Shown: in pieces, positions 1 to 64,000 of the stretch
Layout of the letters: every line of letters begins with the position of its first letter
How positions within the stretch are numbered: position 1 is the stretch's first letter
The notes under the pieces: model-generated
What the model saw: the letters and a program-made list of their open reading frames with translations, nothing else
Database searches by the model: none
What the model was told of the DNA's origin: nothing
Made by a program: the position numbers and the translations under genes
Source: Gaetbulibacter sp. 4G1
Lineage (GTDB): Bacteria; Bacteroidota; Bacteroidia; Flavobacteriales; Flavobacteriaceae
Direction of reading: 5' to 3'
Assembly (NCBI RefSeq): GCF_002741945.1
Contig: NZ_MDVN01000001.1
Coordinates: forward strand, 186,001-250,000
Length of the DNA stretch: 64,000 bases

Positions 1-1037
1 TCAAAGTAAAAACATGACATTCCTGCTTCGTTAGTCCAGTCTCTCATATGCTTGTAATACAGTGCTTCCTTGTATTCATCACATGCTCTTGATCCATCTG
101 CTCCATATTGACCTGAAGAAAAACTTGCCCATCCTGTTTCGCCAATATGAATAGGTTTATTAACACCCAAACTTTCCATGTATTTTTTTACATTTCCTGA
201 TTGCATAATGGCATAGTCTTTTGCTCTTTGCATTGAGATTTCAACCTTTTCCATATCTGTTTTACCTTCAAGTCCATCTTGATTTAACCAAAACTCTGGC
301 TGATAATGCGTGTCATGCATTGGGTAAGTGTGCACAGAAAGAAAATCTACTGCTTTAATTAATTTGTTTAAATCCTCAACATGGTATTCTTCGCCACCTC
401 CGCCCCAAGACGCAAAATTATCTGAACTCGTAACCCATAAATCTTTAGGTAGCTTTCCTTCTTTCTTTAAGTCTTGAAGGTAGTTTACCCATTTTAAGAT
501 GACCCAAGGCTCAACATAATAAGTTGCAGCCCATTTAACCATGGCTTCATTACCTACAGCAATTACTTTTACAATATCTGGGTATTGATTAGCAAGCACC
601 ACTGCTTTTTCCATTTGTGGTTTGTTATCAGCACTTTCTTCATTATGGATAGGAGCTTGGTCTGTCCAAGCATTTTTACAATCTATCCAAGCACCAAGCA
701 TCACGTACATTTCAAAACTTGGATTTTCCTTTTTTAATTCACTTATAACTTTTAAAAGATTTTCAGCTTGCGGTAGATGCACCTTATATGTTCTCAGCAT
801 TCTTATACCTAGAGCATGTAAGATTTTCATATCTTCCTTTAACTCATCTAATGTTGGTTCAATGCTATGATCTGCATGTCTGTAGCCGCCATAAGACATA
901 GCTAAATATTCAGGGTTACCCAAAATATCTTTTGCTGTTAATTGTTTTTTCTCTACTACTTGACTCACATCGTTCTTTTTAGAATTATTACAAGACCACA
1001 TGAAACAGGCTAAAAATATTAGTAAACAATTTCTCAT
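1..1037 (-). CDS. GH17 family beta-1,3-glucanase lipoprotein (C-terminus cut by window edge)
   Basis: This is a partial gene: the reading frame is open to the first base of the window, so the stop codon is missing. The start is the ATG whose complement is at 1035-1037. The N-terminus is a lipoprotein signal ending near MWSC followed by an Asn/Lys-rich linker, so the enzyme is probably anchored to a membrane facing the periplasm or surface. The GH17 acid/base motif (VGNEA) and nucleophile motif (HIGETGW) are both present. It is a close paralog of the next gene upstream (1040-2332), only 2 bp away, and the same motifs occur in the same order. GH17 enzymes cleave beta-1,3-glucans, consistent with the GH16, GH149-like and SusCD neighbours. 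Family call is firm; whether it is endo, exo or transglycosylating is not known. Confidence 0.88.
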   Translation of the reverse strand, partial: MRNCLLIFLACFMWSCNNSKKNDVSQVVEKKQLTAKDILGNPEYLAMSYGGYRHADHSIEPTLDELKEDMKILHALGIRMLRTYKVHLPQAENLLKVISELKKENPSFEMYVMLGAWIDCKNAWTDQAPIHNEESADNKPQMEKAVVLANQYPDIVKVIAVGNEAMVKWAATYYVEPWVILKWVNYLQDLKKEGKLPKDLWVTSSDNFASWGGGGEEYHVEDLNKLIKAVDFLSVHTYPMHDTHYQPEFWLNQDGLEGKTDMEKVEISMQRAKDYAIMQSGNVKKYMESLGVNKPIHIGETGWASFSSGQYGADGSRACDEYKEALYYKHMRDWTNEAGMSCFYF

Positions 1038-1039
1038 AA

Positions 1040-2332
1040 TCAATAATTAAAAGTTACTTCCTCTCTTTTTATTGGTGGCACTAACACATCTTTCATTAGT
1101 GTTTCTTTATCTCCACCATATGTTTTAGTAATTGGCTTACCATCTCTTGTTAAACCTTTAAAAATACCTTTATCTACTAAATTCCAAAGTGCATACTTGG
1201 CTTCTCCTTTTAAATTAATTAGCCCAAAATGGTTTTCAGACCCTAAGTCATTTGCAGCATCTTTCCATTGCTCATCAAAGGCTTCAAAGTAGAAACATGA
1301 AATGTTATTTTTATTGCTCCATTCGCGTATTAACTCATAATATCTACCAGATTTATATTCATCGCATGCTCTAGAGCCATTTACACCGTAGTGACCATTA
1401 GACACTGTGGCCCATCCTGTTTCACCTATATGAACTGGCTTATCAACACCTAAACTTTTAATATAGTTTGTAACACTGTCGTGTTGTCTGATAGAAAACT
1501 CTAGTGCTCGTTGCATTGCAGACTCTATTTTTTCTGCATCTGTGAGTTCAACTTCGTCTTCTGGAACTAACCAAAAATTAGGATTATAATGCGAATTATG
1601 CATCGGATAAGTGTGCATTGAAATATAATCAACTGTCTTTATTAATTGTTCTAAATCTTCAGTATGATAACTTGCATCGCCACCACCCCAAGACGAGAAA
1701 TCATCTGAACAGGTAACCCATAAATCTTTTGGCAAATCTCCTTTCTTTTTTAATTCTTGTAAATGGTTTACCCATTTTAATATTACATTTGGGCGCACAA
1801 AATAACTGGTAGCCCATCTCACCATAGCCTCATTGCCAACAGCAATAATCTTTACTATATCTGGATAAGCTTTTGCAAGTGCCACTGCTCTATCGATTTC
1901 TCCTGCATTTTGCTCGCTCTCTACTTCATGATTTGGCACCATATCTGTCCATGCATTTTGACAGTCTATCCAGGCTCCAAGCATAACATACATTTCAAAA
2001 CTCGAATCCTCTGCTTTTAACTCACTTATGGCCTTTAATAGGTTGGGTGCTTGTTGTAATTGTACATTATAGGTTCTTAGTATTTTTATACCCATTGCAG
2101 ATAAAATTTTCATATCTTCTTTTAACTCTGCAATAGTAGGTTGTATATCTCTGGTTTTTTGACGATAACCTCCGTAGGAAATAGCTAAATACTCTGGGTT
2201 TCCTAAAATATCAGCTGCTGTAATATCTTTTACTTTTCTCACGTTCTCAGATTCTTTTTTTGTACCGTTTACACAACCAAAGGCTAAAATTAAAATTGAA
2301 ATTATACCTATTATGTTTTTATTGGTTTTCAC
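1040..2332 (-). CDS. GH17 family beta-1,3-glucanase lipoprotein
   Basis: A 430-residue protein with a type II signal peptide (lipidation at about Cys20, motif AFGC) followed by one GH17 TIM barrel. The proposed general acid/base is Glu168 in VGNEA and the nucleophile is Glu304 in HIGETGW. Between them are the aromatic SMHTYPMH and WGGGDASYH segments typical of bacterial GH17. It probably acts on laminarin or laminari-oligosaccharides outside the cytoplasm. It is the first of two adjacent paralogs (the other starts 2 bp downstream) and follows the GH149-like phosphorylase by 46 bp, so the three are likely co-transcribed. The paralogs may differ in chain-length or branch preference, but nothing in the sequence settles this. 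Confidence 0.92.
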   Translation of the reverse strand: MKTNKNIIGIISILILAFGCVNGTKKESENVRKVKDITAADILGNPEYLAISYGGYRQKTRDIQPTIAELKEDMKILSAMGIKILRTYNVQLQQAPNLLKAISELKAEDSSFEMYVMLGAWIDCQNAWTDMVPNHEVESEQNAGEIDRAVALAKAYPDIVKIIAVGNEAMVRWATSYFVRPNVILKWVNHLQELKKKGDLPKDLWVTCSDDFSSWGGGDASYHTEDLEQLIKTVDYISMHTYPMHNSHYNPNFWLVPEDEVELTDAEKIESAMQRALEFSIRQHDSVTNYIKSLGVDKPVHIGETGWATVSNGHYGVNGSRACDEYKSGRYYELIREWSNKNNISCFYFEAFDEQWKDAANDLGSENHFGLINLKGEAKYALWNLVDKGIFKGLTRDGKPITKTYGGDKETLMKDVLVPPIKREEVTFNY

Positions 2333-2378
2333 GTGTAAACTTCTAATGGTTGGTTAAACTTATCTGCTTTTTGTTCTG

Positions 2379-5300
2379 TTATTTACTAAATTTTACTATA
2401 ATTTGATTCACTTCACCCTGTCTTTCAAATATGGATTTTGAAGTTTTCAAATCAAGGCTTTTGTTATCAAATTCAACCTGTTCTCCTGTATTAAAAACAA
2501 CTTTTAAACTCTCATTTTCAGAGCGCTTATATATAATTGGTACTTGGCAATAGGTAAAACATAACGAGTTAGCTTCAAGTGCTATACTTTGTTTTTCCTT
2601 AGAAACATTAGCAAAACTAAATATTGATGGTTCTTTCAAAAACTCTTTAGTTTGCAATAACCCTGGTTTAAAAATAAGTTTACCGTTTTTAACAAACACA
2701 CCTAGCTCTCCAAATCTACTTAATATATCTTCTTTTACTTGACCTGTCATCCCAGGCTGTTGTGCCCCTTTAGTTGCTGGTGTATGAGAGTAAGGATCTG
2801 TTGGAAATGCACCATATAACTCTGGTGATTTATGAACTCCTATACCTGCATTAATTTCGTAATAATGGTCAAATAATTTACCTATTACCACAGCATCCTC
2901 ATTACTGTTTATTGCTAACAGACAGTTTTCTTGAACCGCTAACAATAACTTAGATACCATGTGCCAATAAATAGAGCCCAAACCTTCGTATCCAAAAAAT
3001 GTTCCCGAGCGTCCTGTAAACGATTTATGATCAAAAATCTCTTCAAAAGTTTCAAGTAAAAATGATGTATCATTTTCTACCAACGATTTGTAATCCTCAC
3101 TTAAATTATTTAATGCAGCTAATAAACTATTCGCATTATTAAAACTTCCATTAAAATGATAATTGCCTAAAACATCTTTCTCAATAACTTGCCAATTGTT
3201 ATTTGCAATTAATTGTTTTAATAAAATAGACTGTTCTACTTTTTCAACAGGAATATTGTTCTTTTTATCAAATCTAGGTAATTCCTTATCTGGGTAAAGT
3301 ATATAACTGTATTGATCTCTTCTAAATAATGTACTATCTTTTAGTCCATTAAGTAATTCTAATGCTTCAGTTGGTGTTAAATAACCTGAGCTTAATGCAG
3401 CTACTTGACCTTCTAACATTACTGGTAGGTGAGATAAAGAAACTTCATCATCATTTTCAATAGTCATTAAATTATAAGCATGGTACATATTGTCGTTCCG
3501 CTTATTCGCAACAATGGTATGTTCTAAATATGCCTTTGTAACATTGAAAAACTCTAAAAGACCTTCTTTACTAATAACATCTTTATTACCACTAAAGCTA
3601 TTATTATATATAGTCTCTCTATATATACTTCCAGCTTTACCTAATCCATCTAAAACTGTTTTTCTGTCTTGATTAGAAATTTTATCATCTAAAATATTCT
3701 TATTGGCATCAAGCGTTATAAATACTTGTCTAAAAAAAGTATTAAGCTCATTAGAAATTTCAATATTATTTAATTCAGATTTCTCAACAATACCCTCAAA
3801 GAAATTTAAGAAGCGTTGCAAATAATTAAGAGTTATCATGGAAACACCATTACCTACTAAAGCGTTGTTTGCATCATTCCATTCTGGCCTCTGAGTATTT
3901 AACCAAATACCTCCTTCGGGAATAAAGTTTGATACTTTTGATAGTACCGTAGCTAATAATTTTTCAATTAAATTGACTCTATATATATCTGAGTTTTGGT
4001 CTTCTAATAAAGCTCCATCTGCACCAATTTTCTCTCTTTTCTCATTGATTTTATGATCCAAGTTGTAATCAAAATCAATAGTGTCCTTTGGATTCTTTAA
4101 AGTATCAGTATAACTTCTTATTTTATAAGGAACATTGGCATATACAAAAAGGTTTTCATTAAATCGTTTTTCTAAATCTCCTGGATAATGATCTTCTACA
4201 AATTCTAAGAATTTTAAAAGATATATGATTTGATGGTCTCCCCAATAGCCAATGTAAGACCAAGGATCGTTTTCTTCAATAACTTCCCAATCAAAACCAT
4301 CTTTTGTAACACGGTATGGATTATAACCTTCAAATGTTGTAGCATTTAAAAACTTATGTATCATGCCTTCAATAAACTCAGGATAAGAGTGTGCTAAAGC
4401 TTCCCAGTTTTGGAAGATATCACGCCAATTTCCTTCGTAGTCAAGAATTTTTGAACCATCTTCGTTTCTTGTATTAATAGAAAACTTATTCCATGGTCTA
4501 CTAGGATCTCCGTGTCGTCTACTAAATTTTAATGGTAAATATTCTAAACATAATCGTTTAAAATCATAGTTTTTACTTTTCTCGGCAAAACCTTTAATAT
4601 CATTTAAGGAAAACATATTTGGTAAAGCACTTAATGTTCTTTCCTTTTCTTTGTAAACCTCTTTATTCGCCTTTGAAATATATTTTATAAAATCAGATTT
4701 CTCAATAGTATATGCATCATCAAAAATACCTCCGCGCATGATATTAAAAAGCGTGTTTGCAAAATGTCTTGTATTTGTTAATGGGTCTGCTGTAAGTTGT
4801 ATACCATCTGAAGCTGTAGCTAAATCAATCAAATTTTTAGTACCCAAATCAATATTACTTTGTACTAAACCTGATAAATTATCCTCATTTTTAATGATTT
4901 CAGAAATTTTAACCACATCAGAAATCGATTGGTTAACATTAGCTGCAAACATCCAATTTCTTTCGCCTCCAGATTCTAATTCTATTTGAGTTGAAATAAA
5001 GTATGCTCCTTTTTCGGCTTTTACATTTATTTCTTCTTGAAGAGGTAATCCCTTTCTAAAATCATCTAATTGAAATGATGATAATAAATAGGTTGGATTT
5101 GTTAACCCTGTAGACCAAACTGTGTTAGCTTTCAATGCTTCACTAGGTTCTGCTTTGTCTACAATAACTGAGCTTAATGCATATATACCTAAGCCCACTT
5201 CTTTTTGAAGCTCGCTCTTCTTATAGGCATCTACAAGATTGCTTCTAGTATTTTGCAAATCAGAAGTAACGCTTGCTGGTAATATATTTTGCAGTCCATC

Positions 5301-5831
5301 TAAAACTCTTATATCTACTTTAAAATCATTATGATTTATTAAAGTTGATTTTTTTACAAAGCCAAATTTATTACTAGAATTCCACTCATATCTATATGTG
5401 ATGTCTAGGTCTAGGTTGTTTTCTTCAAAGACAATTTTATTTCCGTGAATGTTTTTATACAGATTGGTTTGTGTTCTATATAGCCCCATTTGGCGTATAG
5501 AAAACGGTTCCCAAACATGTAACTTATTATTTACACTAACATGTAAAATGGTCTTACTTCCCGTAATTTCAGACATTTCAGTAATTTTATCATCTGTATA
5601 ATATGGGAATAAAGATGATTCTGCATTTTTTCTACCAGCAGTTAAGCCTCCATTACTTGATATAAACATCCAGTGATTGGAATCACTAACAATACTCATA
5701 AAAAACGGACGCATTTTGTCACTATTAGAAATCTTGTAGAAAGTTTCATTATTAAAAGTGATTAATTCTCCTTTTATATTATCCATTGTATTTGAAACTT
5801 TAAGCTCGTCTTTAAAAACTGTACTATTCAT
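2379..5831 (-). CDS. GH149-like beta-1,3-glucan phosphorylase (cytoplasmic)
   Basis: An 1150-residue protein with no signal peptide or membrane segment, so cytoplasmic. Length and the central (alpha/alpha)6-type region, with aromatic motifs NWRDIFQNWE and WSYIGYWGDHQ near residues 468-532 and RPEWNDANNALVGNG near 648-662, fit the phosphorylase group of GH94/GH149/GH161. The size and laminarin-locus context favour GH149, which phosphorolyses beta-1,3-gluco-oligosaccharides to glucose-1-phosphate. By analogy with GH94 the Asp of WND (about residue 653) would be the catalytic acid. It lies between surface glycan-binding proteins and two exported GH17 enzymes, and would process imported oligosaccharides. 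A hairpin upstream (5867-5906) may lower its expression relative to the exported proteins. Family assignment is from recognition, not a profile search. Confidence 0.78.
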   Translation of the reverse strand: MNSTVFKDELKVSNTMDNIKGELITFNNETFYKISNSDKMRPFFMSIVSDSNHWMFISSNGGLTAGRKNAESSLFPYYTDDKITEMSEITGSKTILHVSVNNKLHVWEPFSIRQMGLYRTQTNLYKNIHGNKIVFEENNLDLDITYRYEWNSSNKFGFVKKSTLINHNDFKVDIRVLDGLQNILPASVTSDLQNTRSNLVDAYKKSELQKEVGLGIYALSSVIVDKAEPSEALKANTVWSTGLTNPTYLLSSFQLDDFRKGLPLQEEINVKAEKGAYFISTQIELESGGERNWMFAANVNQSISDVVKISEIIKNEDNLSGLVQSNIDLGTKNLIDLATASDGIQLTADPLTNTRHFANTLFNIMRGGIFDDAYTIEKSDFIKYISKANKEVYKEKERTLSALPNMFSLNDIKGFAEKSKNYDFKRLCLEYLPLKFSRRHGDPSRPWNKFSINTRNEDGSKILDYEGNWRDIFQNWEALAHSYPEFIEGMIHKFLNATTFEGYNPYRVTKDGFDWEVIEENDPWSYIGYWGDHQIIYLLKFLEFVEDHYPGDLEKRFNENLFVYANVPYKIRSYTDTLKNPKDTIDFDYNLDHKINEKREKIGADGALLEDQNSDIYRVNLIEKLLATVLSKVSNFIPEGGIWLNTQRPEWNDANNALVGNGVSMITLNYLQRFLNFFEGIVEKSELNNIEISNELNTFFRQVFITLDANKNILDDKISNQDRKTVLDGLGKAGSIYRETIYNNSFSGNKDVISKEGLLEFFNVTKAYLEHTIVANKRNDNMYHAYNLMTIENDDEVSLSHLPVMLEGQVAALSSGYLTPTEALELLNGLKDSTLFRRDQYSYILYPDKELPRFDKKNNIPVEKVEQSILLKQLIANNNWQVIEKDVLGNYHFNGSFNNANSLLAALNNLSEDYKSLVENDTSFLLETFEEIFDHKSFTGRSGTFFGYEGLGSIYWHMVSKLLLAVQENCLLAINSNEDAVVIGKLFDHYYEINAGIGVHKSPELYGAFPTDPYSHTPATKGAQQPGMTGQVKEDILSRFGELGVFVKNGKLIFKPGLLQTKEFLKEPSIFSFANVSKEKQSIALEANSLCFTYCQVPIIYKRSENESLKVVFNTGEQVEFDNKSLDLKTSKSIFERQGEVNQIIVKFSK

Positions 5832-5866
5832 TTAACTTTTAAGAGTCTAATTGAATTTATATTTAA

Positions 5867-5906
5867 TAAAAAGGCTAGCTAGTATATCAAATTTGAGCTA
5901 GCCTCT
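5867..5906 (-). terminator. Hairpin with T-run between binding-protein and phosphorylase genes
   Basis: A 9-bp perfect stem (AGGCTAGCT at 5872-5880 pairing with AGCTAGCCT at 5896-5904, loop 15 nt) is followed on the minus strand by a run of Ts. It lies in the only long gap (101 bp) within this gene series, just after the stop codon of the 731-residue lipoprotein. It looks like an intrinsic terminator, possibly partial, so downstream phosphorylase and GH17 expression could depend on read-through. No convincing separate promoter was seen downstream of it. Confidence 0.65.
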
Positions 5907-5932
5907 TTATTTTTCCTTATTTTATCTAATCC

Positions 5933-8128
5933 TTATTCTAATCTTATATCATCAAAATAATATATCCCTTCAGCACTAGTTGTTTCACCATCTGTTCCAT
6001 CTGGATTATCTGGCTTTATAACTAGCTGATTTAGCCCAGTATTATTTCCAGGTATCCCTGTAAATGTAATTTCAACTTCTGTCCAAGTATTAGCATCTGT
6101 TATAGTTGCGTATTGTGGTCCTGGATTACCAGAAGCTGGTGGTTGAGGGTCACTATTTACTTCAAATTTCATAACCGTATTAGCTACAGTAGAATAAACT
6201 TTAAACTTGAATGTTTTGGTCGCGTCAAAATTGCTAGGGAATGGGTTTTGGAAACCTGCCCATCTATTTGTTCCCGATGCTTTAACTACTTTCAACACAT
6301 AGTCTGAAGTGTTTATTCCTGTTTTATCTGGATTATCATCCAATGCAGTTGAAATACTACCCACATCAGTAAATGTACTTATGAAAGATTCGCAACTTTC
6401 AAAATTCACTGGGAATGCTGTTGCTGCAACTGCTGTACCTGAGCATCCGCCGCCAGTACCGCCTCCGCCGCCACCGCCACCGCCGGAACCAAGGTTTAAT
6501 TTTAAATCATCAAAATAATATGTATTATTACTTGCTGTTGCTAAATCAAAGAAAATTACAAGTCTGTCATAAATACCACTATCTGCTGCATTAAAAGGAA
6601 TTGTAAGTTCTTCCCATTCATTTGTTTTGGTGGTAGTTGTCGTAGATTCTCTATCTCCAGAAGTTGTAGCTCCACTTGAGGTTTTATCTTCTAACTTTAA
6701 AGTTACTTTATAACCAGATTGTGGAGAAAATACTTTTATCGTGAAATTAGAGCCATCAGTAAATGTAAATTTATCATCAAAATCTATTTGTAAATTATCC
6801 CAAGCTTGTACATTTGATTTAGTTACTTTACCTACTTTACATGAGGTATTAGCACCTGCAAAATCCGGATTATCTACATACTCATAAGTAACATTGTCTT
6901 GGAAAAATTTGTTTGATTCACTACCCTGAGCAGTCGTGGTACCTGGGTCGCTCATAAAAGTTAAATCGAAATCTGATGGGTTTATAGATTGCATTGTTTC
7001 AGCAACACAATTACCGCCTCCTCCACCAGAGCCTAGGTTTACTTTAAGATCATCAAAGTAATATGTATTATTATTTGCAGTTGATAAATCAAAGAATACT
7101 ACAAGTCTATCATATTTCCCGCTATCTACTGCATCAAAAGGTATTGTAAGTACTTCCCACTCATTTGTTTTCGTTGTACTTGCTGTAGATTCTCTATCAC
7201 CAGAAGTTGTAGCTCCACTAGAAGTTTTATCCTCTAGTTTCAATGTTACTTTATAACCAGACACTGGAGAAAATACTTTTAAAGAAATATTCGAACCATC
7301 TGTAAACGTAAATTTATCATCAAAATCGATTTGCAAATTATCCCAAGCTTGCACATTTGATTTTGTTACTTTACCTACTTTACAAGATTTATTTGCATCA
7401 GTAGATGGGTCTGGATTATTAGCATATTCATAAGTAACATTGTCTTGAAAAAACTTACCAGATTCGCTACCTTGAGCTGCTGTAGTACCAGGGTCAGTTA
7501 AAAATGTTATATTAAGATCTGTTGGACTTAATGATTGTTCTGTTTCATCCTCACACGCTATAGCTGAAACATTAACAGTTCTTTCAACTTGTTCAGCTGC
7601 GTTACCTTGAGCATCAGATACATTATAAGTAATTACATAAGTCCCTTCTGTATTGATGTCAACTGTGTCTCCACCAACAACGATACTAGCAGTAAGATCG
7701 CCATCAACTTCATCAAGAGCTGTTGCTCCTGGATCAGTAAAGGCATCTCCTATGGTTAAATTTATGGTTGAGTCTCCTAATAAGGTAATTAACGGAGCAT
7801 CTTGATCTAAAAATGTTATTGTGTCTTCAAAAGTATCTGAAGCTCCAGCAACATTTTTTGCTTTTAATACTACAGTAAATGATCCTATTCCATATCTTTT
7901 TACAGGGTTTATTAATGTTGATGAAGTACCATCTCCTAAATTCCACTCGTGTTTCTGAGCGTTTTCAGAGGTATTTATAAATGTTACTGTTCTTGTATCG
8001 CTATCTATAGTATAAGTAAAGCCAGCAACAACTTTTGGTAAAACTACATCATCGTCTTCACAACCTATAAAAGCTACCGCTAATATAAGTACTGAAATTT
8101 GTTTAAATCTTCTTAATAATTGTTTCAT
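5933..8128 (-). CDS. Modular surface glycan-binding lipoprotein (PKD, Ig-like, three CBM-like modules)
   Basis: A 731-residue lipoprotein (lipidation at about Cys23, FIGC followed by EDDD, an acidic stretch associated with surface export in Bacteroidota). Modules in order: PKD domain (about 34-107), Ig-like domain resembling DUF5011 (about 110-188), and three beta-sandwich CBM-like modules (about 192-366, 374-548, 561-731). Each CBM-like module ends in a YYFDD(L/I) strand. The first two are nearly identical and are joined by poly-Gly linkers. No catalytic motif is evident. In a laminarin locus the likely role is capture of glucan at the cell surface, as a SusE/F-like or SGBP-type protein. It lies 14 bp downstream of the GH16 gene. 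Ligand specificity is inferred from context only. Confidence 0.82.
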   Translation of the reverse strand: MKQLLRRFKQISVLILAVAFIGCEDDDVVLPKVVAGFTYTIDSDTRTVTFINTSENAQKHEWNLGDGTSSTLINPVKRYGIGSFTVVLKAKNVAGASDTFEDTITFLDQDAPLITLLGDSTINLTIGDAFTDPGATALDEVDGDLTASIVVGGDTVDINTEGTYVITYNVSDAQGNAAEQVERTVNVSAIACEDETEQSLSPTDLNITFLTDPGTTAAQGSESGKFFQDNVTYEYANNPDPSTDANKSCKVGKVTKSNVQAWDNLQIDFDDKFTFTDGSNISLKVFSPVSGYKVTLKLEDKTSSGATTSGDRESTASTTKTNEWEVLTIPFDAVDSGKYDRLVVFFDLSTANNNTYYFDDLKVNLGSGGGGGNCVAETMQSINPSDFDLTFMSDPGTTTAQGSESNKFFQDNVTYEYVDNPDFAGANTSCKVGKVTKSNVQAWDNLQIDFDDKFTFTDGSNFTIKVFSPQSGYKVTLKLEDKTSSGATTSGDRESTTTTTKTNEWEELTIPFNAADSGIYDRLVIFFDLATASNNTYYFDDLKLNLGSGGGGGGGGGTGGGCSGTAVAATAFPVNFESCESFISTFTDVGSISTALDDNPDKTGINTSDYVLKVVKASGTNRWAGFQNPFPSNFDATKTFKFKVYSTVANTVMKFEVNSDPQPPASGNPGPQYATITDANTWTEVEITFTGIPGNNTGLNQLVIKPDNPDGTDGETTSAEGIYYFDDIRLE
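6485..7555 (-). repeat. Internal tandem duplication of a CBM-like module
   Basis: Two copies of a roughly 175-residue module (about 7031-7555 and 6485-7009) are nearly identical at protein level. They share long blocks such as KVGKVTKSNVQAWDNLQ, GYKVTLKLEDKTSSGATTSG and NNTYYFDDLK. The copies are separated by a linker containing a short Gly run. The second copy ends in a longer Gly run encoded by GGC/GGT-rich DNA, locally more GC-rich than its surroundings. The similarity points to recent duplication or ongoing gene conversion. Confidence 0.9.
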
Positions 8129-8142
8129 TGTCTTTTTTTTAA

Positions 8143-8994
8143 TTAGTTGTAACTATTTTTATATACTCGCACATAATCTACAAGCATGTTTTGTGGAAAT
8201 ACTGTTTCTGCGTTTGGAGAACCTGGTAAGGCGCCACCCACTGCTACATTTAATATAATGTAGAAAGGCCCGCGATTAAACACCCACTCTCCAGTTACGT
8301 CTTCTGGTGTTATTTGATTGTATAATACATCGTCTACATAGTAGTTAATATAATCTGGTCCCCATTCTATACCGAAAATGTGGAACCCAGTATCAAACCT
8401 ATCTCCGTCTAATTCATAAGATTTAGTAACACCTTGAGCTCCCGAGTAACCTGGACCATGTACAGTACCAAAAACTTTTGTTGGGTGATTCCCTACATAT
8501 TCCATAATATCAATCTCGCCTATTTGCGGCCAAACCTCTGACCCATTAGAATCGTCTCCTAATAACCAAAATGCTGGCCAAATCCCCTTACCATAAGGTA
8601 ATTTAATACGTGCTTCGAAGCGTCCATAAGTTTGTTGAAATTTTCCTTTAGTTAACAGTCTTGCTGAAGTATAATTAGAACCATTAAACTGTTCTTCCTT
8701 TGCAGTAATAACTAGAACTCCGTTTTGTACCGTTACATTTTCTGTACGGTCTGTATAGTATTGTAATTCACCGTTTCCCCAACCGTTATCTCCAGTACCA
8801 ATATTATAGTTCCATATAGTACTATTAGGCGCTCCGTCTGTATCAAATTCATCAGACATAACTAGTTCTGTGAATGTTGCTACGGTTTGTGTTTCGTCTG
8901 TTTCACAACTAGAAATAACAAAAGTCGTTATCAACAGAAAAGAAATAAACAGTAAAGCTTTATTGATTATTTTATATTTTATTGTTTTGTTCAT
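8143..8994 (-). CDS. GH16 laminarinase (endo-beta-1,3-glucanase) lipoprotein
   Basis: A 283-residue lipoprotein (lipidation near Cys30, ISSC) with a single GH16 beta-jelly-roll. The catalytic signature is GEIDIMEYVG, giving nucleophile Glu160, assisting Asp162 and acid/base Glu165. Upstream are WNYNIGTGDNGWGNGELQYY and the WPAFWLL strand typical of bacterial laminarinases (GH16_3 type). It should cleave internal beta-1,3 bonds of laminarin outside the cytoplasm. It lies 22 bp after the CBM/Ig lipoprotein and 14 bp before the modular binding lipoprotein, within one likely operon. The protein lacks its own CBM, so the separate binding lipoproteins on either side may supply substrate targeting. 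Confidence 0.94.
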   Translation of the reverse strand: MNKTIKYKIINKALLFISFLLITTFVISSCETDETQTVATFTELVMSDEFDTDGAPNSTIWNYNIGTGDNGWGNGELQYYTDRTENVTVQNGVLVITAKEEQFNGSNYTSARLLTKGKFQQTYGRFEARIKLPYGKGIWPAFWLLGDDSNGSEVWPQIGEIDIMEYVGNHPTKVFGTVHGPGYSGAQGVTKSYELDGDRFDTGFHIFGIEWGPDYINYYVDDVLYNQITPEDVTGEWVFNRGPFYIILNVAVGGALPGSPNAETVFPQNMLVDYVRVYKNSYN

Positions 8995-9016
8995 CTTTTA
9001 GAGTTTTAATTTTAAC

Positions 9017-10420
9017 TTATTCTGAATAGAAGTAAATGTTGTCTAAATAAAAATTAGTTAATGAAGAGCCATTAACGTTTTCATAAATTAGAAGGCCAAT
9101 CTTACTTTTATCAGCCAAACTTATTGGAATCTCAAGTGTGCTCCATGTATTTGAAACAAAATCAGAGGCTTTAAAAAACGCTTGTTGTCTACCACTTTCT
9201 GTTCCCCCATCATCAAAACTTACAATTGAAATTAGAAAATCAAGATTTGAAGGGATGTCACCTGGTATAAACATATTAATGTGTAGGTTAGGCTTTCCTG
9301 TGGCATCAATAGTTGGGTTTTGAAACTGAGTTCCAACAAAATTAAAGTTAGTATAGTTTAGAATGTTATCTCCCTTTATTTCAAAGTCATCAGATCCTGT
9401 AGTTTGAAAAGGCTCCCAAAATCCATTAAAAAAATCAACAGGAACATTATCGTATACATCACTAAATATAGAAATGACATTATTAGAATCTCGTGTAGGC
9501 GTTGGAGCAAAATTAAATTCTCCTAATACATCAACAATTAAAGATCCTTCTGCCTGAACACCTGCAGATGATGCTGTAATAACAGACCTACCAATGTTAA
9601 GAGATTCAAAAGTCCCTGTTTCATCAATAATCAAAACATTTGAATCTGAAGATGTCCAGTCAAAATAACTGCGTGAAGCATTAACAGAAATGTTTTGTCC
9701 TGAACCTAAGTTAAATGTTACAGTTGGTGCATCTACCAGACCGCCAGTTTCAACAAAAGTTTGTGTTTCTACATCAGCACCACCATATATTTTTGGTATT
9801 GGTTGACCAATAGTTCCTAGTTTTTCAAATTTTAAATCATCAATCCAAAAGGTATAACCAAGTCCGCCTGTATCTTGTGTTCCTGCTGAATACCAAAACA
9901 TACCTCTTTCTTCAAATAATTTAGAAGCATCTGGAATAGGAATAACATATTTAACCCAATTAGTACTAAAACTTACATTTTCAATTTGAGCTTGATATTT
10001 ATTTTCTAAAAAATCTTGGCCAAATCCTAGTTGACCAATTACTACGCCTTGAGAGGCTTTAGCCCAAAACGTTAAGGCATCATAACCTGTTAAATCACGA
10101 CCAGCTCCATCTGTTCTAAATATGGCTCCAGCATAACTACCATCTGGGTCGTTTGCATTAGGCACATCAAAACGCATAGAGGATTGACTTTCGTAACCTT
10201 CGCTATCATCTACAGTCCAAGCTGTAGCTTTTGATCCCAAAAAAGGAAAGTAAAAGTTGGTACCTAGTCCAATAGGAGAGTCTGTAAAAATTTCTCCAGC
10301 TGAAGAATTTGTTGCGAACTCAACCTCGTCTGATAAGTCTCTTTCACAACTTACCGTGGCAATAAAAACTAATCCTATTAGTAATACAGCTGTTCTATAT
10401 TTAAATTTAATATTTTTCAT
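9017..10420 (-). CDS. Glycan-binding lipoprotein with two CBM-like modules and an Ig-like domain
   Basis: A 467-residue lipoprotein (lipidation near Cys25, VSC followed by ERDLSDE). An N-terminal beta-sandwich module (about 45-200) ends in FWIDDLKFE. A bacterial Ig-like (BIG2-type) region spans about 207-298, recognisable by WTSSDSNVLIIDETG and VITASSAG. A second CBM-like module (about 303-467) begins with the PTPTRDSNNVISIFSD signature often found next to GH16 domains in Bacteroidota and ends in FYLDNIYFY. No catalytic residues are evident. Likely role: binding of beta-1,3-glucan for the GH16 and the barrel-anchored glycosidase encoded beside it. The specific ligand is an inference from the locus. 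Confidence 0.8.
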   Translation of the reverse strand: MKNIKFKYRTAVLLIGLVFIATVSCERDLSDEVEFATNSSAGEIFTDSPIGLGTNFYFPFLGSKATAWTVDDSEGYESQSSMRFDVPNANDPDGSYAGAIFRTDGAGRDLTGYDALTFWAKASQGVVIGQLGFGQDFLENKYQAQIENVSFSTNWVKYVIPIPDASKLFEERGMFWYSAGTQDTGGLGYTFWIDDLKFEKLGTIGQPIPKIYGGADVETQTFVETGGLVDAPTVTFNLGSGQNISVNASRSYFDWTSSDSNVLIIDETGTFESLNIGRSVITASSAGVQAEGSLIVDVLGEFNFAPTPTRDSNNVISIFSDVYDNVPVDFFNGFWEPFQTTGSDDFEIKGDNILNYTNFNFVGTQFQNPTIDATGKPNLHINMFIPGDIPSNLDFLISIVSFDDGGTESGRQQAFFKASDFVSNTWSTLEIPISLADKSKIGLLIYENVNGSSLTNFYLDNIYFYSE

Positions 10421-10433
10421 CTTTCTGTATTTT

Positions 10434-13400
10434 TTATTTTCCTATGTTGATATGTATATATGTTCTAATTTCCCATTCTTGTCCATCATCAAACCCAATT
10501 GTACTAATTGTTGGAACTGGTGGAAATGTATTTGGCGGCACCTGATTAGGTGCGTAACGTGGTGAATATTGATCAAGTGATCTCCATGTTCCGCGAATAC
10601 CAATTTTAGTGTCTGGTAGTATAAACCAATCTGGCTTTCCTATAGTTGTAGATAAGTCTAACATTAATTGTACTGGGTATGTCAAGTTAAAATCTCGATG
10701 GTAATCGAAAGGTCCCCAATCATTAATTTTAAAGGCGTGTGTTAATTTTAACTTGTTATATATTAATCTTATATCTCCTCCAATACGCTTAATCATTCTA
10801 TCGTCACTACCATTAGATTGTCCATTACCCGCATAAAAATTGGCTATAATACCTAAATCTGGATGTGCTTTGGCAACAATTCGTGAATGTGCTTCCCAAA
10901 GATCTTGTGCAGGCGCAGAATTAGGAAATGCAAATGAATTACGATTATCTAAAAACCCAATAGCTGCATCCATTGCTGTTGGATGGTGCTTATATACAAA
11001 GCCTAAATTGAAAGCAAATTTTGCATCTTCTGCTCTGTCATTATCCCATTCATACATCCAGGTTCCTGGAGTTGGATCGTAACTTAACAATAACTCTCCA
11101 GCAGTAGTCTCTCTATTTGCTCTTACTGCAAATGGATCGTCTTGAATATTTCTTAATCTACCAGGTGCTTGCACATCATTTGGCATAGCTGCAACAATTG
11201 GCTTTTGCCATAAAAAGTTAGGTGCTATTTGAAAATTACCAACAGTTAATGCTATACCTGTTAAGAAGTTAGTTTGGTTACCACTTCCAGTATCTTTAAG
11301 CTTCCACCCGGTAAATGTTTGAGTTTGGTCATAACCTCCATTTGCAACTATACCTTGTATTGCGCCTTGAGCATACCAATTAAATTTCCCTTTTTGGTAA
11401 GTAATTTTCCCTTTGGCACCCCAATTATCTTCCCAATTAACTTTATCATTATAGATAACATATTTAGGATTAGATGTAGGATTATTAGCGTCGTAATTAG
11501 GATTATCTTCAGCTACTTGAAATTCTCTACCGTTTAAAGGTTCACCTCCCCAAATACCTCCTAATTGAAGTTCAAAAGCTCCAAATTCTTTTTCTAGTGA
11601 TAGTGTAGCTCTTCGTGTTTTGGGTTGTGGTATTGCTATAGATGTTACTGCTTCTCCAACGTCGTCTATATCTTCATGATAAATGGCACTAAAATTAAAA
11701 TGACCAAGTTTAAAATTATACTTTAACAACACTGCCGGATTTGCTCCCCACCATAATTGAGGTCCAAATGCTGCTTTTAATCCTTTAAGACCTTTTTTAC
11801 CATCTATTTCTATACCAGATATTTCTCCTTGATAAATATCAAGATTAGGACCGTAATTTGCCTCTGGGTATAATCCAAATATATCTCCTTCATAACCCCA
11901 GTGATAATGTCCTGTACGGAAGAAACCTCTTAAATCGAATTCTTTAGCTTTCCACTCAAATTCTGCATTGTAAACTTGTACTCTATTACCACTAATGATA
12001 TCTACTGGACCATCCTCTGTATTTACTGATACTGGCCGCCCTCTGTTTTCATAAAAGATTTCATCAATTGGGTTTTCTGCAACGTTACCCAAAATGTTAA
12101 AGTTTACATTCGCCGTCATGTTAGATGTTGGCTTACCTTCTACTCCCACAAAATAAGACTGCATATGGTCAAACCCTAATTGATTTGGGAATGTAGAATT
12201 ATCATCTGGATCTACAGAATCTGGGGTTGTAATTAAGCTACCTCCTGTATTAAACGTGGTAAACTCTGCTCTTAAATTGCTTATTTTAATTTTTCCACCA
12301 GATTGTGCATCTAAAGCCGCCTTGTCACCACGTGCTTTTAACATGGCTTCCGTAATATTGATATTTTTAAAATAGTTATTAAGAAATTCCAAAGACATCC
12401 CCTCATCATAAGGATTAAGGGCGTGTGCATCCTTAAGTGTATAATATGAAGCACGAGGATACAAATCGTAAAGCCCTCTTGCGCTTGTTGGTCCTTTAGC
12501 ACAAATACCAAACCACTCCTCGTTCATATTATTTGAACCGTTTTTCGTATCGTGATAATACCCTCCATTACTCCATGAGGCACCAGTTTGATGTGTATCG
12601 GCATCTTTACGTTTGTCAAAACCTAATTTCCACCAACCGTCACTGAATTGGAATGTAAAACCTCCTATAGAATTTCCTACTTTCCCCAAACCTGAAGCGT
12701 TTTCATAAATTTCTTTCCAGTTTGACAAATTATAATGTGCTTGCCAGTATTGATCTTCTTTTTCTTCTAGAGCGTTATAGGCATCTGCACCAAACTCTGT
12801 AAACATAAGAGGTATGCCAAGCTTGTCTTTAACCACTTGAAAGAAATCTCCAAATGATTCTCCTCTATAAGTATTAGCTCCATATACGTCAATATCTTTA
12901 CATTCTTCTGCTATGATATCAATAAACAAAACATCTCCGTTACATATTGCAACTGGGTGATTTGGATCCATTGCTTTCATTTTGATAGCAACCTCATTCA
13001 TTAGCTTGTACATTGGTCGACCACGTAGTTCGCCTACTGCATTAATTTTTTCTTCGCCATCAGGAAAGTCTTCTGTTTCTGCTCCTTGCCAAAATAATCC
13101 GTAGTTATTTTCATTACCCATCATATACATCAAAATCCCAGGAACATCTTTATATTCTTTGACCAAATTGATCATATCAGACACTAGTTGCTCTTGTGTT
13201 TTTTCATCTGAGTAAATTGTAACGGGTGTCCAAACACCATCTAATGTTAGGCCATAACGACCAAATGAATGGTTTAACAGAGTATAAATTCCATATTTTT
13301 CATATATATATGTTACCCATTTAGCAGGCACACCTACATATTGTCTTATAACATTAACATTCATGTTCTTTAACAGACCCATTTCTGTATCAAGCCCTGC

Positions 13401-13616
13401 CTTTATGATATCATCTGGCTGCTCATAAAAATTGGCGTTAGTAACATCAGTACCTATTGGAACATAATCCCAATTCACACCATTAAGCATAAAGTCTTTG
13501 CCGTCGACAACCAGTTTCTGGCCTTCTTCACTACTAACAATCTCTACTTTATTTGCCTGGGCAAATGTTGAGACCGTAAATAAAAAGAGTAATAATCTTA
13601 GAAAATTGTTTTTCAT
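10434..13616 (-). CDS. Glycosidase TIM barrel (clan GH-A, GH2/GH5-like) fused to a probable outer-membrane beta-barrel
   Basis: A 1060-residue protein with a Sec signal peptide (about residues 1-20, no lipobox). Residues about 30-400 form a clan GH-A TIM barrel close to the GH2 catalytic domain: FMLNGVNWDY near the start, acid/base Glu169 in MMGNENNYG and nucleophile Glu274 in FTEFGADAY. From about 440 to the end there are repeated amphipathic strands with alternating hydrophobic residues and polar turns. The C-terminal strand is EWEIRTYIHINIG, typical of outer-membrane beta-barrels. The usual GH2 beta-sandwich domains are absent. The simplest reading is a glycosidase tethered directly to an outer-membrane barrel, possibly a porin. 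It is the first gene of the second transcription unit, behind a promoter region resembling that of susC. Catalytic specificity is presumably beta-glucan. Confidence 0.72.
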   Translation of the reverse strand: MKNNFLRLLLFLFTVSTFAQANKVEIVSSEEGQKLVVDGKDFMLNGVNWDYVPIGTDVTNANFYEQPDDIIKAGLDTEMGLLKNMNVNVIRQYVGVPAKWVTYIYEKYGIYTLLNHSFGRYGLTLDGVWTPVTIYSDEKTQEQLVSDMINLVKEYKDVPGILMYMMGNENNYGLFWQGAETEDFPDGEEKINAVGELRGRPMYKLMNEVAIKMKAMDPNHPVAICNGDVLFIDIIAEECKDIDVYGANTYRGESFGDFFQVVKDKLGIPLMFTEFGADAYNALEEKEDQYWQAHYNLSNWKEIYENASGLGKVGNSIGGFTFQFSDGWWKLGFDKRKDADTHQTGASWSNGGYYHDTKNGSNNMNEEWFGICAKGPTSARGLYDLYPRASYYTLKDAHALNPYDEGMSLEFLNNYFKNINITEAMLKARGDKAALDAQSGGKIKISNLRAEFTTFNTGGSLITTPDSVDPDDNSTFPNQLGFDHMQSYFVGVEGKPTSNMTANVNFNILGNVAENPIDEIFYENRGRPVSVNTEDGPVDIISGNRVQVYNAEFEWKAKEFDLRGFFRTGHYHWGYEGDIFGLYPEANYGPNLDIYQGEISGIEIDGKKGLKGLKAAFGPQLWWGANPAVLLKYNFKLGHFNFSAIYHEDIDDVGEAVTSIAIPQPKTRRATLSLEKEFGAFELQLGGIWGGEPLNGREFQVAEDNPNYDANNPTSNPKYVIYNDKVNWEDNWGAKGKITYQKGKFNWYAQGAIQGIVANGGYDQTQTFTGWKLKDTGSGNQTNFLTGIALTVGNFQIAPNFLWQKPIVAAMPNDVQAPGRLRNIQDDPFAVRANRETTAGELLLSYDPTPGTWMYEWDNDRAEDAKFAFNLGFVYKHHPTAMDAAIGFLDNRNSFAFPNSAPAQDLWEAHSRIVAKAHPDLGIIANFYAGNGQSNGSDDRMIKRIGGDIRLIYNKLKLTHAFKINDWGPFDYHRDFNLTYPVQLMLDLSTTIGKPDWFILPDTKIGIRGTWRSLDQYSPRYAPNQVPPNTFPPVPTISTIGFDDGQEWEIRTYIHINIGK

Positions 13617-13946
13617 AGTTTTATTTTTTTAAGTTGGTATAAACAAGTTTTATTATTTACAATGTTGTGGTAGAATTATGGGATGTTGCGTTGTTATAAA
13701 ATTACCTTAATAAATTAAGAATTTCATAAAGAACGCCTCAACAAAAAACATACATAGTGAAAAAAACTTGATTATTATTCTAAAATCCTAACAAAAACAG
13801 CTCCTTGTTGCAGTATTTTATTTTTTATTTTCAGAATATAAATTTTACAAAAATGCTTACTTGTTGTGGTAATGTATAGGTTAAAAAAACACGTGTTGTG
13901 TTTTTTTAACCTATAAAAACAATTTGATTAGTCAATTTCTTGTAAC
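13617..13946 (-). promoter_or_regulatory. Upstream regulatory region of the glycosidase-barrel operon
   Basis: This 330-bp gap has no plausible gene. It holds two sequence blocks shared with the susC upstream region. One is TGTTGTGGTAATGTATAGGT at 13862-13881 (18/20 identical to 21607-21626). The other is ACAAAAAACATACAT at 13741-13755 (15/15 identical to 21487-21501). The blocks are 106-107 bp apart in both places. A weaker third copy of the first block (TGTTGTGGTA at 13663-13672) lies nearer the start codon. A hairpin overlapping the first block probably terminates the susC operon. The region likely contains a regulated promoter reading left (minus strand). Confidence 0.6.
13875..13915. terminator. 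18-bp perfect palindrome, probable terminator of the susCD operon
   Basis: TATAGGTTAAAAAAACAC (13875-13892) is perfectly complementary to 13898-13915 with a 5-nt loop. It lies 32 bp after the stop codon of the 319-residue lipoprotein, the last gene of the susC unit. The A7/T7 tracts lie inside the stem, so a bidirectional terminator is plausible but not classical. The left arm overlaps the block shared with the susC promoter region, so an operator function is an alternative. Confidence 0.5.
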
Positions 13947-14906
13947 CTAATCATTAGGATTATCAGTTTGATATTTACAATACCAAGCCAAATCTGGATT
14001 AGAACTATCAGTCATTCTTACAAACAATGTGTTTTCAGTTATCTCAATAATTTCTAGTGTGCTAACATTTACATACCAAGACATAAAACCGCCATCTGAA
14101 AAATTCATTGTTGTTCCTCTATAGTCACCATCTTCTGTTGCTGTTGAAGATGATGGGCTAAAACCAACATTTTTAATACCATCTAATGAAGGAGCCACAG
14201 TTAAACCATGACATGTATCTCCATCTACACCTATTGAAGCTGCAAAGTCTCCAGGCGTATATGCTATATCTGTTAGTTGCTCAAAAGTTACTCCGCCGTC
14301 AGCAGATTGTGTAAAAACAAACTCTGCATCATACATACACAATTTATCACCATGCCAAGCATCAGAAGTAAACCACTGAGAGAATGTATGTTCACCTCCT
14401 GATTGTACAGCATTTGGCCCTAAACCAATGTTACCAGGCTTATCTGCAGCCCAATACCATGTTTTACTTAATCCAGCCCCACCTGTTAAAAAATCTTTAG
14501 CTTCTTGATCTTCAAAAGAGCTAAAAACATCAATATTTATAGATGCAGTACTAGAAATACCTCCCCTTCCTGAAGCTATAACTGTAACTGAATACGTATT
14601 TGTTCCTGTTAAACTAAATCTGTGCGTAATAGATCCTGAAGGGGCCACTTTAACATCTGACCCATCCCCAAAATTAAATCTATATGTAATTGCTCCATTA
14701 GAATTCACTGTAAAGTTTACTAATCCAGTTCCATCTCCGTTAGGATTAGTTGCATCTAAACCTACTATTTCTGCAGATATAGAAACATCCATAGGTGCTG
14801 TTATGTCTCCAAAACTAGCATCATCATCTTGACAACTCACAAATATCATTGTCAATGACATAAATAAAACTATTACTAGTCCTTTATTGTTTATAAATTT
14901 TTTCAT
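13947..14906 (-). CDS. PKD-domain surface lipoprotein, putative glycan-binding protein
   Basis: A 319-residue lipoprotein (lipidation near Cys25, VSC followed by QDDD). A PKD-like domain (about 40-125, with RFNFGDGSDV and HRFSLTGTNTYSVTV) is followed by a C-terminal domain of about 180 residues. That domain is rich in Trp and Tyr (KTWYWAADKPG, FSQWFTSDAWHGD, FMSWYVNVS) and resembles domains found in other SusD-adjacent lipoproteins. No catalytic motif is apparent. It is the last gene of the susC-susD unit, a position commonly held by surface glycan-binding proteins, so capture of beta-1,3-glucan is the likely role. The C-terminal domain is not assigned to a named family here. Confidence 0.75.
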   Translation of the reverse strand: MKKFINNKGLVIVLFMSLTMIFVSCQDDDASFGDITAPMDVSISAEIVGLDATNPNGDGTGLVNFTVNSNGAITYRFNFGDGSDVKVAPSGSITHRFSLTGTNTYSVTVIASGRGGISSTASINIDVFSSFEDQEAKDFLTGGAGLSKTWYWAADKPGNIGLGPNAVQSGGEHTFSQWFTSDAWHGDKLCMYDAEFVFTQSADGGVTFEQLTDIAYTPGDFAASIGVDGDTCHGLTVAPSLDGIKNVGFSPSSSTATEDGDYRGTTMNFSDGGFMSWYVNVSTLEIIEITENTLFVRMTDSSNPDLAWYCKYQTDNPND

Positions 14907-14926
14907 AATTCAATCTTATTTATTAA

Positions 14927-16888
14927 TTAGTTAGAAGTTAAAGAAACATTATCAATATTTACTTGACCTATTTCTGCTCCCATATCAAATATTACACGTG
15001 CATCAGCAGCTCCAAAATCTGCTGCTTCAAGAGTTAGTGTATATGTTGTTCTTGTTGGTGTAATGCTAACTGATTCTGTGGCACTTGACCATGGTGGACC
15101 ACTTAACCCTATACCAGAAACTATTGCCCTATTGGTATCTGACCAAGCATCAAAGGTTAGCGTATAAGTTAAGCCTTGAGTAATTTCAACTTTTTGACTC
15201 ATATTTACATCCCAAGGATTTCCAGCTGTAGCAACATCTGCAGAATAATATGTGTTTCCTGAATCTGTAACTACAGATACAGGAGCATTATCATCTGTTC
15301 CAACAATCCAAGGTTCACTTCCTGCTTCAAAATCACCATTAGTTAATATACCATCATCAAACGGACCATCACCTAAAAATAAAGACACATTATCTATATT
15401 CACCATTCCTACTTCAGCTCCCATATCGAATATAACACGAGCATCTGGAGCTCCATAACCAGCCGCAACTAGAGTTAATGAATATGTTGTTTTAGTTGGT
15501 GTAATGTTAACAGATTCTGTCGTGCTCGACCATGGTGGACCACTTAAGCCTATGCCTGAAATTATTGACCTATTAGTATCTGACCAAGCATCAAAGACTA
15601 ATGTGTAAGTTTCATCTTGAATGATATTAACTTTTTGACTCATATTAACATCCCAAGGGTTTCCTGCTGCAGTAACATTTGTAGTATAATATGTATTTCC
15701 TGAATCTGTAACGACAGCTACAGGAGCATTATCATCAGTACCTACAATCCAAGAATCTGCTCCAGATTCAAAATCGCCATTTGCTAATAAACCATCATTG
15801 AACGGGTCTGCACTTTGTAAATCAATATTATCTACATAAAATGTCCAGTCTGTACTTCCATCTCCAACGATACCAAAATCAAAAAACCATACTAATTTTT
15901 GATAGGTCTGCGATAAATCAATATCGCTAAAATCAATAAGTACTTCTTCCCAAGCACTATTACCTTGCAAAGTGACTTCTTTTTCTATATTAATATTAGC
16001 ATCGTCAAGGTTTTCTATTTTGAAGGTTAATTTCCCTCCAGGTCGAGGAGACCAAACATCTAGTTTTATAATGTTTTTAGAGCTAAAATCTATAGGTGCA
16101 GAGGTAATAATAACATCTCCTGCCCAAATTTCTGGAGCTCCTTTAACAATCTTACCTACTTTAGCAGAAGCATTACCATCAGTATCTGGATTATCTACTA
16201 CCTCAGCAGATGCGCCTCCAAAACCAATAAACTTACTAGAATCAAAAACCTCAAAATCGATAGGCATTTCTACAGGTGATGATACTGTAATAACTTCTGT
16301 TAACTCTGTAGTCTCAGAACCACCACTTAAAGCTACTACTTTTAAAGTGTAGTCGCCAACACCTGCGTATTCAAAACTTACAGTTTCTCCAACTTGCATT
16401 GGTGTTCCTTCTTCAGCTGGATTAGACGTGTCAAAAAACACTAAAAAGGATGCTGCATAATCTGCAATTGCTGAAACATTTACAATAAATGGGTTAGAAG
16501 CATCTATTTGAGTTGTAATCTCTAAGTTCTCTGGCGCCCTAAAAGACACAACTAATTCTTTACTAATAGTTGTTTTTAATCCATTAAGTCCAACAGCCTC
16601 TACGTTAACCGAATATGTTCCTTCTAGATAAGAATGATCCAAACTTTCTCCTTGCTTTACACTTTCAGAACCCTCGGTGCCATCTCCAAAAGTAATATTA
16701 TACATTACTGCTCCGTCAGAGTTTGGTGTAATTGAAACCAAACCACTATTGTCTTGAGATATTTTAAAAAGAGCCGATACATTTGTAGGCGCTTCAATTT
16801 TATCAACAAAACTTAAATCGTTATCATCTTCAGCACATCCTATAAAGAATACTAAAGTTAAACTCAATATATATTTTAATGCTTTCAT
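14927..16888 (-). CDS. Multimodular glycan-binding lipoprotein with tandem CBM4-like domains
   Basis: A 653-residue lipoprotein (lipidation near Cys18, FIGC followed by AEDD). Modules in order: two PKD/Ig-like domains (about 31-115 and 117-203); a CBM-like beta-sandwich (about 205-358, ending WTFYVDNIDL) of the type seen in the 731-residue protein; and two tandem CBM4/9-like domains (about 364-504 and 510-651). Each CBM4-like copy starts with NGDFE.G and contains SDTNR..(V/I)SGIGLSGPPWSS and ends VNIDNVSL. CBM4 domains of this kind are known to bind beta-1,3-glucans, which supports laminarin as the target. It follows susD by 17 bp and precedes the PKD lipoprotein by 20 bp. No catalytic motif was seen. 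Confidence 0.84.
   Translation of the reverse strand: MKALKYILSLTLVFFIGCAEDDNDLSFVDKIEAPTNVSALFKISQDNSGLVSITPNSDGAVMYNITFGDGTEGSESVKQGESLDHSYLEGTYSVNVEAVGLNGLKTTISKELVVSFRAPENLEITTQIDASNPFIVNVSAIADYAASFLVFFDTSNPAEEGTPMQVGETVSFEYAGVGDYTLKVVALSGGSETTELTEVITVSSPVEMPIDFEVFDSSKFIGFGGASAEVVDNPDTDGNASAKVGKIVKGAPEIWAGDVIITSAPIDFSSKNIIKLDVWSPRPGGKLTFKIENLDDANINIEKEVTLQGNSAWEEVLIDFSDIDLSQTYQKLVWFFDFGIVGDGSTDWTFYVDNIDLQSADPFNDGLLANGDFESGADSWIVGTDDNAPVAVVTDSGNTYYTTNVTAAGNPWDVNMSQKVNIIQDETYTLVFDAWSDTNRSIISGIGLSGPPWSSTTESVNITPTKTTYSLTLVAAGYGAPDARVIFDMGAEVGMVNIDNVSLFLGDGPFDDGILTNGDFEAGSEPWIVGTDDNAPVSVVTDSGNTYYSADVATAGNPWDVNMSQKVEITQGLTYTLTFDAWSDTNRAIVSGIGLSGPPWSSATESVSITPTRTTYTLTLEAADFGAADARVIFDMGAEIGQVNIDNVSLTSN
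14936..15799 (-). repeat. Tandem duplication of a CBM4-like module
   Basis: Copies at about 15377-15799 and 14936-15361 encode two modules of about 141 residues with only scattered substitutions. Shared blocks include IVGTDDNAPV, VVTDSGNTYY, AGNPWDVNMSQKV and DARVIFDMGAE. The duplication is visible at DNA level and would raise avidity for glucan chains. Confidence 0.9.
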
Positions 16889-16905
16889 ATTTTATTTTTT
16901 AATTT

Positions 16906-18384
16906 TTAATATCCTGGGTTTTGTGCCCATCTATCTCCTGCCAACTGTATTTCTATTTGTGGTATAGGAAATACTTCATGTTTTCCAGCAGTAAAACCGT
17001 CAATTTCAGTAGCAGCCCTACCTGTTCTAACTAAATCGAAAAAACGGTGCCCTTCTCCTACCAACTCAACTCGACGTTCTTGGTAAATATCATTAGTTAA
17101 ATTAGATCCTGTAGTTGTTACGTTAGGCAACATCGCTCTAGTACGTACGCGGTTTAAATATCCTTGTGCTCTGGTATCACTAATGCTACCTCTATTTAAT
17201 GCTTCTGCAGCCATTAATAAGACATCAGCAAAACGTATTGACCTATAGTTATTAGGATTCGTTAAGTTAGCATCACCAGTATTTAAATCGCCTTGTCTAG
17301 ATATGTACTTTCTATTAAAGTATCCTGTATGCTCATAACCTGTACCAAATGATGCTCCAGTATCTGTAGCCCAAGTATCTATATTTAGTATAGCAGTATC
17401 TAATCTAAGATCTCCAGCTTCAAATGCATCAACAACTTCTTGCACTGGTACATTAAAACTAAAGCCAGATTCAAATTCTGGTCCACTATAATTTCTTATT
17501 CCATTAAATCCAACTGCAACATTACCTTCACTACATTGTAAACATTCAAAACCAGCACCTTCTGTATCGATATACTGAACTTCAAAAACAGATTCTATAT
17601 TGTTTTCGTTATCATTCTCAAATATTGGCAATATTGTTAAGCCTTGTACATTTCTGGTTTCTGTAACTAAATCGTAAGGTCCATTGTTAATTAAGTCCTC
17701 TAAAACTGTAGCAGCTTCTGTAAATTTATCTTGATACAGATAAGCTTTACCTAGCAACGCTTGTGCAGCTCCTTTAGTAACTCTTCCTACCTGTGACTGC
17801 GTATATGGTAAGTTAGCCGCAGCAAACATTAAATCTTGTTCTATTAAAGCATAAACTTCAGACTTAGGAGACCTTTCTATTACAAACTGGTCTCCAAACT
17901 CAATACGTTTATCAACTAAAAAAGGAATATCTCCAAACCACTTTACTAACTCAAAATTATAATAAGCTCTTAAAAAACGTGCTTGCCCTATAACATTGTT
18001 TTTGTTAGGAAAGTCAATATTATCTTGAAACTCTAAAATAAAATTGGCTCTATTTACTGCTCCATACATCCAATTCCAAATATCTCTTAAATTGGCATTG
18101 TTTGGTGTATGTATCATATCATCAATTTCTTGAAAACCGATAACATCTGTAGCGCTTTCTCCTCCACACAATGTGTTATCTGACGCTATTTCGCCTAACA
18201 TTACATTTACATAGGTGTATTGTAACCCGTCATATGCTCCTGTTAAAGCCATTTGATAATCTTCTTCAGTGTTGAAGAAACTTTCTGAATTCGCATCTGG
18301 CGAATCAACATTTACAAAATCGTCGCTACAAGAAAAAATTAACGCGATAACTATAAATATACTTTTGATTTTTAAATTTTTCAT
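16906..18384 (-). CDS. susD: SusD-family outer-membrane glycan-binding lipoprotein
   Basis: A 492-residue lipoprotein (lipidation near Cys19, IFSC followed by SDDF). It has the SusD/RagB architecture: N-terminal SESFFNTEEDYQMALTGAYD, a TPR-like helical region with FLRAYYNFELVKWFGDIPF, and a C-terminal segment containing RSIRFADVLLMAAEALNR, YQERRVELVGEGHRFFDLVR and the closing PIPQIEI...NPGY. It would form the lid of the adjacent SusC transporter and bind glucan oligosaccharides at the cell surface. The gene starts 8 bp after susC ends. The call as a SusD homolog is firm; the symbol is by family, and laminarin specificity is inferred from neighbouring GH16, GH17 and GH149-like genes. Confidence 0.95.
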   Translation of the reverse strand: MKNLKIKSIFIVIALIFSCSDDFVNVDSPDANSESFFNTEEDYQMALTGAYDGLQYTYVNVMLGEIASDNTLCGGESATDVIGFQEIDDMIHTPNNANLRDIWNWMYGAVNRANFILEFQDNIDFPNKNNVIGQARFLRAYYNFELVKWFGDIPFLVDKRIEFGDQFVIERSPKSEVYALIEQDLMFAAANLPYTQSQVGRVTKGAAQALLGKAYLYQDKFTEAATVLEDLINNGPYDLVTETRNVQGLTILPIFENDNENNIESVFEVQYIDTEGAGFECLQCSEGNVAVGFNGIRNYSGPEFESGFSFNVPVQEVVDAFEAGDLRLDTAILNIDTWATDTGASFGTGYEHTGYFNRKYISRQGDLNTGDANLTNPNNYRSIRFADVLLMAAEALNRGSISDTRAQGYLNRVRTRAMLPNVTTTGSNLTNDIYQERRVELVGEGHRFFDLVRTGRAATEIDGFTAGKHEVFPIPQIEIQLAGDRWAQNPGY

Positions 18385-18392
18385 AACGCTAA

Positions 18393-21300
18393 TTAAAATT
18401 TTAAGTTAAGACCAAATAAAAATGTTTTTGGATTAGGATAAAACCCTTGATCTATTCCTCCTCCAATTGGACTACCTGATGAGGCTGTTGGATCGTAACC
18501 TCTGTATTCGGTTAATGTGAAAAGATTACTCGCCGATACATATAAGCGTAGCTTGTTTATTTTTGAGTCTTCTGATTTAGGATTAATAGTATAACCAAAT
18601 TGTATGTTTTGTAATCGAACAAAAGACCCGTCTTCTACAAAATAATCTGAAAATAATCCGTTAGAATTTGCTCCAGATGTAACTCTTGGGTCTGTGTTTG
18701 ATGTTCCTTCGCCTGTCCAACGGTTTAAGTAATTAACTGTTCTATTTGTTAAATTTTGATTACGCTCATAGTTACGAACAATTTCGTTTCCTAAAGAAGC
18801 AAATGCGTAAGCTGAAAAATCAAAATCTTTATAGTCAAAAGAGATATTAAGTCCCATGGTAGCGTCTGGAAGCGGATCTCCTATATATGTTTTATCATCA
18901 TCGTCTATTTCTCCGTCATTATTAAGATCAACAAACCTTAAGTCTCCTGCTTGCACATTATTATCTATGACAGCAGAATTATCAACCTCTGCTTGGTTTT
19001 GAAAAACACCATCGGTTTTAAATCCTCTGAAATAACCTATTGGATATCCTGCCTCCATTCTTGAAGGTGGATCTTGACCTACACCAAAACTTCCTCCTGA
19101 TAAAAACCCGCCATCTGAACTTACAGAAATTACTTCGTTATCAATAGTTGTAACATTATACTTTACGCTGAATTTAAAATTGTCACTTAAATTACCTGAA
19201 TATCCAATTGCAAATTCTAAACCTTTGTTTTCTACAACTCCTGCATTAATAGTAGGTGCACCAGAACCTGCTGCTCCTCCTCCAATGATTCCTGAAACTT
19301 GAGGGGTTACTAATAAGTCTTCTGTAGTCTTTTTAAAATAATCTGCCGTTATATCTAACTTATTATCTAAAAACTTCATATCAACACCTATATCCCAAGT
19401 TTTTTGTTTTTCCCATCGTATTTCTGGGTTGGCTATAACTCCTGGTGCTAATCCGTTTACCAGTTGATCGTTAAACACGTAAGTACCTTCTCCGTTTAAT
19501 AACGATACAAATCTAAAATCTCCAATTCTATCGTTACCTAAAATACCATAAGACGCTCTAAACTTTAAGAAGTTTATCGTATTACTATCAGCAAGAAAAT
19601 CTTCATCTGAAGCAATCCATCCTATAGAACCAGATGGAAAAATACCAAATTTATTAGCAGGTCCAAACTTAGAAGATCCATCTCGACGTACTACGGCTGA
19701 TAATAAATATTTACCTTTATAATCGTACTGCAATCTTGCAAAGTATGATAATAATCTGGAATCGAATGTATCATTTCTTCCTCTAAGCTGAAACCTATCT
19801 TCTACACTACTTGCTTCTGCTATACTTGCATTAACAACTGAATTTCCTTTAATATCAAACCCTTTTTTTCCTGTAAACTCTCCTGTTGTTTTAAAAATAG
19901 AAGTACCTAATAACACATTAACTTTATGTACATCCTTAAATGTGTTTTCATAATTGATAAAAGCATCAAATGTATAGTCTCTAAAATAGTCAAGGTTTTC
20001 TATAACTTCACTTCTATCTATATTAAAGACCTTACCACTTCCATAATCAACAACTGGCTTAAATATTTTCGACCTCACTTCAGAATAATTAAACTGAATA
20101 TTAGCCTGTGCTGTAAAATGCTCTAAAAAGTTGTATCCTAAGCCTGCATTTCCACTAAGCCTACTAACCTTAGTTCTATCATAAGCATTAGCGGTTTGAG
20201 CTATTGGGTTTATAACTTCGTTACCCAAGCCTTCAGCTATTGTAAACACACCCATTTCGTCTCTAACTGCTTTGGTTGGATCCATATTTAAAGCATTAAA
20301 GAGTACCGAACCTAGAGCTGATTCTATTAAGTTTTTCTTATTAGTACTTGTATAAGTCAATCCTGATGTAAGCTTAAAATTTTCTAAAAAATCTAAGTTA
20401 TAACTCGCACGCTTTGTAAAACGTGTAAAGTTGGATTTGCTTCCACCTACAATACCATCTTGCGTTAAAAAGGAGCTACTGAATGAGTAAGATGATTTTT
20501 CTGTACCACCTTTAAAAGTAATACTATTGTTAAAAATTGGAGCTGATTGAAACACCTCGTCTTGCCAGTTTGTACCTACGCCTAAAGCTGCTATATCTGT
20601 AAAAACAGGATCACTTCCGCCTGCGGCAAATGCTTCATTTACTAATAAAGCATATTCTGTTGCGTTTAGTGCTGGTAACTCTCTTGTGGTTTGTTGAAAA
20701 CCTCCATAAGCATTATACTCAACGGTTAAAGGCATATCTCTACGCCCAGTTTTAGTTGTAATTAAAACCACACCGTTAGCAGCTCTAACTCCATAAATAC
20801 CTGCCGTTGCATCTTTAAGTACATTTATACTTTCAATGTCACTTGGGTTAACAACACTTAAATCTTCAACAACATTACCATCTACCAATATTAAAGGTCT
20901 GCTGTCTCCATTTGTGGAAACCCCTCTAATACTAATAGTTGTTCCTCCTCCTGGAGACCCCGATTGCGATGTTATATTAACACCTGCAACTTGCCCTTGT
21001 AGAGCCTGCTCTACCCTTGTAGGTTTCAAAGCATCAATGGTCTCTGCACCAACAACTGATACTGCTCCAGTTATTTCTTTCTTGGTTTGTGTACCATAAC
21101 CAATAACAACTACTTCATTTAGTTGGGCTACATCTGGTAGTAATTGAATTGCTAGATTATCACTATTAGCAATTACTACTTCTTGAGTTATATAACCTAT
21201 ATAACTAAAAATAAGTATTGAACCTGTTTGAATATCATCAATAGTAAAATTACCATCAAAATCAGTTACGGTTCCTTTACTGGTATTTTTGACCAATACA

Positions 21301-21419
21301 TTAGCTCCCGGTATTGGGAAACCTGTATCGTCTTGAACATTTCCACTAACAGTTACATTTTGTGCACCTGAGTAAGTGATAAAAAGTAGTGTTAGAATTT
21401 TAAAGAGATTTTGTCTCAT
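18393..21419 (-). CDS. susC: SusC-family TonB-dependent outer-membrane transporter
   Basis: About 1008 residues from the ATG at 21419, which gives a clean Sec signal peptide ending near YSGAQ. An upstream in-frame ATG at 21497 would add 26 residues lacking signal-peptide character and was rejected. Order of parts: carboxypeptidase-regulatory-like domain (VSGNVQDDTGFPIPGANVLV), TonB box region (VVIGYGTQTKKEITG), plug domain with LKDATAGIYGVRAANGVVLITTK, and a 22-strand barrel ending NPKTFLFGLNLKF. It imports oligosaccharides with the SusD encoded 8 bp downstream. Upstream is a regulatory region sharing two blocks with the promoter region of the glycosidase-barrel operon, suggesting common control by the sensor encoded next to it. 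Confidence 0.95.
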   Translation of the reverse strand: MRQNLFKILTLLFITYSGAQNVTVSGNVQDDTGFPIPGANVLVKNTSKGTVTDFDGNFTIDDIQTGSILIFSYIGYITQEVVIANSDNLAIQLLPDVAQLNEVVVIGYGTQTKKEITGAVSVVGAETIDALKPTRVEQALQGQVAGVNITSQSGSPGGGTTISIRGVSTNGDSRPLILVDGNVVEDLSVVNPSDIESINVLKDATAGIYGVRAANGVVLITTKTGRRDMPLTVEYNAYGGFQQTTRELPALNATEYALLVNEAFAAGGSDPVFTDIAALGVGTNWQDEVFQSAPIFNNSITFKGGTEKSSYSFSSSFLTQDGIVGGSKSNFTRFTKRASYNLDFLENFKLTSGLTYTSTNKKNLIESALGSVLFNALNMDPTKAVRDEMGVFTIAEGLGNEVINPIAQTANAYDRTKVSRLSGNAGLGYNFLEHFTAQANIQFNYSEVRSKIFKPVVDYGSGKVFNIDRSEVIENLDYFRDYTFDAFINYENTFKDVHKVNVLLGTSIFKTTGEFTGKKGFDIKGNSVVNASIAEASSVEDRFQLRGRNDTFDSRLLSYFARLQYDYKGKYLLSAVVRRDGSSKFGPANKFGIFPSGSIGWIASDEDFLADSNTINFLKFRASYGILGNDRIGDFRFVSLLNGEGTYVFNDQLVNGLAPGVIANPEIRWEKQKTWDIGVDMKFLDNKLDITADYFKKTTEDLLVTPQVSGIIGGGAAGSGAPTINAGVVENKGLEFAIGYSGNLSDNFKFSVKYNVTTIDNEVISVSSDGGFLSGGSFGVGQDPPSRMEAGYPIGYFRGFKTDGVFQNQAEVDNSAVIDNNVQAGDLRFVDLNNDGEIDDDDKTYIGDPLPDATMGLNISFDYKDFDFSAYAFASLGNEIVRNYERNQNLTNRTVNYLNRWTGEGTSNTDPRVTSGANSNGLFSDYFVEDGSFVRLQNIQFGYTINPKSEDSKINKLRLYVSASNLFTLTEYRGYDPTASSGSPIGGGIDQGFYPNPKTFLFGLNLKF

Positions 21420-21486
21420 GTAGTTAGTTTTTTTAGTTTTCGTAAATCTAGTTTTGAAAATTGAAGAATCCATATTTTTTGCCCAA

Positions 21487-21626
21487 ACAAAAAACATACA
21501 TGTTAAACAAAATTTATTTTTTTTATGAAAACCTTACAAATTACAGTGATTTATTAGCAAATAAACAGTCTGCCTTATAAAGCAATAGAGTGGTATTTTT
21601 CTTAAATGTTGTGGTGAAGTATAGGT
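21487..21626 (-). promoter_or_regulatory. susC operon promoter/operator region
   Basis: Block 1 is TGTTGTGGTGAAGTATAGGT (21607-21626, just after the stop codon of the regulator gene). Block 2 is ACAAAAAACATACAT (21487-21501). The segment just upstream of block 2 on the transcribed strand also resembles the corresponding segment of the other promoter region (around 13756-13800). On the minus strand a weak match to the Bacteroidota promoter is TAAATTTTG (complement at 21508-21516) with TTG 20 bp upstream (complement at 21537-21539). The -7 element has one extra base compared with TAnnTTTG, so the promoter assignment is tentative; the shared blocks are directly visible. Confidence 0.55.
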
Positions 21627-21648
21627 AAAAGTACCATATGTATAGCGA

Positions 21649-24456
21649 TTATATTTCTAATATATAATCTGTTAAGCTAGATTCATGGGGCAAACCTATC
21701 TTTTTTCTTAATCGATAGCGTTTAACCTCTACACTTCTAGAAGATATATTAAGTAGTGGAGCTATTTCTTTTGATGACAAATTTAATCTTAGGTAAGCAC
21801 ACAATCTTAAATCATTGGATGTTAGAGACGAGTGTAATGTTTTTATCTTCTTAATAAAATCTTTATCAGCATTATTAAAAGCTTCTTCAAACACATTCCA
21901 GTCATCTTTATCATTAAGGTTTCTATCAATAATCCTTATAACTGATTTTATTTTATTGTCACTATCCGATATGTTTTTTAACTCTTTTTTTATGCTATTT
22001 AAAAACTCATTCTTTTTTATAAGATTCATAGTAGAAAGCCCTAATTCTCTATTTTTACTTTCAATATCTTGTCGAAGCTTATCATTATTGAATCGCATCA
22101 ATTGTTGTTTGTTTTCAAGCTCTTTTAACTCTAAATCTCTTTTACTCTTCTGCATTAATCGCTCCCTCTGCTTTCTGTAATAACGTTTATATATATTATG
22201 CGTTATTAATGAAAGTATTAAGAATAAAACAATATATAAAACTATAAATGTATTTGAAAGATACCATGGTCTTTCAATACTAAAACTATAAGTAGCAGTA
22301 TTTTTAGAAAGAGTATTTCCTATTTTAGCTCTAACATTAAAAACATAATCTCCATAAGGTAGATTTTTAAAAAGAACATTTGATTTAGAAGACCAATTAC
22401 TCCACTCAGGATAAATGCCTTCTAATTGATATTGGTACTCTGTATCTAAATATTTTTCAAACTCTACTACACTATAAGTGATTTCTACATTATTATCTTC
22501 ATTTTTAAAAACACCTTCAGAGCTTTTATCAACTATTTGAACACTATCCCTTACATTACTTTTAATTATTGAATTAATAGAAATATCATATACTTTTTCT
22601 CCTAATCTATTTAAATCAAGAAGAATATACCCTGTTGATGTACCTATTAAATAACTATTGTTTTGTATAGTTGATATATTTTCATACCCCGTTAAACCTC
22701 TGGGTAGCTCAGTAGAGAAAGGTATTTTATTTACCTTAGCCTTTCTACTTAATTTGCTTGGAGAAATATAACTAAGGTTATGTTTTGAAAAATTCCAAAT
22801 GGTATTATTATCATTATCAGAGATTAATTTTCCCGAAGTATAATTATTTAATGAATATAATTTACTTAATGTCGTATCTCTTAAAAATTGTTGGTTTTCA
22901 GAATTATATTTAAATACACCATTTTTGTATGCATAAAGTATATTGTTATTATATTTTACTATACTAGAATTCAATCCTTTATCAATAAGTGTATCTCTAA
23001 CAATTTTTTCGGCTTTTGAATAATCATCATTTACATTAATTTTGTAAACCCCTTTAGATTCATGACTAACAAAAATTTGATTCTTATTATAAATCTCAAA
23101 AAACTTACTTGAAATATTAAAACCTTCTATATTGTTTTTAAACTGCCACTTGTTATTTATTTTTTCAATAACATTAAGACCATCATAGTTACCTTGTAGT
23201 AATGTATTTCTATCCTCGTCAATTGGAATTATATTCCAAGTTCCTTGAATGTCAACTATTAAATCAGCTTTATCTCTATTTATCGAAAATGTTCCAGCAT
23301 CGTGTCCACAAAACAGTGTATCATCAACTTTAACTAAACACCATACTGGTCCTTGAGTACCTTCAATAAATTTAAATTCTTCGCTTGAATCAATAGGTCT
23401 ACAATATAACCCCTGATTTGATCCTAAATACAAATACCCATCATGAACCGTGGATGCATATACAGTACCTATTCTACCTTCTTTATCATTATAAATCCTA
23501 AAAGGCGATTTAATATTTATACAGTTTATACCATTATCTAAGGCTAGCCATATATTACTTTCAGCATCTTCAAAAATATAATGTATTGTATTATTACTTA
23601 GTCCATTAATAATGTCTATGTGATTACTAATTTCTCCCTCTGGAGTTAATTGCATTACTCCATTAGATCTAGTACCTAAAACAAAGCTCCCATCTCTTAA
23701 TTGGGTACTTCTGTAAACACCACTTTGAGGTATTTTGTTAGCTAGAATATCCCATTTCTTTATTGAATTGTCATTCAAAATATAGAACCCATTATTTTCT
23801 GTTTCTATTAAAAGATTTCCTTTATGATTAAAAATATTAACCATAAGACTATTCTTTATTAGTGGAGACTCAGAAATTAGTTTAGGCGCTCCATTTTCAA
23901 TCTTATATAATCCATCTTTAGTTTTTTGAAAGTATATACTTTCATTTACTTTAAATACTTTATAAATTGTAGTATCCGAATCAATAAAGGAATACGATTC
24001 ATTACTCTTATCGTAAATATAAATTCTCTTTAACGATTGGAATAAAATATAATCATCAAGAGCAACAATATTCCAGAACTCCTCTCCTTCTAAAAAATCT
24101 ATATTAAGTTTTTTTGAAAGCGAAGTATAATACAACTGTCCAAATTCATTTCTTTGCCAATAGCCAAATTCTTTACTACATCCAGTATAAATTAAATCAT
24201 TTATAACACTTACAGATCTGATTATTGTTTCGTTTGGCGAGGAATACAAGTGCCAATCAGCACCATTAAACTCAAGCAAGCCTTCGTTATTAGCTACATA
24301 AATATGGTTATTTTTTGACTGAGCTATGCACCAATTTTGATTAGCTGCTCCATACATTTTTGGAGTATAAATTTCAATAGGGGGTATTTCTTGAGCTTTA
24401 ACACATAAAGACATCAAAAAAAACAAGAGAAGACTAAACTTTATATACTGTTTCAA
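21649..24456 (-). CDS. Membrane one-component regulator: reg_prop propeller, Y_Y_Y, TM, LuxR-type HTH
   Basis: A 935-residue protein with an N-terminal signal peptide (about 1-21, ending VKAQ). A large periplasmic beta-propeller of two-component-regulator repeats follows (about 25-640; IYVANNEGLLEFNG, DAESNIWLALDNGINCI). Then come a Y_Y_Y domain (about 655-725; EYQYQLEGIYPEWSNWS), one transmembrane helix (about 735-754), a coiled coil (about 760-820) and a C-terminal helix-turn-helix (about 875-935; LSSKEIAPLLNISSRSVEVKRYRLRKKIG). It has the sensor layout of hybrid two-component systems but no histidine kinase or receiver. DNA binding would therefore occur directly from the membrane-anchored protein. 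It sits immediately upstream of the susC operon in the same orientation and is the obvious candidate to sense glucan oligosaccharides and activate both units. Confidence 0.88.
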   Translation of the reverse strand: MKQYIKFSLLLFFLMSLCVKAQEIPPIEIYTPKMYGAANQNWCIAQSKNNHIYVANNEGLLEFNGADWHLYSSPNETIIRSVSVINDLIYTGCSKEFGYWQRNEFGQLYYTSLSKKLNIDFLEGEEFWNIVALDDYILFQSLKRIYIYDKSNESYSFIDSDTTIYKVFKVNESIYFQKTKDGLYKIENGAPKLISESPLIKNSLMVNIFNHKGNLLIETENNGFYILNDNSIKKWDILANKIPQSGVYRSTQLRDGSFVLGTRSNGVMQLTPEGEISNHIDIINGLSNNTIHYIFEDAESNIWLALDNGINCINIKSPFRIYNDKEGRIGTVYASTVHDGYLYLGSNQGLYCRPIDSSEEFKFIEGTQGPVWCLVKVDDTLFCGHDAGTFSINRDKADLIVDIQGTWNIIPIDEDRNTLLQGNYDGLNVIEKINNKWQFKNNIEGFNISSKFFEIYNKNQIFVSHESKGVYKINVNDDYSKAEKIVRDTLIDKGLNSSIVKYNNNILYAYKNGVFKYNSENQQFLRDTTLSKLYSLNNYTSGKLISDNDNNTIWNFSKHNLSYISPSKLSRKAKVNKIPFSTELPRGLTGYENISTIQNNSYLIGTSTGYILLDLNRLGEKVYDISINSIIKSNVRDSVQIVDKSSEGVFKNEDNNVEITYSVVEFEKYLDTEYQYQLEGIYPEWSNWSSKSNVLFKNLPYGDYVFNVRAKIGNTLSKNTATYSFSIERPWYLSNTFIVLYIVLFLILSLITHNIYKRYYRKQRERLMQKSKRDLELKELENKQQLMRFNNDKLRQDIESKNRELGLSTMNLIKKNEFLNSIKKELKNISDSDNKIKSVIRIIDRNLNDKDDWNVFEEAFNNADKDFIKKIKTLHSSLTSNDLRLCAYLRLNLSSKEIAPLLNISSRSVEVKRYRLRKKIGLPHESSLTDYILEI

Positions 24457-24756
24457 CCTAAAACATGAATTGTTCAGTCACTAATATAGCACAAATCCTT
24501 TAATCTTTAGTGATTAAAATCATTTTGTATGGTTTTTGTATGGTTTTTTAATGATATAAAAAGAGGTTCAAAAAACTAATATTTAATCATATTGAGTCAA
24601 TTATTATTAAACTTACATTCAAAAACTCTTGCTTTTTGAATATTGATTTTTCTTTATAAAAAAACCTTCGCAATAAAAATTGCGAAGGTTTTTTCAGTGT
24701 TCTTCTTTATACTATTTAAGAATATATATCCTAAGTTATTCTCTATAATACTTTTT
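24457..24756. other. Intergenic region between trxB and the sensor/regulator gene
   Basis: This 300-bp stretch holds the trxB terminator near its right end (24658-24694). The rest, presumably including the promoter of the sensor/regulator gene, is AT-rich without a motif that can be called with confidence. No small gene was seen. Confidence 0.6.
24658..24694 (-). terminator. Intrinsic terminator after trxB
   Basis: A 14-bp perfect stem (24661-24674 with 24679-24692, core CCTTCGCAAT) and a 4-nt A loop. It is flanked by an A-run on the left and a T-run on the right, so it can work on both strands. It lies about 60 bp after the trxB stop codon and would terminate minus-strand transcription from trxB. 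Confidence 0.9.
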
Positions 24757-25740
24757 TTAATTATAAGTAGAAGTTGAGACTTCAAAGGTTGAGTCTTTAG
24801 CAGCTAGATAGCGTTCAGCATCAAGTGCTGCCATACAACCTGTTCCTGCAGCCGTTACTGCTTGTCGATAAACATGATCCGCAGCATCTCCAGACACAAA
24901 AACACCTTCAATATTAGTCTTTGACGTTCCTGGGATTTCATTAATTATATACCCCGTTTCATCCAAATTCAAATAGTCCTTAAAAATATCTGTATTAGGT
25001 TTATGTCCAATGGCTACAAAAAAGCCTGTAGCTGGGATATCATGCTTCTCATTCGTTTTATTATTAAAAACTCGTACACCTGTTACTACTTGTCCATCTC
25101 CTAAAACCTCATCAGTTTCGGTGTTGAATAATATCTCAATGTTTTCCGTGTTTTTTACTCTTGCTTCCATAATTTTTGAGGCTCTAAATTCATCTCGCCT
25201 TACCAACATGGTAACTTTTGTGCATAATTTAGATAAATAGTGAGCTTCTTCGCATGCAGAGTCTCCAGCACCTACAATAACAACTTCTTGATTTCTATAG
25301 AAAAACCCATCACAAACTGCACATGCACTTACTCCACCTCCAAGTTTTAAATATTTTTGCTCAGATTCTAATCCTAAATATTTTGCTGAAGCCCCTGTTG
25401 AAATAATAACAGTATCACAATGAATTTCTTTTTCTCCATTTACCCATACTTTATGTACATCTCCAGAAAAGTCTACTTTTGTTACCCAGCCATTTCGAAC
25501 ATCGGTTTCAAAGCGTTCAGCTTGTTTTTGTAATTGCATCATCATCTCTGGCCCAGTTACACCATCTGGATAGCCTGGAAAATTTTCAACTTCATTTGTA
25601 GTTGTTAGCTGTCCTCCTGGTTGAGTACCTTGATACAAAACAGGTGACATATTAGCTCGAGCTGCGTAAATTGCAGCGGTATATCCTGCTGGCCCTGAGC
25701 CAATAATTAAGCATTTTACTTTTTCTATTACTTCTGACAT
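24757..25740 (-). CDS. trxB: Thioredoxin-disulfide reductase
   Basis: A 327-residue cytoplasmic flavoprotein of the normal length for low-molecular-weight thioredoxin reductases. The FAD-binding motif GSGPAGYTAAIYAARA is at about 14-29. The redox-active pair is Cys140-Ala-Val-Cys143 followed by DGFF. The NADPH motif GAGDSACEEAHYL is at about 157-169, and the C-terminal FAD motif GVFVSGDAAD is present. It reduces thioredoxin with NADPH. This is a housekeeping gene between two carbohydrate clusters, transcribed with its own terminator. It has no evident functional link to either side. Confidence 0.97.
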   Translation of the reverse strand: MSEVIEKVKCLIIGSGPAGYTAAIYAARANMSPVLYQGTQPGGQLTTTNEVENFPGYPDGVTGPEMMMQLQKQAERFETDVRNGWVTKVDFSGDVHKVWVNGEKEIHCDTVIISTGASAKYLGLESEQKYLKLGGGVSACAVCDGFFYRNQEVVIVGAGDSACEEAHYLSKLCTKVTMLVRRDEFRASKIMEARVKNTENIEILFNTETDEVLGDGQVVTGVRVFNNKTNEKHDIPATGFFVAIGHKPNTDIFKDYLNLDETGYIINEIPGTSKTNIEGVFVSGDAADHVYRQAVTAAGTGCMAALDAERYLAAKDSTFEVSTSTYN

Positions 25741-25886
25741 ATTTTCAATATTTATACTAGCAAAAGTAGCTTTTTTGGCTTAATGCTTACACAGAAGTTA
25801 TCAACAGTTTTTATTAAAAGATAAGATTAATTTATAAAAAAGATTCTATTAATAAATCAGTAATATATTTTCTAAACTAAAAGACC

Positions 25887-26624
25887 CTATAGTTTTTTAA
25901 TTTTAATGTTTCGATACCATACTTTATCGCGATGATCCTGTAACCCAATGTGACCTGTATGATATTTTCCAAACCCTTTCCAATCTTTGAATTTAGATTT
26001 AGCAACCATCTTATCCCATTCTTCACCATGAACAGGAAATTCGACTATTACTTTTCCATTTAACGATGCACTTCCTGTATTTGAGTTATGATCTATCTTG
26101 ATTACACATAGATTCCATTCGCCAGCTGGCTTACATACATCGTAAGCTGGTTGCACCATATCATATAAGGCTCCCGCTTGATGAAACTTTGGATTTGCTT
26201 TTGCATCTGGGTGTTTGTCATTATCTAAAACTTGAATTTCTGGTCCCGTTTGATAAGCTTCAGGATAGGCTTCATCTTCAAAAATTCCCCAAAAAATACC
26301 ACTATTTCCTCCTTCGGAAACCTTCCATTCTAGAGATAAAATAAAATTAGTAAACTTCTCTTTAGTAATAATGTTTTTCCCGTCTTGTTCTCCAGGTGTA
26401 AATGCCATAGCCCCATCTTTTATAGACCATTCAGAATACAAACTATCAGATAAATATCCTCTCCAATTATCTAAAGAAGAACCGTCAAAAAGAGTAATCC
26501 ATTCATCTGTTGTTTTTTCATCAAGAACTTTAACCTCATCCTTGTTTATAGGTGTATTGCTTTTTTCTTGTTTACAAGAAACTATTATTAACAATACAAG
26601 TAATATGTTAATTATTGATTTCAT
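25887..26624 (-). CDS. DUF1080 (3-keto-glycoside cleavage family) lipoprotein
   Basis: A 245-residue lipoprotein (lipidation near Cys17, IVSC) with one DUF1080/PF06439 jelly-roll domain (about 40-243). Recognisable parts are WITLFDGSSLDNWRGY, SEGGNSGIFWGIFED, GPEIQVLDNDKHPDA, HQAGALYDM and the closing WYRNIKIKKL. Members of this family cleave glycosides that have been oxidised at C3 of the sugar ring. It ends the left oxidative cassette, 40 bp after the subunit-3-like gene and in the same order (GMC, subunit 3, DUF1080) as the right cassette. It probably acts in the periplasm on the product of the neighbouring GMC dehydrogenase. The substrate is not known. Confidence 0.88.
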   Translation of the reverse strand: MKSIINILLVLLIIVSCKQEKSNTPINKDEVKVLDEKTTDEWITLFDGSSLDNWRGYLSDSLYSEWSIKDGAMAFTPGEQDGKNIITKEKFTNFILSLEWKVSEGGNSGIFWGIFEDEAYPEAYQTGPEIQVLDNDKHPDAKANPKFHQAGALYDMVQPAYDVCKPAGEWNLCVIKIDHNSNTGSASLNGKVIVEFPVHGEEWDKMVAKSKFKDWKGFGKYHTGHIGLQDHRDKVWYRNIKIKKL

Positions 26625-26664
26625 ATATATTATTTTTAAATATTTCTTTTCTGTAAAAAATTGT

Positions 26665-27369
26665 TTAACTAATCAAATTCCCATTATCGTCCCATTTTGC
26701 AACATCAGTTCTATTTGAGTTGTTAACACATTTAGCCAACCATTCTTCTTCATATTTAAATCCGTGCTTTCTTAAAATATGCTCAGGCACCCCATCCCAT
26801 ACGTTTGGTGTATTCCCTTTATACCCCAATTCTTCTATTCCTTTTTTTGAAGTATAATAACCCGTAAGCGTTAAATTACGCATTCGAGTAAAAAAGGCTT
26901 CGCCTGATTTCAATTCTGGTTTGGTTTGTTCAGGATATGCTATTTGATTACAAATATCAAATTGTTCATCATTTGTACAAACAATGAATTCCTTATTATA
27001 TTTTTTATTGCTGTAACTATCTAACCACATAATGCCTCCTCTTAAAGGAATTTGATGCACTTCTATATCTCTAGCTATAAAATCTACAAATTCTTTTACG
27101 TCAACATCTGAAGCAGAATTATATTTATCGCTTTTAGGAAGGATTATATCGCATAAAACGGCTATAGTTGAAAGTTCGTGCTCATTAAAAAAATTAGTTT
27201 CTAGTATTTCTTGATCTCTTAATTTCTCTTTTTCAGTTCGTCCATATGGAGGTAATTCAGGTATTTTAGGCAAATCAACTGATGGATCAGATGGAGCACA
27301 GCTATTTATTGCTATTCCAGTAGCAACCGAACCTAATAATATGGATTTTATACTATCACGCCTTTTCAT
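26665..27369 (-). CDS. Gluconate 2-dehydrogenase subunit 3-like protein
   Basis: A 234-residue protein beginning MKRRDSIKSILLGSVATG with a lipobox-like INSC (Cys24), so exported and probably lipid-anchored. The twin Arg at 3-4 is compatible with a Tat signal. The rest matches the gluconate 2-dehydrogenase subunit 3 (gamma) family: LSTIAVLCDIILPKSD, a DVKEFVDFIA segment, and PEHILRKHGFKYEEEW near the end. In known FAD-dependent sugar dehydrogenases this small subunit carries the Tat signal and helps export the signal-less GMC catalytic subunit, which is encoded 11 bp upstream here. The two presumably form one periplasmic complex. Confidence 0.85.
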   Translation of the reverse strand: MKRRDSIKSILLGSVATGIAINSCAPSDPSVDLPKIPELPPYGRTEKEKLRDQEILETNFFNEHELSTIAVLCDIILPKSDKYNSASDVDVKEFVDFIARDIEVHQIPLRGGIMWLDSYSNKKYNKEFIVCTNDEQFDICNQIAYPEQTKPELKSGEAFFTRMRNLTLTGYYTSKKGIEELGYKGNTPNVWDGVPEHILRKHGFKYEEEWLAKCVNNSNRTDVAKWDDNGNLIS

Positions 27370-27380
27370 CTCTCAATTAT

Positions 27381-29102
27381 CTATATATTTTGTTTTTTTA
27401 ATTCACTCACAATATAATCACAAGTTCGCCATGACAACGCTAGAATTGTCCATGTTGGGTTTTTGTCTGCTTGTGATACAAAAGGACCTGCGTCAACAAT
27501 AAATACATTATCCGCATCATGCAATTGCTGAAACTTATTGGTCACTGATTTTTTGGGATCATCACCCATTCTTGTTGTCCCTACTTCATGAATAATTCTG
27601 CCAGGGGTTTCCAACCCATACTCCTGATCTTCAGTTGGCCTATCTCCTAACACATGCCCCCCCATACCATCAGTAATTTCTTCGAATGTATCATGCATAT
27701 GCTTTGCTTGTAATTTTTCATGCTTACTCCACTTGTAATGAAACTTTAACACTGGAATACCCCATTCATCAACCACATTAGAATCTATTTCACAATAATT
27801 ACTCTCCATGGCAATACTCTCTCCTCGGCCTGCTAGCCAAATTAAAGATCCATAAAGTTTTTTAATGTCTTTTCTTAACTCATCGCCATAACCTCCAACT
27901 TTACCTCCAATAAACTCATTCAACATATTAGTATTAAAGCCAAAACCATAGGCAGGCATACCCAAACCTCCTCCTACTTCAATATGGTAACCTCTAGGGA
28001 AATTCAATTTTTTATGATTACCCCACCAAGGCGAATAGACATGCATTCCTCCAACACCATCTTCATTATATATCTCTCTATTCATTAATTGAGGAATAAA
28101 AGCTACTCTACTAGCGCCTGTTGAATCATGCAAATATTTACCTACTAATCCACTACTATTTCCCAAGCCATCTCTATGTACTTTGCTTTTAGAATTAAGT
28201 AAAATTCTAGCAGAACTACATGCTGAAGCTGCTAAAACAACAACTTTGGCATTTAATTTATATTCTTTTCTGTCTATTTTATTAATAAAAATAACTCCTG
28301 TGGCTTTACCAGAATCATTTGTAACTACTTCTCTAACCATTGAATCTGTATAAAGCTTTATTTGCCCTCCAGATTTTTGAGCTGGAAATATTAAACATGA
28401 ACCTGAAGAAAAGTCAGCGTAAGCACTACATGATCTATTGCATTGTCCACAATAAAAACATACTCCCCTATTTTCATTAATTGGCTTAGTTAATATTGAC
28501 ATACGCGATGGATATACAGGTACATTAGCTTTTCGAGCCCCTTTAATGTAATACATTTCGTGCAGCCTTGGTTTAGGTGCAGGTAAAAAGTATCCATCAG
28601 GGTCATTTGGCAAATTTTCATTACTTCCAAAAACACCTATAAGCTTATCTACTTTATCATAATATGGCTTAACGTCATCATAAGAAATTGGCCAATCATC
28701 ACCTAGGCCATCTATACTTTTCCTTTTAAAGTCTAAAGGCCCAAATCTTAAAGAAATTCTTCCCCAATGGTTAGTTCTACCACCAAGCATTCTAGATCTA
28801 AACCAGTCAAATTTTGTTCCTTGTTTTTTGGTATAGGGTTCTCCTTCAATTTCCCAGCCACCATAAGCAGCATCAAAATCACCAAAAGGTCTAGTAGATC
28901 CAGCTCCTCGTCTTGGAGATTCATAAGGCCACCTTAGTTGTGTGCGTGTATTAGGATCAGCTGGATCAAAAAATGGTCCAGCTTCTATAACTGCTATATT
29001 TAAACCAGCCTCTGAAAGTATTTTAGTAGCCATTCCTCCTCCGGCTCCAGAGCCAACAATAATAACATCAAAAGTTTCTGGTGATTCTTTTATTTGCATC
29101 AC
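27381..29102 (-). CDS. GMC-family FAD sugar dehydrogenase with Cys-rich (probable Fe-S) motif
   Basis: A 573-residue flavoprotein without a signal peptide. The FAD motif DVIIVGSGAGGGMATKILS is at about 12-30, MLGGRTNHWGRISLRF at about 105-120, and the C-terminal GMC region contains GTTRMGDDPKKSV and QADKNPTWTILALS. Cysteines at about 215, 218, 221 and 225 (CFYCGQCNRSC) fit an iron-sulfur cluster like that of FAD-dependent glucose dehydrogenase alpha subunits. It likely oxidises a ring hydroxyl (C3 is suggested by the DUF1080 neighbour) and is exported with the subunit-3-like partner encoded 11 bp downstream. No multihaem cytochrome subunit is encoded next to it, so its electron acceptor is open. 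A second in-frame ATG directly follows the first. Confidence 0.88.
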   Translation of the reverse strand: MMQIKESPETFDVIIVGSGAGGGMATKILSEAGLNIAVIEAGPFFDPADPNTRTQLRWPYESPRRGAGSTRPFGDFDAAYGGWEIEGEPYTKKQGTKFDWFRSRMLGGRTNHWGRISLRFGPLDFKRKSIDGLGDDWPISYDDVKPYYDKVDKLIGVFGSNENLPNDPDGYFLPAPKPRLHEMYYIKGARKANVPVYPSRMSILTKPINENRGVCFYCGQCNRSCSAYADFSSGSCLIFPAQKSGGQIKLYTDSMVREVVTNDSGKATGVIFINKIDRKEYKLNAKVVVLAASACSSARILLNSKSKVHRDGLGNSSGLVGKYLHDSTGASRVAFIPQLMNREIYNEDGVGGMHVYSPWWGNHKKLNFPRGYHIEVGGGLGMPAYGFGFNTNMLNEFIGGKVGGYGDELRKDIKKLYGSLIWLAGRGESIAMESNYCEIDSNVVDEWGIPVLKFHYKWSKHEKLQAKHMHDTFEEITDGMGGHVLGDRPTEDQEYGLETPGRIIHEVGTTRMGDDPKKSVTNKFQQLHDADNVFIVDAGPFVSQADKNPTWTILALSWRTCDYIVSELKKQNI

Positions 29103-29124
29103 TCTTTGATTGAATAATAATTAA

Positions 29125-30177
29125 TTAAAGACCTAATATTTGTTTCAATTGTTCCTTATCTGTTTCGTTTCCTGCAAAATCATCAAAACTCCTTTCGGCT
29201 GCTTCAATAATATGCTTCTGTATAAAAGGAGCTCCTTCTCTTGCCCCTTGGTCAGAAGATTTTATACAGCACTCCCATTCCATAACTGCCCAAACATTAC
29301 AGTCGTATTTTGTTAGTTTTGAAAATATACTTTTAAAATCTACCTGCCCGTCTCCCAATGATCTAAAACGTCCTGCTCTATCTTTCCAATCAGCATATCC
29401 TCCATAAACACCTTGCTTACCTGTAGGGTTAAATTCGGCATCTTTTACATGAAATGCTTTAATGTGTTCATGGTAAAAATCAATAAAAGCCAAATAATCT
29501 AATTGTTGTAATACAAAATGTGATGGATCATACAGAATATTAACTCGTTTATGATTTCCTGTTGCTTCTAAGAAGCGTTCAAAAGAAATTCCATCGTGTA
29601 AATCTTCACCAGGATGAATCTCATAGCATACATCTACACCAATTTCATCAAAATGATTTAAAATAGGAATCCAGCGGTTAGCCAATTCCTTAAAACCCAT
29701 TTCTACCAATCCATTAGGGCGTTGTGGCCATGGATACATGGTGTGCCACATTAAAGCTCCTGAAAATGTGGCATGAGAATTTAATCCTAACTTACTACTT
29801 GCCGTTCCAGACTTTTTTACAAAATCTATAGCCCATTCTGTTCTAGCCTTTGGGTTTTTTCTAACTGATTCTGGTGCAAAACCGTCAAACATCACATCAT
29901 AAGCTGGATTTACTGCCACTAATTGACCTTGTAAATGAGTTGACAACTCCGTTATTTCTAAACCATACGATTCTACTTTGCCTTTTAACTCATCGCAATA
30001 AGTTTGACTTTCTGCCGCCTTATCAATATCAATTAAGCTAGATTCCCATGTAGGTATTTGTATTCCTTTATACCCTAAATCTGAAGCCCATTTACACATC
30101 CCTTCCAGAGAATTAAATGGAGCTTCACTTCCAGCAAATTGTGCTAAAAAAACAGCAGGTCCTTTTATTGTTTTCAT
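29125..30177 (-). CDS. Sugar phosphate isomerase/epimerase-like TIM barrel
   Basis: A 350-residue protein without signal peptide, of the xylose-isomerase-like AP-endonuclease-2 fold. Candidate divalent-metal ligands are visible as Glu in VCYEIHPGED, Asp in ILYDPSHFV, His in KAFHVKDAEF and Glu in AVMEWEC. It lies 22 bp upstream of the GMC gene and 71 bp after a Gfo/Idh oxidoreductase. In such clusters these enzymes isomerise or epimerise free keto sugars. A role on 3-keto-hexoses released by the DUF1080 enzyme is inferred, not shown. Being cytoplasmic, it would act after uptake by the MFS carrier of the same cluster. Confidence 0.82.
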   Translation of the reverse strand: MKTIKGPAVFLAQFAGSEAPFNSLEGMCKWASDLGYKGIQIPTWESSLIDIDKAAESQTYCDELKGKVESYGLEITELSTHLQGQLVAVNPAYDVMFDGFAPESVRKNPKARTEWAIDFVKKSGTASSKLGLNSHATFSGALMWHTMYPWPQRPNGLVEMGFKELANRWIPILNHFDEIGVDVCYEIHPGEDLHDGISFERFLEATGNHKRVNILYDPSHFVLQQLDYLAFIDFYHEHIKAFHVKDAEFNPTGKQGVYGGYADWKDRAGRFRSLGDGQVDFKSIFSKLTKYDCNVWAVMEWECCIKSSDQGAREGAPFIQKHIIEAAERSFDDFAGNETDKEQLKQILGL

Positions 30178-30248
30178 CTATTATTTTATTTTTAATTGGG
30201 CTAGATCAACTTGCTAATTATCATAGCAAATTTCATGTTTTTATTTTT

Positions 30249-31382
30249 CTATATATCTAGCCAAACATTACCTGATTTATGAGATTCAACACATTTTTCT
30301 ATAAATTTCATACCTCGAACACCATCATTCATTGTTGGATACTCCCCACTATCATAGGCTTGCTTTCTAATTGCTTTTGCTACACCATAATAAATATTAC
30401 CCATTGAATCAAATATACCTTCAGGGTGCCCTGGTGGTAATTTAGTTCCATCTAGTGAGACTTCACCATTATAAGCATGACCTGGCTTTAATACTTGTAA
30501 AGGTTTATCATCTGTTAAATAATACAGATAATTCGGATTTTCTTGCTTCCAGTTAAAACCTCCTTTTGTTCCGTAAATTTTTACTTCTAGTCCATTTTCT
30601 TCACCTGTAGCAATTTGGCTTGAACGTATAACTCCTTTTACATATTCTGAAAAACGTACAAGTATAGTTCCATCTACATCTAATTGATTGTCTTCGTATC
30701 TTGTATTAAGGTCTGCTAAAACAGATTTAACTTCTAATCCTGTTAAATATTCTGCCATATTAAAAGCATGCGTTCCAATATCTCCAACACAGCTACTTAT
30801 TCCTGCTTTTTTAGGGTCTAAACGCCAAATTGTTTTTCGTAGTTCTTTATCTAATAGTATAGGGTTTATCCATCCTTGATAATACTGAACATCAACTTTA
30901 TGTACTTCTCCTATTATACCAGATTGAATCATTTCGCGCATTTGACGAATCATAGGGTAGCCTGTATATGTGTATGTTACAGCAAAAATCGTATTAGATT
31001 TCTCAAGCGCGTTTTCTAAAATTTTAGCTTCAGCAAGTGTGGTAGTTAATGGTTTTTCACATATAACGTGGAATCCGTTCTCAATCAATTTTTTTGCCAT
31101 AGGGAAATGCAAAAAATTTGGAGTAAGAACAGAAACCACTTCTATTCTTTCGGACTCTGGAAGTTTTAATTCTTCTTCAATAAACGTATCAAAATCAATA
31201 TAAATACGGTTTTCTGACAATCCCAATTTTTGCGCAAAACTTAAATTATCTTCCCAATTGGGGTTAAACACACCTCCTATAATTTCATATTTATCGTACA
31301 TTGACGAGGCTACTCTGTGTAATACACCTATAAGCGAATCTCCGCCACCGCCAAGTATTCCTAATTTAATTTTTTCTGACAT
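30249..31382 (-). CDS. Gfo/Idh/MocA family NAD(P)-dependent oxidoreductase (cytoplasmic)
   Basis: A 377-residue protein with an N-terminal Rossmann motif (KLGILGGGGDSLIGVLHR, about 5-22) and the catalytic Lys motif CEKPLTTTLAEAK (about 110-122). A GDIGTHAFNMAEYLTG segment carries the usual Asp/His pair. No signal peptide is present. Family members oxidise or reduce sugar hydroxyl or keto groups with NAD(P). Next to DUF1080, GMC and TIM-barrel isomerase genes it likely interconverts a 3-keto sugar and its parent sugar, or opens a glycoside by C3 oxidation. It follows the MFS gene by 23 bp. The exact substrate is unknown. Confidence 0.87.
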   Translation of the reverse strand: MSEKIKLGILGGGGDSLIGVLHRVASSMYDKYEIIGGVFNPNWEDNLSFAQKLGLSENRIYIDFDTFIEEELKLPESERIEVVSVLTPNFLHFPMAKKLIENGFHVICEKPLTTTLAEAKILENALEKSNTIFAVTYTYTGYPMIRQMREMIQSGIIGEVHKVDVQYYQGWINPILLDKELRKTIWRLDPKKAGISSCVGDIGTHAFNMAEYLTGLEVKSVLADLNTRYEDNQLDVDGTILVRFSEYVKGVIRSSQIATGEENGLEVKIYGTKGGFNWKQENPNYLYYLTDDKPLQVLKPGHAYNGEVSLDGTKLPPGHPEGIFDSMGNIYYGVAKAIRKQAYDSGEYPTMNDGVRGMKFIEKCVESHKSGNVWLDI

Positions 31383-31405
31383 TTTTCTTCTTTTATATTA
31401 GAGAA

Positions 31406-32569
31406 CTATGCTGCTTTTCTTTTTTTCATGTAGATATTTAAGCCTAAAAATGCTACAATTAATATTGCTGGTAAAATAGACATTGTCCTTAAGGCTTCAG
31501 TAGCATTTGCATCGTCCATAAGTTTTCCCATAATTGGTAGCACTATTGAAACCGAAAACATACCAGCTCCGCCCATAATAGAAAGTCCTAAAGCGCCAGT
31601 TTCGGGTAAATATTCAGCAACAAAACCTAACATTGTTGGCCAGAAAAAAGTAACACCTACAGCAAAAACTGCAGCAGCAACAAACGTCATTCCTCCACTA
31701 GTAATAGTTAACAACCAAAGGCCAATAAAAGTAAATATAGCAGAATACAACAGCATACCCGAAGGGCTTAGTTTATGAACTACTTGACCAGCAGACAACC
31801 TACCTAAAGCCATTATTCCATTTATAAAAGCCAAGACTAATAACGGTGCAGCAACCGAAGTTTTTAATAACGACTCAATACGTTGAGTAGTACCTAATTC
31901 TGAAGCAGCGGTAAGAAACATACAAAGCATCATAAATAAGAACAATGGATTTAATATACTTTTAAACATTTTCTTATTACTAATACCTAGTTGCACACGT
32001 TCTGTTACAGGGAATTTTTGCCCAAAAAACATTATACCGTAAATTATTAACGGAATAAATAACGTAGCTACCATTACTTGCCACGGCAATCCCATAACAT
32101 CCATTACCAACCACGCTATTAAAGATCCTATCACAATACCTCCTGGAAACCATACATGAAATCTATTAAGCATTTTGGTTTTACTATCTGGATACATTGA
32201 TGCCACCAATGGGTTTAATGCTGCTTCTACCATTCCATTACCAATACCTACAAATAATGTAGCTATAAAAAGTGAGGTCATAGAATCTGCCATGATTGTC
32301 CATACAATTCCAATAGCATGTGTAAAAAAAGCAATCCAAGTAATTTTTTTAATTCCTAGAAAATCAACTAATGGTCCGCCAATTATCATCGCGATTGTAA
32401 ATCCAAAAAAAGCAGGCGCAAAAGCGTACCCAAGTTGTTCTAAAGTTAATCCAATACCTTCTGGACCAAAAACAGTTTCTAACTTTGCTCTTATAGCAAA
32501 GGTCATAGATGTAGTAATTAAAGCAAGACAGCTTGCTAAAAAAAGCTTGTTTTTATTAATGTTTTCCAT
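31406..32569 (-). CDS. MFS transporter, probable sugar uptake
   Basis: A 387-residue integral membrane protein with about 12 hydrophobic helices. Its N-terminal half contains GGPLVDFLGIKKITW between helices 2 and 3, the place of the MFS signature. GIGNGMVEAALNPLVASMYPD resembles the fucose/glucose/galactose (FHS) branch. The C-terminus is short and basic (MKKRKAA). It lies between an exported isomerase-like lipoprotein (21 bp) and a cytoplasmic oxidoreductase (23 bp), which places it as the inner-membrane carrier for the sugar produced in the periplasm by the cassette. The substrate cannot be read from sequence. Confidence 0.85.
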   Translation of the reverse strand: MENINKNKLFLASCLALITTSMTFAIRAKLETVFGPEGIGLTLEQLGYAFAPAFFGFTIAMIIGGPLVDFLGIKKITWIAFFTHAIGIVWTIMADSMTSLFIATLFVGIGNGMVEAALNPLVASMYPDSKTKMLNRFHVWFPGGIVIGSLIAWLVMDVMGLPWQVMVATLFIPLIIYGIMFFGQKFPVTERVQLGISNKKMFKSILNPLFLFMMLCMFLTAASELGTTQRIESLLKTSVAAPLLVLAFINGIMALGRLSAGQVVHKLSPSGMLLYSAIFTFIGLWLLTITSGGMTFVAAAVFAVGVTFFWPTMLGFVAEYLPETGALGLSIMGGAGMFSVSIVLPIMGKLMDDANATEALRTMSILPAILIVAFLGLNIYMKKRKAA

Positions 32570-32589
32570 TATTATTTGGTTTAGTTAGT

Positions 32590-33555
32590 TTATTTTGAAA
32601 GTTGTTTTCCAACTTGTAATAGCAAATTTTTAGTAGCAATAATACCATCCTTTTCACTCAACCTACTTCCTTCGTATTCTATTCCTATATAACCCGAGTA
32701 CCCTGCATCTTTTACAGTTTGTAGTATTCTTGTGTAATCAATTACTGTTTCATTCCCGTTTTCGTCAAAATCATACGACTTTGCACTTACAGCTTTGGCA
32801 TAAGGCATTAATTCTTTAACTCCTTTATACTTATCATATTCCTCTTCGCAGCCGCCATCTTTATATTTAATGCAAAAATTTCCAAAATCTGGTAACGTCC
32901 CGCAATTAGGCATATTTACTTTTGCCATAACACTTGCTAACCATTGACCATCTGAAGTATAACCTCCATGATTTTCTACCAAGACATTAATGCCTTGAGT
33001 TTGCGCATATTCAGATAACTTTGTTAAACCAACAACTGCCTGATTCATAACTTCATCATAAGTCCCTTCTCCATGGGCATTAACTCTAATAGAATGACAC
33101 CCTAATGCTTTTGCTGCATCCACCCATTTTTTATGGTTCTCTAATGCTGTGTTTAAATGATTTTCATCATTACTTGCCAAATTACCTTCACCATCAATCA
33201 TTATTAATAAATTTTTTACTCCATGCTTTTCACTTTCTGCTTTCAATTTTTTAACTACTTCATCTATACCTAATTCTTCAACTTCCTTTTTATACAAACC
33301 ACTAACATATTCAACAGCCTCAAAACCTAAATTGTGAGCTTCTTTAGCAAAATCAAAAGGGCTTACATCTCCACTTCTAAATTTTTTATGCAAAGACCAT
33401 TGTGCCAAAGAAATTTTAAAAAACATAGGTTGTTCGACTTTTTTAGTTACGACTGTAGCAGATTTTTCTTTAGTTTCTTTACAAGCAAAGGAAACAAGTA
33501 CCAACAATACAATAATTATTTTGGTGTTATTATAAATTGACTGTTTTATATTCAT
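32590..33555 (-). CDS. Exported TIM-barrel isomerase/epimerase-like lipoprotein
   Basis: A 321-residue lipoprotein (lipidation near Cys25, SFAC followed by KETKEK) with a xylose-isomerase-like TIM barrel. Candidate metal-site residues are in LVENHGGYTSD, TLPDFGNFC, AVSAKSYDF and GYIGIEYEG. Export of this fold is unusual outside Bacteroidota and Planctomycetota, where such proteins occur next to DUF1080 genes. It would act on sugars in the periplasm before uptake by the MFS carrier encoded 21 bp downstream. It is the first gene of the left cassette and has a copy of the 20-bp element (33641-33660) about 86 bp upstream of its start. Confidence 0.83.
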   Translation of the reverse strand: MNIKQSIYNNTKIIIVLLVLVSFACKETKEKSATVVTKKVEQPMFFKISLAQWSLHKKFRSGDVSPFDFAKEAHNLGFEAVEYVSGLYKKEVEELGIDEVVKKLKAESEKHGVKNLLIMIDGEGNLASNDENHLNTALENHKKWVDAAKALGCHSIRVNAHGEGTYDEVMNQAVVGLTKLSEYAQTQGINVLVENHGGYTSDGQWLASVMAKVNMPNCGTLPDFGNFCIKYKDGGCEEEYDKYKGVKELMPYAKAVSAKSYDFDENGNETVIDYTRILQTVKDAGYSGYIGIEYEGSRLSEKDGIIATKNLLLQVGKQLSK

Positions 33556-33640
33556 GATTAGTTATTATTTGGTTAAACAAATGAAATCTAGTTAACAACG
33601 TGAATATAAATATTAGAACTTAAAACAATGTGTATTTTTA

Positions 33641-33660
33641 TTCAGTGAAAGAATTTAAAC
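33641..33660 (+). promoter_or_regulatory. 20-bp element, site 1 (left cassette)
   Basis: TTCAGTGAAAGAATTTAAAC matches the site at 34710-34729 at 17 of 20 positions. It lies about 86 bp upstream of the first gene of the left cassette. It shares the TTCA(C/G)TGAAA.AA.TT..AC pattern with the two sites near 58320 and 59055. Candidate operator for the AraC regulator encoded next to it; binding is inferred. Confidence 0.45.
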
Positions 33661-33682
33661 AATTTTTAATCTTTGTATTTTA

Positions 33683-34714
33683 CTAAGAAAACTGATAATT
33701 ATCAATAGTATTTTTTAACCTATACTCATTTGGCGAACATTTTTCATGTTTCTTAAATACTGTTGCAAAATATTGACTTGTTGCAAAACCACACATGTAT
33801 GCCACTTCTGCTATAGTTAAATCTCTATTTTCGAGAAGCATTTTTTTGGACATTTCTAAGCGTTTCATAACCAAATAACGCATTGGCGTTAAGTTAGTTA
33901 ATCTTTTAAAATGATGTGTAAACCTTGTTAATCCTACACCTGCAGACTGAGACATTAACTCTATAGTCCAATTTTCAGTTAAATTATTTTCAAGCTCTTT
34001 AAGAAAGAATTTTACACTTCTTGAACTATCTGTAAGAGACTCATTCAATACAATATCATCAGTATTTAACAAATCAAGTATCAAAATTAACAAGTAGTTA
34101 ATAAGGAGTCTTATTCTTGATGCATTACTTCCTTCCTTATCTGTATCTACAGCTTTATTGATTTGAAGAAAACAATCTCTTATTTTTTTATCTGTCTTTA
34201 AAATAGATTTTTCATTTTGTCTTAAAATTGTGGTAAGCCTAGACAGATCATCAGGAGTTAAAGTAATCCAATCTGGCCAAACCCAATCTTGGTGGGGTCT
34301 ACGAACTCCTAAATCTATAATTACCCAATAAAATTTTCCCATACCTATATTGGGGTTTCCTACTTTATGCGCTTCCCAAGGCCTAGTAATGGTTAAGTAA
34401 TTTGGTTCTAAAACCATTTCTTTATTCTCTTGAGAATAAGGCATCGTTCCAGATTCTAAAAAATGAAACTCAATACCCTCATTTCTATGCCAATCTAACC
34501 CCCAATCTTGTGGTTCATTAGCATCCCAATAACCTATACTATTAAGCCCTAATGTATTTTTATCCAAGCGATCTCCAGGATATGTATGTCTTGCTAATGC
34601 TTTAAATTTTAACTTTTTTCGATTAATAGCATCAACTAATGGTAAACACGTGTCTGCATGATACACTATTCCATTAGCCTCATATGGCTGTATTTTTTGT
34701 ATGTTTATTTTCAC
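33683..34714 (-). CDS. AraC-family transcriptional regulator
   Basis: About 343 residues from the GTG at 34714, or 353 from the ATG at 34744; both are possible. An N-terminal cupin-like sensing domain contains HRNEGIEFHFLESGTMPY and LTITRPWEAHKVG. The C-terminal double HTH (about the last 100 residues) has SAGVGLTRFTHHFKRLTNLTP, and LTIAEVAYMCGFATSQYFATVFKKHEKCSPNEYR as the signature. It sits between the two divergent oxidative cassettes, so it most likely controls both in response to a sugar. A copy of the 20-bp element overlaps its 5' end (34710-34729), which suggests autoregulation and mildly favours the downstream GTG start. Confidence 0.9.
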   Translation of the reverse strand: MKINIQKIQPYEANGIVYHADTCLPLVDAINRKKLKFKALARHTYPGDRLDKNTLGLNSIGYWDANEPQDWGLDWHRNEGIEFHFLESGTMPYSQENKEMVLEPNYLTITRPWEAHKVGNPNIGMGKFYWVIIDLGVRRPHQDWVWPDWITLTPDDLSRLTTILRQNEKSILKTDKKIRDCFLQINKAVDTDKEGSNASRIRLLINYLLILILDLLNTDDIVLNESLTDSSRSVKFFLKELENNLTENWTIELMSQSAGVGLTRFTHHFKRLTNLTPMRYLVMKRLEMSKKMLLENRDLTIAEVAYMCGFATSQYFATVFKKHEKCSPNEYRLKNTIDNYQFS

Positions 34715-34729
34715 TGAAATAATTTGAAC
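34710..34729 (+). promoter_or_regulatory. 20-bp element, site 2 (5' end of the AraC gene)
   Basis: TTCACTGAAATAATTTGAAC resembles sites at 33641-33660 (17/20), 58320-58339 and 59055-59074. It overlaps the start region of the AraC gene and is about 145 bp upstream of the right-cassette GMC gene. Candidate site for autoregulation or divergent control; no binding data can be inferred from sequence alone. Confidence 0.42.
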
Positions 34730-34873
34730 ATTGATATAGCGCAAATTAATTAATTTTCCATGTATTTTAGAATTTAATTATCATTTTCTTCGTTTTAGCT
34801 GATTTGATTATTAAGTTTACTTTAGATTTACCTTATAATTTATATATCAAATAATTCTTCAAATAGTTTTTTA

Positions 34874-36589
34874 ATGAAAAAGACAGAAGTAGCAGAAAAC
34901 CTAAAAACTTATGACGCAATCGTTATAGGAACAGGTATTAGTGGTGGTTGGGCAGCCAAAGAGCTTTGCGAAAAAGGATTAAAAACCTTGGTTCTGGAGC
35001 GTGGTAGAATGGTAACACATATTAAAGATTACCCAACAATGAATAAAGACCCATGGGATTTTGAACTCAGAGGTAGTGTATCGGTTGAAGAAAAAAACAA
35101 ACAGTTAAAGCAAAGTCGTACTGGATATACTACAGCACAACAAAGTAAGCATTGGTTTGTAGACGATTTAAAACACCCATACAATGAAACCAAACGTTTT
35201 GATTGGATGCGTGGTTATCATGTTGGTGGTCGGTCTTTAATGTGGGGCAGACAAAGCTACAGGTTAAGTGATTTAGATTTTGAAGCCAATAAAAAAGATG
35301 GTCATGGAGTAGATTGGCCTATACGTTATAAAGATATAGCACCTTGGTATGATAAAGTTGAAAAATATATTGGAGTAAGCGGAGAAAAATTAGGGCTTTC
35401 CCAACTTCCAGATGGTGTATTTGAACCTCCAATGGAATTAAATTGTGTAGAAGAACATTTAAAAGAAAAGCTTTCAGAGAATTATTCTGATAGACTTTTA
35501 ACGATTGGTAGAACAGCACATATTACAGGTGATAAAAGTCGTGAAGGAAGAAGTAATTGCCAGTTTAGAAATAGATGCATACGTGGTTGTCCTTTTGGTG
35601 CTTATTTTAGTAGTAACTCTTCTACATTACCAGCTGCAGAACGAACTGGCAACATGACTTTAAGAGCAAATTCAATAGTGCATGAAATTATTTATGATGA
35701 TACTTTAAAAAAGGCAACAGGTGTTAAAGTAATAGATGCTGAAACTAAAGAGAGTTTAGTATTTAATGCTGAAATTATTTTTTGCTGTGCGTCAGCTATT
35801 GCATCAGCATCTATTTTGATGCAGTCAAAATCTAAAAGATTTCCTAATGGTTTAGGTAATGACTCTGGAGAATTAGGACATAATATTATGGATCATCATT
35901 TAGGCGCTGGAGCTTCTGGAAAATTAGATGGTTTCAAAGATAAGTATTACAAAGGACGAAGACCAAACGGTATTTATATTCCACGATTTAGAAACTTAGG
36001 TAATAAGGAAACTGAGAAAAAGGAGTTTATAAGAGGTTATGGTTATCAAGGAGGTGCAGGAAGAGGAGACATTTCTGATCATATTGCTGAATTAGGATAT
36101 GGTGCTGAATTAAAAGAAAAAATATTAGAACCAGGTGGTTGGAGAATGGGATTAGGTGGTTTTGGAGAGTGCTTACCAAACCATGATAATAAAATGACTC
36201 TTGATTATGATAAATTAGATGAATGGGGGTTACCTACTGTAACTTTTGATGCCGAATGGAAAGAAAACGAGTTAAAGATGCGTGAAGATATAATTCAACA
36301 AGCATCAGAAATGCTTAAAAAAGCAGGTTTTAAAGACATCAAAACATTCGACAATCGTTATGCTCCAGGAATTGGAATTCATGAAATGGGTACAGCTAGA
36401 ATGGGCAAAGATCCTAAGACTTCTGTTTTAAATAAACATAATCAAATACATGCAGTGCCTAATGTTTATGTTACTGATGGAGCATGCATGACTTCTTCAG
36501 GCTGTCAAAACCCATCATTAACTTATATGGCGTTAACGGCAAGAGCTGCAAATCATGCTGCTGAACAATTCAAAAAAAATAACAGCTAA
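34874..36589 (+). CDS. GMC-family FAD sugar dehydrogenase with CX5CX3C motif
   Basis: A 571-residue flavoprotein lacking a signal peptide. The FAD motif DAIVIGTGISGGWAAKELCE is at about 14-33, HVGGRSLMWGRQSYR at about 116-130, and GTARMGKDPKTSV and GCQNPSLTYMALTARAA lie near the C-terminus. Cysteines at about 229, 235 and 239 (CQFRNRCIRGCPFGAY) match the pattern of the iron-sulfur site in bacterial FAD-glucose dehydrogenase alpha subunits and differ from the spacing in the left-cassette paralog. It presumably oxidises a sugar ring hydroxyl in the periplasm after export with the subunit-3-like protein encoded 5 bp downstream. First gene of the right cassette. Confidence 0.89.
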   Translation: MKKTEVAENLKTYDAIVIGTGISGGWAAKELCEKGLKTLVLERGRMVTHIKDYPTMNKDPWDFELRGSVSVEEKNKQLKQSRTGYTTAQQSKHWFVDDLKHPYNETKRFDWMRGYHVGGRSLMWGRQSYRLSDLDFEANKKDGHGVDWPIRYKDIAPWYDKVEKYIGVSGEKLGLSQLPDGVFEPPMELNCVEEHLKEKLSENYSDRLLTIGRTAHITGDKSREGRSNCQFRNRCIRGCPFGAYFSSNSSTLPAAERTGNMTLRANSIVHEIIYDDTLKKATGVKVIDAETKESLVFNAEIIFCCASAIASASILMQSKSKRFPNGLGNDSGELGHNIMDHHLGAGASGKLDGFKDKYYKGRRPNGIYIPRFRNLGNKETEKKEFIRGYGYQGGAGRGDISDHIAELGYGAELKEKILEPGGWRMGLGGFGECLPNHDNKMTLDYDKLDEWGLPTVTFDAEWKENELKMREDIIQQASEMLKKAGFKDIKTFDNRYAPGIGIHEMGTARMGKDPKTSVLNKHNQIHAVPNVYVTDGACMTSSGCQNPSLTYMALTARAANHAAEQFKKNNS

Positions 36590-36594
36590 TAATT

Positions 36595-37209
36595 ATGAAC
36601 AGAAGAAATGCATTAAAAGGTTTGGGTTTATCTATTGGTTATACTATTGCAACACCAACAATTATTAGTATGCTGCAAAGTTGTAAAACTGAAGCTGACT
36701 TATGGACGCCTATTTTTTTTACTATGGATGAAGGTATTGTATTAAAAAATTTGATAGATCTTATTTTACCAAAAACTCAAAATACACCAGGAGCTTTAGA
36801 TGTTAATGTTCCTGAATTTTTAGATTTATACATATCTAAAACATATGATGAGTTAAAACAGAAAAAATACAAAGAAGGTTTAACTGCAATAATAAAAGCT
36901 TTACCAATAACAGAAAAAGGTGTTAGCGATTTAGAAACCGAAAATTACGACGCTTTATTGGCTAAATATTTAAAAATAAGTAAAGAACAACAATTAGTGT
37001 ATAGAGATTATAATGATGAAAAAGATCCTAAAAATGAGGATGCAATAATTTTTCAAGCATTAGACAATATAAGGAATTCTTCTATTTGGGCATTTCGAAC
37101 AAGTGAACAAATAGGTGAAAATGTATTAGCCTATGACCCTATTCCTGGATCCCAAAAAGGTTGTATTCCTCTAAACGAAGCTACAGGAGGAAAGGCTTGG
37201 TCTCTTTAA
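36595..37209 (+). CDS. Gluconate 2-dehydrogenase subunit 3-like protein (Tat-type signal)
   Basis: A 204-residue protein starting MNRRNALKGLGLSIGYTIA, a short twin-arginine-type signal, with a possible lipobox at LQSC (about Cys30). The body has the subunit-3 family features: a predicted helical core with LKNLIDLILPKTQNTPGALD and VPEFLDLYISK, and the C-terminal PIPGSQKGCIPLNEATGGKAWSL. The start is 5 bp after the GMC stop, so translational coupling is likely. It probably guides the signal-less GMC enzyme to the Tat pathway and stays bound as a small subunit. It parallels the left-cassette protein, but similarity between the two is low by eye. Confidence 0.85.
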   Translation: MNRRNALKGLGLSIGYTIATPTIISMLQSCKTEADLWTPIFFTMDEGIVLKNLIDLILPKTQNTPGALDVNVPEFLDLYISKTYDELKQKKYKEGLTAIIKALPITEKGVSDLETENYDALLAKYLKISKEQQLVYRDYNDEKDPKNEDAIIFQALDNIRNSSIWAFRTSEQIGENVLAYDPIPGSQKGCIPLNEATGGKAWSL

Positions 37210-37222
37210 AATCTTACAGATC

Positions 37223-38023
37223 ATGAATAAAAAACACATCATTTTAGTTTTGAGTATATTCTTTTTATTCAATTGTAAAAATGAAGGAAAGAAAGAAAAC
37301 ATCGAATTACCAAAAAAAGATAACTGGGTAAAACTATTTAATGGAAAAGATTTAAAAGATTGGACTATTAAAATTAAAAATCAACCTCTAGGTGAGAATT
37401 ACAAAAACACCTTTATAGTAGAAAACGGTGTGATGAAAGTTAATTATAATGAATACAATGATACTTTTAATGAATCTTACGGTCATATTTACTATAACAA
37501 AGAATTTTCGAATTATAAATTCAGAATGCAATACAGGTTTACAGGCAATCAATTAAAAGATGGTGCTGGTTGGGCAACAAGAAATAGTGGTGTTATGGTT
37601 CATTGTGAGAATCCAAAAAACATAGGCTTAAACCAAAGTTTTCCAGTATCTATTGAGGTTCAACTTTTGGGTGGATTAGAATCAGGCGAACGACCAACAG
37701 GTAATTTATGTACACCTGGTACACATGTTGAAATGAATGATGAATTATTCACACCACATTGCATCAATTCTAAGTCAAAAACCTATAATGGAGATCAGTG
37801 GGTTAATTTAGAAATTGAAGTTAGAAACGATTCTATTATTAAACACTTTATCAATGGAGAAAATGTACTCTCTTATACTAAACCTCAAATAGGCGGCTCC
37901 ATAGACCACAATCAAGAATATTGGAAAAAGAGAGAAGGAACCCCGTTAAAAAAGGGATATATCTCTTTACAAAGTGAAAGCCACCCAGTAGAATTTAGAA
38001 ATATAGAAATACTAGAGCTTTAA
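37223..38023 (+). CDS. DUF1080 (3-keto-glycoside cleavage family) lipoprotein
   Basis: A 266-residue lipoprotein (lipidation near Cys18, LFNC followed by KNEGKK) with one DUF1080 domain. It has WVKLFNGKDLKDWTIKIK, NSGVMVHCENPK, SIEVQLLGGLESG, a Cys-containing NLCTPGTHVEM segment, and the closing VEFRNIEILEL. Family members cleave 3-keto-glycosides made by FAD or NAD dehydrogenases. It follows the GMC and subunit-3 genes in the same order as in the left cassette and is 1 bp from the next gene. The insert around residues 150-190 differs from the left-cassette DUF1080, so substrates probably differ. Confidence 0.87.
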   Translation: MNKKHIILVLSIFFLFNCKNEGKKENIELPKKDNWVKLFNGKDLKDWTIKIKNQPLGENYKNTFIVENGVMKVNYNEYNDTFNESYGHIYYNKEFSNYKFRMQYRFTGNQLKDGAGWATRNSGVMVHCENPKNIGLNQSFPVSIEVQLLGGLESGERPTGNLCTPGTHVEMNDELFTPHCINSKSKTYNGDQWVNLEIEVRNDSIIKHFINGENVLSYTKPQIGGSIDHNQEYWKKREGTPLKKGYISLQSESHPVEFRNIEILEL

Positions 38024-38024
38024 A

Positions 38025-38999
38025 ATGAAATTAAAATATTCTATAAAATTAGTAGTTGGTTTATTAATAATAATTCAAAACCAACAATTAAATGCTCAGG
38101 ACTTTAATAACTATTTGCAAGAATTAGACGGAGAGAGTATTACCATAGAAATGATAGCTATAAAAGGAGGTGGTTTTTTAATGGGAGCCAACTCAAATGA
38201 TTCTAAACGTAGTGATGATGAGAAACCAAATCATAAAGTAGAAGTTGATGATTTTTGGATGGGCAAATATGAAATTACTTGGGAACAATATGACACCTTT
38301 GTATTTGGTGAATTTGGTCCTGAACAGTTTAAAAGTAAAGAGAAATTAAATGATTTAGGAATTGATGCCGTTTCTGGAGCTACGCCTCCATATGTTGACA
38401 TGAGCTTTAATATGGGAAAAGAAAGTCATCCTGCTGTAAATATGACGCAATATGCAGCTATTATGTATTGCAAATGGTTGACTTCAAAAACAGGAGTGTT
38501 TTACCGATTACCTACTGAAGCAGAATGGGAATATGTTTGTAAAAAAGGAAAAACAGATCAAGGTACAGACCTTAAAAAAGTAGCTTGGTTTGATGAAAAT
38601 ACAAATGAAAAATATGAAAAAACAGGGTTAAAAGAGGCAAATGGTTTAGGAATACATGATTTATTAGGTAATGTGTCTGAATGGGTTATGGATCAATATG
38701 ATGCAGATTATTATCAATCATCTCCACAAAGAAACCCTTGGAATAAACCATCAGAATTATATCCTAGAGTTGTACGTGGAGGGTCATGGAAAGACACAAA
38801 AGATAAGTTGTGTTGTTCGGCACGAGGTCAATCGAAACAAAAATGGAAAAGAAGAGATCCTCAAATTCCGAAAAGTAATTGGTGGCATACTAATGCCCCA
38901 TTTGTTGGTTTTCGTGTAGTACGTCCAAAAATTCAACCATCAAAAGAAGAAATAAAAAAGTATTGGCTATCAGTAATTGAAGATTACGGATTAAATTAA
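38025..38999 (+). CDS. Exported SUMF1/formylglycine-generating-enzyme-fold protein
   Basis: A 324-residue protein with a Sec signal peptide (about 1-25) and a full SUMF1-like domain: MIAIKGGGFLMGA, KVEVDDFWMGKYEITWEQY, YRLPTEAEWEYVCKKG, LGIHDLLGNVSEWVMDQYD, RVVRGGSWKDTKDKLCCSARG and PFVGFRVVRP. True formylglycine-generating enzymes use a specific Cys pair; here two adjacent Cys occur (KLCCSARG). Exported members of this fold in Bacteroidota often have other or unknown roles. It starts 1 bp after the DUF1080 stop codon, so it belongs to the operon. Whether it modifies the sulfatase encoded at 60653-62317 or binds ligand in the keto-sugar pathway cannot be decided. Confidence 0.83.
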   Translation: MKLKYSIKLVVGLLIIIQNQQLNAQDFNNYLQELDGESITIEMIAIKGGGFLMGANSNDSKRSDDEKPNHKVEVDDFWMGKYEITWEQYDTFVFGEFGPEQFKSKEKLNDLGIDAVSGATPPYVDMSFNMGKESHPAVNMTQYAAIMYCKWLTSKTGVFYRLPTEAEWEYVCKKGKTDQGTDLKKVAWFDENTNEKYEKTGLKEANGLGIHDLLGNVSEWVMDQYDADYYQSSPQRNPWNKPSELYPRVVRGGSWKDTKDKLCCSARGQSKQKWKRRDPQIPKSNWWHTNAPFVGFRVVRPKIQPSKEEIKKYWLSVIEDYGLN

Positions 39000-39012
39000 A
39001 AAAATTAAAACC

Positions 39013-40341
39013 ATGGAACAAAAAAAGAATAACTTAACAAGACGCAGTTTTGTAAAAGGGTCGTCATTAGCAGCTGGAGGAATTATTCTAACACCTTCAT
39101 TACTTACCGCTACTCCTATATTTAATAAAGTTAAAAAATTAAAGCTAGCCGTTGTAGGATGTGGTGGAAGAGGTACCGGAGCTGTAAGTCAAGCATTAAA
39201 AGCAGACGAAAATGTAGAATTAGTTGCCATGGCTGATGCTTTTGAGGATAGGTTAGAGAAAGCCTATACCAGTTTAACAAAAATGTTCCAAACAGGAAAG
39301 CTTAACGTAAAAGCATCCCACAAGTTTGTTGGTTTTGGTTCTTACAAAAAAGCCATTGATGCTGCTGATGTTGTTATTTTAACAACACCTCCTGGGTTTA
39401 GGCCTAAACATTTTGAATATGCTATTTCTCAAGGGAAGCATGTATTTATGGAAAAACCTGTAGCAACAGACGTTGCAGGAATTAAAAAAGTTTTAGAAGC
39501 CGCTAAAGCTGCAAAAGCTAAAAATTTAAATGTAGTTGTTGGTTTGCAAAGGCATTATCAAGCAAGTTATATCGAAACATACAATCGTATTAAAAAAGGA
39601 GATATCGGTCAAATTGTATCAGGTCAAGTATACTGGAATGGTTCAGGTGTTTGGGTAAGACCAAGAAAAGCTAATCAAACCGAAATGGAATATCAAATGA
39701 GAAACTGGTACTATTTTAATTGGATTTGTGGAGACCATATTTTAGAACAACACATTCATAATATTGATGTAGCCAATTGGTTTATTGGCGGGTATCCAAT
39801 AAAGGCTACTGGAACTGGTGGTAGAGAAGTACGTAAAGGAAAAGATCATGGCCACATATTTGACCACCATGTTGTAGAATTTGAATATGAAAACGGTGCA
39901 ATTATTTCTAGTCAATGCAGGCATCAACCAGGAACAAAACATAGAGTAGACGAATCTTTTCAAGGCACTTTAGGCACATCATATAACCATGGAGGGAGTA
40001 CTGCCGTGTTAAAAAAATATGATGGAACAAAAATCTATAATCATAACAGTGAAGATGATATTAATCCATATCAACAAGAACATAACCGATTATTTAAATC
40101 TATACGAAACGGAGAAGTTATAAACGATGCGGAATTTGGGGCAAAAAGTACTATGACAGCTATTATGGGTAGAATGGCAACCTACTCTGGAAAAGAAATA
40201 ACTTGGGATAAAGCCATGGCACTTGATCATAAATTAGTTCCAGATGAGGACACGCTTACTTTTGATTCTGTTCCGCCAATAGTTCCAGATGAAAACGGAA
40301 ATTATCCTGTTCCAGTCCCAGGAAAAACTAATTTTATATAG
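39013..40341 (+). CDS. Tat-exported Gfo/Idh/MocA oxidoreductase
   Basis: A 442-residue protein with a twin-arginine signal (NLTRRSFVKGSSLAAGG, Arg10-Arg11), followed by a Rossmann motif (VVGCGGRGTGAVSQ, about 47-60) and the catalytic Lys motif MEKPVATDVAG (about 146-156). A GDHILEQHIHNIDVANW segment carries the active-site His residues. Tat export lets folded enzyme leave with NAD(P) already bound. Exported Gfo/Idh proteins that recycle a tightly bound cofactor are known for some glycosidases and oxidoreductases. In this cassette it may interconvert keto sugars in the periplasm. It is 2 bp from the following isomerase gene. Confidence 0.88.
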   Translation: MEQKKNNLTRRSFVKGSSLAAGGIILTPSLLTATPIFNKVKKLKLAVVGCGGRGTGAVSQALKADENVELVAMADAFEDRLEKAYTSLTKMFQTGKLNVKASHKFVGFGSYKKAIDAADVVILTTPPGFRPKHFEYAISQGKHVFMEKPVATDVAGIKKVLEAAKAAKAKNLNVVVGLQRHYQASYIETYNRIKKGDIGQIVSGQVYWNGSGVWVRPRKANQTEMEYQMRNWYYFNWICGDHILEQHIHNIDVANWFIGGYPIKATGTGGREVRKGKDHGHIFDHHVVEFEYENGAIISSQCRHQPGTKHRVDESFQGTLGTSYNHGGSTAVLKKYDGTKIYNHNSEDDINPYQQEHNRLFKSIRNGEVINDAEFGAKSTMTAIMGRMATYSGKEITWDKAMALDHKLVPDEDTLTFDSVPPIVPDENGNYPVPVPGKTNFI

Positions 40342-40343
40342 AA

Positions 40344-41276
40344 ATGAAGAGAAGATTATTCATAAAAAAAACTACTGCTACTGCATCCTTACTAGGAATT
40401 GGCATAACAGGTATTAATGCTATGAATATTTTACATCCTAATAAAACAACAAACCTTTCCAATATGTTCAAATTAAATTATGCTCCACATTTAGGTATGT
40501 TTAAAAATCATGCAGGAAACGATCCAATTGATCAATTAAACTTTATGGCAGATCAAGGGTTTACTGCGTTTGAAGACAACGGCATGAAGGGTCGGGCTCT
40601 TGAAACTCAAGAAAAAATGGCAAAAACCATGTCTGATAGAAATATGACCATGGGTGTATTTGTAGCTCACAAAATTTATTGGAAAGAGCCAAATTTAGCA
40701 AGTGGAGATATTGATAAACGAAAGGAATTTTTAAACGAAATTAAAGAATCTGTAGAAGTTGCAAAACGTGTTAATGCCAAATGGATGACTGTTGTTCCTG
40801 GTCATGTAGATTTAAGGCAAAACATACATTATCAAACAGCTCATGTTATAGAAACATTAAAGCAGGCATCAGCTATTTTAGAGCCTCATAATTTAACTAT
40901 GGTATTAGAGCCTTTAAACTTTAGAAATCACCCTGGATTATTTTTAAGTGAATCACCCCAAGCTTATCAAATATGTAAAGCAGTAAATTCTCCATCATGT
41001 AAAATTTTATTTGATATATACCATCAACAAATTCAAGAAGGAAATTTAATTCCAAATATTGATAACTGTTGGGATGAAATTGCTTATTTTCAAATCGGCG
41101 ATAACCCTGGTCGTAATGAACCAACCACTGGAGAAATAAATTACAAAAATGTATTCAAACATATTCATTCAAAAGGATATAAAGGTGTTTTAGGTATGGA
41201 GCATGGTAACTCAATAAGTGGAAAAAAAGGCGAATTATCAGTTATTAACGCTTACAAAGAATCAGATAGTTTCTAA
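40344..41276 (+). CDS. Exported hydroxypyruvate-isomerase-like TIM barrel
   Basis: A 310-residue protein with an N-terminal MKRRLFIKKTTATASLLG segment that looks like a Tat-type signal. The barrel resembles the hydroxypyruvate isomerase group: VLEPLNFRNHPG (metal Glu), ILFDIYHQQIQEG (metal Asp), AYFQIGDNPGRNEPTTGEIN and LGMEHGNS (metal Glu). It follows the Tat oxidoreductase by 2 bp. In this setting it may isomerise a 3-keto sugar to another ketose or epimer rather than hydroxypyruvate. The export signal argues against the classical cytoplasmic role in glyoxylate metabolism. Confidence 0.82.
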   Translation: MKRRLFIKKTTATASLLGIGITGINAMNILHPNKTTNLSNMFKLNYAPHLGMFKNHAGNDPIDQLNFMADQGFTAFEDNGMKGRALETQEKMAKTMSDRNMTMGVFVAHKIYWKEPNLASGDIDKRKEFLNEIKESVEVAKRVNAKWMTVVPGHVDLRQNIHYQTAHVIETLKQASAILEPHNLTMVLEPLNFRNHPGLFLSESPQAYQICKAVNSPSCKILFDIYHQQIQEGNLIPNIDNCWDEIAYFQIGDNPGRNEPTTGEINYKNVFKHIHSKGYKGVLGMEHGNSISGKKGELSVINAYKESDSF

Positions 41277-41302
41277 AAACTCTTTATTTTAATCATTGAT
41301 AA

Positions 41303-42742
41303 ATGAAAAAAAAACATAAAATGAACAACAGAAGGTCATTTATTAAGACGACTGCTTTAACCTCATTAGGAATTTCAATTATCCCAAGGCATGTTATGGG
41401 TCAAGGGTTCATTCCACCTAGCGACAAACTAAATATTGCTGTTATAGGTGGTGGTGGAAAAGGATATTCTGATGCTATAAACGCTTGGAATAATGGCGCA
41501 TCAAACATAGCTGCTATTTGTGATGTAGATTGGAATCAGTCAAAAAGACTGATGGAAAAATTCCCAAATGCAAAACGATTTAAAGATTATAAAAAACTTT
41601 TTGATGAAATAAAAAATATTGATGCAGTAACAGTTTCCACACCAGATCATACGCATGCAGTAATAGCTATGGCTGCCATAAAATCAAACAAACATGTTTA
41701 TGTACAAAAACCATTAACGCATAGTATCTATGAGGCTAGAATGCTTACAAAAGCAGCTAACGAATATAAAGTGGTAACGCAGATGGGGAATCAAGGTGCA
41801 TCAGGAAATGGTGTTAAACAAATGATTAAATGGTTTGATGAAGGCAAAATTGGTGCAGTTAGTAAAGTACATGTTTGGACCAACAGACCCGTTTGGCCTC
41901 AAGGTATAAATACCCCAACAGACAAACCTGCTTTAATTGATGGACTAGACTGGAATAATTGGGTTGGTCCTGCAAAAATGGTTGATTATCATCCATTATA
42001 TCACCCATTTAAGTGGCGTGGTTGGTGGAATTTTGGAACGGGAGCTTTAGGAGATATGGGCTGTCATTTAATTGATCCACCATTTAGAGTATTGGGGCTT
42101 GGATATCCAACAGAAGTAGAAAGTAGCGTTGGAGCCGTTTTTAAGAAAGACTGGTCTCCAGAATATTTACCAGAATCTTGTCCGCCTTCATCAAGAACAC
42201 AATTAAAATTTCCTGCATCAGCAAAAAATGCATCGGAAATCACATTAACTTGGTCAGATGGAGGTTTAAGACCTTTCCATCCTGATTTAATTCCAGCTGA
42301 CCATCCTATTGGCGATCATGATAGCGCAAATGGTGTTATAATGATTGGAGACAAAGGAATTATGACTTGTGGAACATATGGAGTTGCACCAAAAGTATAC
42401 CTAAACAATGGAGATCTTTTAACATTTGAAGATACAGAAAAAAGTATACTTCCTGAAAGTGGACATAATGCCTCTTGGGTAGAAGCTTGTAAAGATGGCT
42501 TTGGTAAAGAAAAGCATAAAGCCCTTACATCATCATTCGATTTTGCAGGGCCACTAACCGAAAGTGTTTTAATGGGTAACCTTGCCATTAGAAGTTATAA
42601 TCTTAGAAAGCCAAAAGGAAACAGATTTGAATACCCTGGAAGAAAAAAATTATTATGGGATGGTGAAAATATGGAAATCACAAATTTTGATGAAGCAAAT
42701 CAATTTGTAAAAAGGACATATAGAGACGGTTGGAAATTATAA
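41303..42742 (+). CDS. Tat-exported Gfo/Idh/MocA oxidoreductase (second copy)
   Basis: A 479-residue protein (473 if the in-frame ATG at 41321 is used, giving MNNRRSFIKTTALTSLG directly as the Tat signal). Arg10-Arg11 form the twin-arginine pair. The Rossmann motif VIGGGGKGYSDAI is at about 48-60, and the Lys motif VYVQKPLTHSIYEAR has Gln in place of the usual Glu. The C-terminal half contains WWNFGTGALGDMGCHLIDPPF, typical of planctomycete- and Bacteroidota-type exported Gfo/Idh proteins. It is 26 bp from the isomerase gene. It differs clearly from the oxidoreductase at 39013, so the two probably catalyse different steps of the same route. Confidence 0.87.
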   Translation: MKKKHKMNNRRSFIKTTALTSLGISIIPRHVMGQGFIPPSDKLNIAVIGGGGKGYSDAINAWNNGASNIAAICDVDWNQSKRLMEKFPNAKRFKDYKKLFDEIKNIDAVTVSTPDHTHAVIAMAAIKSNKHVYVQKPLTHSIYEARMLTKAANEYKVVTQMGNQGASGNGVKQMIKWFDEGKIGAVSKVHVWTNRPVWPQGINTPTDKPALIDGLDWNNWVGPAKMVDYHPLYHPFKWRGWWNFGTGALGDMGCHLIDPPFRVLGLGYPTEVESSVGAVFKKDWSPEYLPESCPPSSRTQLKFPASAKNASEITLTWSDGGLRPFHPDLIPADHPIGDHDSANGVIMIGDKGIMTCGTYGVAPKVYLNNGDLLTFEDTEKSILPESGHNASWVEACKDGFGKEKHKALTSSFDFAGPLTESVLMGNLAIRSYNLRKPKGNRFEYPGRKKLLWDGENMEITNFDEANQFVKRTYRDGWKL

Positions 42743-42758
42743 CTCGTAAACTTTCTAA

Positions 42759-43145
42759 ATGAATCATATTAATCCATTAAGTAAACAGAAAAAAATCACG
42801 AATATAATACTATGCATTCTGTTTATCATTTTTGCAATATTACAATTAAATGACCCAGATGGCATTTTATGGTTTGCAATATATTTTATTGTGGCAATTA
42901 TATGCATATACAACAACTTTAAACCTATCCCTAGATTATTTTTAGTTGTAACTATAGTTGTTTTACTAGCTTATGCCATATTCCATTTTTCATTATTCAT
43001 TGATTATTTAAAAACAGAAAACAAGGAAGAAATTTTTGGTGAGATGGTTTATGAAAAACCATATTTAGAAGGCACTAGAGAATTCATTGGCCTTTTAATA
43101 GCTGCTTTTGGTGTTATATATCAATTAAAGATTAGAAAAAATTAA
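42759..43145 (+). CDS. Small membrane protein of the TMEM220 type
   Basis: A 128-residue protein with about four hydrophobic segments (ITNIILCILFIIFAIL, ILWFAIYFIVAIICIY, LFLVVTIVVLLAYAIF, and FIGLLIAAFGVIYQL near the end). LQLNDPDGILWFAIY is the hallmark of the transmembrane 220 family. Function is unknown. Its 16-bp distance from the exported oxidoreductase gene puts it in the right cassette. Similar small proteins are seen beside sugar-catabolic genes in Bacteroidota, but a role as transporter accessory or quinone-linked partner is speculation. Confidence 0.75.
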   Translation: MNHINPLSKQKKITNIILCILFIIFAILQLNDPDGILWFAIYFIVAIICIYNNFKPIPRLFLVVTIVVLLAYAIFHFSLFIDYLKTENKEEIFGEMVYEKPYLEGTREFIGLLIAAFGVIYQLKIRKN

Positions 43146-43219
43146 CCTATTCTTATCAAAAATTTAAGTTACTTTTCCTAAATAAAAATTAAACCCTTTA
43201 TACTTTTCAAAATTAGAAT

Positions 43220-46030
43220 ATGAATAAAATTATAATGCTTTTCCTTTTTACAATAACGAGTATGTTTTGTAATACCATTTTTTCTCAAAATAATATTAGT
43301 GGAGAAGTAAAAGATAGACGAGGAAATCCTTTAGAAGGCGCAAACATTATTTTAACTCCAACTGGAAATAGTGCTACAACTAATTCTGATGGGGTTTTCA
43401 AAATAGATAATATCTCCTCTGGAAACTATGTAATAAACATCTCGTATTTAGGATATAAAACTATAGAGAAAACTGTTGAAATAACTAATAAAAATATAAC
43501 ACTTTCTTTTGTTTTAGAAGACGATTTGTTAAACCTACAAACTGTTGTAGTTACTGGAACTTTTGACCCTAGAATCCAATTAGAATCAAGCACTTCTGTA
43601 AGTATACTGAATTCAAAATCAATTCAACAAAACTATCCTCAAGGAACTGCTAGCTTACTTCAAAATATCCCAGGCACATTTACTGATGCATCTGCTGGCG
43701 AAGTTTATACAAAAGTCTATACACGAGGTATTTCGGCTTCTGCAGAAGATGATACAGGGTGGTATTATGTATCTCTTCAAGAAGATGGACTTCCTGTTAG
43801 TCTTGTTCAACATTCATATTATAGTCCAGATCTTTTTCATCGTGTAGATTTAACCACTCAAAAAGTAGAAGCATTAAGAGGAGGAAGTGCATCTATTACT
43901 GCCCTTAATGCACCTGGTGGTGTTTACAACTTTATTTCGCACGGTGTTAGAAATAAATTTGGAGGGGATATACAATTAACAACTGGTATGCAAGGTGAAG
44001 AAAATTATATTTACAAAATTGATGCTAATATTGGTGGCCCTCTAGGAAATAACTGGTTTTTTAATGCTGGTGGACATTACAGACATGATGATGGTGCAAG
44101 AGATACAGATTTCCCATTTAGTAAAGGTGGTCAGTTAAAATTTAATGTCATAAAAAAGAATGTACGAGGCTATCTAAAGTTTTATGGTAAAGTTTTAAAT
44201 GACAAAACTAATAGATATACTGGTGTTGCTGCTGTAAACTGGAACAATCCTACACCTGCTTTTGGGCAAGACTTTGAGTCAACTTCTCTTTTAATGCCTA
44301 GCTTTAATGCTAGCATTCCAGATGGAAGAAATTTGAATAAGAAAAATGCTTTTAACCCATCTCAGGGTGTTTACGCTAAAGATTTTTCATTAGGTTTTGA
44401 TTTTTTTCAAAATATAGGTAATAATTGGTCCTTAAAAAACAATATGAAATTTTCTGTAAAAGATGCCAATTGGCAAACTTCAATTAGTAATGCATTTGTT
44501 TCTTTAAATAACCCACTAGCCTATTTTATTAGTGGCGCAAGTTTTCCTATTGGCCAAATTGTTTTTAGAGACGCACAATCTGGTTCAGAGCTTGCTCGAC
44601 TTAATAACGCAGGAATTTTAGCAGGACAGCCCATTGAATATTTAGGCGAAGGCACATTACCTAATGATGCCATTATGGGAACTTCTGCATGGTATAAAGA
44701 CAATAAAGCTGATGAATATATGCATCAATTTATTTTACAAAAAAAATTAGAAAATCATGACATTTCAACTGGTTTTGATTTTGGTTTTTCAAACACCTCC
44801 CTATTTACCCAAGGTAGTTTTGCTTTTGTAACTTACGAACCAAACCCAAGAATGCTTCATGTCACACTTGAAAATCCTGGAGCCCCAGTAATTGAACTTT
44901 CCGATTCTAATGGTATTAGTAATTATGGCGGCTTATTTTTTGTAAACTCTAGAGCTAAAGTAACTCAAGCATCAACTTTTATTAATGATAGATGGAAAGT
45001 TTCAGATGATGTACATATAGATTTAGGGATACGATACGAAACTATTAAACACAAAGGAAGTAAAGATCGTTTTGCCCCGTTTACTCAAGGCGGAGGCTTA
45101 GATGGAAATAATAATACAGCTTACGATAATGGTATTTTATCTCCAACAGGTGAAAAAGATAATTTCAATTACAATTATAACTACTTATCTTTTTCAGGAG
45201 GTGTTAATTATAAATTTGATGACGATGGCGCTTTATTTGCTAGGTTTTCTCAAGGAAACAAAGCACCAGAATTAAATTATTATTTCAACAATTTCTCCAA
45301 TGTACCCATTAATAAAAAAGGAGAAGTACAAAAAATAAATCAAGCAGAAATAGGTATTAAATATAACCTTAAAAACTTCTCTTTTACAAGTACAATGTTT
45401 TGGAGCCAACTTAAAGATATTGGTATTGCTAATTTTGAGTTTGATTCAAGCGATAATAGCATTTTCTATACACCAATCCAGTTTAATACATCAAGAACAA
45501 TAGGTTTGGAATGGGAAAGTATTTATTCACCAATTCAAAATTTTATCTTTCGTTTTAACGGAATCATTCAAAATCCCAAAGCCACTAAATGGAAAGTTTA
45601 TGACGCTGCGGGTTCGGTTGACACAAGCGATGATAGTATTTTAGACTATTCAGGAAATGTATTACCATTTAACCCTAAATTAATGTTCAATCTTAGCAAT
45701 GAATATGAAAAAGATAAGGTTTCAGCATTTATTAAATGGCAGTTTATGGGCAAACGCGATGGCAATGTATCTAATGGATTTAAGCTTCCTGCTTATAGTA
45801 TTTTTAATGCAGGTGCTGGATATCAAATAAGCAAACACTTATCAGCAGATATATTAGTAACCAATCTTTTTAACTCGGAAGGATTAGCCAATTTTTTTGG
45901 CGCGAATAGTTTTGGTGCGAATGCAAACGGAGCAACCCCAGATTTTATTGCAGCCAATCCAGATGCTAGTTTTGTAGTTTTTCCTGTTTTACGCAGAAGA
46001 GCTTTATTAAAATTAAATTATAGTTTTTAG
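43220..46030 (+). CDS. TonB-dependent outer-membrane receptor (no SusD partner)
   Basis: A 936-residue receptor with a Sec signal peptide (about 1-22, ending IFSQ). Then come a carboxypeptidase-regulatory-like domain (about 24-100; ISGEVKDRRGNPLEGANI), a plug with VVTGTFDPRIQLESSTSV and VEALRGGSASITALNAPGGVYNFIS, and a barrel ending in RALLKLNYSF. The closing residues and the FSQGNKAPELNYYF strand are characteristic of TonB barrels. Unlike SusC it lacks an adjacent susD and the TonB-box region differs. It ends the right cassette (74 bp after the TMEM220-like gene) and may import the glycoside processed by the cassette. A terminator-like hairpin follows. Confidence 0.9.
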   Translation: MNKIIMLFLFTITSMFCNTIFSQNNISGEVKDRRGNPLEGANIILTPTGNSATTNSDGVFKIDNISSGNYVINISYLGYKTIEKTVEITNKNITLSFVLEDDLLNLQTVVVTGTFDPRIQLESSTSVSILNSKSIQQNYPQGTASLLQNIPGTFTDASAGEVYTKVYTRGISASAEDDTGWYYVSLQEDGLPVSLVQHSYYSPDLFHRVDLTTQKVEALRGGSASITALNAPGGVYNFISHGVRNKFGGDIQLTTGMQGEENYIYKIDANIGGPLGNNWFFNAGGHYRHDDGARDTDFPFSKGGQLKFNVIKKNVRGYLKFYGKVLNDKTNRYTGVAAVNWNNPTPAFGQDFESTSLLMPSFNASIPDGRNLNKKNAFNPSQGVYAKDFSLGFDFFQNIGNNWSLKNNMKFSVKDANWQTSISNAFVSLNNPLAYFISGASFPIGQIVFRDAQSGSELARLNNAGILAGQPIEYLGEGTLPNDAIMGTSAWYKDNKADEYMHQFILQKKLENHDISTGFDFGFSNTSLFTQGSFAFVTYEPNPRMLHVTLENPGAPVIELSDSNGISNYGGLFFVNSRAKVTQASTFINDRWKVSDDVHIDLGIRYETIKHKGSKDRFAPFTQGGGLDGNNNTAYDNGILSPTGEKDNFNYNYNYLSFSGGVNYKFDDDGALFARFSQGNKAPELNYYFNNFSNVPINKKGEVQKINQAEIGIKYNLKNFSFTSTMFWSQLKDIGIANFEFDSSDNSIFYTPIQFNTSRTIGLEWESIYSPIQNFIFRFNGIIQNPKATKWKVYDAAGSVDTSDDSILDYSGNVLPFNPKLMFNLSNEYEKDKVSAFIKWQFMGKRDGNVSNGFKLPAYSIFNAGAGYQISKHLSADILVTNLFNSEGLANFFGANSFGANANGATPDFIAANPDASFVVFPVLRRRALLKLNYSF

Positions 46031-46064
46031 TATATTTTAAAAACAAGTAACATATATAAAACTT

Positions 46065-46100
46065 TTAAAGCCTGTTGAGTTTTTTCTTTTCAGGCTTTAA
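46065..46100 (+). terminator. Probable terminator after the TonB receptor gene
   Basis: A 10-bp stem, TTAAAGCCTG (46065-46074) with CAGGCTTTAA (46091-46100), closes a T-rich 16-nt loop. It lies 35 bp after the receptor stop. No long T-run follows, so strength is uncertain. Confidence 0.55.
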
Positions 46101-46210
46101 TATTTGAAAATGACTCGTGCGAAATCGTTTTCCCGTTAATAACTTTTTGATTTACAAGCCCTTTTTAGTAAATCACCCCTGTTTTTGCATAAGTTTTTAA
46201 ATTAGATTTG

Positions 46211-46239
46211 TATACCTTGATATCATAAAGTTTGGTATA
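46211..46239 (+). promoter_or_regulatory. Inverted repeat upstream of the LacI-family gene
   Basis: TATACC (46211-46216) and GGTATA (46234-46239) form an inverted repeat with a 17-nt spacer, ending about 30 bp before the start codon. A near-consensus -7 box (TAAAGTTTG, one extra base) lies between the arms. It could be an operator for autoregulation of the xylose operon. LacI-family sites are usually contiguous palindromes, so this is tentative. Confidence 0.3.
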
Positions 46240-46268
46240 AAAAGAAAAAACTTAAAATAAGCTTAAGT

Positions 46269-47291
46269 ATGAAACCTAAAACAACCATGAAAAGCATTGC
46301 TGAAGAGCTTGGTGTTTCTGTTTCTACGGTTTCAAAAGCATTAAAAGACAATCCGAGAATAAGCAAAGAAACTCGAAAAAAAATACAAGCCTTTTCTAAA
46401 TTATTAAATTACCAGCCCGATGCACGCGCTATAAATCTGCGTAAAAATGTTTCTAAAGTTATTGGTGTTGTTATTCCTGAAATAACAAATCATTTCTTTA
46501 CAACAGTTATTAAAGGCATTGATTATATGACAAAGAAACGTGGTTATCAAGTAATGATTTGTTTGTCTAATGAATCCTATATAGAAGAAGTCAAGAACAT
46601 AAAACTTCTAACTTCAGGCAGTGTAGATGGGTTATTAATTTCCATTTCTTCAGGCACACAAAAAAAAGGTCATTACGATCATTTATTCAATATAAAAAAC
46701 AATCATCTACCTATGGTTTTATTTGATAGAACCGAAGATTTTATTGGCTGCGATATGGTAAAAGCTGATGATATAGGTGGAGCTTATAATGCTACAAAAA
46801 CATTAATTAAATCTGGCTGTAAGCGAATTGCACTAATTAATTTTAAACCATACATCAATATAGGAAAAGAGCGTAAAATGGGTTATTGTATGGCGCTAGA
46901 CGAGTATGGTATTAAAGAGAATCGTTCATTAATTTTTGAAGTCGATGAAGAAAAAGATCTTTTTAAACAAATTGAAAAGATTTTCAATTTAAATCCGCTT
47001 CCAGATGCCATTTTTGCAGTTAAAGAAGATTTTGCAGCCATAGCAATAAAGTTGGCTTTAAAAAAAGGGTTAAAAATACCAGAAGATATTTCATTAATAA
47101 GCTTTGTAAATGGTTTAATTTCTGAATATTCATCTCCTTCTATAACGGCTGTTATCCAACACGGCTACAATATGGGAAAAATGGCAGCAGAATTATTAAT
47201 TGATAGAATTGAAAACAAAACCACGAAAAAACCTTATGAAACTAAAGTTATTGCAACACGCTTAAAACATCGCGATTCAACAAAAAAATAA
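46269..47291 (+). CDS. LacI-family transcriptional regulator, probable xylose operon regulator
   Basis: A 340-residue protein. The N-terminal HTH is TMKSIAEELGVSVSTVSKALKDNPRISKETRKKI, followed by the hinge LNYQPDARAINLRKN and a periplasmic-binding-protein-like sensor domain (VIGVVIPEITNHFFTTVIKGI; LIKSGCKRIALINFKP; PDAIFAVKEDFAAIAIKLALKKG). It lies 12 bp upstream of xylulokinase in the same orientation, so it probably senses xylose or a derivative and controls its own operon. A second ATG at codon 7 would also give a complete HTH. Confidence 0.92.
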   Translation: MKPKTTMKSIAEELGVSVSTVSKALKDNPRISKETRKKIQAFSKLLNYQPDARAINLRKNVSKVIGVVIPEITNHFFTTVIKGIDYMTKKRGYQVMICLSNESYIEEVKNIKLLTSGSVDGLLISISSGTQKKGHYDHLFNIKNNHLPMVLFDRTEDFIGCDMVKADDIGGAYNATKTLIKSGCKRIALINFKPYINIGKERKMGYCMALDEYGIKENRSLIFEVDEEKDLFKQIEKIFNLNPLPDAIFAVKEDFAAIAIKLALKKGLKIPEDISLISFVNGLISEYSSPSITAVIQHGYNMGKMAAELLIDRIENKTTKKPYETKVIATRLKHRDSTKK

Positions 47292-47303
47292 ACTAATTTA
47301 ACT

Positions 47304-48785
47304 ATGTATTTACTAGGATTAGATATTGGTTCTTCATCTATCAAAGCAAGTTTGTTACAAGCTTCTGATGGTGTTGTATTAGCTCAAAATTTCGAACCTA
47401 AAGACGAAATGAATATTATTGCACATCACAATGGTTGGGCAGAACAAGATCCAGAACTCTGGTGGAACTATGTGAAATCAATAATTCCAAAATTAATAGA
47501 AGATACTCAAATAGATAAATCACTTATAACCGCGATAGGAGTTTCTTATCAAATGCATGGTCTTGTTTTAGTTGATAAAAACAAACAAGTTCTTAGACCG
47601 TCTATTATTTGGTGCGATAGTCGTGCATCAGAAATTGGTAAAGAAGCTTTTAATGTTTTAGGACAAGATTATTGCTTAGAAAATCTTTTAAATTCTCCTG
47701 GAAACTTTACCTCATCAAAACTAAAATGGGTTAAAGACAATGAGCCTGAAATTTTTGAACGTATATACAAAATAATGCTTCCAGGAGACTTTATTGCAAT
47801 GAAATTAACCAATAAAATCACGACAACCGTAAGTGGTTTATCTGAAGGTATTTTTTGGAATTTTAAAGAACATAAAATATCACTGACACTTTTAAAACAT
47901 TATGGTTTTGATAGCACTTTAATTCCAGAAATTCATGAAACTTTTAGTTCACATGGAACAATTACAAACGAAATTGCAAACCAATTAGGGCTTCCCGCTG
48001 GTATTCCAGTTTCATACAAATCTGGAGATCAGCCCAATAATGCCTTATCATTAAATGTTTTAAAGCCTGGTGAAATTGCAGCAACAGCAGGAACATCTGG
48101 TGTTATTTATGGTGTTGTTGATGAAGTAAAGCCCGATTTACGTTCCCGTGTTAATGTATTTGCTCATGTTAATTATAAGATTGAGCAACCACGATACGGC
48201 GTGTTAGCTTGTATTAATGGTACAGGAATATTAAATGCATGGCTTCGGAAAAATATAACCAATAGATTAAGCTACTCTGAAATAAATGAATTAGCTGCAA
48301 CTGTGGATGTGGGGTCAAATGGCTTACAAGTATTTCCTTTTGGAAATGGTGCAGAACGAATTTTAGGAGATGTAAATATAGGCTGTACATGGAAACATCT
48401 TAATTTTAACATTCACAAAAAAGCTCATTTATTACGAGCCGCACAAGAAGGCATTGTTTTTTCTTTTCAATATGGAATTGATATAATGAAATCCATGGGG
48501 CTAAAGTTAAATGTTATAAAAGCAGGAAATAGTAATATGTTTCAAAGTAACATTTTTAAAGAAACTTTGGCTACTCTATCTGGAGCACAAATCGACATCT
48601 ATAATACTGATGGTGCTATTGGCGCAGCTATAGGTAGCGGTATTGGCTCTGGGGTTTATAAATCTTCAGACGAAGCTTTTAGCCGTTTTAAAAAACTTGA
48701 GTCAATTCAACCAAATAAGGAAATGCAATCTAAGTTAGAAAACGCTTATCAAAATTGGAAAAAAGAATTGCAAAACATAAAATAA
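47304..48785 (+). CDS. xylB: Xylulokinase (FGGY family)
   Basis: A 493-residue FGGY carbohydrate kinase. The N-terminal phosphate-binding motif is LLGLDIGSSSIKASLLQ, and the sugar-site segments are SYQMHGLVLVDKNKQVLRPSIIWCDSR and YKSGDQPNNALSLNVLKPGE. The C-terminal ATP-site motifs are IKAGNSNMFQSNIF and DGAIGAAIGSGIG. It phosphorylates D-xylulose to xylulose-5-phosphate for the pentose phosphate pathway. It sits between a LacI-type regulator (12 bp) and xylose isomerase (25 bp), which makes the substrate assignment secure by context. Confidence 0.94.
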   Translation: MYLLGLDIGSSSIKASLLQASDGVVLAQNFEPKDEMNIIAHHNGWAEQDPELWWNYVKSIIPKLIEDTQIDKSLITAIGVSYQMHGLVLVDKNKQVLRPSIIWCDSRASEIGKEAFNVLGQDYCLENLLNSPGNFTSSKLKWVKDNEPEIFERIYKIMLPGDFIAMKLTNKITTTVSGLSEGIFWNFKEHKISLTLLKHYGFDSTLIPEIHETFSSHGTITNEIANQLGLPAGIPVSYKSGDQPNNALSLNVLKPGEIAATAGTSGVIYGVVDEVKPDLRSRVNVFAHVNYKIEQPRYGVLACINGTGILNAWLRKNITNRLSYSEINELAATVDVGSNGLQVFPFGNGAERILGDVNIGCTWKHLNFNIHKKAHLLRAAQEGIVFSFQYGIDIMKSMGLKLNVIKAGNSNMFQSNIFKETLATLSGAQIDIYNTDGAIGAAIGSGIGSGVYKSSDEAFSRFKKLESIQPNKEMQSKLENAYQNWKKELQNIK

Positions 48786-48810
48786 TCGATAACCTAAAAA
48801 TCATATAAAA

Positions 48811-50121
48811 GTGAGCACATACTTTCCAAAAATTAATAAAATTAAATTTGAAGGAAGACATTCTAAAAACCCTCTTTCTTTCAAATGGTACGATGAAAGC
48901 CAGGTCATTAATGGCAAAACAATGAAAACCCATTTAAAGTTTGCTGTTTCTTATTGGCATACCTTCTGCGGTGAAGGTGGAGACCCATTTGGTCCAGGAA
49001 CAAAAATATTTCCTTGGGCAGCTGCAAATAATGATCCTTTAACCGCAGCAAAGCATAAAATGGATGCAGCATTTGAGTTTATTGACAAACTTAGTATTCC
49101 TTTTTATTGCTTCCATGACACCGATTTAGTAGGAGATGGAAGTGTTTTTGAAATTGAAAAACGCTTACACAAAATATTGCCTTATGCTCAAAACAAACAA
49201 ACAGAATATGGTATTAAATTACTTTGGGGTACAGCAAATGTATTTTCTAATCCTCGTTACATGAATGGTGCCGCAACTAATCCAGATTTTAATGTACTAA
49301 CCAAGGCAGCGGTTCAAGTAAAAAACGCTATTGATGCCACTATAGCCCTTGATGGTTCTGGCTATGTATTTTGGGGAGGAAGAGAAGGTTATATGTCGTT
49401 GCTTAATACCAATATGAAAAAAGAAATAGAGCATTTAGCTATGTTCTTAACCAAGTCAAGAGATTATGCAAGGGCTCAAGGATTTAAAGGCACATTTTTT
49501 ATAGAACCTAAACCCATGGAGCCTACCAAACATCAATATGATTTTGATGCAGCTACGGTATTAGGCTTTCTAAACAAATTTGATTTGAATAACGATTTTA
49601 AATTAAATTTAGAAGTTAACCATGCAACATTAGCAGGGCATTCTTTCGCACATGAATTACAAGTAGCATCAGATGCTAATATGTTAGGAAGTATTGATGC
49701 TAATAAAGGTGATTATCAAAATGGTTGGGATACTGATGAATTTCCTACTAATATTTATGAAGTAACAGAAGCTATGATGATAATATTACAAAACAATGGC
49801 TTTGAACATGGTGGTATTAATTTTGATGCAAAAACAAGACGAAATTCTACAGATATGGAAGATTTATTTATCGCTCATATTAGTGGTATGGACACATTTG
49901 CTAGAGCACTTGTAACTGCAGAAAAAATACTATCAGATTCTGTTTATCTGGATATGAAGAAAAAAAGGTACGATTCGTTTAATTCTGGACCGGGTAAAGA
50001 TTTTGAACAAGGTAAACTAAGCTTACTAGATCTCAATCAGTTAGCTTCAAAACATGGGGAGCCAGAATTAAAAAGCGGCAAACAAGAATTATTAGAGCAA
50101 CTAATAAACAGCTATATATAA
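48811..50121 (+). CDS. xylA: Xylose isomerase
   Basis: A 436-residue enzyme of class II xylose isomerase length. The start is a GTG (48811); an in-frame stop lies a few codons upstream, and the first residues (TYFPKINKIKFEGRHSKNPLSFKWYD) align with the known N-terminus, so the GTG is right. Catalytic and metal motifs are FYCFHDTDLV (His-Asp), YVFWGGREGYMSLLNTN, FFIEPKPMEPTKHQYDFD (Glu, Lys), LEVNHATLAGHSFAHEL and GSIDANKGDYQNGWDTD. It converts D-xylose to D-xylulose. Third gene of the xylose operon, followed 34 bp later by the large redox lipoprotein gene. Confidence 0.96.
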   Translation: MSTYFPKINKIKFEGRHSKNPLSFKWYDESQVINGKTMKTHLKFAVSYWHTFCGEGGDPFGPGTKIFPWAAANNDPLTAAKHKMDAAFEFIDKLSIPFYCFHDTDLVGDGSVFEIEKRLHKILPYAQNKQTEYGIKLLWGTANVFSNPRYMNGAATNPDFNVLTKAAVQVKNAIDATIALDGSGYVFWGGREGYMSLLNTNMKKEIEHLAMFLTKSRDYARAQGFKGTFFIEPKPMEPTKHQYDFDAATVLGFLNKFDLNNDFKLNLEVNHATLAGHSFAHELQVASDANMLGSIDANKGDYQNGWDTDEFPTNIYEVTEAMMIILQNNGFEHGGINFDAKTRRNSTDMEDLFIAHISGMDTFARALVTAEKILSDSVYLDMKKKRYDSFNSGPGKDFEQGKLSLLDLNQLASKHGEPELKSGKQELLEQLINSYI

Positions 50122-50155
50122 CAAGAAGTATTAAATTAAACTTAACTTTTTTAAA

Positions 50156-53100
50156 ATGAAACCTAAACTAATAAAACCCTTTTTAATTCTCATCATAACT
50201 ATTATGTTGGCATCATGTAGTACAAAAGAAAAAAGAATACTTGTGTTTAGTAAAACAGAAGGTTTCAGACACGGTTCTATAGAGGCCGGAGTAGCTGCAT
50301 TAAAAAAGCTAGGAGAAGAAAATGAGCTTCAAGTCATTGCCACTGAAGATTCTAATTATTTTGTAGAAGATTCATTAAAACAATTTTCCGCAGTCGTTTT
50401 CTTAAATACAACAGGTAATATTTTAAATTACGAACAGCAAGCCGATTTTGAGCGCTATATACAAGCAGGTGGTGGTTTTGTGGGCATACACGCTGCTACA
50501 GACACCGAATACGATTGGCCTTGGTACAACAAGCTTGTAGGGGCTTATTTTGAAGGTCATCCAAGAATACAAGAGGCAACTCTTAATGTTATAGACAAAA
50601 ATCATAAATCGACTAAGAATCTTGAAGATACATGGCTAAAGGAAGATGAATGGTACAATTTTAAAGACATCAACCCAGACATTAATGTGCTAATCACCAT
50701 TGACGAAACCACTTATGAAGGCGGAACCAATGGCGAAAACCACCCTATTTCTTGGTACCATAATTTTGATGGAGGTTGTGCTTTTTACACAGAAATGGGA
50801 CATACCGATGATACTTATACAAACCCTTTATTTTTAAATCATTTATTAGGAGGTATTACATATGCTATTGGCAATAATAATCTAGATTATAGAAAAGCAA
50901 CGTCAGACCGTGTACCTCCTGAAAATCGTTTTGTTAAACAAGTCCTCGACTTTAACCTTAATGAACCTATGGAGTTAGATGAGCTACCAGGAGAAGGTAT
51001 TTTATTCATTGAGCGCCGTGGAGCATTAAAACTATTTGATTTTAAAACAGAACAGACCGAAACCATTGCTCAGATTGATCTTTTTTATGGAAATGAAGAC
51101 GGATTACTTGGTTTAGCAGTAGACCCAAACTACAAAAAGAATCATTGGATTTATTTGTTTTATTCGGCACCTGGTGACGAACCTCAGCAATACATCTCTC
51201 GATTTGATTTAATAGATAAAACTTTAAACCTTGATTCTGAAAAAATACTCCTCAAAATTCCTACTATAAGAGAATGTTGCCATAGTGGAGGTGCATTAGA
51301 ATTTGGTCCAGATGGAAACCTATTCATTACTTCTGGAGATAATACAAATCCTTTCGAATCCTCTGGCTATGCTCCTATTGATGAGCGCCCAGAAAGAGCG
51401 CTATGGGATGCTCAAAAATCGGCTGCGAACACTAATGATTTTAGAGGAAAAATATTGAGAATTAAGCCTGAAGACGATGGTACGTATTCCATACCTAAGG
51501 GAAATCTTTTTCCTGAAGGCACACCAAACACTAAACCTGAAATTTACGTTATGGGTTGTAGAAACCCATTCAGACCATCTATTGATAGTGAAACTGGCTA
51601 TCTTTATTGGGGAGACGTTGGTCCAGATGCAGGTGTAGGCAATCCAAATAGAGGCCCAAAAGGTATGGGAGAATTTGACCAAGCGAGAAAAGCAGGGTTT
51701 TGGGGGTGGCCTTATACTAGAGGAAACAATCAAGTATATAACGATTATAATTTTACAACTCAAGAATCGGGAGCAAAATTTAACCCTAATCACTTAGTCA
51801 ATGATTCTCCAAACAATACGGGATTAAAAGAACTCCCTGAAGCACAAGAATCATTAATCTGGTATTCCTATGATAAATCAGAAGAATTTCCATGGTTAGG
51901 GGTTGGTGGCGTAAACCCTATGGCAGGACCTATTTTTCACGCTTCAAATCATCCCAAGGGGAATGAATATATGTTTCCTAAATATTTTGAAGGAAAACTT
52001 ATTGTATATGAATGGATGAGAGATTGGATTTATGTGGTTACACTTGACAAAAAACATAATTATAAAAAAGCAGAACCGTTTATGCCTAACACCGAATTTT
52101 CGCATCCTATGGATATGATTTTTGGTCAGGATGGTAACCTATATGTTTTAGAATATGGTCAAAAATGGAATTCTCAAAACCTAGATGCTCGCTTAAACAG
52201 AATATCATTTATAAAAGGAAACAGAAAGCCTATAGCAAAAATCACTAATGATAAAAAGGTAGGTGCAACACCACTAACTGTTCAATTCTCAGCATCAGAA
52301 TCTTTAGATTACGATAACGACAAACTAACTTATAAGTGGTCTTTTACTAATGATGAAGTACAATCAACAGAGCTAAACCCTTCATTTACCTTTAATGAAT
52401 CTGGGACTTATACCGTAAGCTTAACAGTAACCGATAAAAAAGGAAAAACAGATACTGCGGAAACGAAACTTTTGGTAGGTAATGATCCTCCAGAACTAAC
52501 CATCCAAATAGACCCTGAAAACACGTCTTTTTGGGATTACAAAAAAGTAAATTATTCCGTAACAGTTAAAGACAAGCAAGATGGTAGCACTACAGATGGC
52601 TCTATAGATGCTAATAAAATAAAGGTGACTTTAGATTATATTCCTGAAGGAAACGATTTAATAAAAGCGACTTTAGGGCATCAACAAAACACAGTACCAG
52701 AAGGCAGAAAACTTATAGATGGAAGCGATTGTAAAGCCTGTCATGCCGATAAAGAAAAGGTAAACGGGCCTAGTTATATCGAGATTGCAGAAAAATACAC
52801 ATCCGATGATGTTGGCTATTTAATAAGTAAAATTATAAAAGGAGGAGCTGGTGTATGGGGAGAAACCATGATGTCTGCTCATCCTCAATTAAACCAAGAT
52901 GAAGTTGATAAAATGGTTAAATACATTTTATCACTAAAACCAGATCATGCTCCAGCTAAAAAGCAACTGCCAATAAAGGGCACAATAACGTTTGATAAGC
53001 ATATAGGGAGTAAAAATGAAGGCATGTATGTTTTAATGGCTTCTTATCTTGATAATGGTAACGAAGATCAACCAGAGTCTAATCTATCTACCAGGGAGCA

Positions 53101-53518
53101 AATTATTTTTAAAGCACCTAAAATTGAAGCTGAAGATGCTATTGAAAAAAGTAATGGCTTAGGAGGTTGGAGTGCTGATGGGCAAAACCTTGTAGGTTCT
53201 ATTCTTCACAATTCCTATTTAAAATTCGACACACTGCCTTTAAAAGGCTTAGAAAGTATAAAATTATCTGTATTTTTTGCTGGTAACTATGCTTATGAAG
53301 GTGATGTTGAAATTAGAGAAGGCTCGCCTAACGGAAATCTTATTGGTAAAACACACTTAAAGTATTTCAATAAAGATAAAGGCCTCATGAAGTATTACAA
53401 AATACCTGTAAAACCTAAAACAGATAAGGCTTCATTATTCCTTGTATTTAAAAATGAGAAAGATAAAGAGCAATATATAGCAAACGCGAATTGGATATTG
53501 TTGAATTATATACATTAG
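50156..53518 (+). CDS. Lipoprotein fusion: ThuA, PQQ-type sugar dehydrogenase propeller, PKD, cytochrome c, CBM-like
   Basis: A 1120-residue lipoprotein (lipidation near Cys21, LASC followed by STKEK). Modules in order: ThuA-like domain (about 27-240; ILVFSKTEGFRHGS, GGGFVGIHAATDTEYDWPWY); glucose/sorbosone dehydrogenase beta-propeller (about 255-685; CCHSGGALEFGPDGNLFITSGDN, MGCRNPFRPSID); PKD domain (about 692-775); mono-haem cytochrome c (about 845-930, CKACH at 859-863, likely Met ligand in GETMMSAHP); and a C-terminal CBM6-like beta-sandwich (about 985-1120). It could oxidise a sugar and pass electrons to the haem on one chain. It starts 34 bp after xylA in the same direction and may be read with the xylose operon. 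Catalytic activity of the propeller is not proven. Confidence 0.87.
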   Translation: MKPKLIKPFLILIITIMLASCSTKEKRILVFSKTEGFRHGSIEAGVAALKKLGEENELQVIATEDSNYFVEDSLKQFSAVVFLNTTGNILNYEQQADFERYIQAGGGFVGIHAATDTEYDWPWYNKLVGAYFEGHPRIQEATLNVIDKNHKSTKNLEDTWLKEDEWYNFKDINPDINVLITIDETTYEGGTNGENHPISWYHNFDGGCAFYTEMGHTDDTYTNPLFLNHLLGGITYAIGNNNLDYRKATSDRVPPENRFVKQVLDFNLNEPMELDELPGEGILFIERRGALKLFDFKTEQTETIAQIDLFYGNEDGLLGLAVDPNYKKNHWIYLFYSAPGDEPQQYISRFDLIDKTLNLDSEKILLKIPTIRECCHSGGALEFGPDGNLFITSGDNTNPFESSGYAPIDERPERALWDAQKSAANTNDFRGKILRIKPEDDGTYSIPKGNLFPEGTPNTKPEIYVMGCRNPFRPSIDSETGYLYWGDVGPDAGVGNPNRGPKGMGEFDQARKAGFWGWPYTRGNNQVYNDYNFTTQESGAKFNPNHLVNDSPNNTGLKELPEAQESLIWYSYDKSEEFPWLGVGGVNPMAGPIFHASNHPKGNEYMFPKYFEGKLIVYEWMRDWIYVVTLDKKHNYKKAEPFMPNTEFSHPMDMIFGQDGNLYVLEYGQKWNSQNLDARLNRISFIKGNRKPIAKITNDKKVGATPLTVQFSASESLDYDNDKLTYKWSFTNDEVQSTELNPSFTFNESGTYTVSLTVTDKKGKTDTAETKLLVGNDPPELTIQIDPENTSFWDYKKVNYSVTVKDKQDGSTTDGSIDANKIKVTLDYIPEGNDLIKATLGHQQNTVPEGRKLIDGSDCKACHADKEKVNGPSYIEIAEKYTSDDVGYLISKIIKGGAGVWGETMMSAHPQLNQDEVDKMVKYILSLKPDHAPAKKQLPIKGTITFDKHIGSKNEGMYVLMASYLDNGNEDQPESNLSTREQIIFKAPKIEAEDAIEKSNGLGGWSADGQNLVGSILHNSYLKFDTLPLKGLESIKLSVFFAGNYAYEGDVEIREGSPNGNLIGKTHLKYFNKDKGLMKYYKIPVKPKTDKASLFLVFKNEKDKEQYIANANWILLNYIH

Positions 53519-53646
53519 TTGTTTACTCATAATACGAAAATAATGACTTATCATATCTACAAAAAAGTATAAATATCAAAAAAATAATATTTATGATAAT
53601 ACTTATAACTTTTTTTATAAAAGTACGTTAATCACAATTAATACAA

Positions 53647-54252
53647 ATGAGCGAAAAAGAAGAGAACATTTCAATGCGTTATTGGGAATATTTTTGTGCC
53701 TTAGAATCTGATTTAAAAAAAGTATCAAGATATATTGATTTCTCAAATGATAATCTTGATACTCATTCAATTGAGTTGACTCGATTCATTCTTTCAAGTT
53801 GCTCAGAAATAGATGTCATTCTAAAGGAGATTTGTTTTGAATTGGATAATACTCTTAAGCCAGAGAAAATTAATGAATATCAAAAAATAATAAAAAAAGA
53901 ACTACCTAATCTTATTAATGAAAAAATTAACATTGGGTTTTCATTTCCAGAAATAAAACCTTGGGACTCTTGGAATGAGGATAAGACACCTGACTGGTGG
54001 GCTAAACATAATAAAGTCAAACACCAAAGGAATAAATATTATAAAGAAGCAAACCTTGATAATGCTATAAAAGCAATAACGGCTTTATTTATTTGCATTA
54101 ATTATTATTATAAAATTGCTCTGTCAAAGCACCTAAAAGAAAGATTAAAAAGAAATATAACTTTTAAAGATGTTACACAAATATTAAGTTCTGATATAAA
54201 CTTTATCCGTTTTTCTGCAGATTATTATATAAGCCACCTTAGAATAGACTAA
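53647..54252 (+). CDS. HEPN-like protein, function unknown
   Basis: A 201-residue cytoplasmic, mostly helical protein with no signal peptide. The segment DWWAKHNKVKHQRNKYY (about 116-132) followed by the helix LDNAIKAITALFICINYYY resembles a group of HEPN-type proteins with the pattern W-W-x-x-(Y/H)-N-x-(V/I)-K-H-x-R. HEPN domains are often ribonucleases or toxins, but a catalytic R-x4-6-H motif is not clearly present. It stands alone between two sets of redox genes and in the opposite direction to its right neighbour, with 114-128 bp gaps on both sides. No antitoxin-like partner was seen. The family link is by recognition and uncertain. Confidence 0.5.
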   Translation: MSEKEENISMRYWEYFCALESDLKKVSRYIDFSNDNLDTHSIELTRFILSSCSEIDVILKEICFELDNTLKPEKINEYQKIIKKELPNLINEKINIGFSFPEIKPWDSWNEDKTPDWWAKHNKVKHQRNKYYKEANLDNAIKAITALFICINYYYKIALSKHLKERLKRNITFKDVTQILSSDINFIRFSADYYISHLRID

Positions 54253-54366
54253 AATACAATCTTCTTTATAGAATTAGCTAAATCAAAAGCAACTTTATAA
54301 ACTTTAATTTAAGATTATATAAATTACTTGACATTATATTTATGATCGATTCTATATCGTTATTAA

Positions 54367-56319
54367 TTACTTCAAAGAATTAATCCAAGCCGCTATTTTA
54401 AGAGCCTCTGCTTTTGGAACCTGAGGCATTGGTGCCATAGGTGTTGCATATTCTGGCCAGTTTTTAGGTTGCGGGTTATAAATAAGCTTCACTATTTCTT
54501 CATCGGTATAATTACGTTTTGCAATTAATTTAAAAGAAGGCCCAACAAGTCTTTTTTCTTTATGATGACATGCCACACAGGTATTATTAGTTAAAAGAGG
54601 TTGCACTTGAGCATCAGTTAAAACCGTTTTTCTTTTTTTAGTTACCGCTGTTTTACTAACTCTAGGTTTTTTAGCTACTTTCTTTTTAATACTAGATGAC
54701 CGTTTTGTTGAAAGATCAGATAATTTTAATTTGTCGCCTTCGGCTATATTATTTAAAGTATAGTAGAATGTTGGGTGTAAAGTTAACTGACTCGATTCTT
54801 TTTCTTTAACGCCAGATAAGGTTATTTCGTGCACATAAAACGGTCTTAAATTATCTGTAACAATACGAACCTTATAGCCATCATCACTTACTTTAACGCC
54901 TTTTAAATTAATAGTTTCCAAGTTTGCTTGTGGGCTTCCATAAGCAGCATGGTATTTATAGATATAACTTTTACCTTTATAAGAGTCTAAATCTTCTGCC
55001 GAACTTTTATCAACAGGTTTTGTGAATTCAATCTCAAAACCATCAGGCATTGATTTTACTGATTTCATTTCAAAAGGAACGCGACCTGTCCATGTTAGGT
55101 ATTCCAAACCAGAATTTGTAGTTCCGGCTGACCCCCATCCTCTATTGGTTTCCCCAACAAAAAGATTTCCGCTTTGGTCAAAATCCATACGCATTACCCC
55201 AGACTGAAAGCCCGATCTAAAATCGAAAGCAACACCTTGATATTCTCCTTTTACTTTTTCAAGAACCACACGCATTATTTTACTTTGCCCCATATCGCCA
55301 ACCAATATTTGTCCACTAAATGGTCCAAATTTACCTTCAGTCTCATCTACTTTCACTTCCGAGTTTGAGATCCCTAAAATACCGTGAGGTAAAACTACAG
55401 CTGGTAATTGCATTTCTGGAAAAGATTCTTTTGCTTCATAAACAAAATCTGGATCTTTTTCATCTATAATATTTTCGGGCTTTACGTAGCGTCCATTCTT
55501 TTTAATTTGACGCTTATCTATCTTATTATAAAATTCCGCTTCGGTAAGCTTTATAGGAGAGTCTTTATGCCCACTCCATTTAAGTCCTGCTGGATGTGCA
55601 GTAACCACACCTTTAGGCAAGTGCCATAAGCCTCCAGAGCCTACCCAATCTCCTTGATTATCGGTATAGAACAATTCTCCATCAATAAGACCATAGCCGG
55701 CAGGAGAACGCATTCCTGTTGCCCAAGGTTCCATACGTCCATCCTCATAAATTTTCATCGTCCATCCTCGCCATGGTACACGACTTTCTCCTCGCCACCA
55801 TTCTTCACTTCCAAAAGCGACATTTGCTGTTACAAAAAAGGCATTGTCTGGTGCCAATATTGGACCAAAAGAATATTCGTGATAGTGTGTTGATAATGGC
55901 CATGCGTAAATGGTTTGATAAACATCTGCAATTCTATCTCCATCTGTATCTACAAGTTTAGTAAGCTCTCCTCGCTGTGCTGTATATAATGCTCCATCGC
56001 GATAAGCTAACCCTAATGGTTCGTGTAACCCAGATGCAAATTTTATAAACTTAGATGATGTGCCATTCCCCATAGTTGGGTTTTCAATAATCCAAACATC
56101 TCCACGTCTGGTACAAACGGCTATACTTCCATCTGGAAGCGACAATACACCTCCGCCTTCAACTTTAATACCCTCGGGAGTTGGAACTTTAGTTATACGA
56201 TAATAATCTTCTTCTTTAGGAGCGTTTTGAGCTATTACAATTTGAGTAAAACCAATCACAATCAGTAATACTACAATTTTAATACTATTTGTTTTATTAT
56301 GAATTATTTTGTTCATCAT
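54367..56319 (-). CDS. Exported beta-propeller with C-terminal cytochrome c
   Basis: About 650 residues from the ATG at 56319, 2 bp after the upstream stop; a TTG three codons earlier is also in frame but unlikely. Signal peptide to about residue 30 (VIAQ). The body is a propeller of the PQQ-/membrane-bound-dehydrogenase-like type (GVLSLPDGSIAVCTRRGDVW, GLHEPLGLAYRDGALYTAQRGEL, GMRSPAGYGLIDGELFYTDNQGDW). A Lys/Arg-rich linker (near 555-580) leads to a mono-haem cytochrome c (CVACH, with Met ligand in ATPMAPMP). It is co-transcribed with the large DUF1080 protein upstream. The pair may oxidise and cleave a glycoside in the periplasm, passing electrons through the haem, perhaps to the azurin. 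Confidence 0.85.
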   Translation of the reverse strand: MMNKIIHNKTNSIKIVVLLIVIGFTQIVIAQNAPKEEDYYRITKVPTPEGIKVEGGGVLSLPDGSIAVCTRRGDVWIIENPTMGNGTSSKFIKFASGLHEPLGLAYRDGALYTAQRGELTKLVDTDGDRIADVYQTIYAWPLSTHYHEYSFGPILAPDNAFFVTANVAFGSEEWWRGESRVPWRGWTMKIYEDGRMEPWATGMRSPAGYGLIDGELFYTDNQGDWVGSGGLWHLPKGVVTAHPAGLKWSGHKDSPIKLTEAEFYNKIDKRQIKKNGRYVKPENIIDEKDPDFVYEAKESFPEMQLPAVVLPHGILGISNSEVKVDETEGKFGPFSGQILVGDMGQSKIMRVVLEKVKGEYQGVAFDFRSGFQSGVMRMDFDQSGNLFVGETNRGWGSAGTTNSGLEYLTWTGRVPFEMKSVKSMPDGFEIEFTKPVDKSSAEDLDSYKGKSYIYKYHAAYGSPQANLETINLKGVKVSDDGYKVRIVTDNLRPFYVHEITLSGVKEKESSQLTLHPTFYYTLNNIAEGDKLKLSDLSTKRSSSIKKKVAKKPRVSKTAVTKKRKTVLTDAQVQPLLTNNTCVACHHKEKRLVGPSFKLIAKRNYTDEEIVKLIYNPQPKNWPEYATPMAPMPQVPKAEALKIAAWINSLK

Positions 56320-56321
56320 GT

Positions 56322-58214
56322 CTACCAAATTATTTCATATTTAATTTTACTACCATCAACAGGAATTATCAATTCTGTTTCTCCGTTAGCTTCTCGTACT
56401 ACTGGTGTTTGGCCTGTTAATACTTTTACATAATACTGTTGTTCTTCTACAAGATAAGAGCCGTCAGTCATTTTTTTCACTTTGCCAGAAGCCAATTTGC
56501 AATACCAGTTTGTTAATCCAGATTTTGAAAATTGAATATCATTGACAACATAATTATTATTACTATCTGATGTTATCCTGTTTTCAATATCAACATCTTT
56601 ATATCGATATTTAAAGACAGGTAATCCAGAAGTTTTATCAATTGTATAACCTTTAGAAACGAAATCCGGTGCTAATCCTGTATCTGGAAATGCCTCAACC
56701 AAACTTGAAAGCTGAGCTATGGGTTGATTTAAAAAAGTCCATTGAACGGCTCCTTTTGGTCTAAACGATCCATCACCTCGGCTGTGCCACATGGGCGTTG
56801 CGTCTACAAAATCACCTCGCCAAACACCAACAAGATTTCCTGCACCTAAATCGTAAATATAATTTACCCCTTCTGGTGTGCCAATACCTATGGTGTGTGA
56901 TAATCGTTTTCCATCACCATTAAAACTTACAAAAGCTCTTAATAAACGTGGTTTAGAATCTGGCTGAACAAAAATTGGAGATACCGTATTTATATTTGGC
57001 GGATAAGAATCATAGGTATGAAAATCTTTCGAATTTGTTGATTTGCTTTTAATAGAAAGCCCTAATCGTGGTGCTCTCCAACCAGCAGATTTTATATTAA
57101 TGAGAATAAATTTATGTTCTCCTTTTGTTAATTTCACATCTCCTTTCAATAGCCCTTGTCCGCTCGAAGAATTGTCTTCTACAATCTTTTTATTATCAAC
57201 AATTAATTTAACGCCTCCTGTATAACCAACACTAATAGTATAATCGTCTTCATCTTCAACATTTAAAGTTCCTATATACATAATACCATATTCATCTTCT
57301 TCACCAGCACTAAGAACATCAATATTATTAGCCTTCCCTGATGACACTTTAGCGCGATCATTCAACTCGTCTAACCCCTTAAAAGCACCCTTATAAGTAA
57401 CGTATGAAAGCGATGCTAGTGTTACTGAAGATTCTTTTAGCAATTGGTATTTAAAATTCCGAATTGCAACTGGTCCATGATTTCCTTGAATTAACAAAGG
57501 ACCTTTAGCGACTTCATTCTTTTCAATTGGACCTCCAGTATAAGTAGAAACCTCAACATTACTATGAATTCGAACACCATTTAAATCTACTGAAATAAAT
57601 TTAGCGTTCGAAATCTTATCTCCCGCTTCATTAAAGCGCGGTGCTTGAAAATGAACTTTATATTTTTGCCATAACCCAGGTGCTTTTGATGCATTGCTGG
57701 TTGGAGGAATGCCTCTAAATATTTTATCTTCATCTTTTTCCCAGTTATTATGAAATCCACCCATATCAGATCCTAAGGGAATTTTAACACCCCAACTATC
57801 TTTTAGCTGTAGCTCATATCTGCCCTGAAAGTAAAGTCCAGAATTAGAGCCCTTTGGTAGCATAATCTCTAATTCTAATAATAAATCTCCATGCTCCCAA
57901 TTGGTAACTAAGGCATCACTTTTTTCTTTATCATTAATATTTAAAAGAATTCCTGTTCCTGGAGTTGATTTAATTGCTTTAGGCTGCTCGACCACATTCC
58001 TTTTTCTCTTCCTTCTTTTCTTTTTCTTTTTTGAATCATGCTCTTCTACTGATTTGTGATGGACATCAATATGCCTATTTACTATTACATCACCAACAAT
58101 TTGCCAGTTTCCTGCCTGTTCTTTGAAATCATTTAAATTGTCAAGTTTGATTTGTTCTTGAGCAGATAGATTAAATCCAAAAAGAACAGCAATTAATAAA
58201 AGTCTGATTTTCAT
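56322..58214 (-). CDS. Large DUF1080 protein with PA14-like insert and polybasic stretch
   Basis: A 630-residue exported protein (Sec signal peptide to about residue 19, NLSAQ). A DUF1080 domain (about 22-275; NSGLYFQGRYELQLKDSWG, GPLLIQGNHGPVAIRNFKYQL) is followed by a PA14-like beta-sandwich (about 285-390; GTLNVEDEDDYTISVGYTGG) and a C-terminal region of about 230 residues with no assigned family. Residues 62-72 are eleven consecutive Lys/Arg, flanked by His- and Glu-rich sequence, inserted early in the DUF1080 domain. It is paired with the propeller-cytochrome gene 2 bp downstream and preceded by the 37-bp element. DUF1080 members act on 3-keto-glycosides; the role of the basic stretch is unknown. 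Confidence 0.84.
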   Translation of the reverse strand: MKIRLLLIAVLFGFNLSAQEQIKLDNLNDFKEQAGNWQIVGDVIVNRHIDVHHKSVEEHDSKKKKKRRKRKRNVVEQPKAIKSTPGTGILLNINDKEKSDALVTNWEHGDLLLELEIMLPKGSNSGLYFQGRYELQLKDSWGVKIPLGSDMGGFHNNWEKDEDKIFRGIPPTSNASKAPGLWQKYKVHFQAPRFNEAGDKISNAKFISVDLNGVRIHSNVEVSTYTGGPIEKNEVAKGPLLIQGNHGPVAIRNFKYQLLKESSVTLASLSYVTYKGAFKGLDELNDRAKVSSGKANNIDVLSAGEEDEYGIMYIGTLNVEDEDDYTISVGYTGGVKLIVDNKKIVEDNSSSGQGLLKGDVKLTKGEHKFILINIKSAGWRAPRLGLSIKSKSTNSKDFHTYDSYPPNINTVSPIFVQPDSKPRLLRAFVSFNGDGKRLSHTIGIGTPEGVNYIYDLGAGNLVGVWRGDFVDATPMWHSRGDGSFRPKGAVQWTFLNQPIAQLSSLVEAFPDTGLAPDFVSKGYTIDKTSGLPVFKYRYKDVDIENRITSDSNNNYVVNDIQFSKSGLTNWYCKLASGKVKKMTDGSYLVEEQQYYVKVLTGQTPVVREANGETELIIPVDGSKIKYEIIW

Positions 58215-58302
58215 CTGTATATATTTTAGTACAATTTAACCTAAAGATGAATTACTAATTTCATTTTTTGTTAAAACATCTAATTTAGATATTTATATCT
58301 AC

Positions 58303-58339
58303 ATTATTGTTCAGTATTATTCACTGAAATAAATTATAC
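58303..58339 (+). promoter_or_regulatory. 37-bp element, copy A (site 3), upstream of the DUF1080-cytochrome operon
   Basis: 36 of 37 bases match the copy at 59038-59074. It contains the inverted repeat TTCAGT-N7-ACTGAA at 58310-58328 and the 20-bp core (58320-58339) shared with the two sites flanking the AraC gene. It lies about 90 bp upstream of the DUF1080 start codon, nearly the same distance as copy B to the azurin start. Probable operator or promoter element. Confidence 0.65.
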
Positions 58340-58375
58340 TAAAATATAAGTCACTTAAAGTCATATTAATTAAAT

Positions 58376-58410
58376 AAAAAAAGTCTGAGGTTTTAAAACC
58401 TCAGACTTTA
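58376..58410 (-). terminator. Intrinsic terminator after the azurin gene
   Basis: A 15-bp self-complementary stem, AAAGTCTGAGGTTTT (58380-58394) with its complement at 58395-58409; the TTTTAAAA centre would form the loop. It is followed on the minus strand by a T-rich run. It lies about 30 bp after the azurin stop codon. Confidence 0.88.
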
Positions 58411-58440
58411 CTAATATATTATGGTAAAGACTACTACTAA

Positions 58441-58953
58441 CTATTCTACAATAAATTTTCCTTTCATGATAGCATAATGCCCCGGAAAACTGCATAAAAA
58501 ATCGTATTCCCCAGGTGCAGGTGCATCAAACTCTATAACAGTAGTTTCGCCTGCTCCAATTAATTTAGTATGCGCTATAACATCTTGAGTGTCATTAGGT
58601 ATATAATCATTACTAGCAAAGGTTGCAGCTTTATTTCCAAATGCAGAAATGCTAACACCCTTTTTTAACAACACAAAATTATGTCCCATAATTTTCTTGT
58701 CTAATTTACCAATATGCCTAAGTGTCAATTTAACTTTCTTTCCAGCTTTAACTTTAATCTCAGCCTTATTAAACTGCATTAAATCATTGGATGTTATAAC
58801 TACTTCGCTTAAATCTTCCTCAACAGCTTTTTTTGCTTTACTTGTTTTATTTTCATATGAAAATCCTTCTTTCTTTTTTTCTTCTTTCCCTCCACAACCA
58901 ATAAACATTGCACAGGAAAAAATGAATACTAATACATACTTTACTGTTTTCAT
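58441..58953 (-). CDS. Azurin-like blue copper lipoprotein
   Basis: A 170-residue lipoprotein (lipidation near Cys20, FIGC) with a Lys/Glu-rich linker (about 24-48) and a cupredoxin domain of azurin type (about 50-170). Copper ligands are His91 (MGHNFVLL), Cys154 (YDFLCSFPGHY), His159 and Met163 (AIMKGKF). It carries electrons between periplasmic redox proteins. Its promoter region has the same 37-bp element as the DUF1080-cytochrome operon next to it, which suggests that it serves as electron acceptor for that system. It is transcribed alone: a terminator follows. Confidence 0.93.
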   Translation of the reverse strand: MKTVKYVLVFIFSCAMFIGCGGKEEKKKEGFSYENKTSKAKKAVEEDLSEVVITSNDLMQFNKAEIKVKAGKKVKLTLRHIGKLDKKIMGHNFVLLKKGVSISAFGNKAATFASNDYIPNDTQDVIAHTKLIGAGETTVIEFDAPAPGEYDFLCSFPGHYAIMKGKFIVE

Positions 58954-59037
58954 TTTTAGTGTTTTAATTTGAAAATGTTCACATAATCAGATATTGACTC
59001 CCTGATAATAAAGTCAAATATAGTCATATAACCCAAT

Positions 59038-59074
59038 ATTATTGTTCAGTATTATTCACTGAAAAAAATTATAC
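59038..59074 (+). promoter_or_regulatory. 37-bp element, copy B (site 4), upstream of the azurin gene
   Basis: Matches 58303-58339 at 36 of 37 positions, with the inverted repeat TTCAGT-N7-ACTGAA at 59045-59063. It lies about 85 bp upstream of the azurin start. A TATATTTG (complement at 59015-59022), which fits the Bacteroidota -7 consensus TAnnTTTG, lies between element and gene, but no TTG is correctly spaced from it. Confidence 0.65.
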
Positions 59075-59135
59075 GCAACAAAAAGATAATTAACAATGAT
59101 AAGCTTAAATCAAACAAGTAGTAGTTAAATCGAGT

Positions 59136-60521
59136 TTACTTTGACTTATTCCAGTATTTTTCAATCTCTTCAAGAGATTTTCCTTTTGTTTCAGGGATGT
59201 ACTTGTATGTGAGAACTACAATAATTATAATAAATACAATAAATATAAAATAAGGTAAAGAACCGTTCCAAATGGCGCCATTATTTACATCACTATCCAT
59301 TACTATGGGGAAAGATTGTGAAACCACATAATTTGCTGCCCATTGTGCCGCTACAGCTATAGACATGGCTACACTACGTATTTTATTTGGAAACATTTCT
59401 GAAAGTAAAACCCATACAACGGGCCCCATAGAAAGAGCGAATGAAGCTATAAAAATTAACACTCCCAACAGTGATATTATCCCTACCGATTGCTGTTGTA
59501 AAGTAATACCTAACAATAAGAACCCAACTATCATTCCTATAGCCCCAATATATATTAATGGTTTTCTTCCAAATTTATCTACTGTAAACATCGCAACGAA
59601 AGTAAAAATAAGATTAACAAATGCCAGAAGTATTTGTTGTGCTAAAACATCCTCTTTGCCAAAGCCCAATGCCTTTTCAAAAATATCTGCACCGTAGTAT
59701 AACACTGCATTTATTCCTGTAAACTGTTGTAATACAGATAATGTGGTACCGATAACAATAACGCCTATAACTATTTTCGAAAAATAGTTTACTTTAACTC
59801 TATCATTACTTGCTTTAAGGGAATCTTTTATTTCATTAATTTCTTTATTTGCTTTCTCTGAACCATGTATCTTGATTAATATTGTTAGAGCTTCTTCATC
59901 TTTTCCTTTAATAGCCAACCATCGCGGGCTTTTAGGTACAAAAAATAGTAGTATTAAAAACAAACAACTAGGTATTAATTCTGACCAAAACATACGCTTC
60001 CACCCAAAGGAGATGTTCTGAGTTTCGGTTAAACTATTTCCAATAAAATAAGTAGCCAAAAACACTACAAAAAAACCGATAACTATTGCTAACTGATAAT
60101 AAGTAACCATTTTTCCTCTTATATTGCTTGGTGAGATTTCAGCAATGTACATAGGTGCATTCATAGACGCTATACCAATACCAATACCTCCAATAATTCT
60201 AAAAAACACCAAAAGAGAAACTGACTCAGGGAATATAGAAGGCAAACCAGAACCATAAGCTGAAATTGAAAATAAAACAGCAGACATTATTAAGGAATAT
60301 TTTCTGCCAAATTTTATACTTACTGGTCCTGCAATAATAGCACCAACAAGGCACCCTAGCAGAGCACTTCCTACTACCCAGCCTTTCATAGCTGAGTCCA
60401 AATCAAAATGTTTGCTTAAATAAAATTGTGCTCCATTTATAACTCCAGTATCATAGCCAAATAATAATCCTCCTAATGCTGTTACTGCTGTTATTAGTAA
60501 TAAAAAAGTTTTGTTATTCAT
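59136..60521 (-). CDS. Sugar porter MFS transporter (sugar/proton symporter, XylE-like)
   Basis: A 461-residue membrane protein with 12 predicted helices and the sugar-porter family signatures. These are GGLLFGYDTGVINGAQ in helix 1, a KFGRKYS loop between helices 2 and 3, VPKSPRWLAIKGKDEEA before the central loop, QQFTGINAVLYYGADIFEKA in helix 7, DKFGRKPL, and the C-terminal YIPETKGKSLEEIEKYW. It imports a monosaccharide. Xylose is a candidate because of the XylAB operon in the window and resemblance to XylE-type carriers, but glucose or another sugar is equally possible. It stands alone between the azurin and sulfatase genes. Confidence 0.9.
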   Translation of the reverse strand: MNNKTFLLLITAVTALGGLLFGYDTGVINGAQFYLSKHFDLDSAMKGWVVGSALLGCLVGAIIAGPVSIKFGRKYSLIMSAVLFSISAYGSGLPSIFPESVSLLVFFRIIGGIGIGIASMNAPMYIAEISPSNIRGKMVTYYQLAIVIGFFVVFLATYFIGNSLTETQNISFGWKRMFWSELIPSCLFLILLFFVPKSPRWLAIKGKDEEALTILIKIHGSEKANKEINEIKDSLKASNDRVKVNYFSKIVIGVIVIGTTLSVLQQFTGINAVLYYGADIFEKALGFGKEDVLAQQILLAFVNLIFTFVAMFTVDKFGRKPLIYIGAIGMIVGFLLLGITLQQQSVGIISLLGVLIFIASFALSMGPVVWVLLSEMFPNKIRSVAMSIAVAAQWAANYVVSQSFPIVMDSDVNNGAIWNGSLPYFIFIVFIIIIVVLTYKYIPETKGKSLEEIEKYWNKSK

Positions 60522-60652
60522 GATTCCTACTTTAGCTTATTATTATCATTTATATAGAGTACTTAATCTGTTTTTTGAAGGCTCAAAATCATCAAAATAA
60601 AGTTCGATTCTCAGTTTTAATACATCTACGATTTACTCATTATTTAATATGA

Positions 60653-62317
60653 TTAATGTGTATACGATTTTATAGGTTTCCCCCTTAATCGTTCAAAATT
60701 CTTATAAGATTTTTTAATTGACTCTGGGTTAGCTCGTTCAAACTCTTTTTCGGTTATATGATATTCTTTTTGCAATTCAGCTAACTTAATGCGTAGCTGT
60801 TTTTCAATAACATCATAGCTCACTTCATTTATTAAATTATGGGTTTCGTTAGGGTCTTTATCTAAATCATATAATTCCCATTCATCAATATCATCATATA
60901 CATGAATTAATTTATAACGATTTGTACGCACTCCATACATTTTTTTTACCATATGAAATGCTGGAAAATCATAATAATGGTAATAAATAGCGTCTCTAAA
61001 ATATGCATCTTCAATAACTTCTGTTACTAGAGGCTTTAAAGATTTGCCTTGCATATCCTTTGGAATATCAACTTGTGCAAAGTCTAAAAAGGTTTCTGCA
61101 AAATCAAGATTTTGAGTTAATGCAGTTACTTCTGTTCCAGGTTTAATAACCTTTGGATATTTCATTAACATAGGCATCGCCAAAGATTCTTCGTACATAA
61201 ATCGCTTATCAAACCAACCTTTCTCACCTAGATAAAAACCTTGATCTGTTGTATAAACCACTATCGTATTCTTTTCTAAACCATTAGTTTTTAAATAATC
61301 GAGAATTTTTCCAACACCTTCGTCAACAGCTACGATGGTTGCTAAATAATCTTGTAAATAGCGTTGTAGTTTCCATAAATCCAAGTCTTTTTCTGATAAA
61401 TTAGCTTCATGAAACGCATCATTTTTTTTCTGATATGCTTTATCCCAAACTATCCGCTGCTCGGGTGTCATTCTTTTAAAATCTGTAACCCAAGGGTTAT
61501 GTGCTAACTCTGGACTACCCTTCCTTTTTGTCATTTTCAAATCGTGCCCTTCATACATATCGACATAAATCGTCTGTGATTGTTCTATGGAAGCAGTAGA
61601 ACCTTCATGATTTGCAAAATAAGTGTCAGGCACAGGAAAATTAACATCATCATATTTATTTATATGTCGTAAAGCTGGCATCCAATTTCTATGAGGTGCT
61701 TTATGCTGAACCATCATCATAAAAGGTTGTTCTTCATCTTTAATTTTATCAAGATATTGTAAGGCATCTTCTGTAATAATATCAGTGGCATAGCCCTCTA
61801 CCATGGTCGTATCAACCATTTGAGTTTGTTTGTTTATCGAAATAAAGTTAGGGTTGTAATAATTCCCTTGGTCTTGAAGAATGTTCCAATAATCAAAGCC
61901 TTGAGGCTTACCGTGCAAATGCCATTTACCAAACATTGCTGTTGTGTAACCTGCTTTTTGTAATAACTTAGGATAGGTTTGTTGATTACCGTCAAAACGA
62001 TTTCCATTCATTCTAAAACCGTTTACATGGCTATGTTTTCCTGTTAAAATTACAGCACGACTAGGACCGCAAATAGAGTTTGTACAAAAGTTGTTTCTAA
62101 ATATAACCCCTTCTTTGGCTATTCTATCAATATTAGGCGTTGGAGCTAATTGGCTAATGGGATGACCATAGGCACTTATGGCTTGAGTGGCATGATCATC
62201 AGCCATTATAAAAATAATATTTGGTCTTTCTGGAATTTCTACAGTAATCTCTTTTTTTTCTGATTTACAGGATTGAAAAGCTATTGTTACTAAAAGTATA
62301 TAGATTACTTTCCTCAT
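60653..62317 (-). CDS. Exported type I sulfatase lipoprotein
   Basis: A 554-residue lipoprotein (lipidation near Cys17, FQSC followed by KSEKK) of the S1 sulfatase family. Metal-binding NIIFIMADDHATQAISAYG carries Asp40-Asp41. The maturation signature is CGPSRAVILTGKH, with Cys83 the residue converted to formylglycine. GKWHLHGKPQGFDYWNI and QGFYLGEKGWFDKRFMYEESL are further conserved segments, and the C-terminal part resembles DUF4976. It removes sulfate from a glycan outside the cytoplasm. The esterase gene upstream overlaps by 4 bp, and a GH3 gene lies further upstream, so the three likely treat the same decorated marine polysaccharide or glycoside. Confidence 0.92.
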   Translation of the reverse strand: MRKVIYILLVTIAFQSCKSEKKEITVEIPERPNIIFIMADDHATQAISAYGHPISQLAPTPNIDRIAKEGVIFRNNFCTNSICGPSRAVILTGKHSHVNGFRMNGNRFDGNQQTYPKLLQKAGYTTAMFGKWHLHGKPQGFDYWNILQDQGNYYNPNFISINKQTQMVDTTMVEGYATDIITEDALQYLDKIKDEEQPFMMMVQHKAPHRNWMPALRHINKYDDVNFPVPDTYFANHEGSTASIEQSQTIYVDMYEGHDLKMTKRKGSPELAHNPWVTDFKRMTPEQRIVWDKAYQKKNDAFHEANLSEKDLDLWKLQRYLQDYLATIVAVDEGVGKILDYLKTNGLEKNTIVVYTTDQGFYLGEKGWFDKRFMYEESLAMPMLMKYPKVIKPGTEVTALTQNLDFAETFLDFAQVDIPKDMQGKSLKPLVTEVIEDAYFRDAIYYHYYDFPAFHMVKKMYGVRTNRYKLIHVYDDIDEWELYDLDKDPNETHNLINEVSYDVIEKQLRIKLAELQKEYHITEKEFERANPESIKKSYKNFERLRGKPIKSYTH

Positions 62318-63204
62318 GGTTTCTTAGTTACAATTCTTTTAGTTTGAATTGTTTGTTTAAGATGAATTGTTTTATTGAAAAAGTGAAACACAGTATCTAA
62401 TTGTTCAAATGGTATTTGACATAATTCATGTCTGCCTCCAATAACTTTATAAAAGTAGTATGAAGCTCCTATCTCATATAATTTATCTGCAATAACCTCA
62501 GAACCATCTAAGAGGAAATATCCCAATCTATCTTCTGAACAGTAATGATGCGGTGCATGCCCAATAGGGACAAGGTTATCATCTGTGCCATGGAATAAAA
62601 CAGTTGGTATTGTATTATTTTTATTAATGTAATTAGCGTTTACTAAAGCGCCTGCTAATGAAAATACGCCTGCAAAGGATACATTATTATACTTTGAAAT
62701 ATTGTCAACAAAAAACGCTTTTAAATACACTGCATTTAAAACGCCCTCTGCCCCTGCGCTACTACCTCCTGCTATAATTTTAGTTGGATCTATTTGTAGT
62801 GTTTCTTTATTATCAATAATGTACTTTGCAGCATCTAGATAATCTATAGCAGCTTGTCTAAAAATGTCTTGCTTTAAAGTTTTCGGGCAATCACAACCCG
62901 AACCCGTTTTAGAGTTTTTTAATAATAATCTATAAGAAATTGAAATTCCGATGTAATCATGATTTGCTAAATAATTCATCAATTTTACCTCATCTGGATT
63001 ATCGCGCTTTCCTCCAGAAAAACCACCGCCATGCATCCATAAAACAACAGGCAAATTATCATTATCTTTTATGTTTTCTGGTGTATAAACATCCAGTTTT
63101 AAAGTATCCAAACCTTTAATAGCATAAGTATATGTTGTTTTATTTTGCGAAAACGCAAGTAGACTCAAACAAAAAGTAAATATTAAAATTTTATACTTCA
63201 TCAT
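62314..63204 (-). CDS. Exported alpha/beta-hydrolase (esterase/lipase family)
   Basis: A 296-residue protein with a Sec signal peptide (about 1-20, LAFSQ). The oxyanion motif LWMHGGGFSGGKR is at about 55-67. The nucleophile elbow is GGSSAGAEG (Ser at about residue 149), with LFHGTDDNLVPIG (Asp) and IGGRHELCQ (His) completing the triad. It belongs to the hormone-sensitive-lipase/BD-FAE-like esterases and could remove acetyl or other ester groups from a glycan. It overlaps the sulfatase gene by 4 bp, so translation is coupled, and is 64 bp after the GH3 gene. Substrate unknown. Confidence 0.87.
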   Translation of the reverse strand: MMKYKILIFTFCLSLLAFSQNKTTYTYAIKGLDTLKLDVYTPENIKDNDNLPVVLWMHGGGFSGGKRDNPDEVKLMNYLANHDYIGISISYRLLLKNSKTGSGCDCPKTLKQDIFRQAAIDYLDAAKYIIDNKETLQIDPTKIIAGGSSAGAEGVLNAVYLKAFFVDNISKYNNVSFAGVFSLAGALVNANYINKNNTIPTVLFHGTDDNLVPIGHAPHHYCSEDRLGYFLLDGSEVIADKLYEIGASYYFYKVIGGRHELCQIPFEQLDTVFHFFNKTIHLKQTIQTKRIVTKKP

Positions 63205-63268
63205 TTTTTAAGCTATAAATGTTAATAGATTCCTGCAGCGTTTTATGATTATTGGTTATTATCATTAA

Positions 63269-64000
63269 TTATTCTAAAATAAAACTATGCTCAAAATCAA
63301 AATCAGATGTCCCTTTAATTGCTATATCAAATGCTCCAGGTTCTACAGTGAACACTTCATTATTATAAAATTTTAAATCTTTAGCCGTTATACTGAAGCT
63401 TACTGTTTTACTTTCACCTTGCTTTAGAAATATTTTTTCGAACCCCTTTAATTCCTTAACAGGTCTTGTAATACTACCAACCTTATCATGAACATACAGT
63501 TGTACTATTTCATGACCATCATAATCACCAGAATTTTTTATTGTGATGGAAGCTGTAAGTATATCAGAAAATCCAATTTTATTATTTGACAACTCAAAAT
63601 TCGAGTATTCGAATTTGGTATAACTTAGCCCATGACCGAAGGGGAATAAAGGTGTATTTGGCACGTCTATATAGTTAGACTTATAGTCTTCTTTAGGATT
63701 GTCTAGAGGAATAGGGCGTCCCGTATTCTTCATATTATAATAAATAGGTACTTGCCCTAAATTTCTAGGAAAAGTAACTGGCAATTTTCCTGATGGGTTG
63801 TATTTTCCGAATAAAACATCGGCTACTCCATTTCCTCCCATAGTTCCAGGGAACCAAGTTTCTAATATTGCATCAACCAGAATATGCTCTTCTGATAAGT
63901 CTAGCGGGCGGCCATTCATTAAAACTAAAACTATTTGCTTGGTAGGCACAGCTTTTCTGATAGCTTTGATTAAATCCGTTTGACGCCCTGGTAGTTTTAT
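63269..64000 (-). CDS. GH3 beta-glycosidase, C-terminal part (N-terminus beyond window)
   Basis: The reading frame is open to the last base of the window, so only about the C-terminal 243 residues are present. The GTG at 63949 that could be mistaken for a start is an internal Val codon. Visible are the end of the GH3 C-terminal alpha/beta domain (VLVLMNGRPLDLSEEHILVDAILETWFPGTMGGNGVAD shows the usual W-P-G pattern) and the full fibronectin-III-like domain (about the last 130 residues; PLFPFGHGLSYTKFEYS, IVQLYVHDKVGSITRPVKELKGFEK). The nucleophile Asp lies in the missing part, so substrate (beta-glucoside or beta-xyloside) cannot be judged. It precedes the esterase and sulfatase genes. Confidence 0.92.
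   Translation of the reverse strand: MKLPGRQTDLIKAIRKAVPTKQIVLVLMNGRPLDLSEEHILVDAILETWFPGTMGGNGVADVLFGKYNPSGKLPVTFPRNLGQVPIYYNMKNTGRPIPLDNPKEDYKSNYIDVPNTPLFPFGHGLSYTKFEYSNFELSNNKIGFSDILTASITIKNSGDYDGHEIVQLYVHDKVGSITRPVKELKGFEKIFLKQGESKTVSFSITAKDLKFYNNEVFTVEPGAFDIAIKGTSDFDFEHSFILE

Follow-up and report, generated by a model that had tools for sequence, protein, structure and literature searches.

A Glycosidase Fused to a Predicted Outer-Membrane Beta-Barrel in a Laminarin-Type Locus of Gaetbulibacter sp. 4G1

The Fusion Gene and Its Locus

In Gaetbulibacter sp. 4G1, a single chain joins a glycosidase half to a predicted outer-membrane barrel half, an observation first made in an earlier note on this DNA and confirmed here. 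The window (the whole stretch analyzed, 64,000 nucleotides) carries the fusion gene at 10434..13616 and, like all features described below, this gene lies on the minus strand. It encodes 1060 amino acids from an ATG start without an internal stop, comprising a signal peptide recognized by eye (residues 1-20; 13557..13616), a predicted clan GH-A TIM-barrel domain (residues 21-405; 12402..13556), a helical linker (residues 409-440; 12297..12392) present in the DSSP assignments of both the full-chain model and the model of the C-terminal half, and a predicted 24-strand outer-membrane beta-barrel (residues 443-1059; 10440..12290). The signal peptide has no lipobox; a loose lipobox pattern matches 3 of 41 fusion members, and in none of these do two or more acidic residues follow it. 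Mean conservation of the linker region (residues 406-442) is 0.51.

The gene for a partner lipoprotein, HP467 (9017..10420), starts 13 nt 3' of the fusion gene. It is followed by a GH16 glucanase, a lipoprotein by eye (8143..8994; PF00722, E 4.5e-29), a PKD/Ig-like protein (5933..8128; PF16403, PF18911, PF00801), a GH149 beta-1,3-glucan phosphorylase (2379..5831; NF058639, 1788 bits), a GH17-like protein, also a lipoprotein by eye (1040..2332; PF00332, E 2.9e-5, under the cut-off of that model), and a second GH17-like protein, cut at the window edge and named by eye from its likeness to its GH17-like neighbor (3..1043). Between the fusion gene and the PKD gene upstream lies a perfect 18-bp hairpin (13875..13915; MFE -22.2, z -5.0), a possible terminator found by eye; a consensus terminator scanner listed none. 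This hairpin and the 330-nt gap upstream of the fusion gene, as opposed to gaps of 13-101 nt between the downstream genes as far as the first GH17, fit the proposal that the fusion gene leads a candidate transcription unit. Upstream of the hairpin lie that PKD gene and a second one, the latter with CBM4/9 domains (together 13947..16888; Pfam), then the SusD and SusC genes of the locus (16906..21497), and a regulator with Reg_prop, Y_Y_Y and LuxR (GerE) matches (21649..24456). An Rfam search gave no match.

The gene set (GH16, GH149, GH17, GH30, and MFS) makes this a laminarin-type locus. Variant B of the laminarin locus, as defined in PMC6298971, combines SusCD with GH16, GH30 and two or more GH17, all of them found in the fusion locus; GH3 is named there for variant A.

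The Enzyme Domain

Both catalytic glutamates of a clan GH-A TIM barrel had been reported for the N-terminal half, and they hold up in sequence, model and alignment. The GH2 TIM-barrel model PF02836, of clan GH-A, matches residues 33-292 (E 1e-4; 22 bits vs a cut-off of 21). In sequence and model together, the TIM barrel carries an Asn-Glu pair behind its fourth strand and a further Glu behind its seventh, on which basis the enzyme half is predicted to be a clan GH-A retaining glycoside hydrolase. The predicted acid/base, E169 (13110..13112), directly follows N168 in the motif MMGNENNYG, with the LGNE of GH158(Pro) at the matching place in a low-scoring second stretch; the predicted nucleophile, E274 (12795..12797), lies in FTEFGADAY and aligns with the TEFG of GH158(Pro). 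These three residues do not vary in the 64 rows of alignment A1, which includes the window and was drawn from 93 full-length rows (some strains occurring twice among the 93), and they are also invariant across 30 fused, nine barrel-less and five outgroup sequences.

GH2 enzymes carry jelly-roll and Ig domains ahead of the TIM barrel; here the TIM barrel begins right behind the signal peptide with no earlier domain, and the GH2 TIM model alone matches, so that membership in GH2 was rejected. In a Foldseek search with the full chain, GH158 endo-laminarinases (best matches 9p26 and 6pal) top the list at 12-15% identity, and by sequence the GH158 likeness reaches E 0.012 with phmmer and E 0.015 with a profile. 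Six standalone kin that were scanned resemble GH2 and GH72, with a weak GH72 glucanosyltransferase likeness in four of them (L016, L017, L018, and L021). Given this low identity to GH158 and the GH2/GH72 character of the standalone kin, the assignment of substrate rests on locus context. According to PMC7157763, the GH158 endo-beta-1,3-glucanase BuGH158 (6pal) is made with a type II signal and ends in an Ig-like domain. It shares with the fusion enzyme a TIM barrel, a catalytic N-E plus E at matching places and a beta-1,3-glucan locus, but the two are only 12-15% identical and the fusion enzyme is without the Ig-like domain: a helix and then the predicted barrel come after its TIM domain.

The Predicted Outer-Membrane Barrel

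An AlphaFold2 model of the C-terminal half (pTM 0.69; mean pLDDT 70) has 24 long strands, or 26 with one more hairpin, where the earlier note had named a closed barrel of about 16 or more strands with a plausible aromatic girdle as supporting its reading; the model has 30 strands of at least three residues, of which 24 were counted and six short ones omitted from the loop analysis. The 50 PDB matches listed by Foldseek, of 809 with E up to 10, are all outer-membrane barrels (TM-scores 0.26-0.42; rmsd 11-20 Å), and a soluble module, the outcome named beforehand as contrary to a barrel, does not occur among these 50 of 809. Searches of each half with sequence models placed PF02836 on the enzyme and, for residues 440-1060, returned nothing at E 0.001 from Pfam, NCBIfam or PDB sequences. 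The predicted barrel belongs to a new sequence family, which neither the Pfam nor the NCBIfam copy used here covers with a model.

The pattern of connections is that of an outer-membrane protein: their mean length is 24 residues after odd strands vs 4.8 after even strands, and only 5 of 100,000 permutations gave an alternation as extreme (p 5e-5). The rule is broken in 4 of the 23 connections, with outer loops L4 (3 residues) and L10 (7) being short and turns T8 (20) and T11 (10) long. Two-faced hydrophobicity of the strands is 0.42, vs 0.28 (sd 0.04) in random segments, and the C-terminal strand, whose alternating hydrophobic residues had already been noticed, has lipid-type residues at 0.72 on one face vs 0.20 on the other. 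As modelled, the C-terminal half has what an outer-membrane barrel should have: an even number of strands, outer loops that are mostly long, inner turns that are mostly short, and hydrophobic faces that alternate. Because long and short connections alternate, both chain ends, and the enzyme with them, should face the periplasm. The earlier note had placed the enzyme at the mouth of its own pore or beside it; the loop pattern puts it on the periplasmic side.

Conservation is unevenly spread over the outer loops. Predicted loop L3 (residues 569-597; 11826..11912) has a mean conservation of 0.94 and six invariant aromatic residues, and five of the 12 outer loops (L3, L4, L7, L10, and L11) are 86-100% conserved; the other seven reach no higher than 0.79, with L6, L12 and L1 at 0.50-0.60. 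Overall, the outer loops (0.72) are conserved to the same degree as the strands (0.72), and the turns average 0.68.

Two known classes were considered for the barrel. A TonB-dependent transporter or SusC was rejected, as the N-terminal plug was not found: Pfam gave no match to a plug or TonB receptor in the window protein or nine relatives, and the NCBIfam match to a TonB receptor in one relative (E 0.083) lies inside the barrel. A type V autotransporter, a class whose barrels have 12 or 16 strands and belong to known families, does not fit, since the model has 24 strands and Pfam gave no match.

Distribution and Co-Inheritance With HP467

One genome per species was scanned for the fusion gene, 84,980 species in all, and the best 80 loci were retained; matches exceed this number, so that there are at least 80 fusion loci and 80 is not the total. 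The fusion chain is a single ORF in 79 of the best 80, at 65-92% identity (in one of these, L045, about 33 residues are missing at the contig start), and in the 80th, L109, it runs past the contig edge. Across alignment A2 (79 of the 80 loci plus the window), pairwise identities of the enzyme half and the barrel half are weakly correlated (r 0.32; 3160 row pairs). In the full-chain model (pTM 0.49), the packing of enzyme against barrel is tentative.

HP467 is the next gene in all 79 loci that show the position, with a gap of 11-13 nt in 47, and GH16 follows HP467 in 74 of the 76 where that place is visible. In relatives, ORF starts are first-ATG guesses, which accounts for the negative gap between fusion gene and HP467 in 15 of the 79, and neighboring genes are named after their best match within this locus.

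The domain pair was also counted, as had been suggested, in 395 Bacteroidota genomes, where all 33 unbroken barrels are fused to the enzyme. Nine close enzyme homologues occur without a working barrel, four of them lipoproteins by eye. HP467 is present in all 33 barrel genomes (split across two contigs in one, and about 10 kb away from the barrel in G239) vs none of the 10 genomes that have the enzyme and lack an unbroken barrel. On the enzyme tree, where HP467 was scored by hand identically to the barrel, the barrel/HP467 state changes five times, and the grouping of all barrel-less forms into one clade is rejected (p-AU 4.6e-5); a sign test on the five pairs gives p 0.0625, and five pairs cannot pass 0.05. 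This tree was built without G148, G298, G348 and the broken G328, and its row L176 is long-branched. The barrel is thus co-inherited with HP467. Cys25 of HP467 is invariant in the 34 rows of alignment A4 (33 of 65 candidates plus the window). The window copy has no Pfam match, and other members have Ig-like matches and, rarely, a CBM (CBM11 in 2 of 34, CBM30 in 1 of 34), a weak indication that HP467 might bind carbohydrate.

Comparison With SusCD and Other Systems

SusCD uptake complexes and utilisomes resemble the fusion unit: in each case an outer-membrane barrel and a lipoprotein inherited along with it share an operon with glucanases. The fusion unit differs in that no plug was found, the enzyme is covalently joined, the partner is not SusD, and the modelled strands number 24 rather than the 22 of a SusC barrel. 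A design different from SusCD had been proposed; since a SusCD pair lies upstream in the window, the design is here additional to SusCD and not a demonstrated replacement. Upstream sequence of 5 kb or more was available for 66 loci: 12 have SusCD in the flank, and in 54 the fetched flank is without a same-strand SusC or SusD (in 2 of these, one lies on the opposite strand). A flank without SusCD was rejected as a sign that the genome has none: among the 14 genomes searched, G005 has its nearest SusD relative (70% identity) 17 kb downstream of the fusion gene, G061 (50%) 11 kb upstream of it, and G162 (40%) about 43 kb off. G030 and G285 have one match each to the SusD_RagB model, more than 500 kb from the operon.

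Chitoporin and other oligosaccharide porins are sugar channels that work without TonB. Chitoporin 7vu2 is among the Foldseek matches listed for the C-terminal half; it is a 435-residue chain with a smaller barrel and no enzyme domain. Another parallel is FbGH17b of Formosa sp., according to Unfried et al. (2018; PMC6246565) an MFS-GH17 fusion in a laminarin locus, which, as the fusion protein would, unites glycan transport and hydrolysis in a single polypeptide. As described there, FbGH17b is an inner-membrane protein with MFS helices and a C-terminal GH17, whereas in the fusion protein a GH-A domain of a different family comes first and a predicted outer-membrane barrel second. MFS-GH17 fusions occur in 3 of 20 annotated barrel regions.

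The fusion gene has very probably been published before. In Muricauda laminarin loci, the excerpted text of PMC13188888 places a 'GH2 beta-glycosidase' between a LuxR regulator and GH16, the place held by the fusion gene, and this excerpt describes a GH2 enzyme with no mention of an outer-membrane domain; a barrel is predicted here. Contig SGIU01000001.1 of its strain 176CP4-71 is our locus L095, and strain 2012CJ35-5 is also shared, although the contig number given there differs from that of L081. A literature search for an enzyme-pore fusion, judged by title and abstract opening, listed no paper on this protein.

Proposed Function and Alternatives

The enzyme-barrel architecture is well supported, and from it and the locus we infer transport, substrate and gating. 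The reading we favor, at a probability of roughly 0.6, is an outer-membrane beta-1,3-glucan channel with its own hydrolase at the periplasmic end and HP467 as its partner. Lipobox signals, together with weak domain matches, suggest that HP467 and GH16 may sit on the cell surface, where they would bind and pre-cut glucan and pass chains to the barrel's conserved, aromatic loops. As no plug domain was found, chains could pass without a TonB plug, either by diffusion or under gating by the enzyme domain or linker. The attached laminarinase-like domain would cut each chain as it emerges in the periplasm, so that the gradient stays inward, and GH17, GH30, MFS and GH149 would complete the breakdown.

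A bolder and more tentative version makes the unit a SusCD-independent importer, in which the barrel and HP467 would do the work of SusC and SusD and the hydrolase would replace the TonB plug as a catalytic gate, every chain leaving via the active site. Such a gate requires that the barrel not occur alone, and this matches the 395 genomes, where no unbroken barrel lacks the enzyme and the enzyme exists without a barrel.

Considerably less likely than the favored reading is that the barrel carries nothing and is a mere membrane anchor holding a periplasmic laminarinase near SusCD. The SusCD genes of this locus and of 12 of 66 flanks are in keeping with such a role, as are the seven outer loops at or below 0.79 conservation and the four of nine barrel-less homologues in which a lipid, by eye, would be the alternative anchor. 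A barrel of this size would be a costly anchor, however; an anchor would not need HP467, which accompanies it in 33 of 33 genomes, and five outer loops are 86-100% conserved, L3 with its six invariant aromatics among them. We think it unlikely that the enzyme is displayed outside the cell, by way of the barrel or next to it: classical autotransporters do have an N-terminal passenger before a C-terminal barrel, the order seen here, but the 24 modelled strands are not the 12 or 16 of type V, and their even number and the loop pattern put the N-terminal side in the periplasm. Export or remodelling of a self-made glucan, in the way that periplasmic enzymes cooperate with the export channels for alginate and PNAG, could draw on AlgE among the Foldseek matches listed and on the GH72 similarity in four of six kin, but is very improbable beside neighbors that, where named, are catabolic (GH16, GH149 phosphorylase, GH17, GH30, a sugar MFS, and a Y_Y_Y/LuxR regulator).

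Laminarin ranks as a major storage sugar in the sea. PMC11345257 attributes the uptake of laminarin by Flavobacteriia to SusCD driven by TonB. If the channel reading is true, a plug-less pore with its own enzyme and a dedicated lipoprotein would be a second entry route for laminarin, coupling transport with cutting in the outer membrane much as MFS-GH17 couples them in the inner membrane. The finding also adds a predicted barrel family for which the copies of Pfam and NCBIfam searched have no model, and it would correct the annotation of a gene very probably published as a GH2 glycosidase. That barrel and partner gene are kept together in the relatives sampled hints at an uptake device unlike the textbook one.

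A Glycosidase Joined to a Predicted Outer-Membrane Barrel

The enzyme-barrel fusion gene (10434-13616, minus strand) encodes 1060 residues, the first 20 of which form, as judged by eye, a signal peptide without a lipobox. Pfam yields a single match, to the TIM-barrel model of GH2, spanning residues 33-292 (E 1e-4, 22 bits at a cut-off of 21). In a Foldseek search with the full-chain AlphaFold2 model (pLDDT 72.9, pTM 0.49), GH158 enzymes rank top (E 5e-13); GH2 and further TIM enzymes rank lower, as do BtuB, ZnuD, LptD, and AlgE. The catalytic motifs proposed in an earlier note are present, with E169 in MMGNENNYG and E274 in FTEFGADAY; together with N168, both glutamates are invariant in all 64 rows of the fusion protein alignment, as well as across 30 fused, nine barrel-less, and five outgroup sequences. 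In a low-scoring profile alignment, E274 aligns with TEFG of the endo-beta-1,3-glucanase GH158(Pro), and the N168-E169 stretch with its LGNE. In a second such enzyme, BuGH158, N136, E137, and E220 are reported to be essential (PMC7157763). Distant kin of the TIM domain also occur as standalone proteins of ∼340-390 aa (loci L016-L025); the four scanned (L016, L017, L018, and L021) have a GH2_C match plus a weak one to GH72, and the protein at L021 bears a type IX secretion tail.

The C-terminal half of the window protein has no Pfam, NCBIfam, or PDB sequence match at E 0.001, nor do those of nine diverse relatives, and an 80-row profile of this half matched nothing in the PDB up to E 10. The nearest matches were noise: an antibody domain (E 0.11) and a TonB receptor model matched by one of the relatives (E 0.083). 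The AlphaFold2 model of residues 404-1060, built with 80 rows (pLDDT 70.3, pTM 0.69), has two helices of more than eight residues followed by 30 strands, of which 24 are assigned to the barrel (or 26, if a hairpin whose two strands have seven residues each is included). All 50 Foldseek matches listed, from a total of 809 with E values of 10 or less, are outer-membrane barrels, including TonB receptors, MOMP, chitoporin, AlgE, LptDE, and a chain of the Mtr complex, presumably MtrB given its length, which has the highest TM-score listed (0.42). The soluble sandwich or propeller that the earlier note considered as the contrary case is absent among these 50. Given TM-scores of 0.26-0.42 and rmsd values of 11-20 Å for the matches listed, either no solved barrel is close or the model is rough.

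Connections in this model average 24 residues after odd strands versus 4.8 after even strands, a contrast equalled by 5 in 100,000 permutations; the exceptions (4 of 23) are outer connections of only 3 and 7 residues and inner ones as long as 20 and 10 residues. As modeled, this alternation corresponds to outer loops alternating with periplasmic turns; because the strand number is even, we infer that both barrel ends, and hence the enzyme domain, lie on the periplasmic side. The strand faces differ by 0.42 in lipid-type residues, compared to 0.28 (sd 0.04) in random segments of the same half. Over the 30 fused rows of the phylum sample (described below), conservation is 94% in outer loop L3 (residues 569-597), where six aromatic positions are invariant; loop L4 is an invariant WWG, and loops L11, L7, and L10 are conserved at 93, 87, and 86%. 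Values for the remaining outer loops lie between 50% (L6) and 79% (L9). Since mean conservation over all outer loops is 72%, the same as over the strands (turns 68%, ranging from 42 to 82%; linker 51%), selected outer loops, rather than all, are strongly constrained. This selectivity fits a glucan path better than a mere anchor, without settling the question.

Distribution and Co-inheritance With a Lipoprotein

Matches occur in 30 of 99 related genomes, with the full chain in 14, including that of the window; in a fifteenth, the contig ends behind the enzyme. From a scan of 84,980 species (one genome per species), we took the best 80 loci, which appear from the names in their titles to be Bacteroidota, and 79 encode the fusion in one ORF. 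In 80 closely related rows, sequence identity in one half correlates only weakly with that in the other (r 0.32).

The earlier note proposed counting the domain pair in Bacteroidota, and a sample of 395 genomes from the phylum, searched with profiles of each half, contains 33 fused cases. The C-half profile matched 35 genomes, 33 in frames of 1028-1084 aa (G298, split over two contigs, is counted as fused) and two broken (G328 and G215). The N-half profile matched 56, of which 13 are distant and 43 have E 1.5e-120 or better; these 43 comprise the 33 fused, nine ending after the TIM domain (364-480 aa; among them G215, with a barrel remnant behind, and G424, its front cut by the contig), and the broken G328. 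Thus, in this sample the enzyme exists without the barrel, and the barrel never without the enzyme.

The lipoprotein HP467 (467 aa; 9017-10420, minus strand) is encoded 13 nt downstream of the fusion gene in the window. Among the best 80 loci, 79 show the position, and in each of them HP467 comes directly after the fusion gene (47 have a gap of 11-13 nt, and one has a gap of 532 nt). GH16 follows HP467 in 74 of the 76 loci where its place is visible; the order HP467, GH16 recurs in 20/20 further annotated regions, some from genomes shared with the first set. HP467 tracks the barrel rather than the enzyme: genome-wide, it is present in 33/33 barrel genomes (including G397, where it is split over two contigs, and G239, where it lies ∼10 kb from the barrel) versus 0/10 with the enzyme but without an unbroken barrel, three of which have only partial or weak matches. 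The gene following a barrel-less enzyme is GH149 in six loci, GH30 in one, and an opposite-strand gene in two; in two barrel-less loci (L174 and L179), SusC and SusD lie inside the operon. Five changes of barrel state map onto a tree of 48 TIM domains, which has one long-branched row, and grouping the barrel-less forms in one clade is rejected (p-AU 4.6e-5). HP467 changes along with the barrel in 5/5 independent pairs (p 0.0625; n = 5 cannot alone reach 0.05). The barrel remnants behind the enzyme domain in G215 (L182) and G328 (L184) carry in-frame stops, which could reflect either ongoing loss or sequencing error; with the G215 remnant, at least one state change looks like loss.

All 34 HP467 members compared share Cys25. 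No Pfam model matches the window copy; these 34 members include 17 matching bacterial Ig-like Big_2, 14 Big-like, two CBM11, and one CBM30. A profile search of the PDB matched the Ig region to a teneurin-like protein (E 1.5e-14), and two further entries, which we take to be CBM30 structures, appear only at E 0.12. An acidic stretch after the lipobox marks surface lipoproteins in Bacteroidota; at least two acidic residues follow 23 of 27 HP467 lipoboxes (in 41 members) and 2 of 14 in the GH17 lipoprotein (24 members).

Locus Organization and Proposed Function

The window belongs to a laminarin-type locus, ordered as a Y_Y_Y/LuxR regulator, SusC, SusD, two PKD genes, the fusion gene, HP467, GH16, a PKD/Ig gene, GH149, and two tandem GH17-like genes (3-1043 and 1040-2332) with a 4-nt overlap. 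Past the window edge lie GH30, a pair of MFS transporters, and a further two GH17 genes whose products lack a signal peptide by eye. Between the upstream PKD gene (31 nt past it) and the fusion gene is a hairpin, a perfect 18-bp inverted repeat (13875-13915, z -5) whose stem contains runs of A and of T; a consensus terminator scan did not list it. Its position after the PKD gene is compatible with the earlier suggestion that the fusion gene leads a transcription unit and, judging from the DNA sequence, the gene may start its own. Upstream sequence of 5 kb or more is available for 66 loci; in 48 of these the closest upstream gene is the regulator (on the same strand in 46), and the retrieved flank contains a same-strand SusC or SusD in 12 and none in 54. 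Such flanks are not proof of absence, because the nearest SusD relative is 11-43 kb off in 3 of 14 genomes searched; G030 and G285 (operons L147 and L161) have one SusD_RagB match each, >500 kb away.

A 2026 Muricauda paper calls the gene at the fusion gene position a GH2 beta-glycosidase, and one of its accessions is locus L095 (PMC13188888); judging by position, this is very likely the enzyme-barrel gene. GH2 is likewise named in the laminarin loci of relatives in a Maribacter paper (PMC11345257). A search of the openly accessible literature, covering titles and abstract openings, found no description of the barrel.

The architecture and co-inheritance were established by computation; the location, binding, transport, activity, and gating of the fusion/HP467 unit are inferred, with the following scheme as the most likely. 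Surface HP467 would bind the glucan and GH16 would pre-cut it; the chains would pass the conserved aromatic loops into the barrel, and the periplasmic GH-A domain at its exit would cut them. GH17 and GH30, then the MFS transporters, GH17 without a signal peptide, and GH149, would finish the process. An MFS-GH17 fusion, FbGH17b, has been described in Formosa sp. (Unfried et al. 2018, PMC6246565). Such fusions occur in four loci of the same operon family (L151:453-2810, confirmed by Pfam; L161:342-2717; L153:1-1990; and L182:8617-10968). Three of these (L151, L153, and L161) also carry the enzyme-barrel gene, so that transporter and hydrolase would be joined at both membranes.
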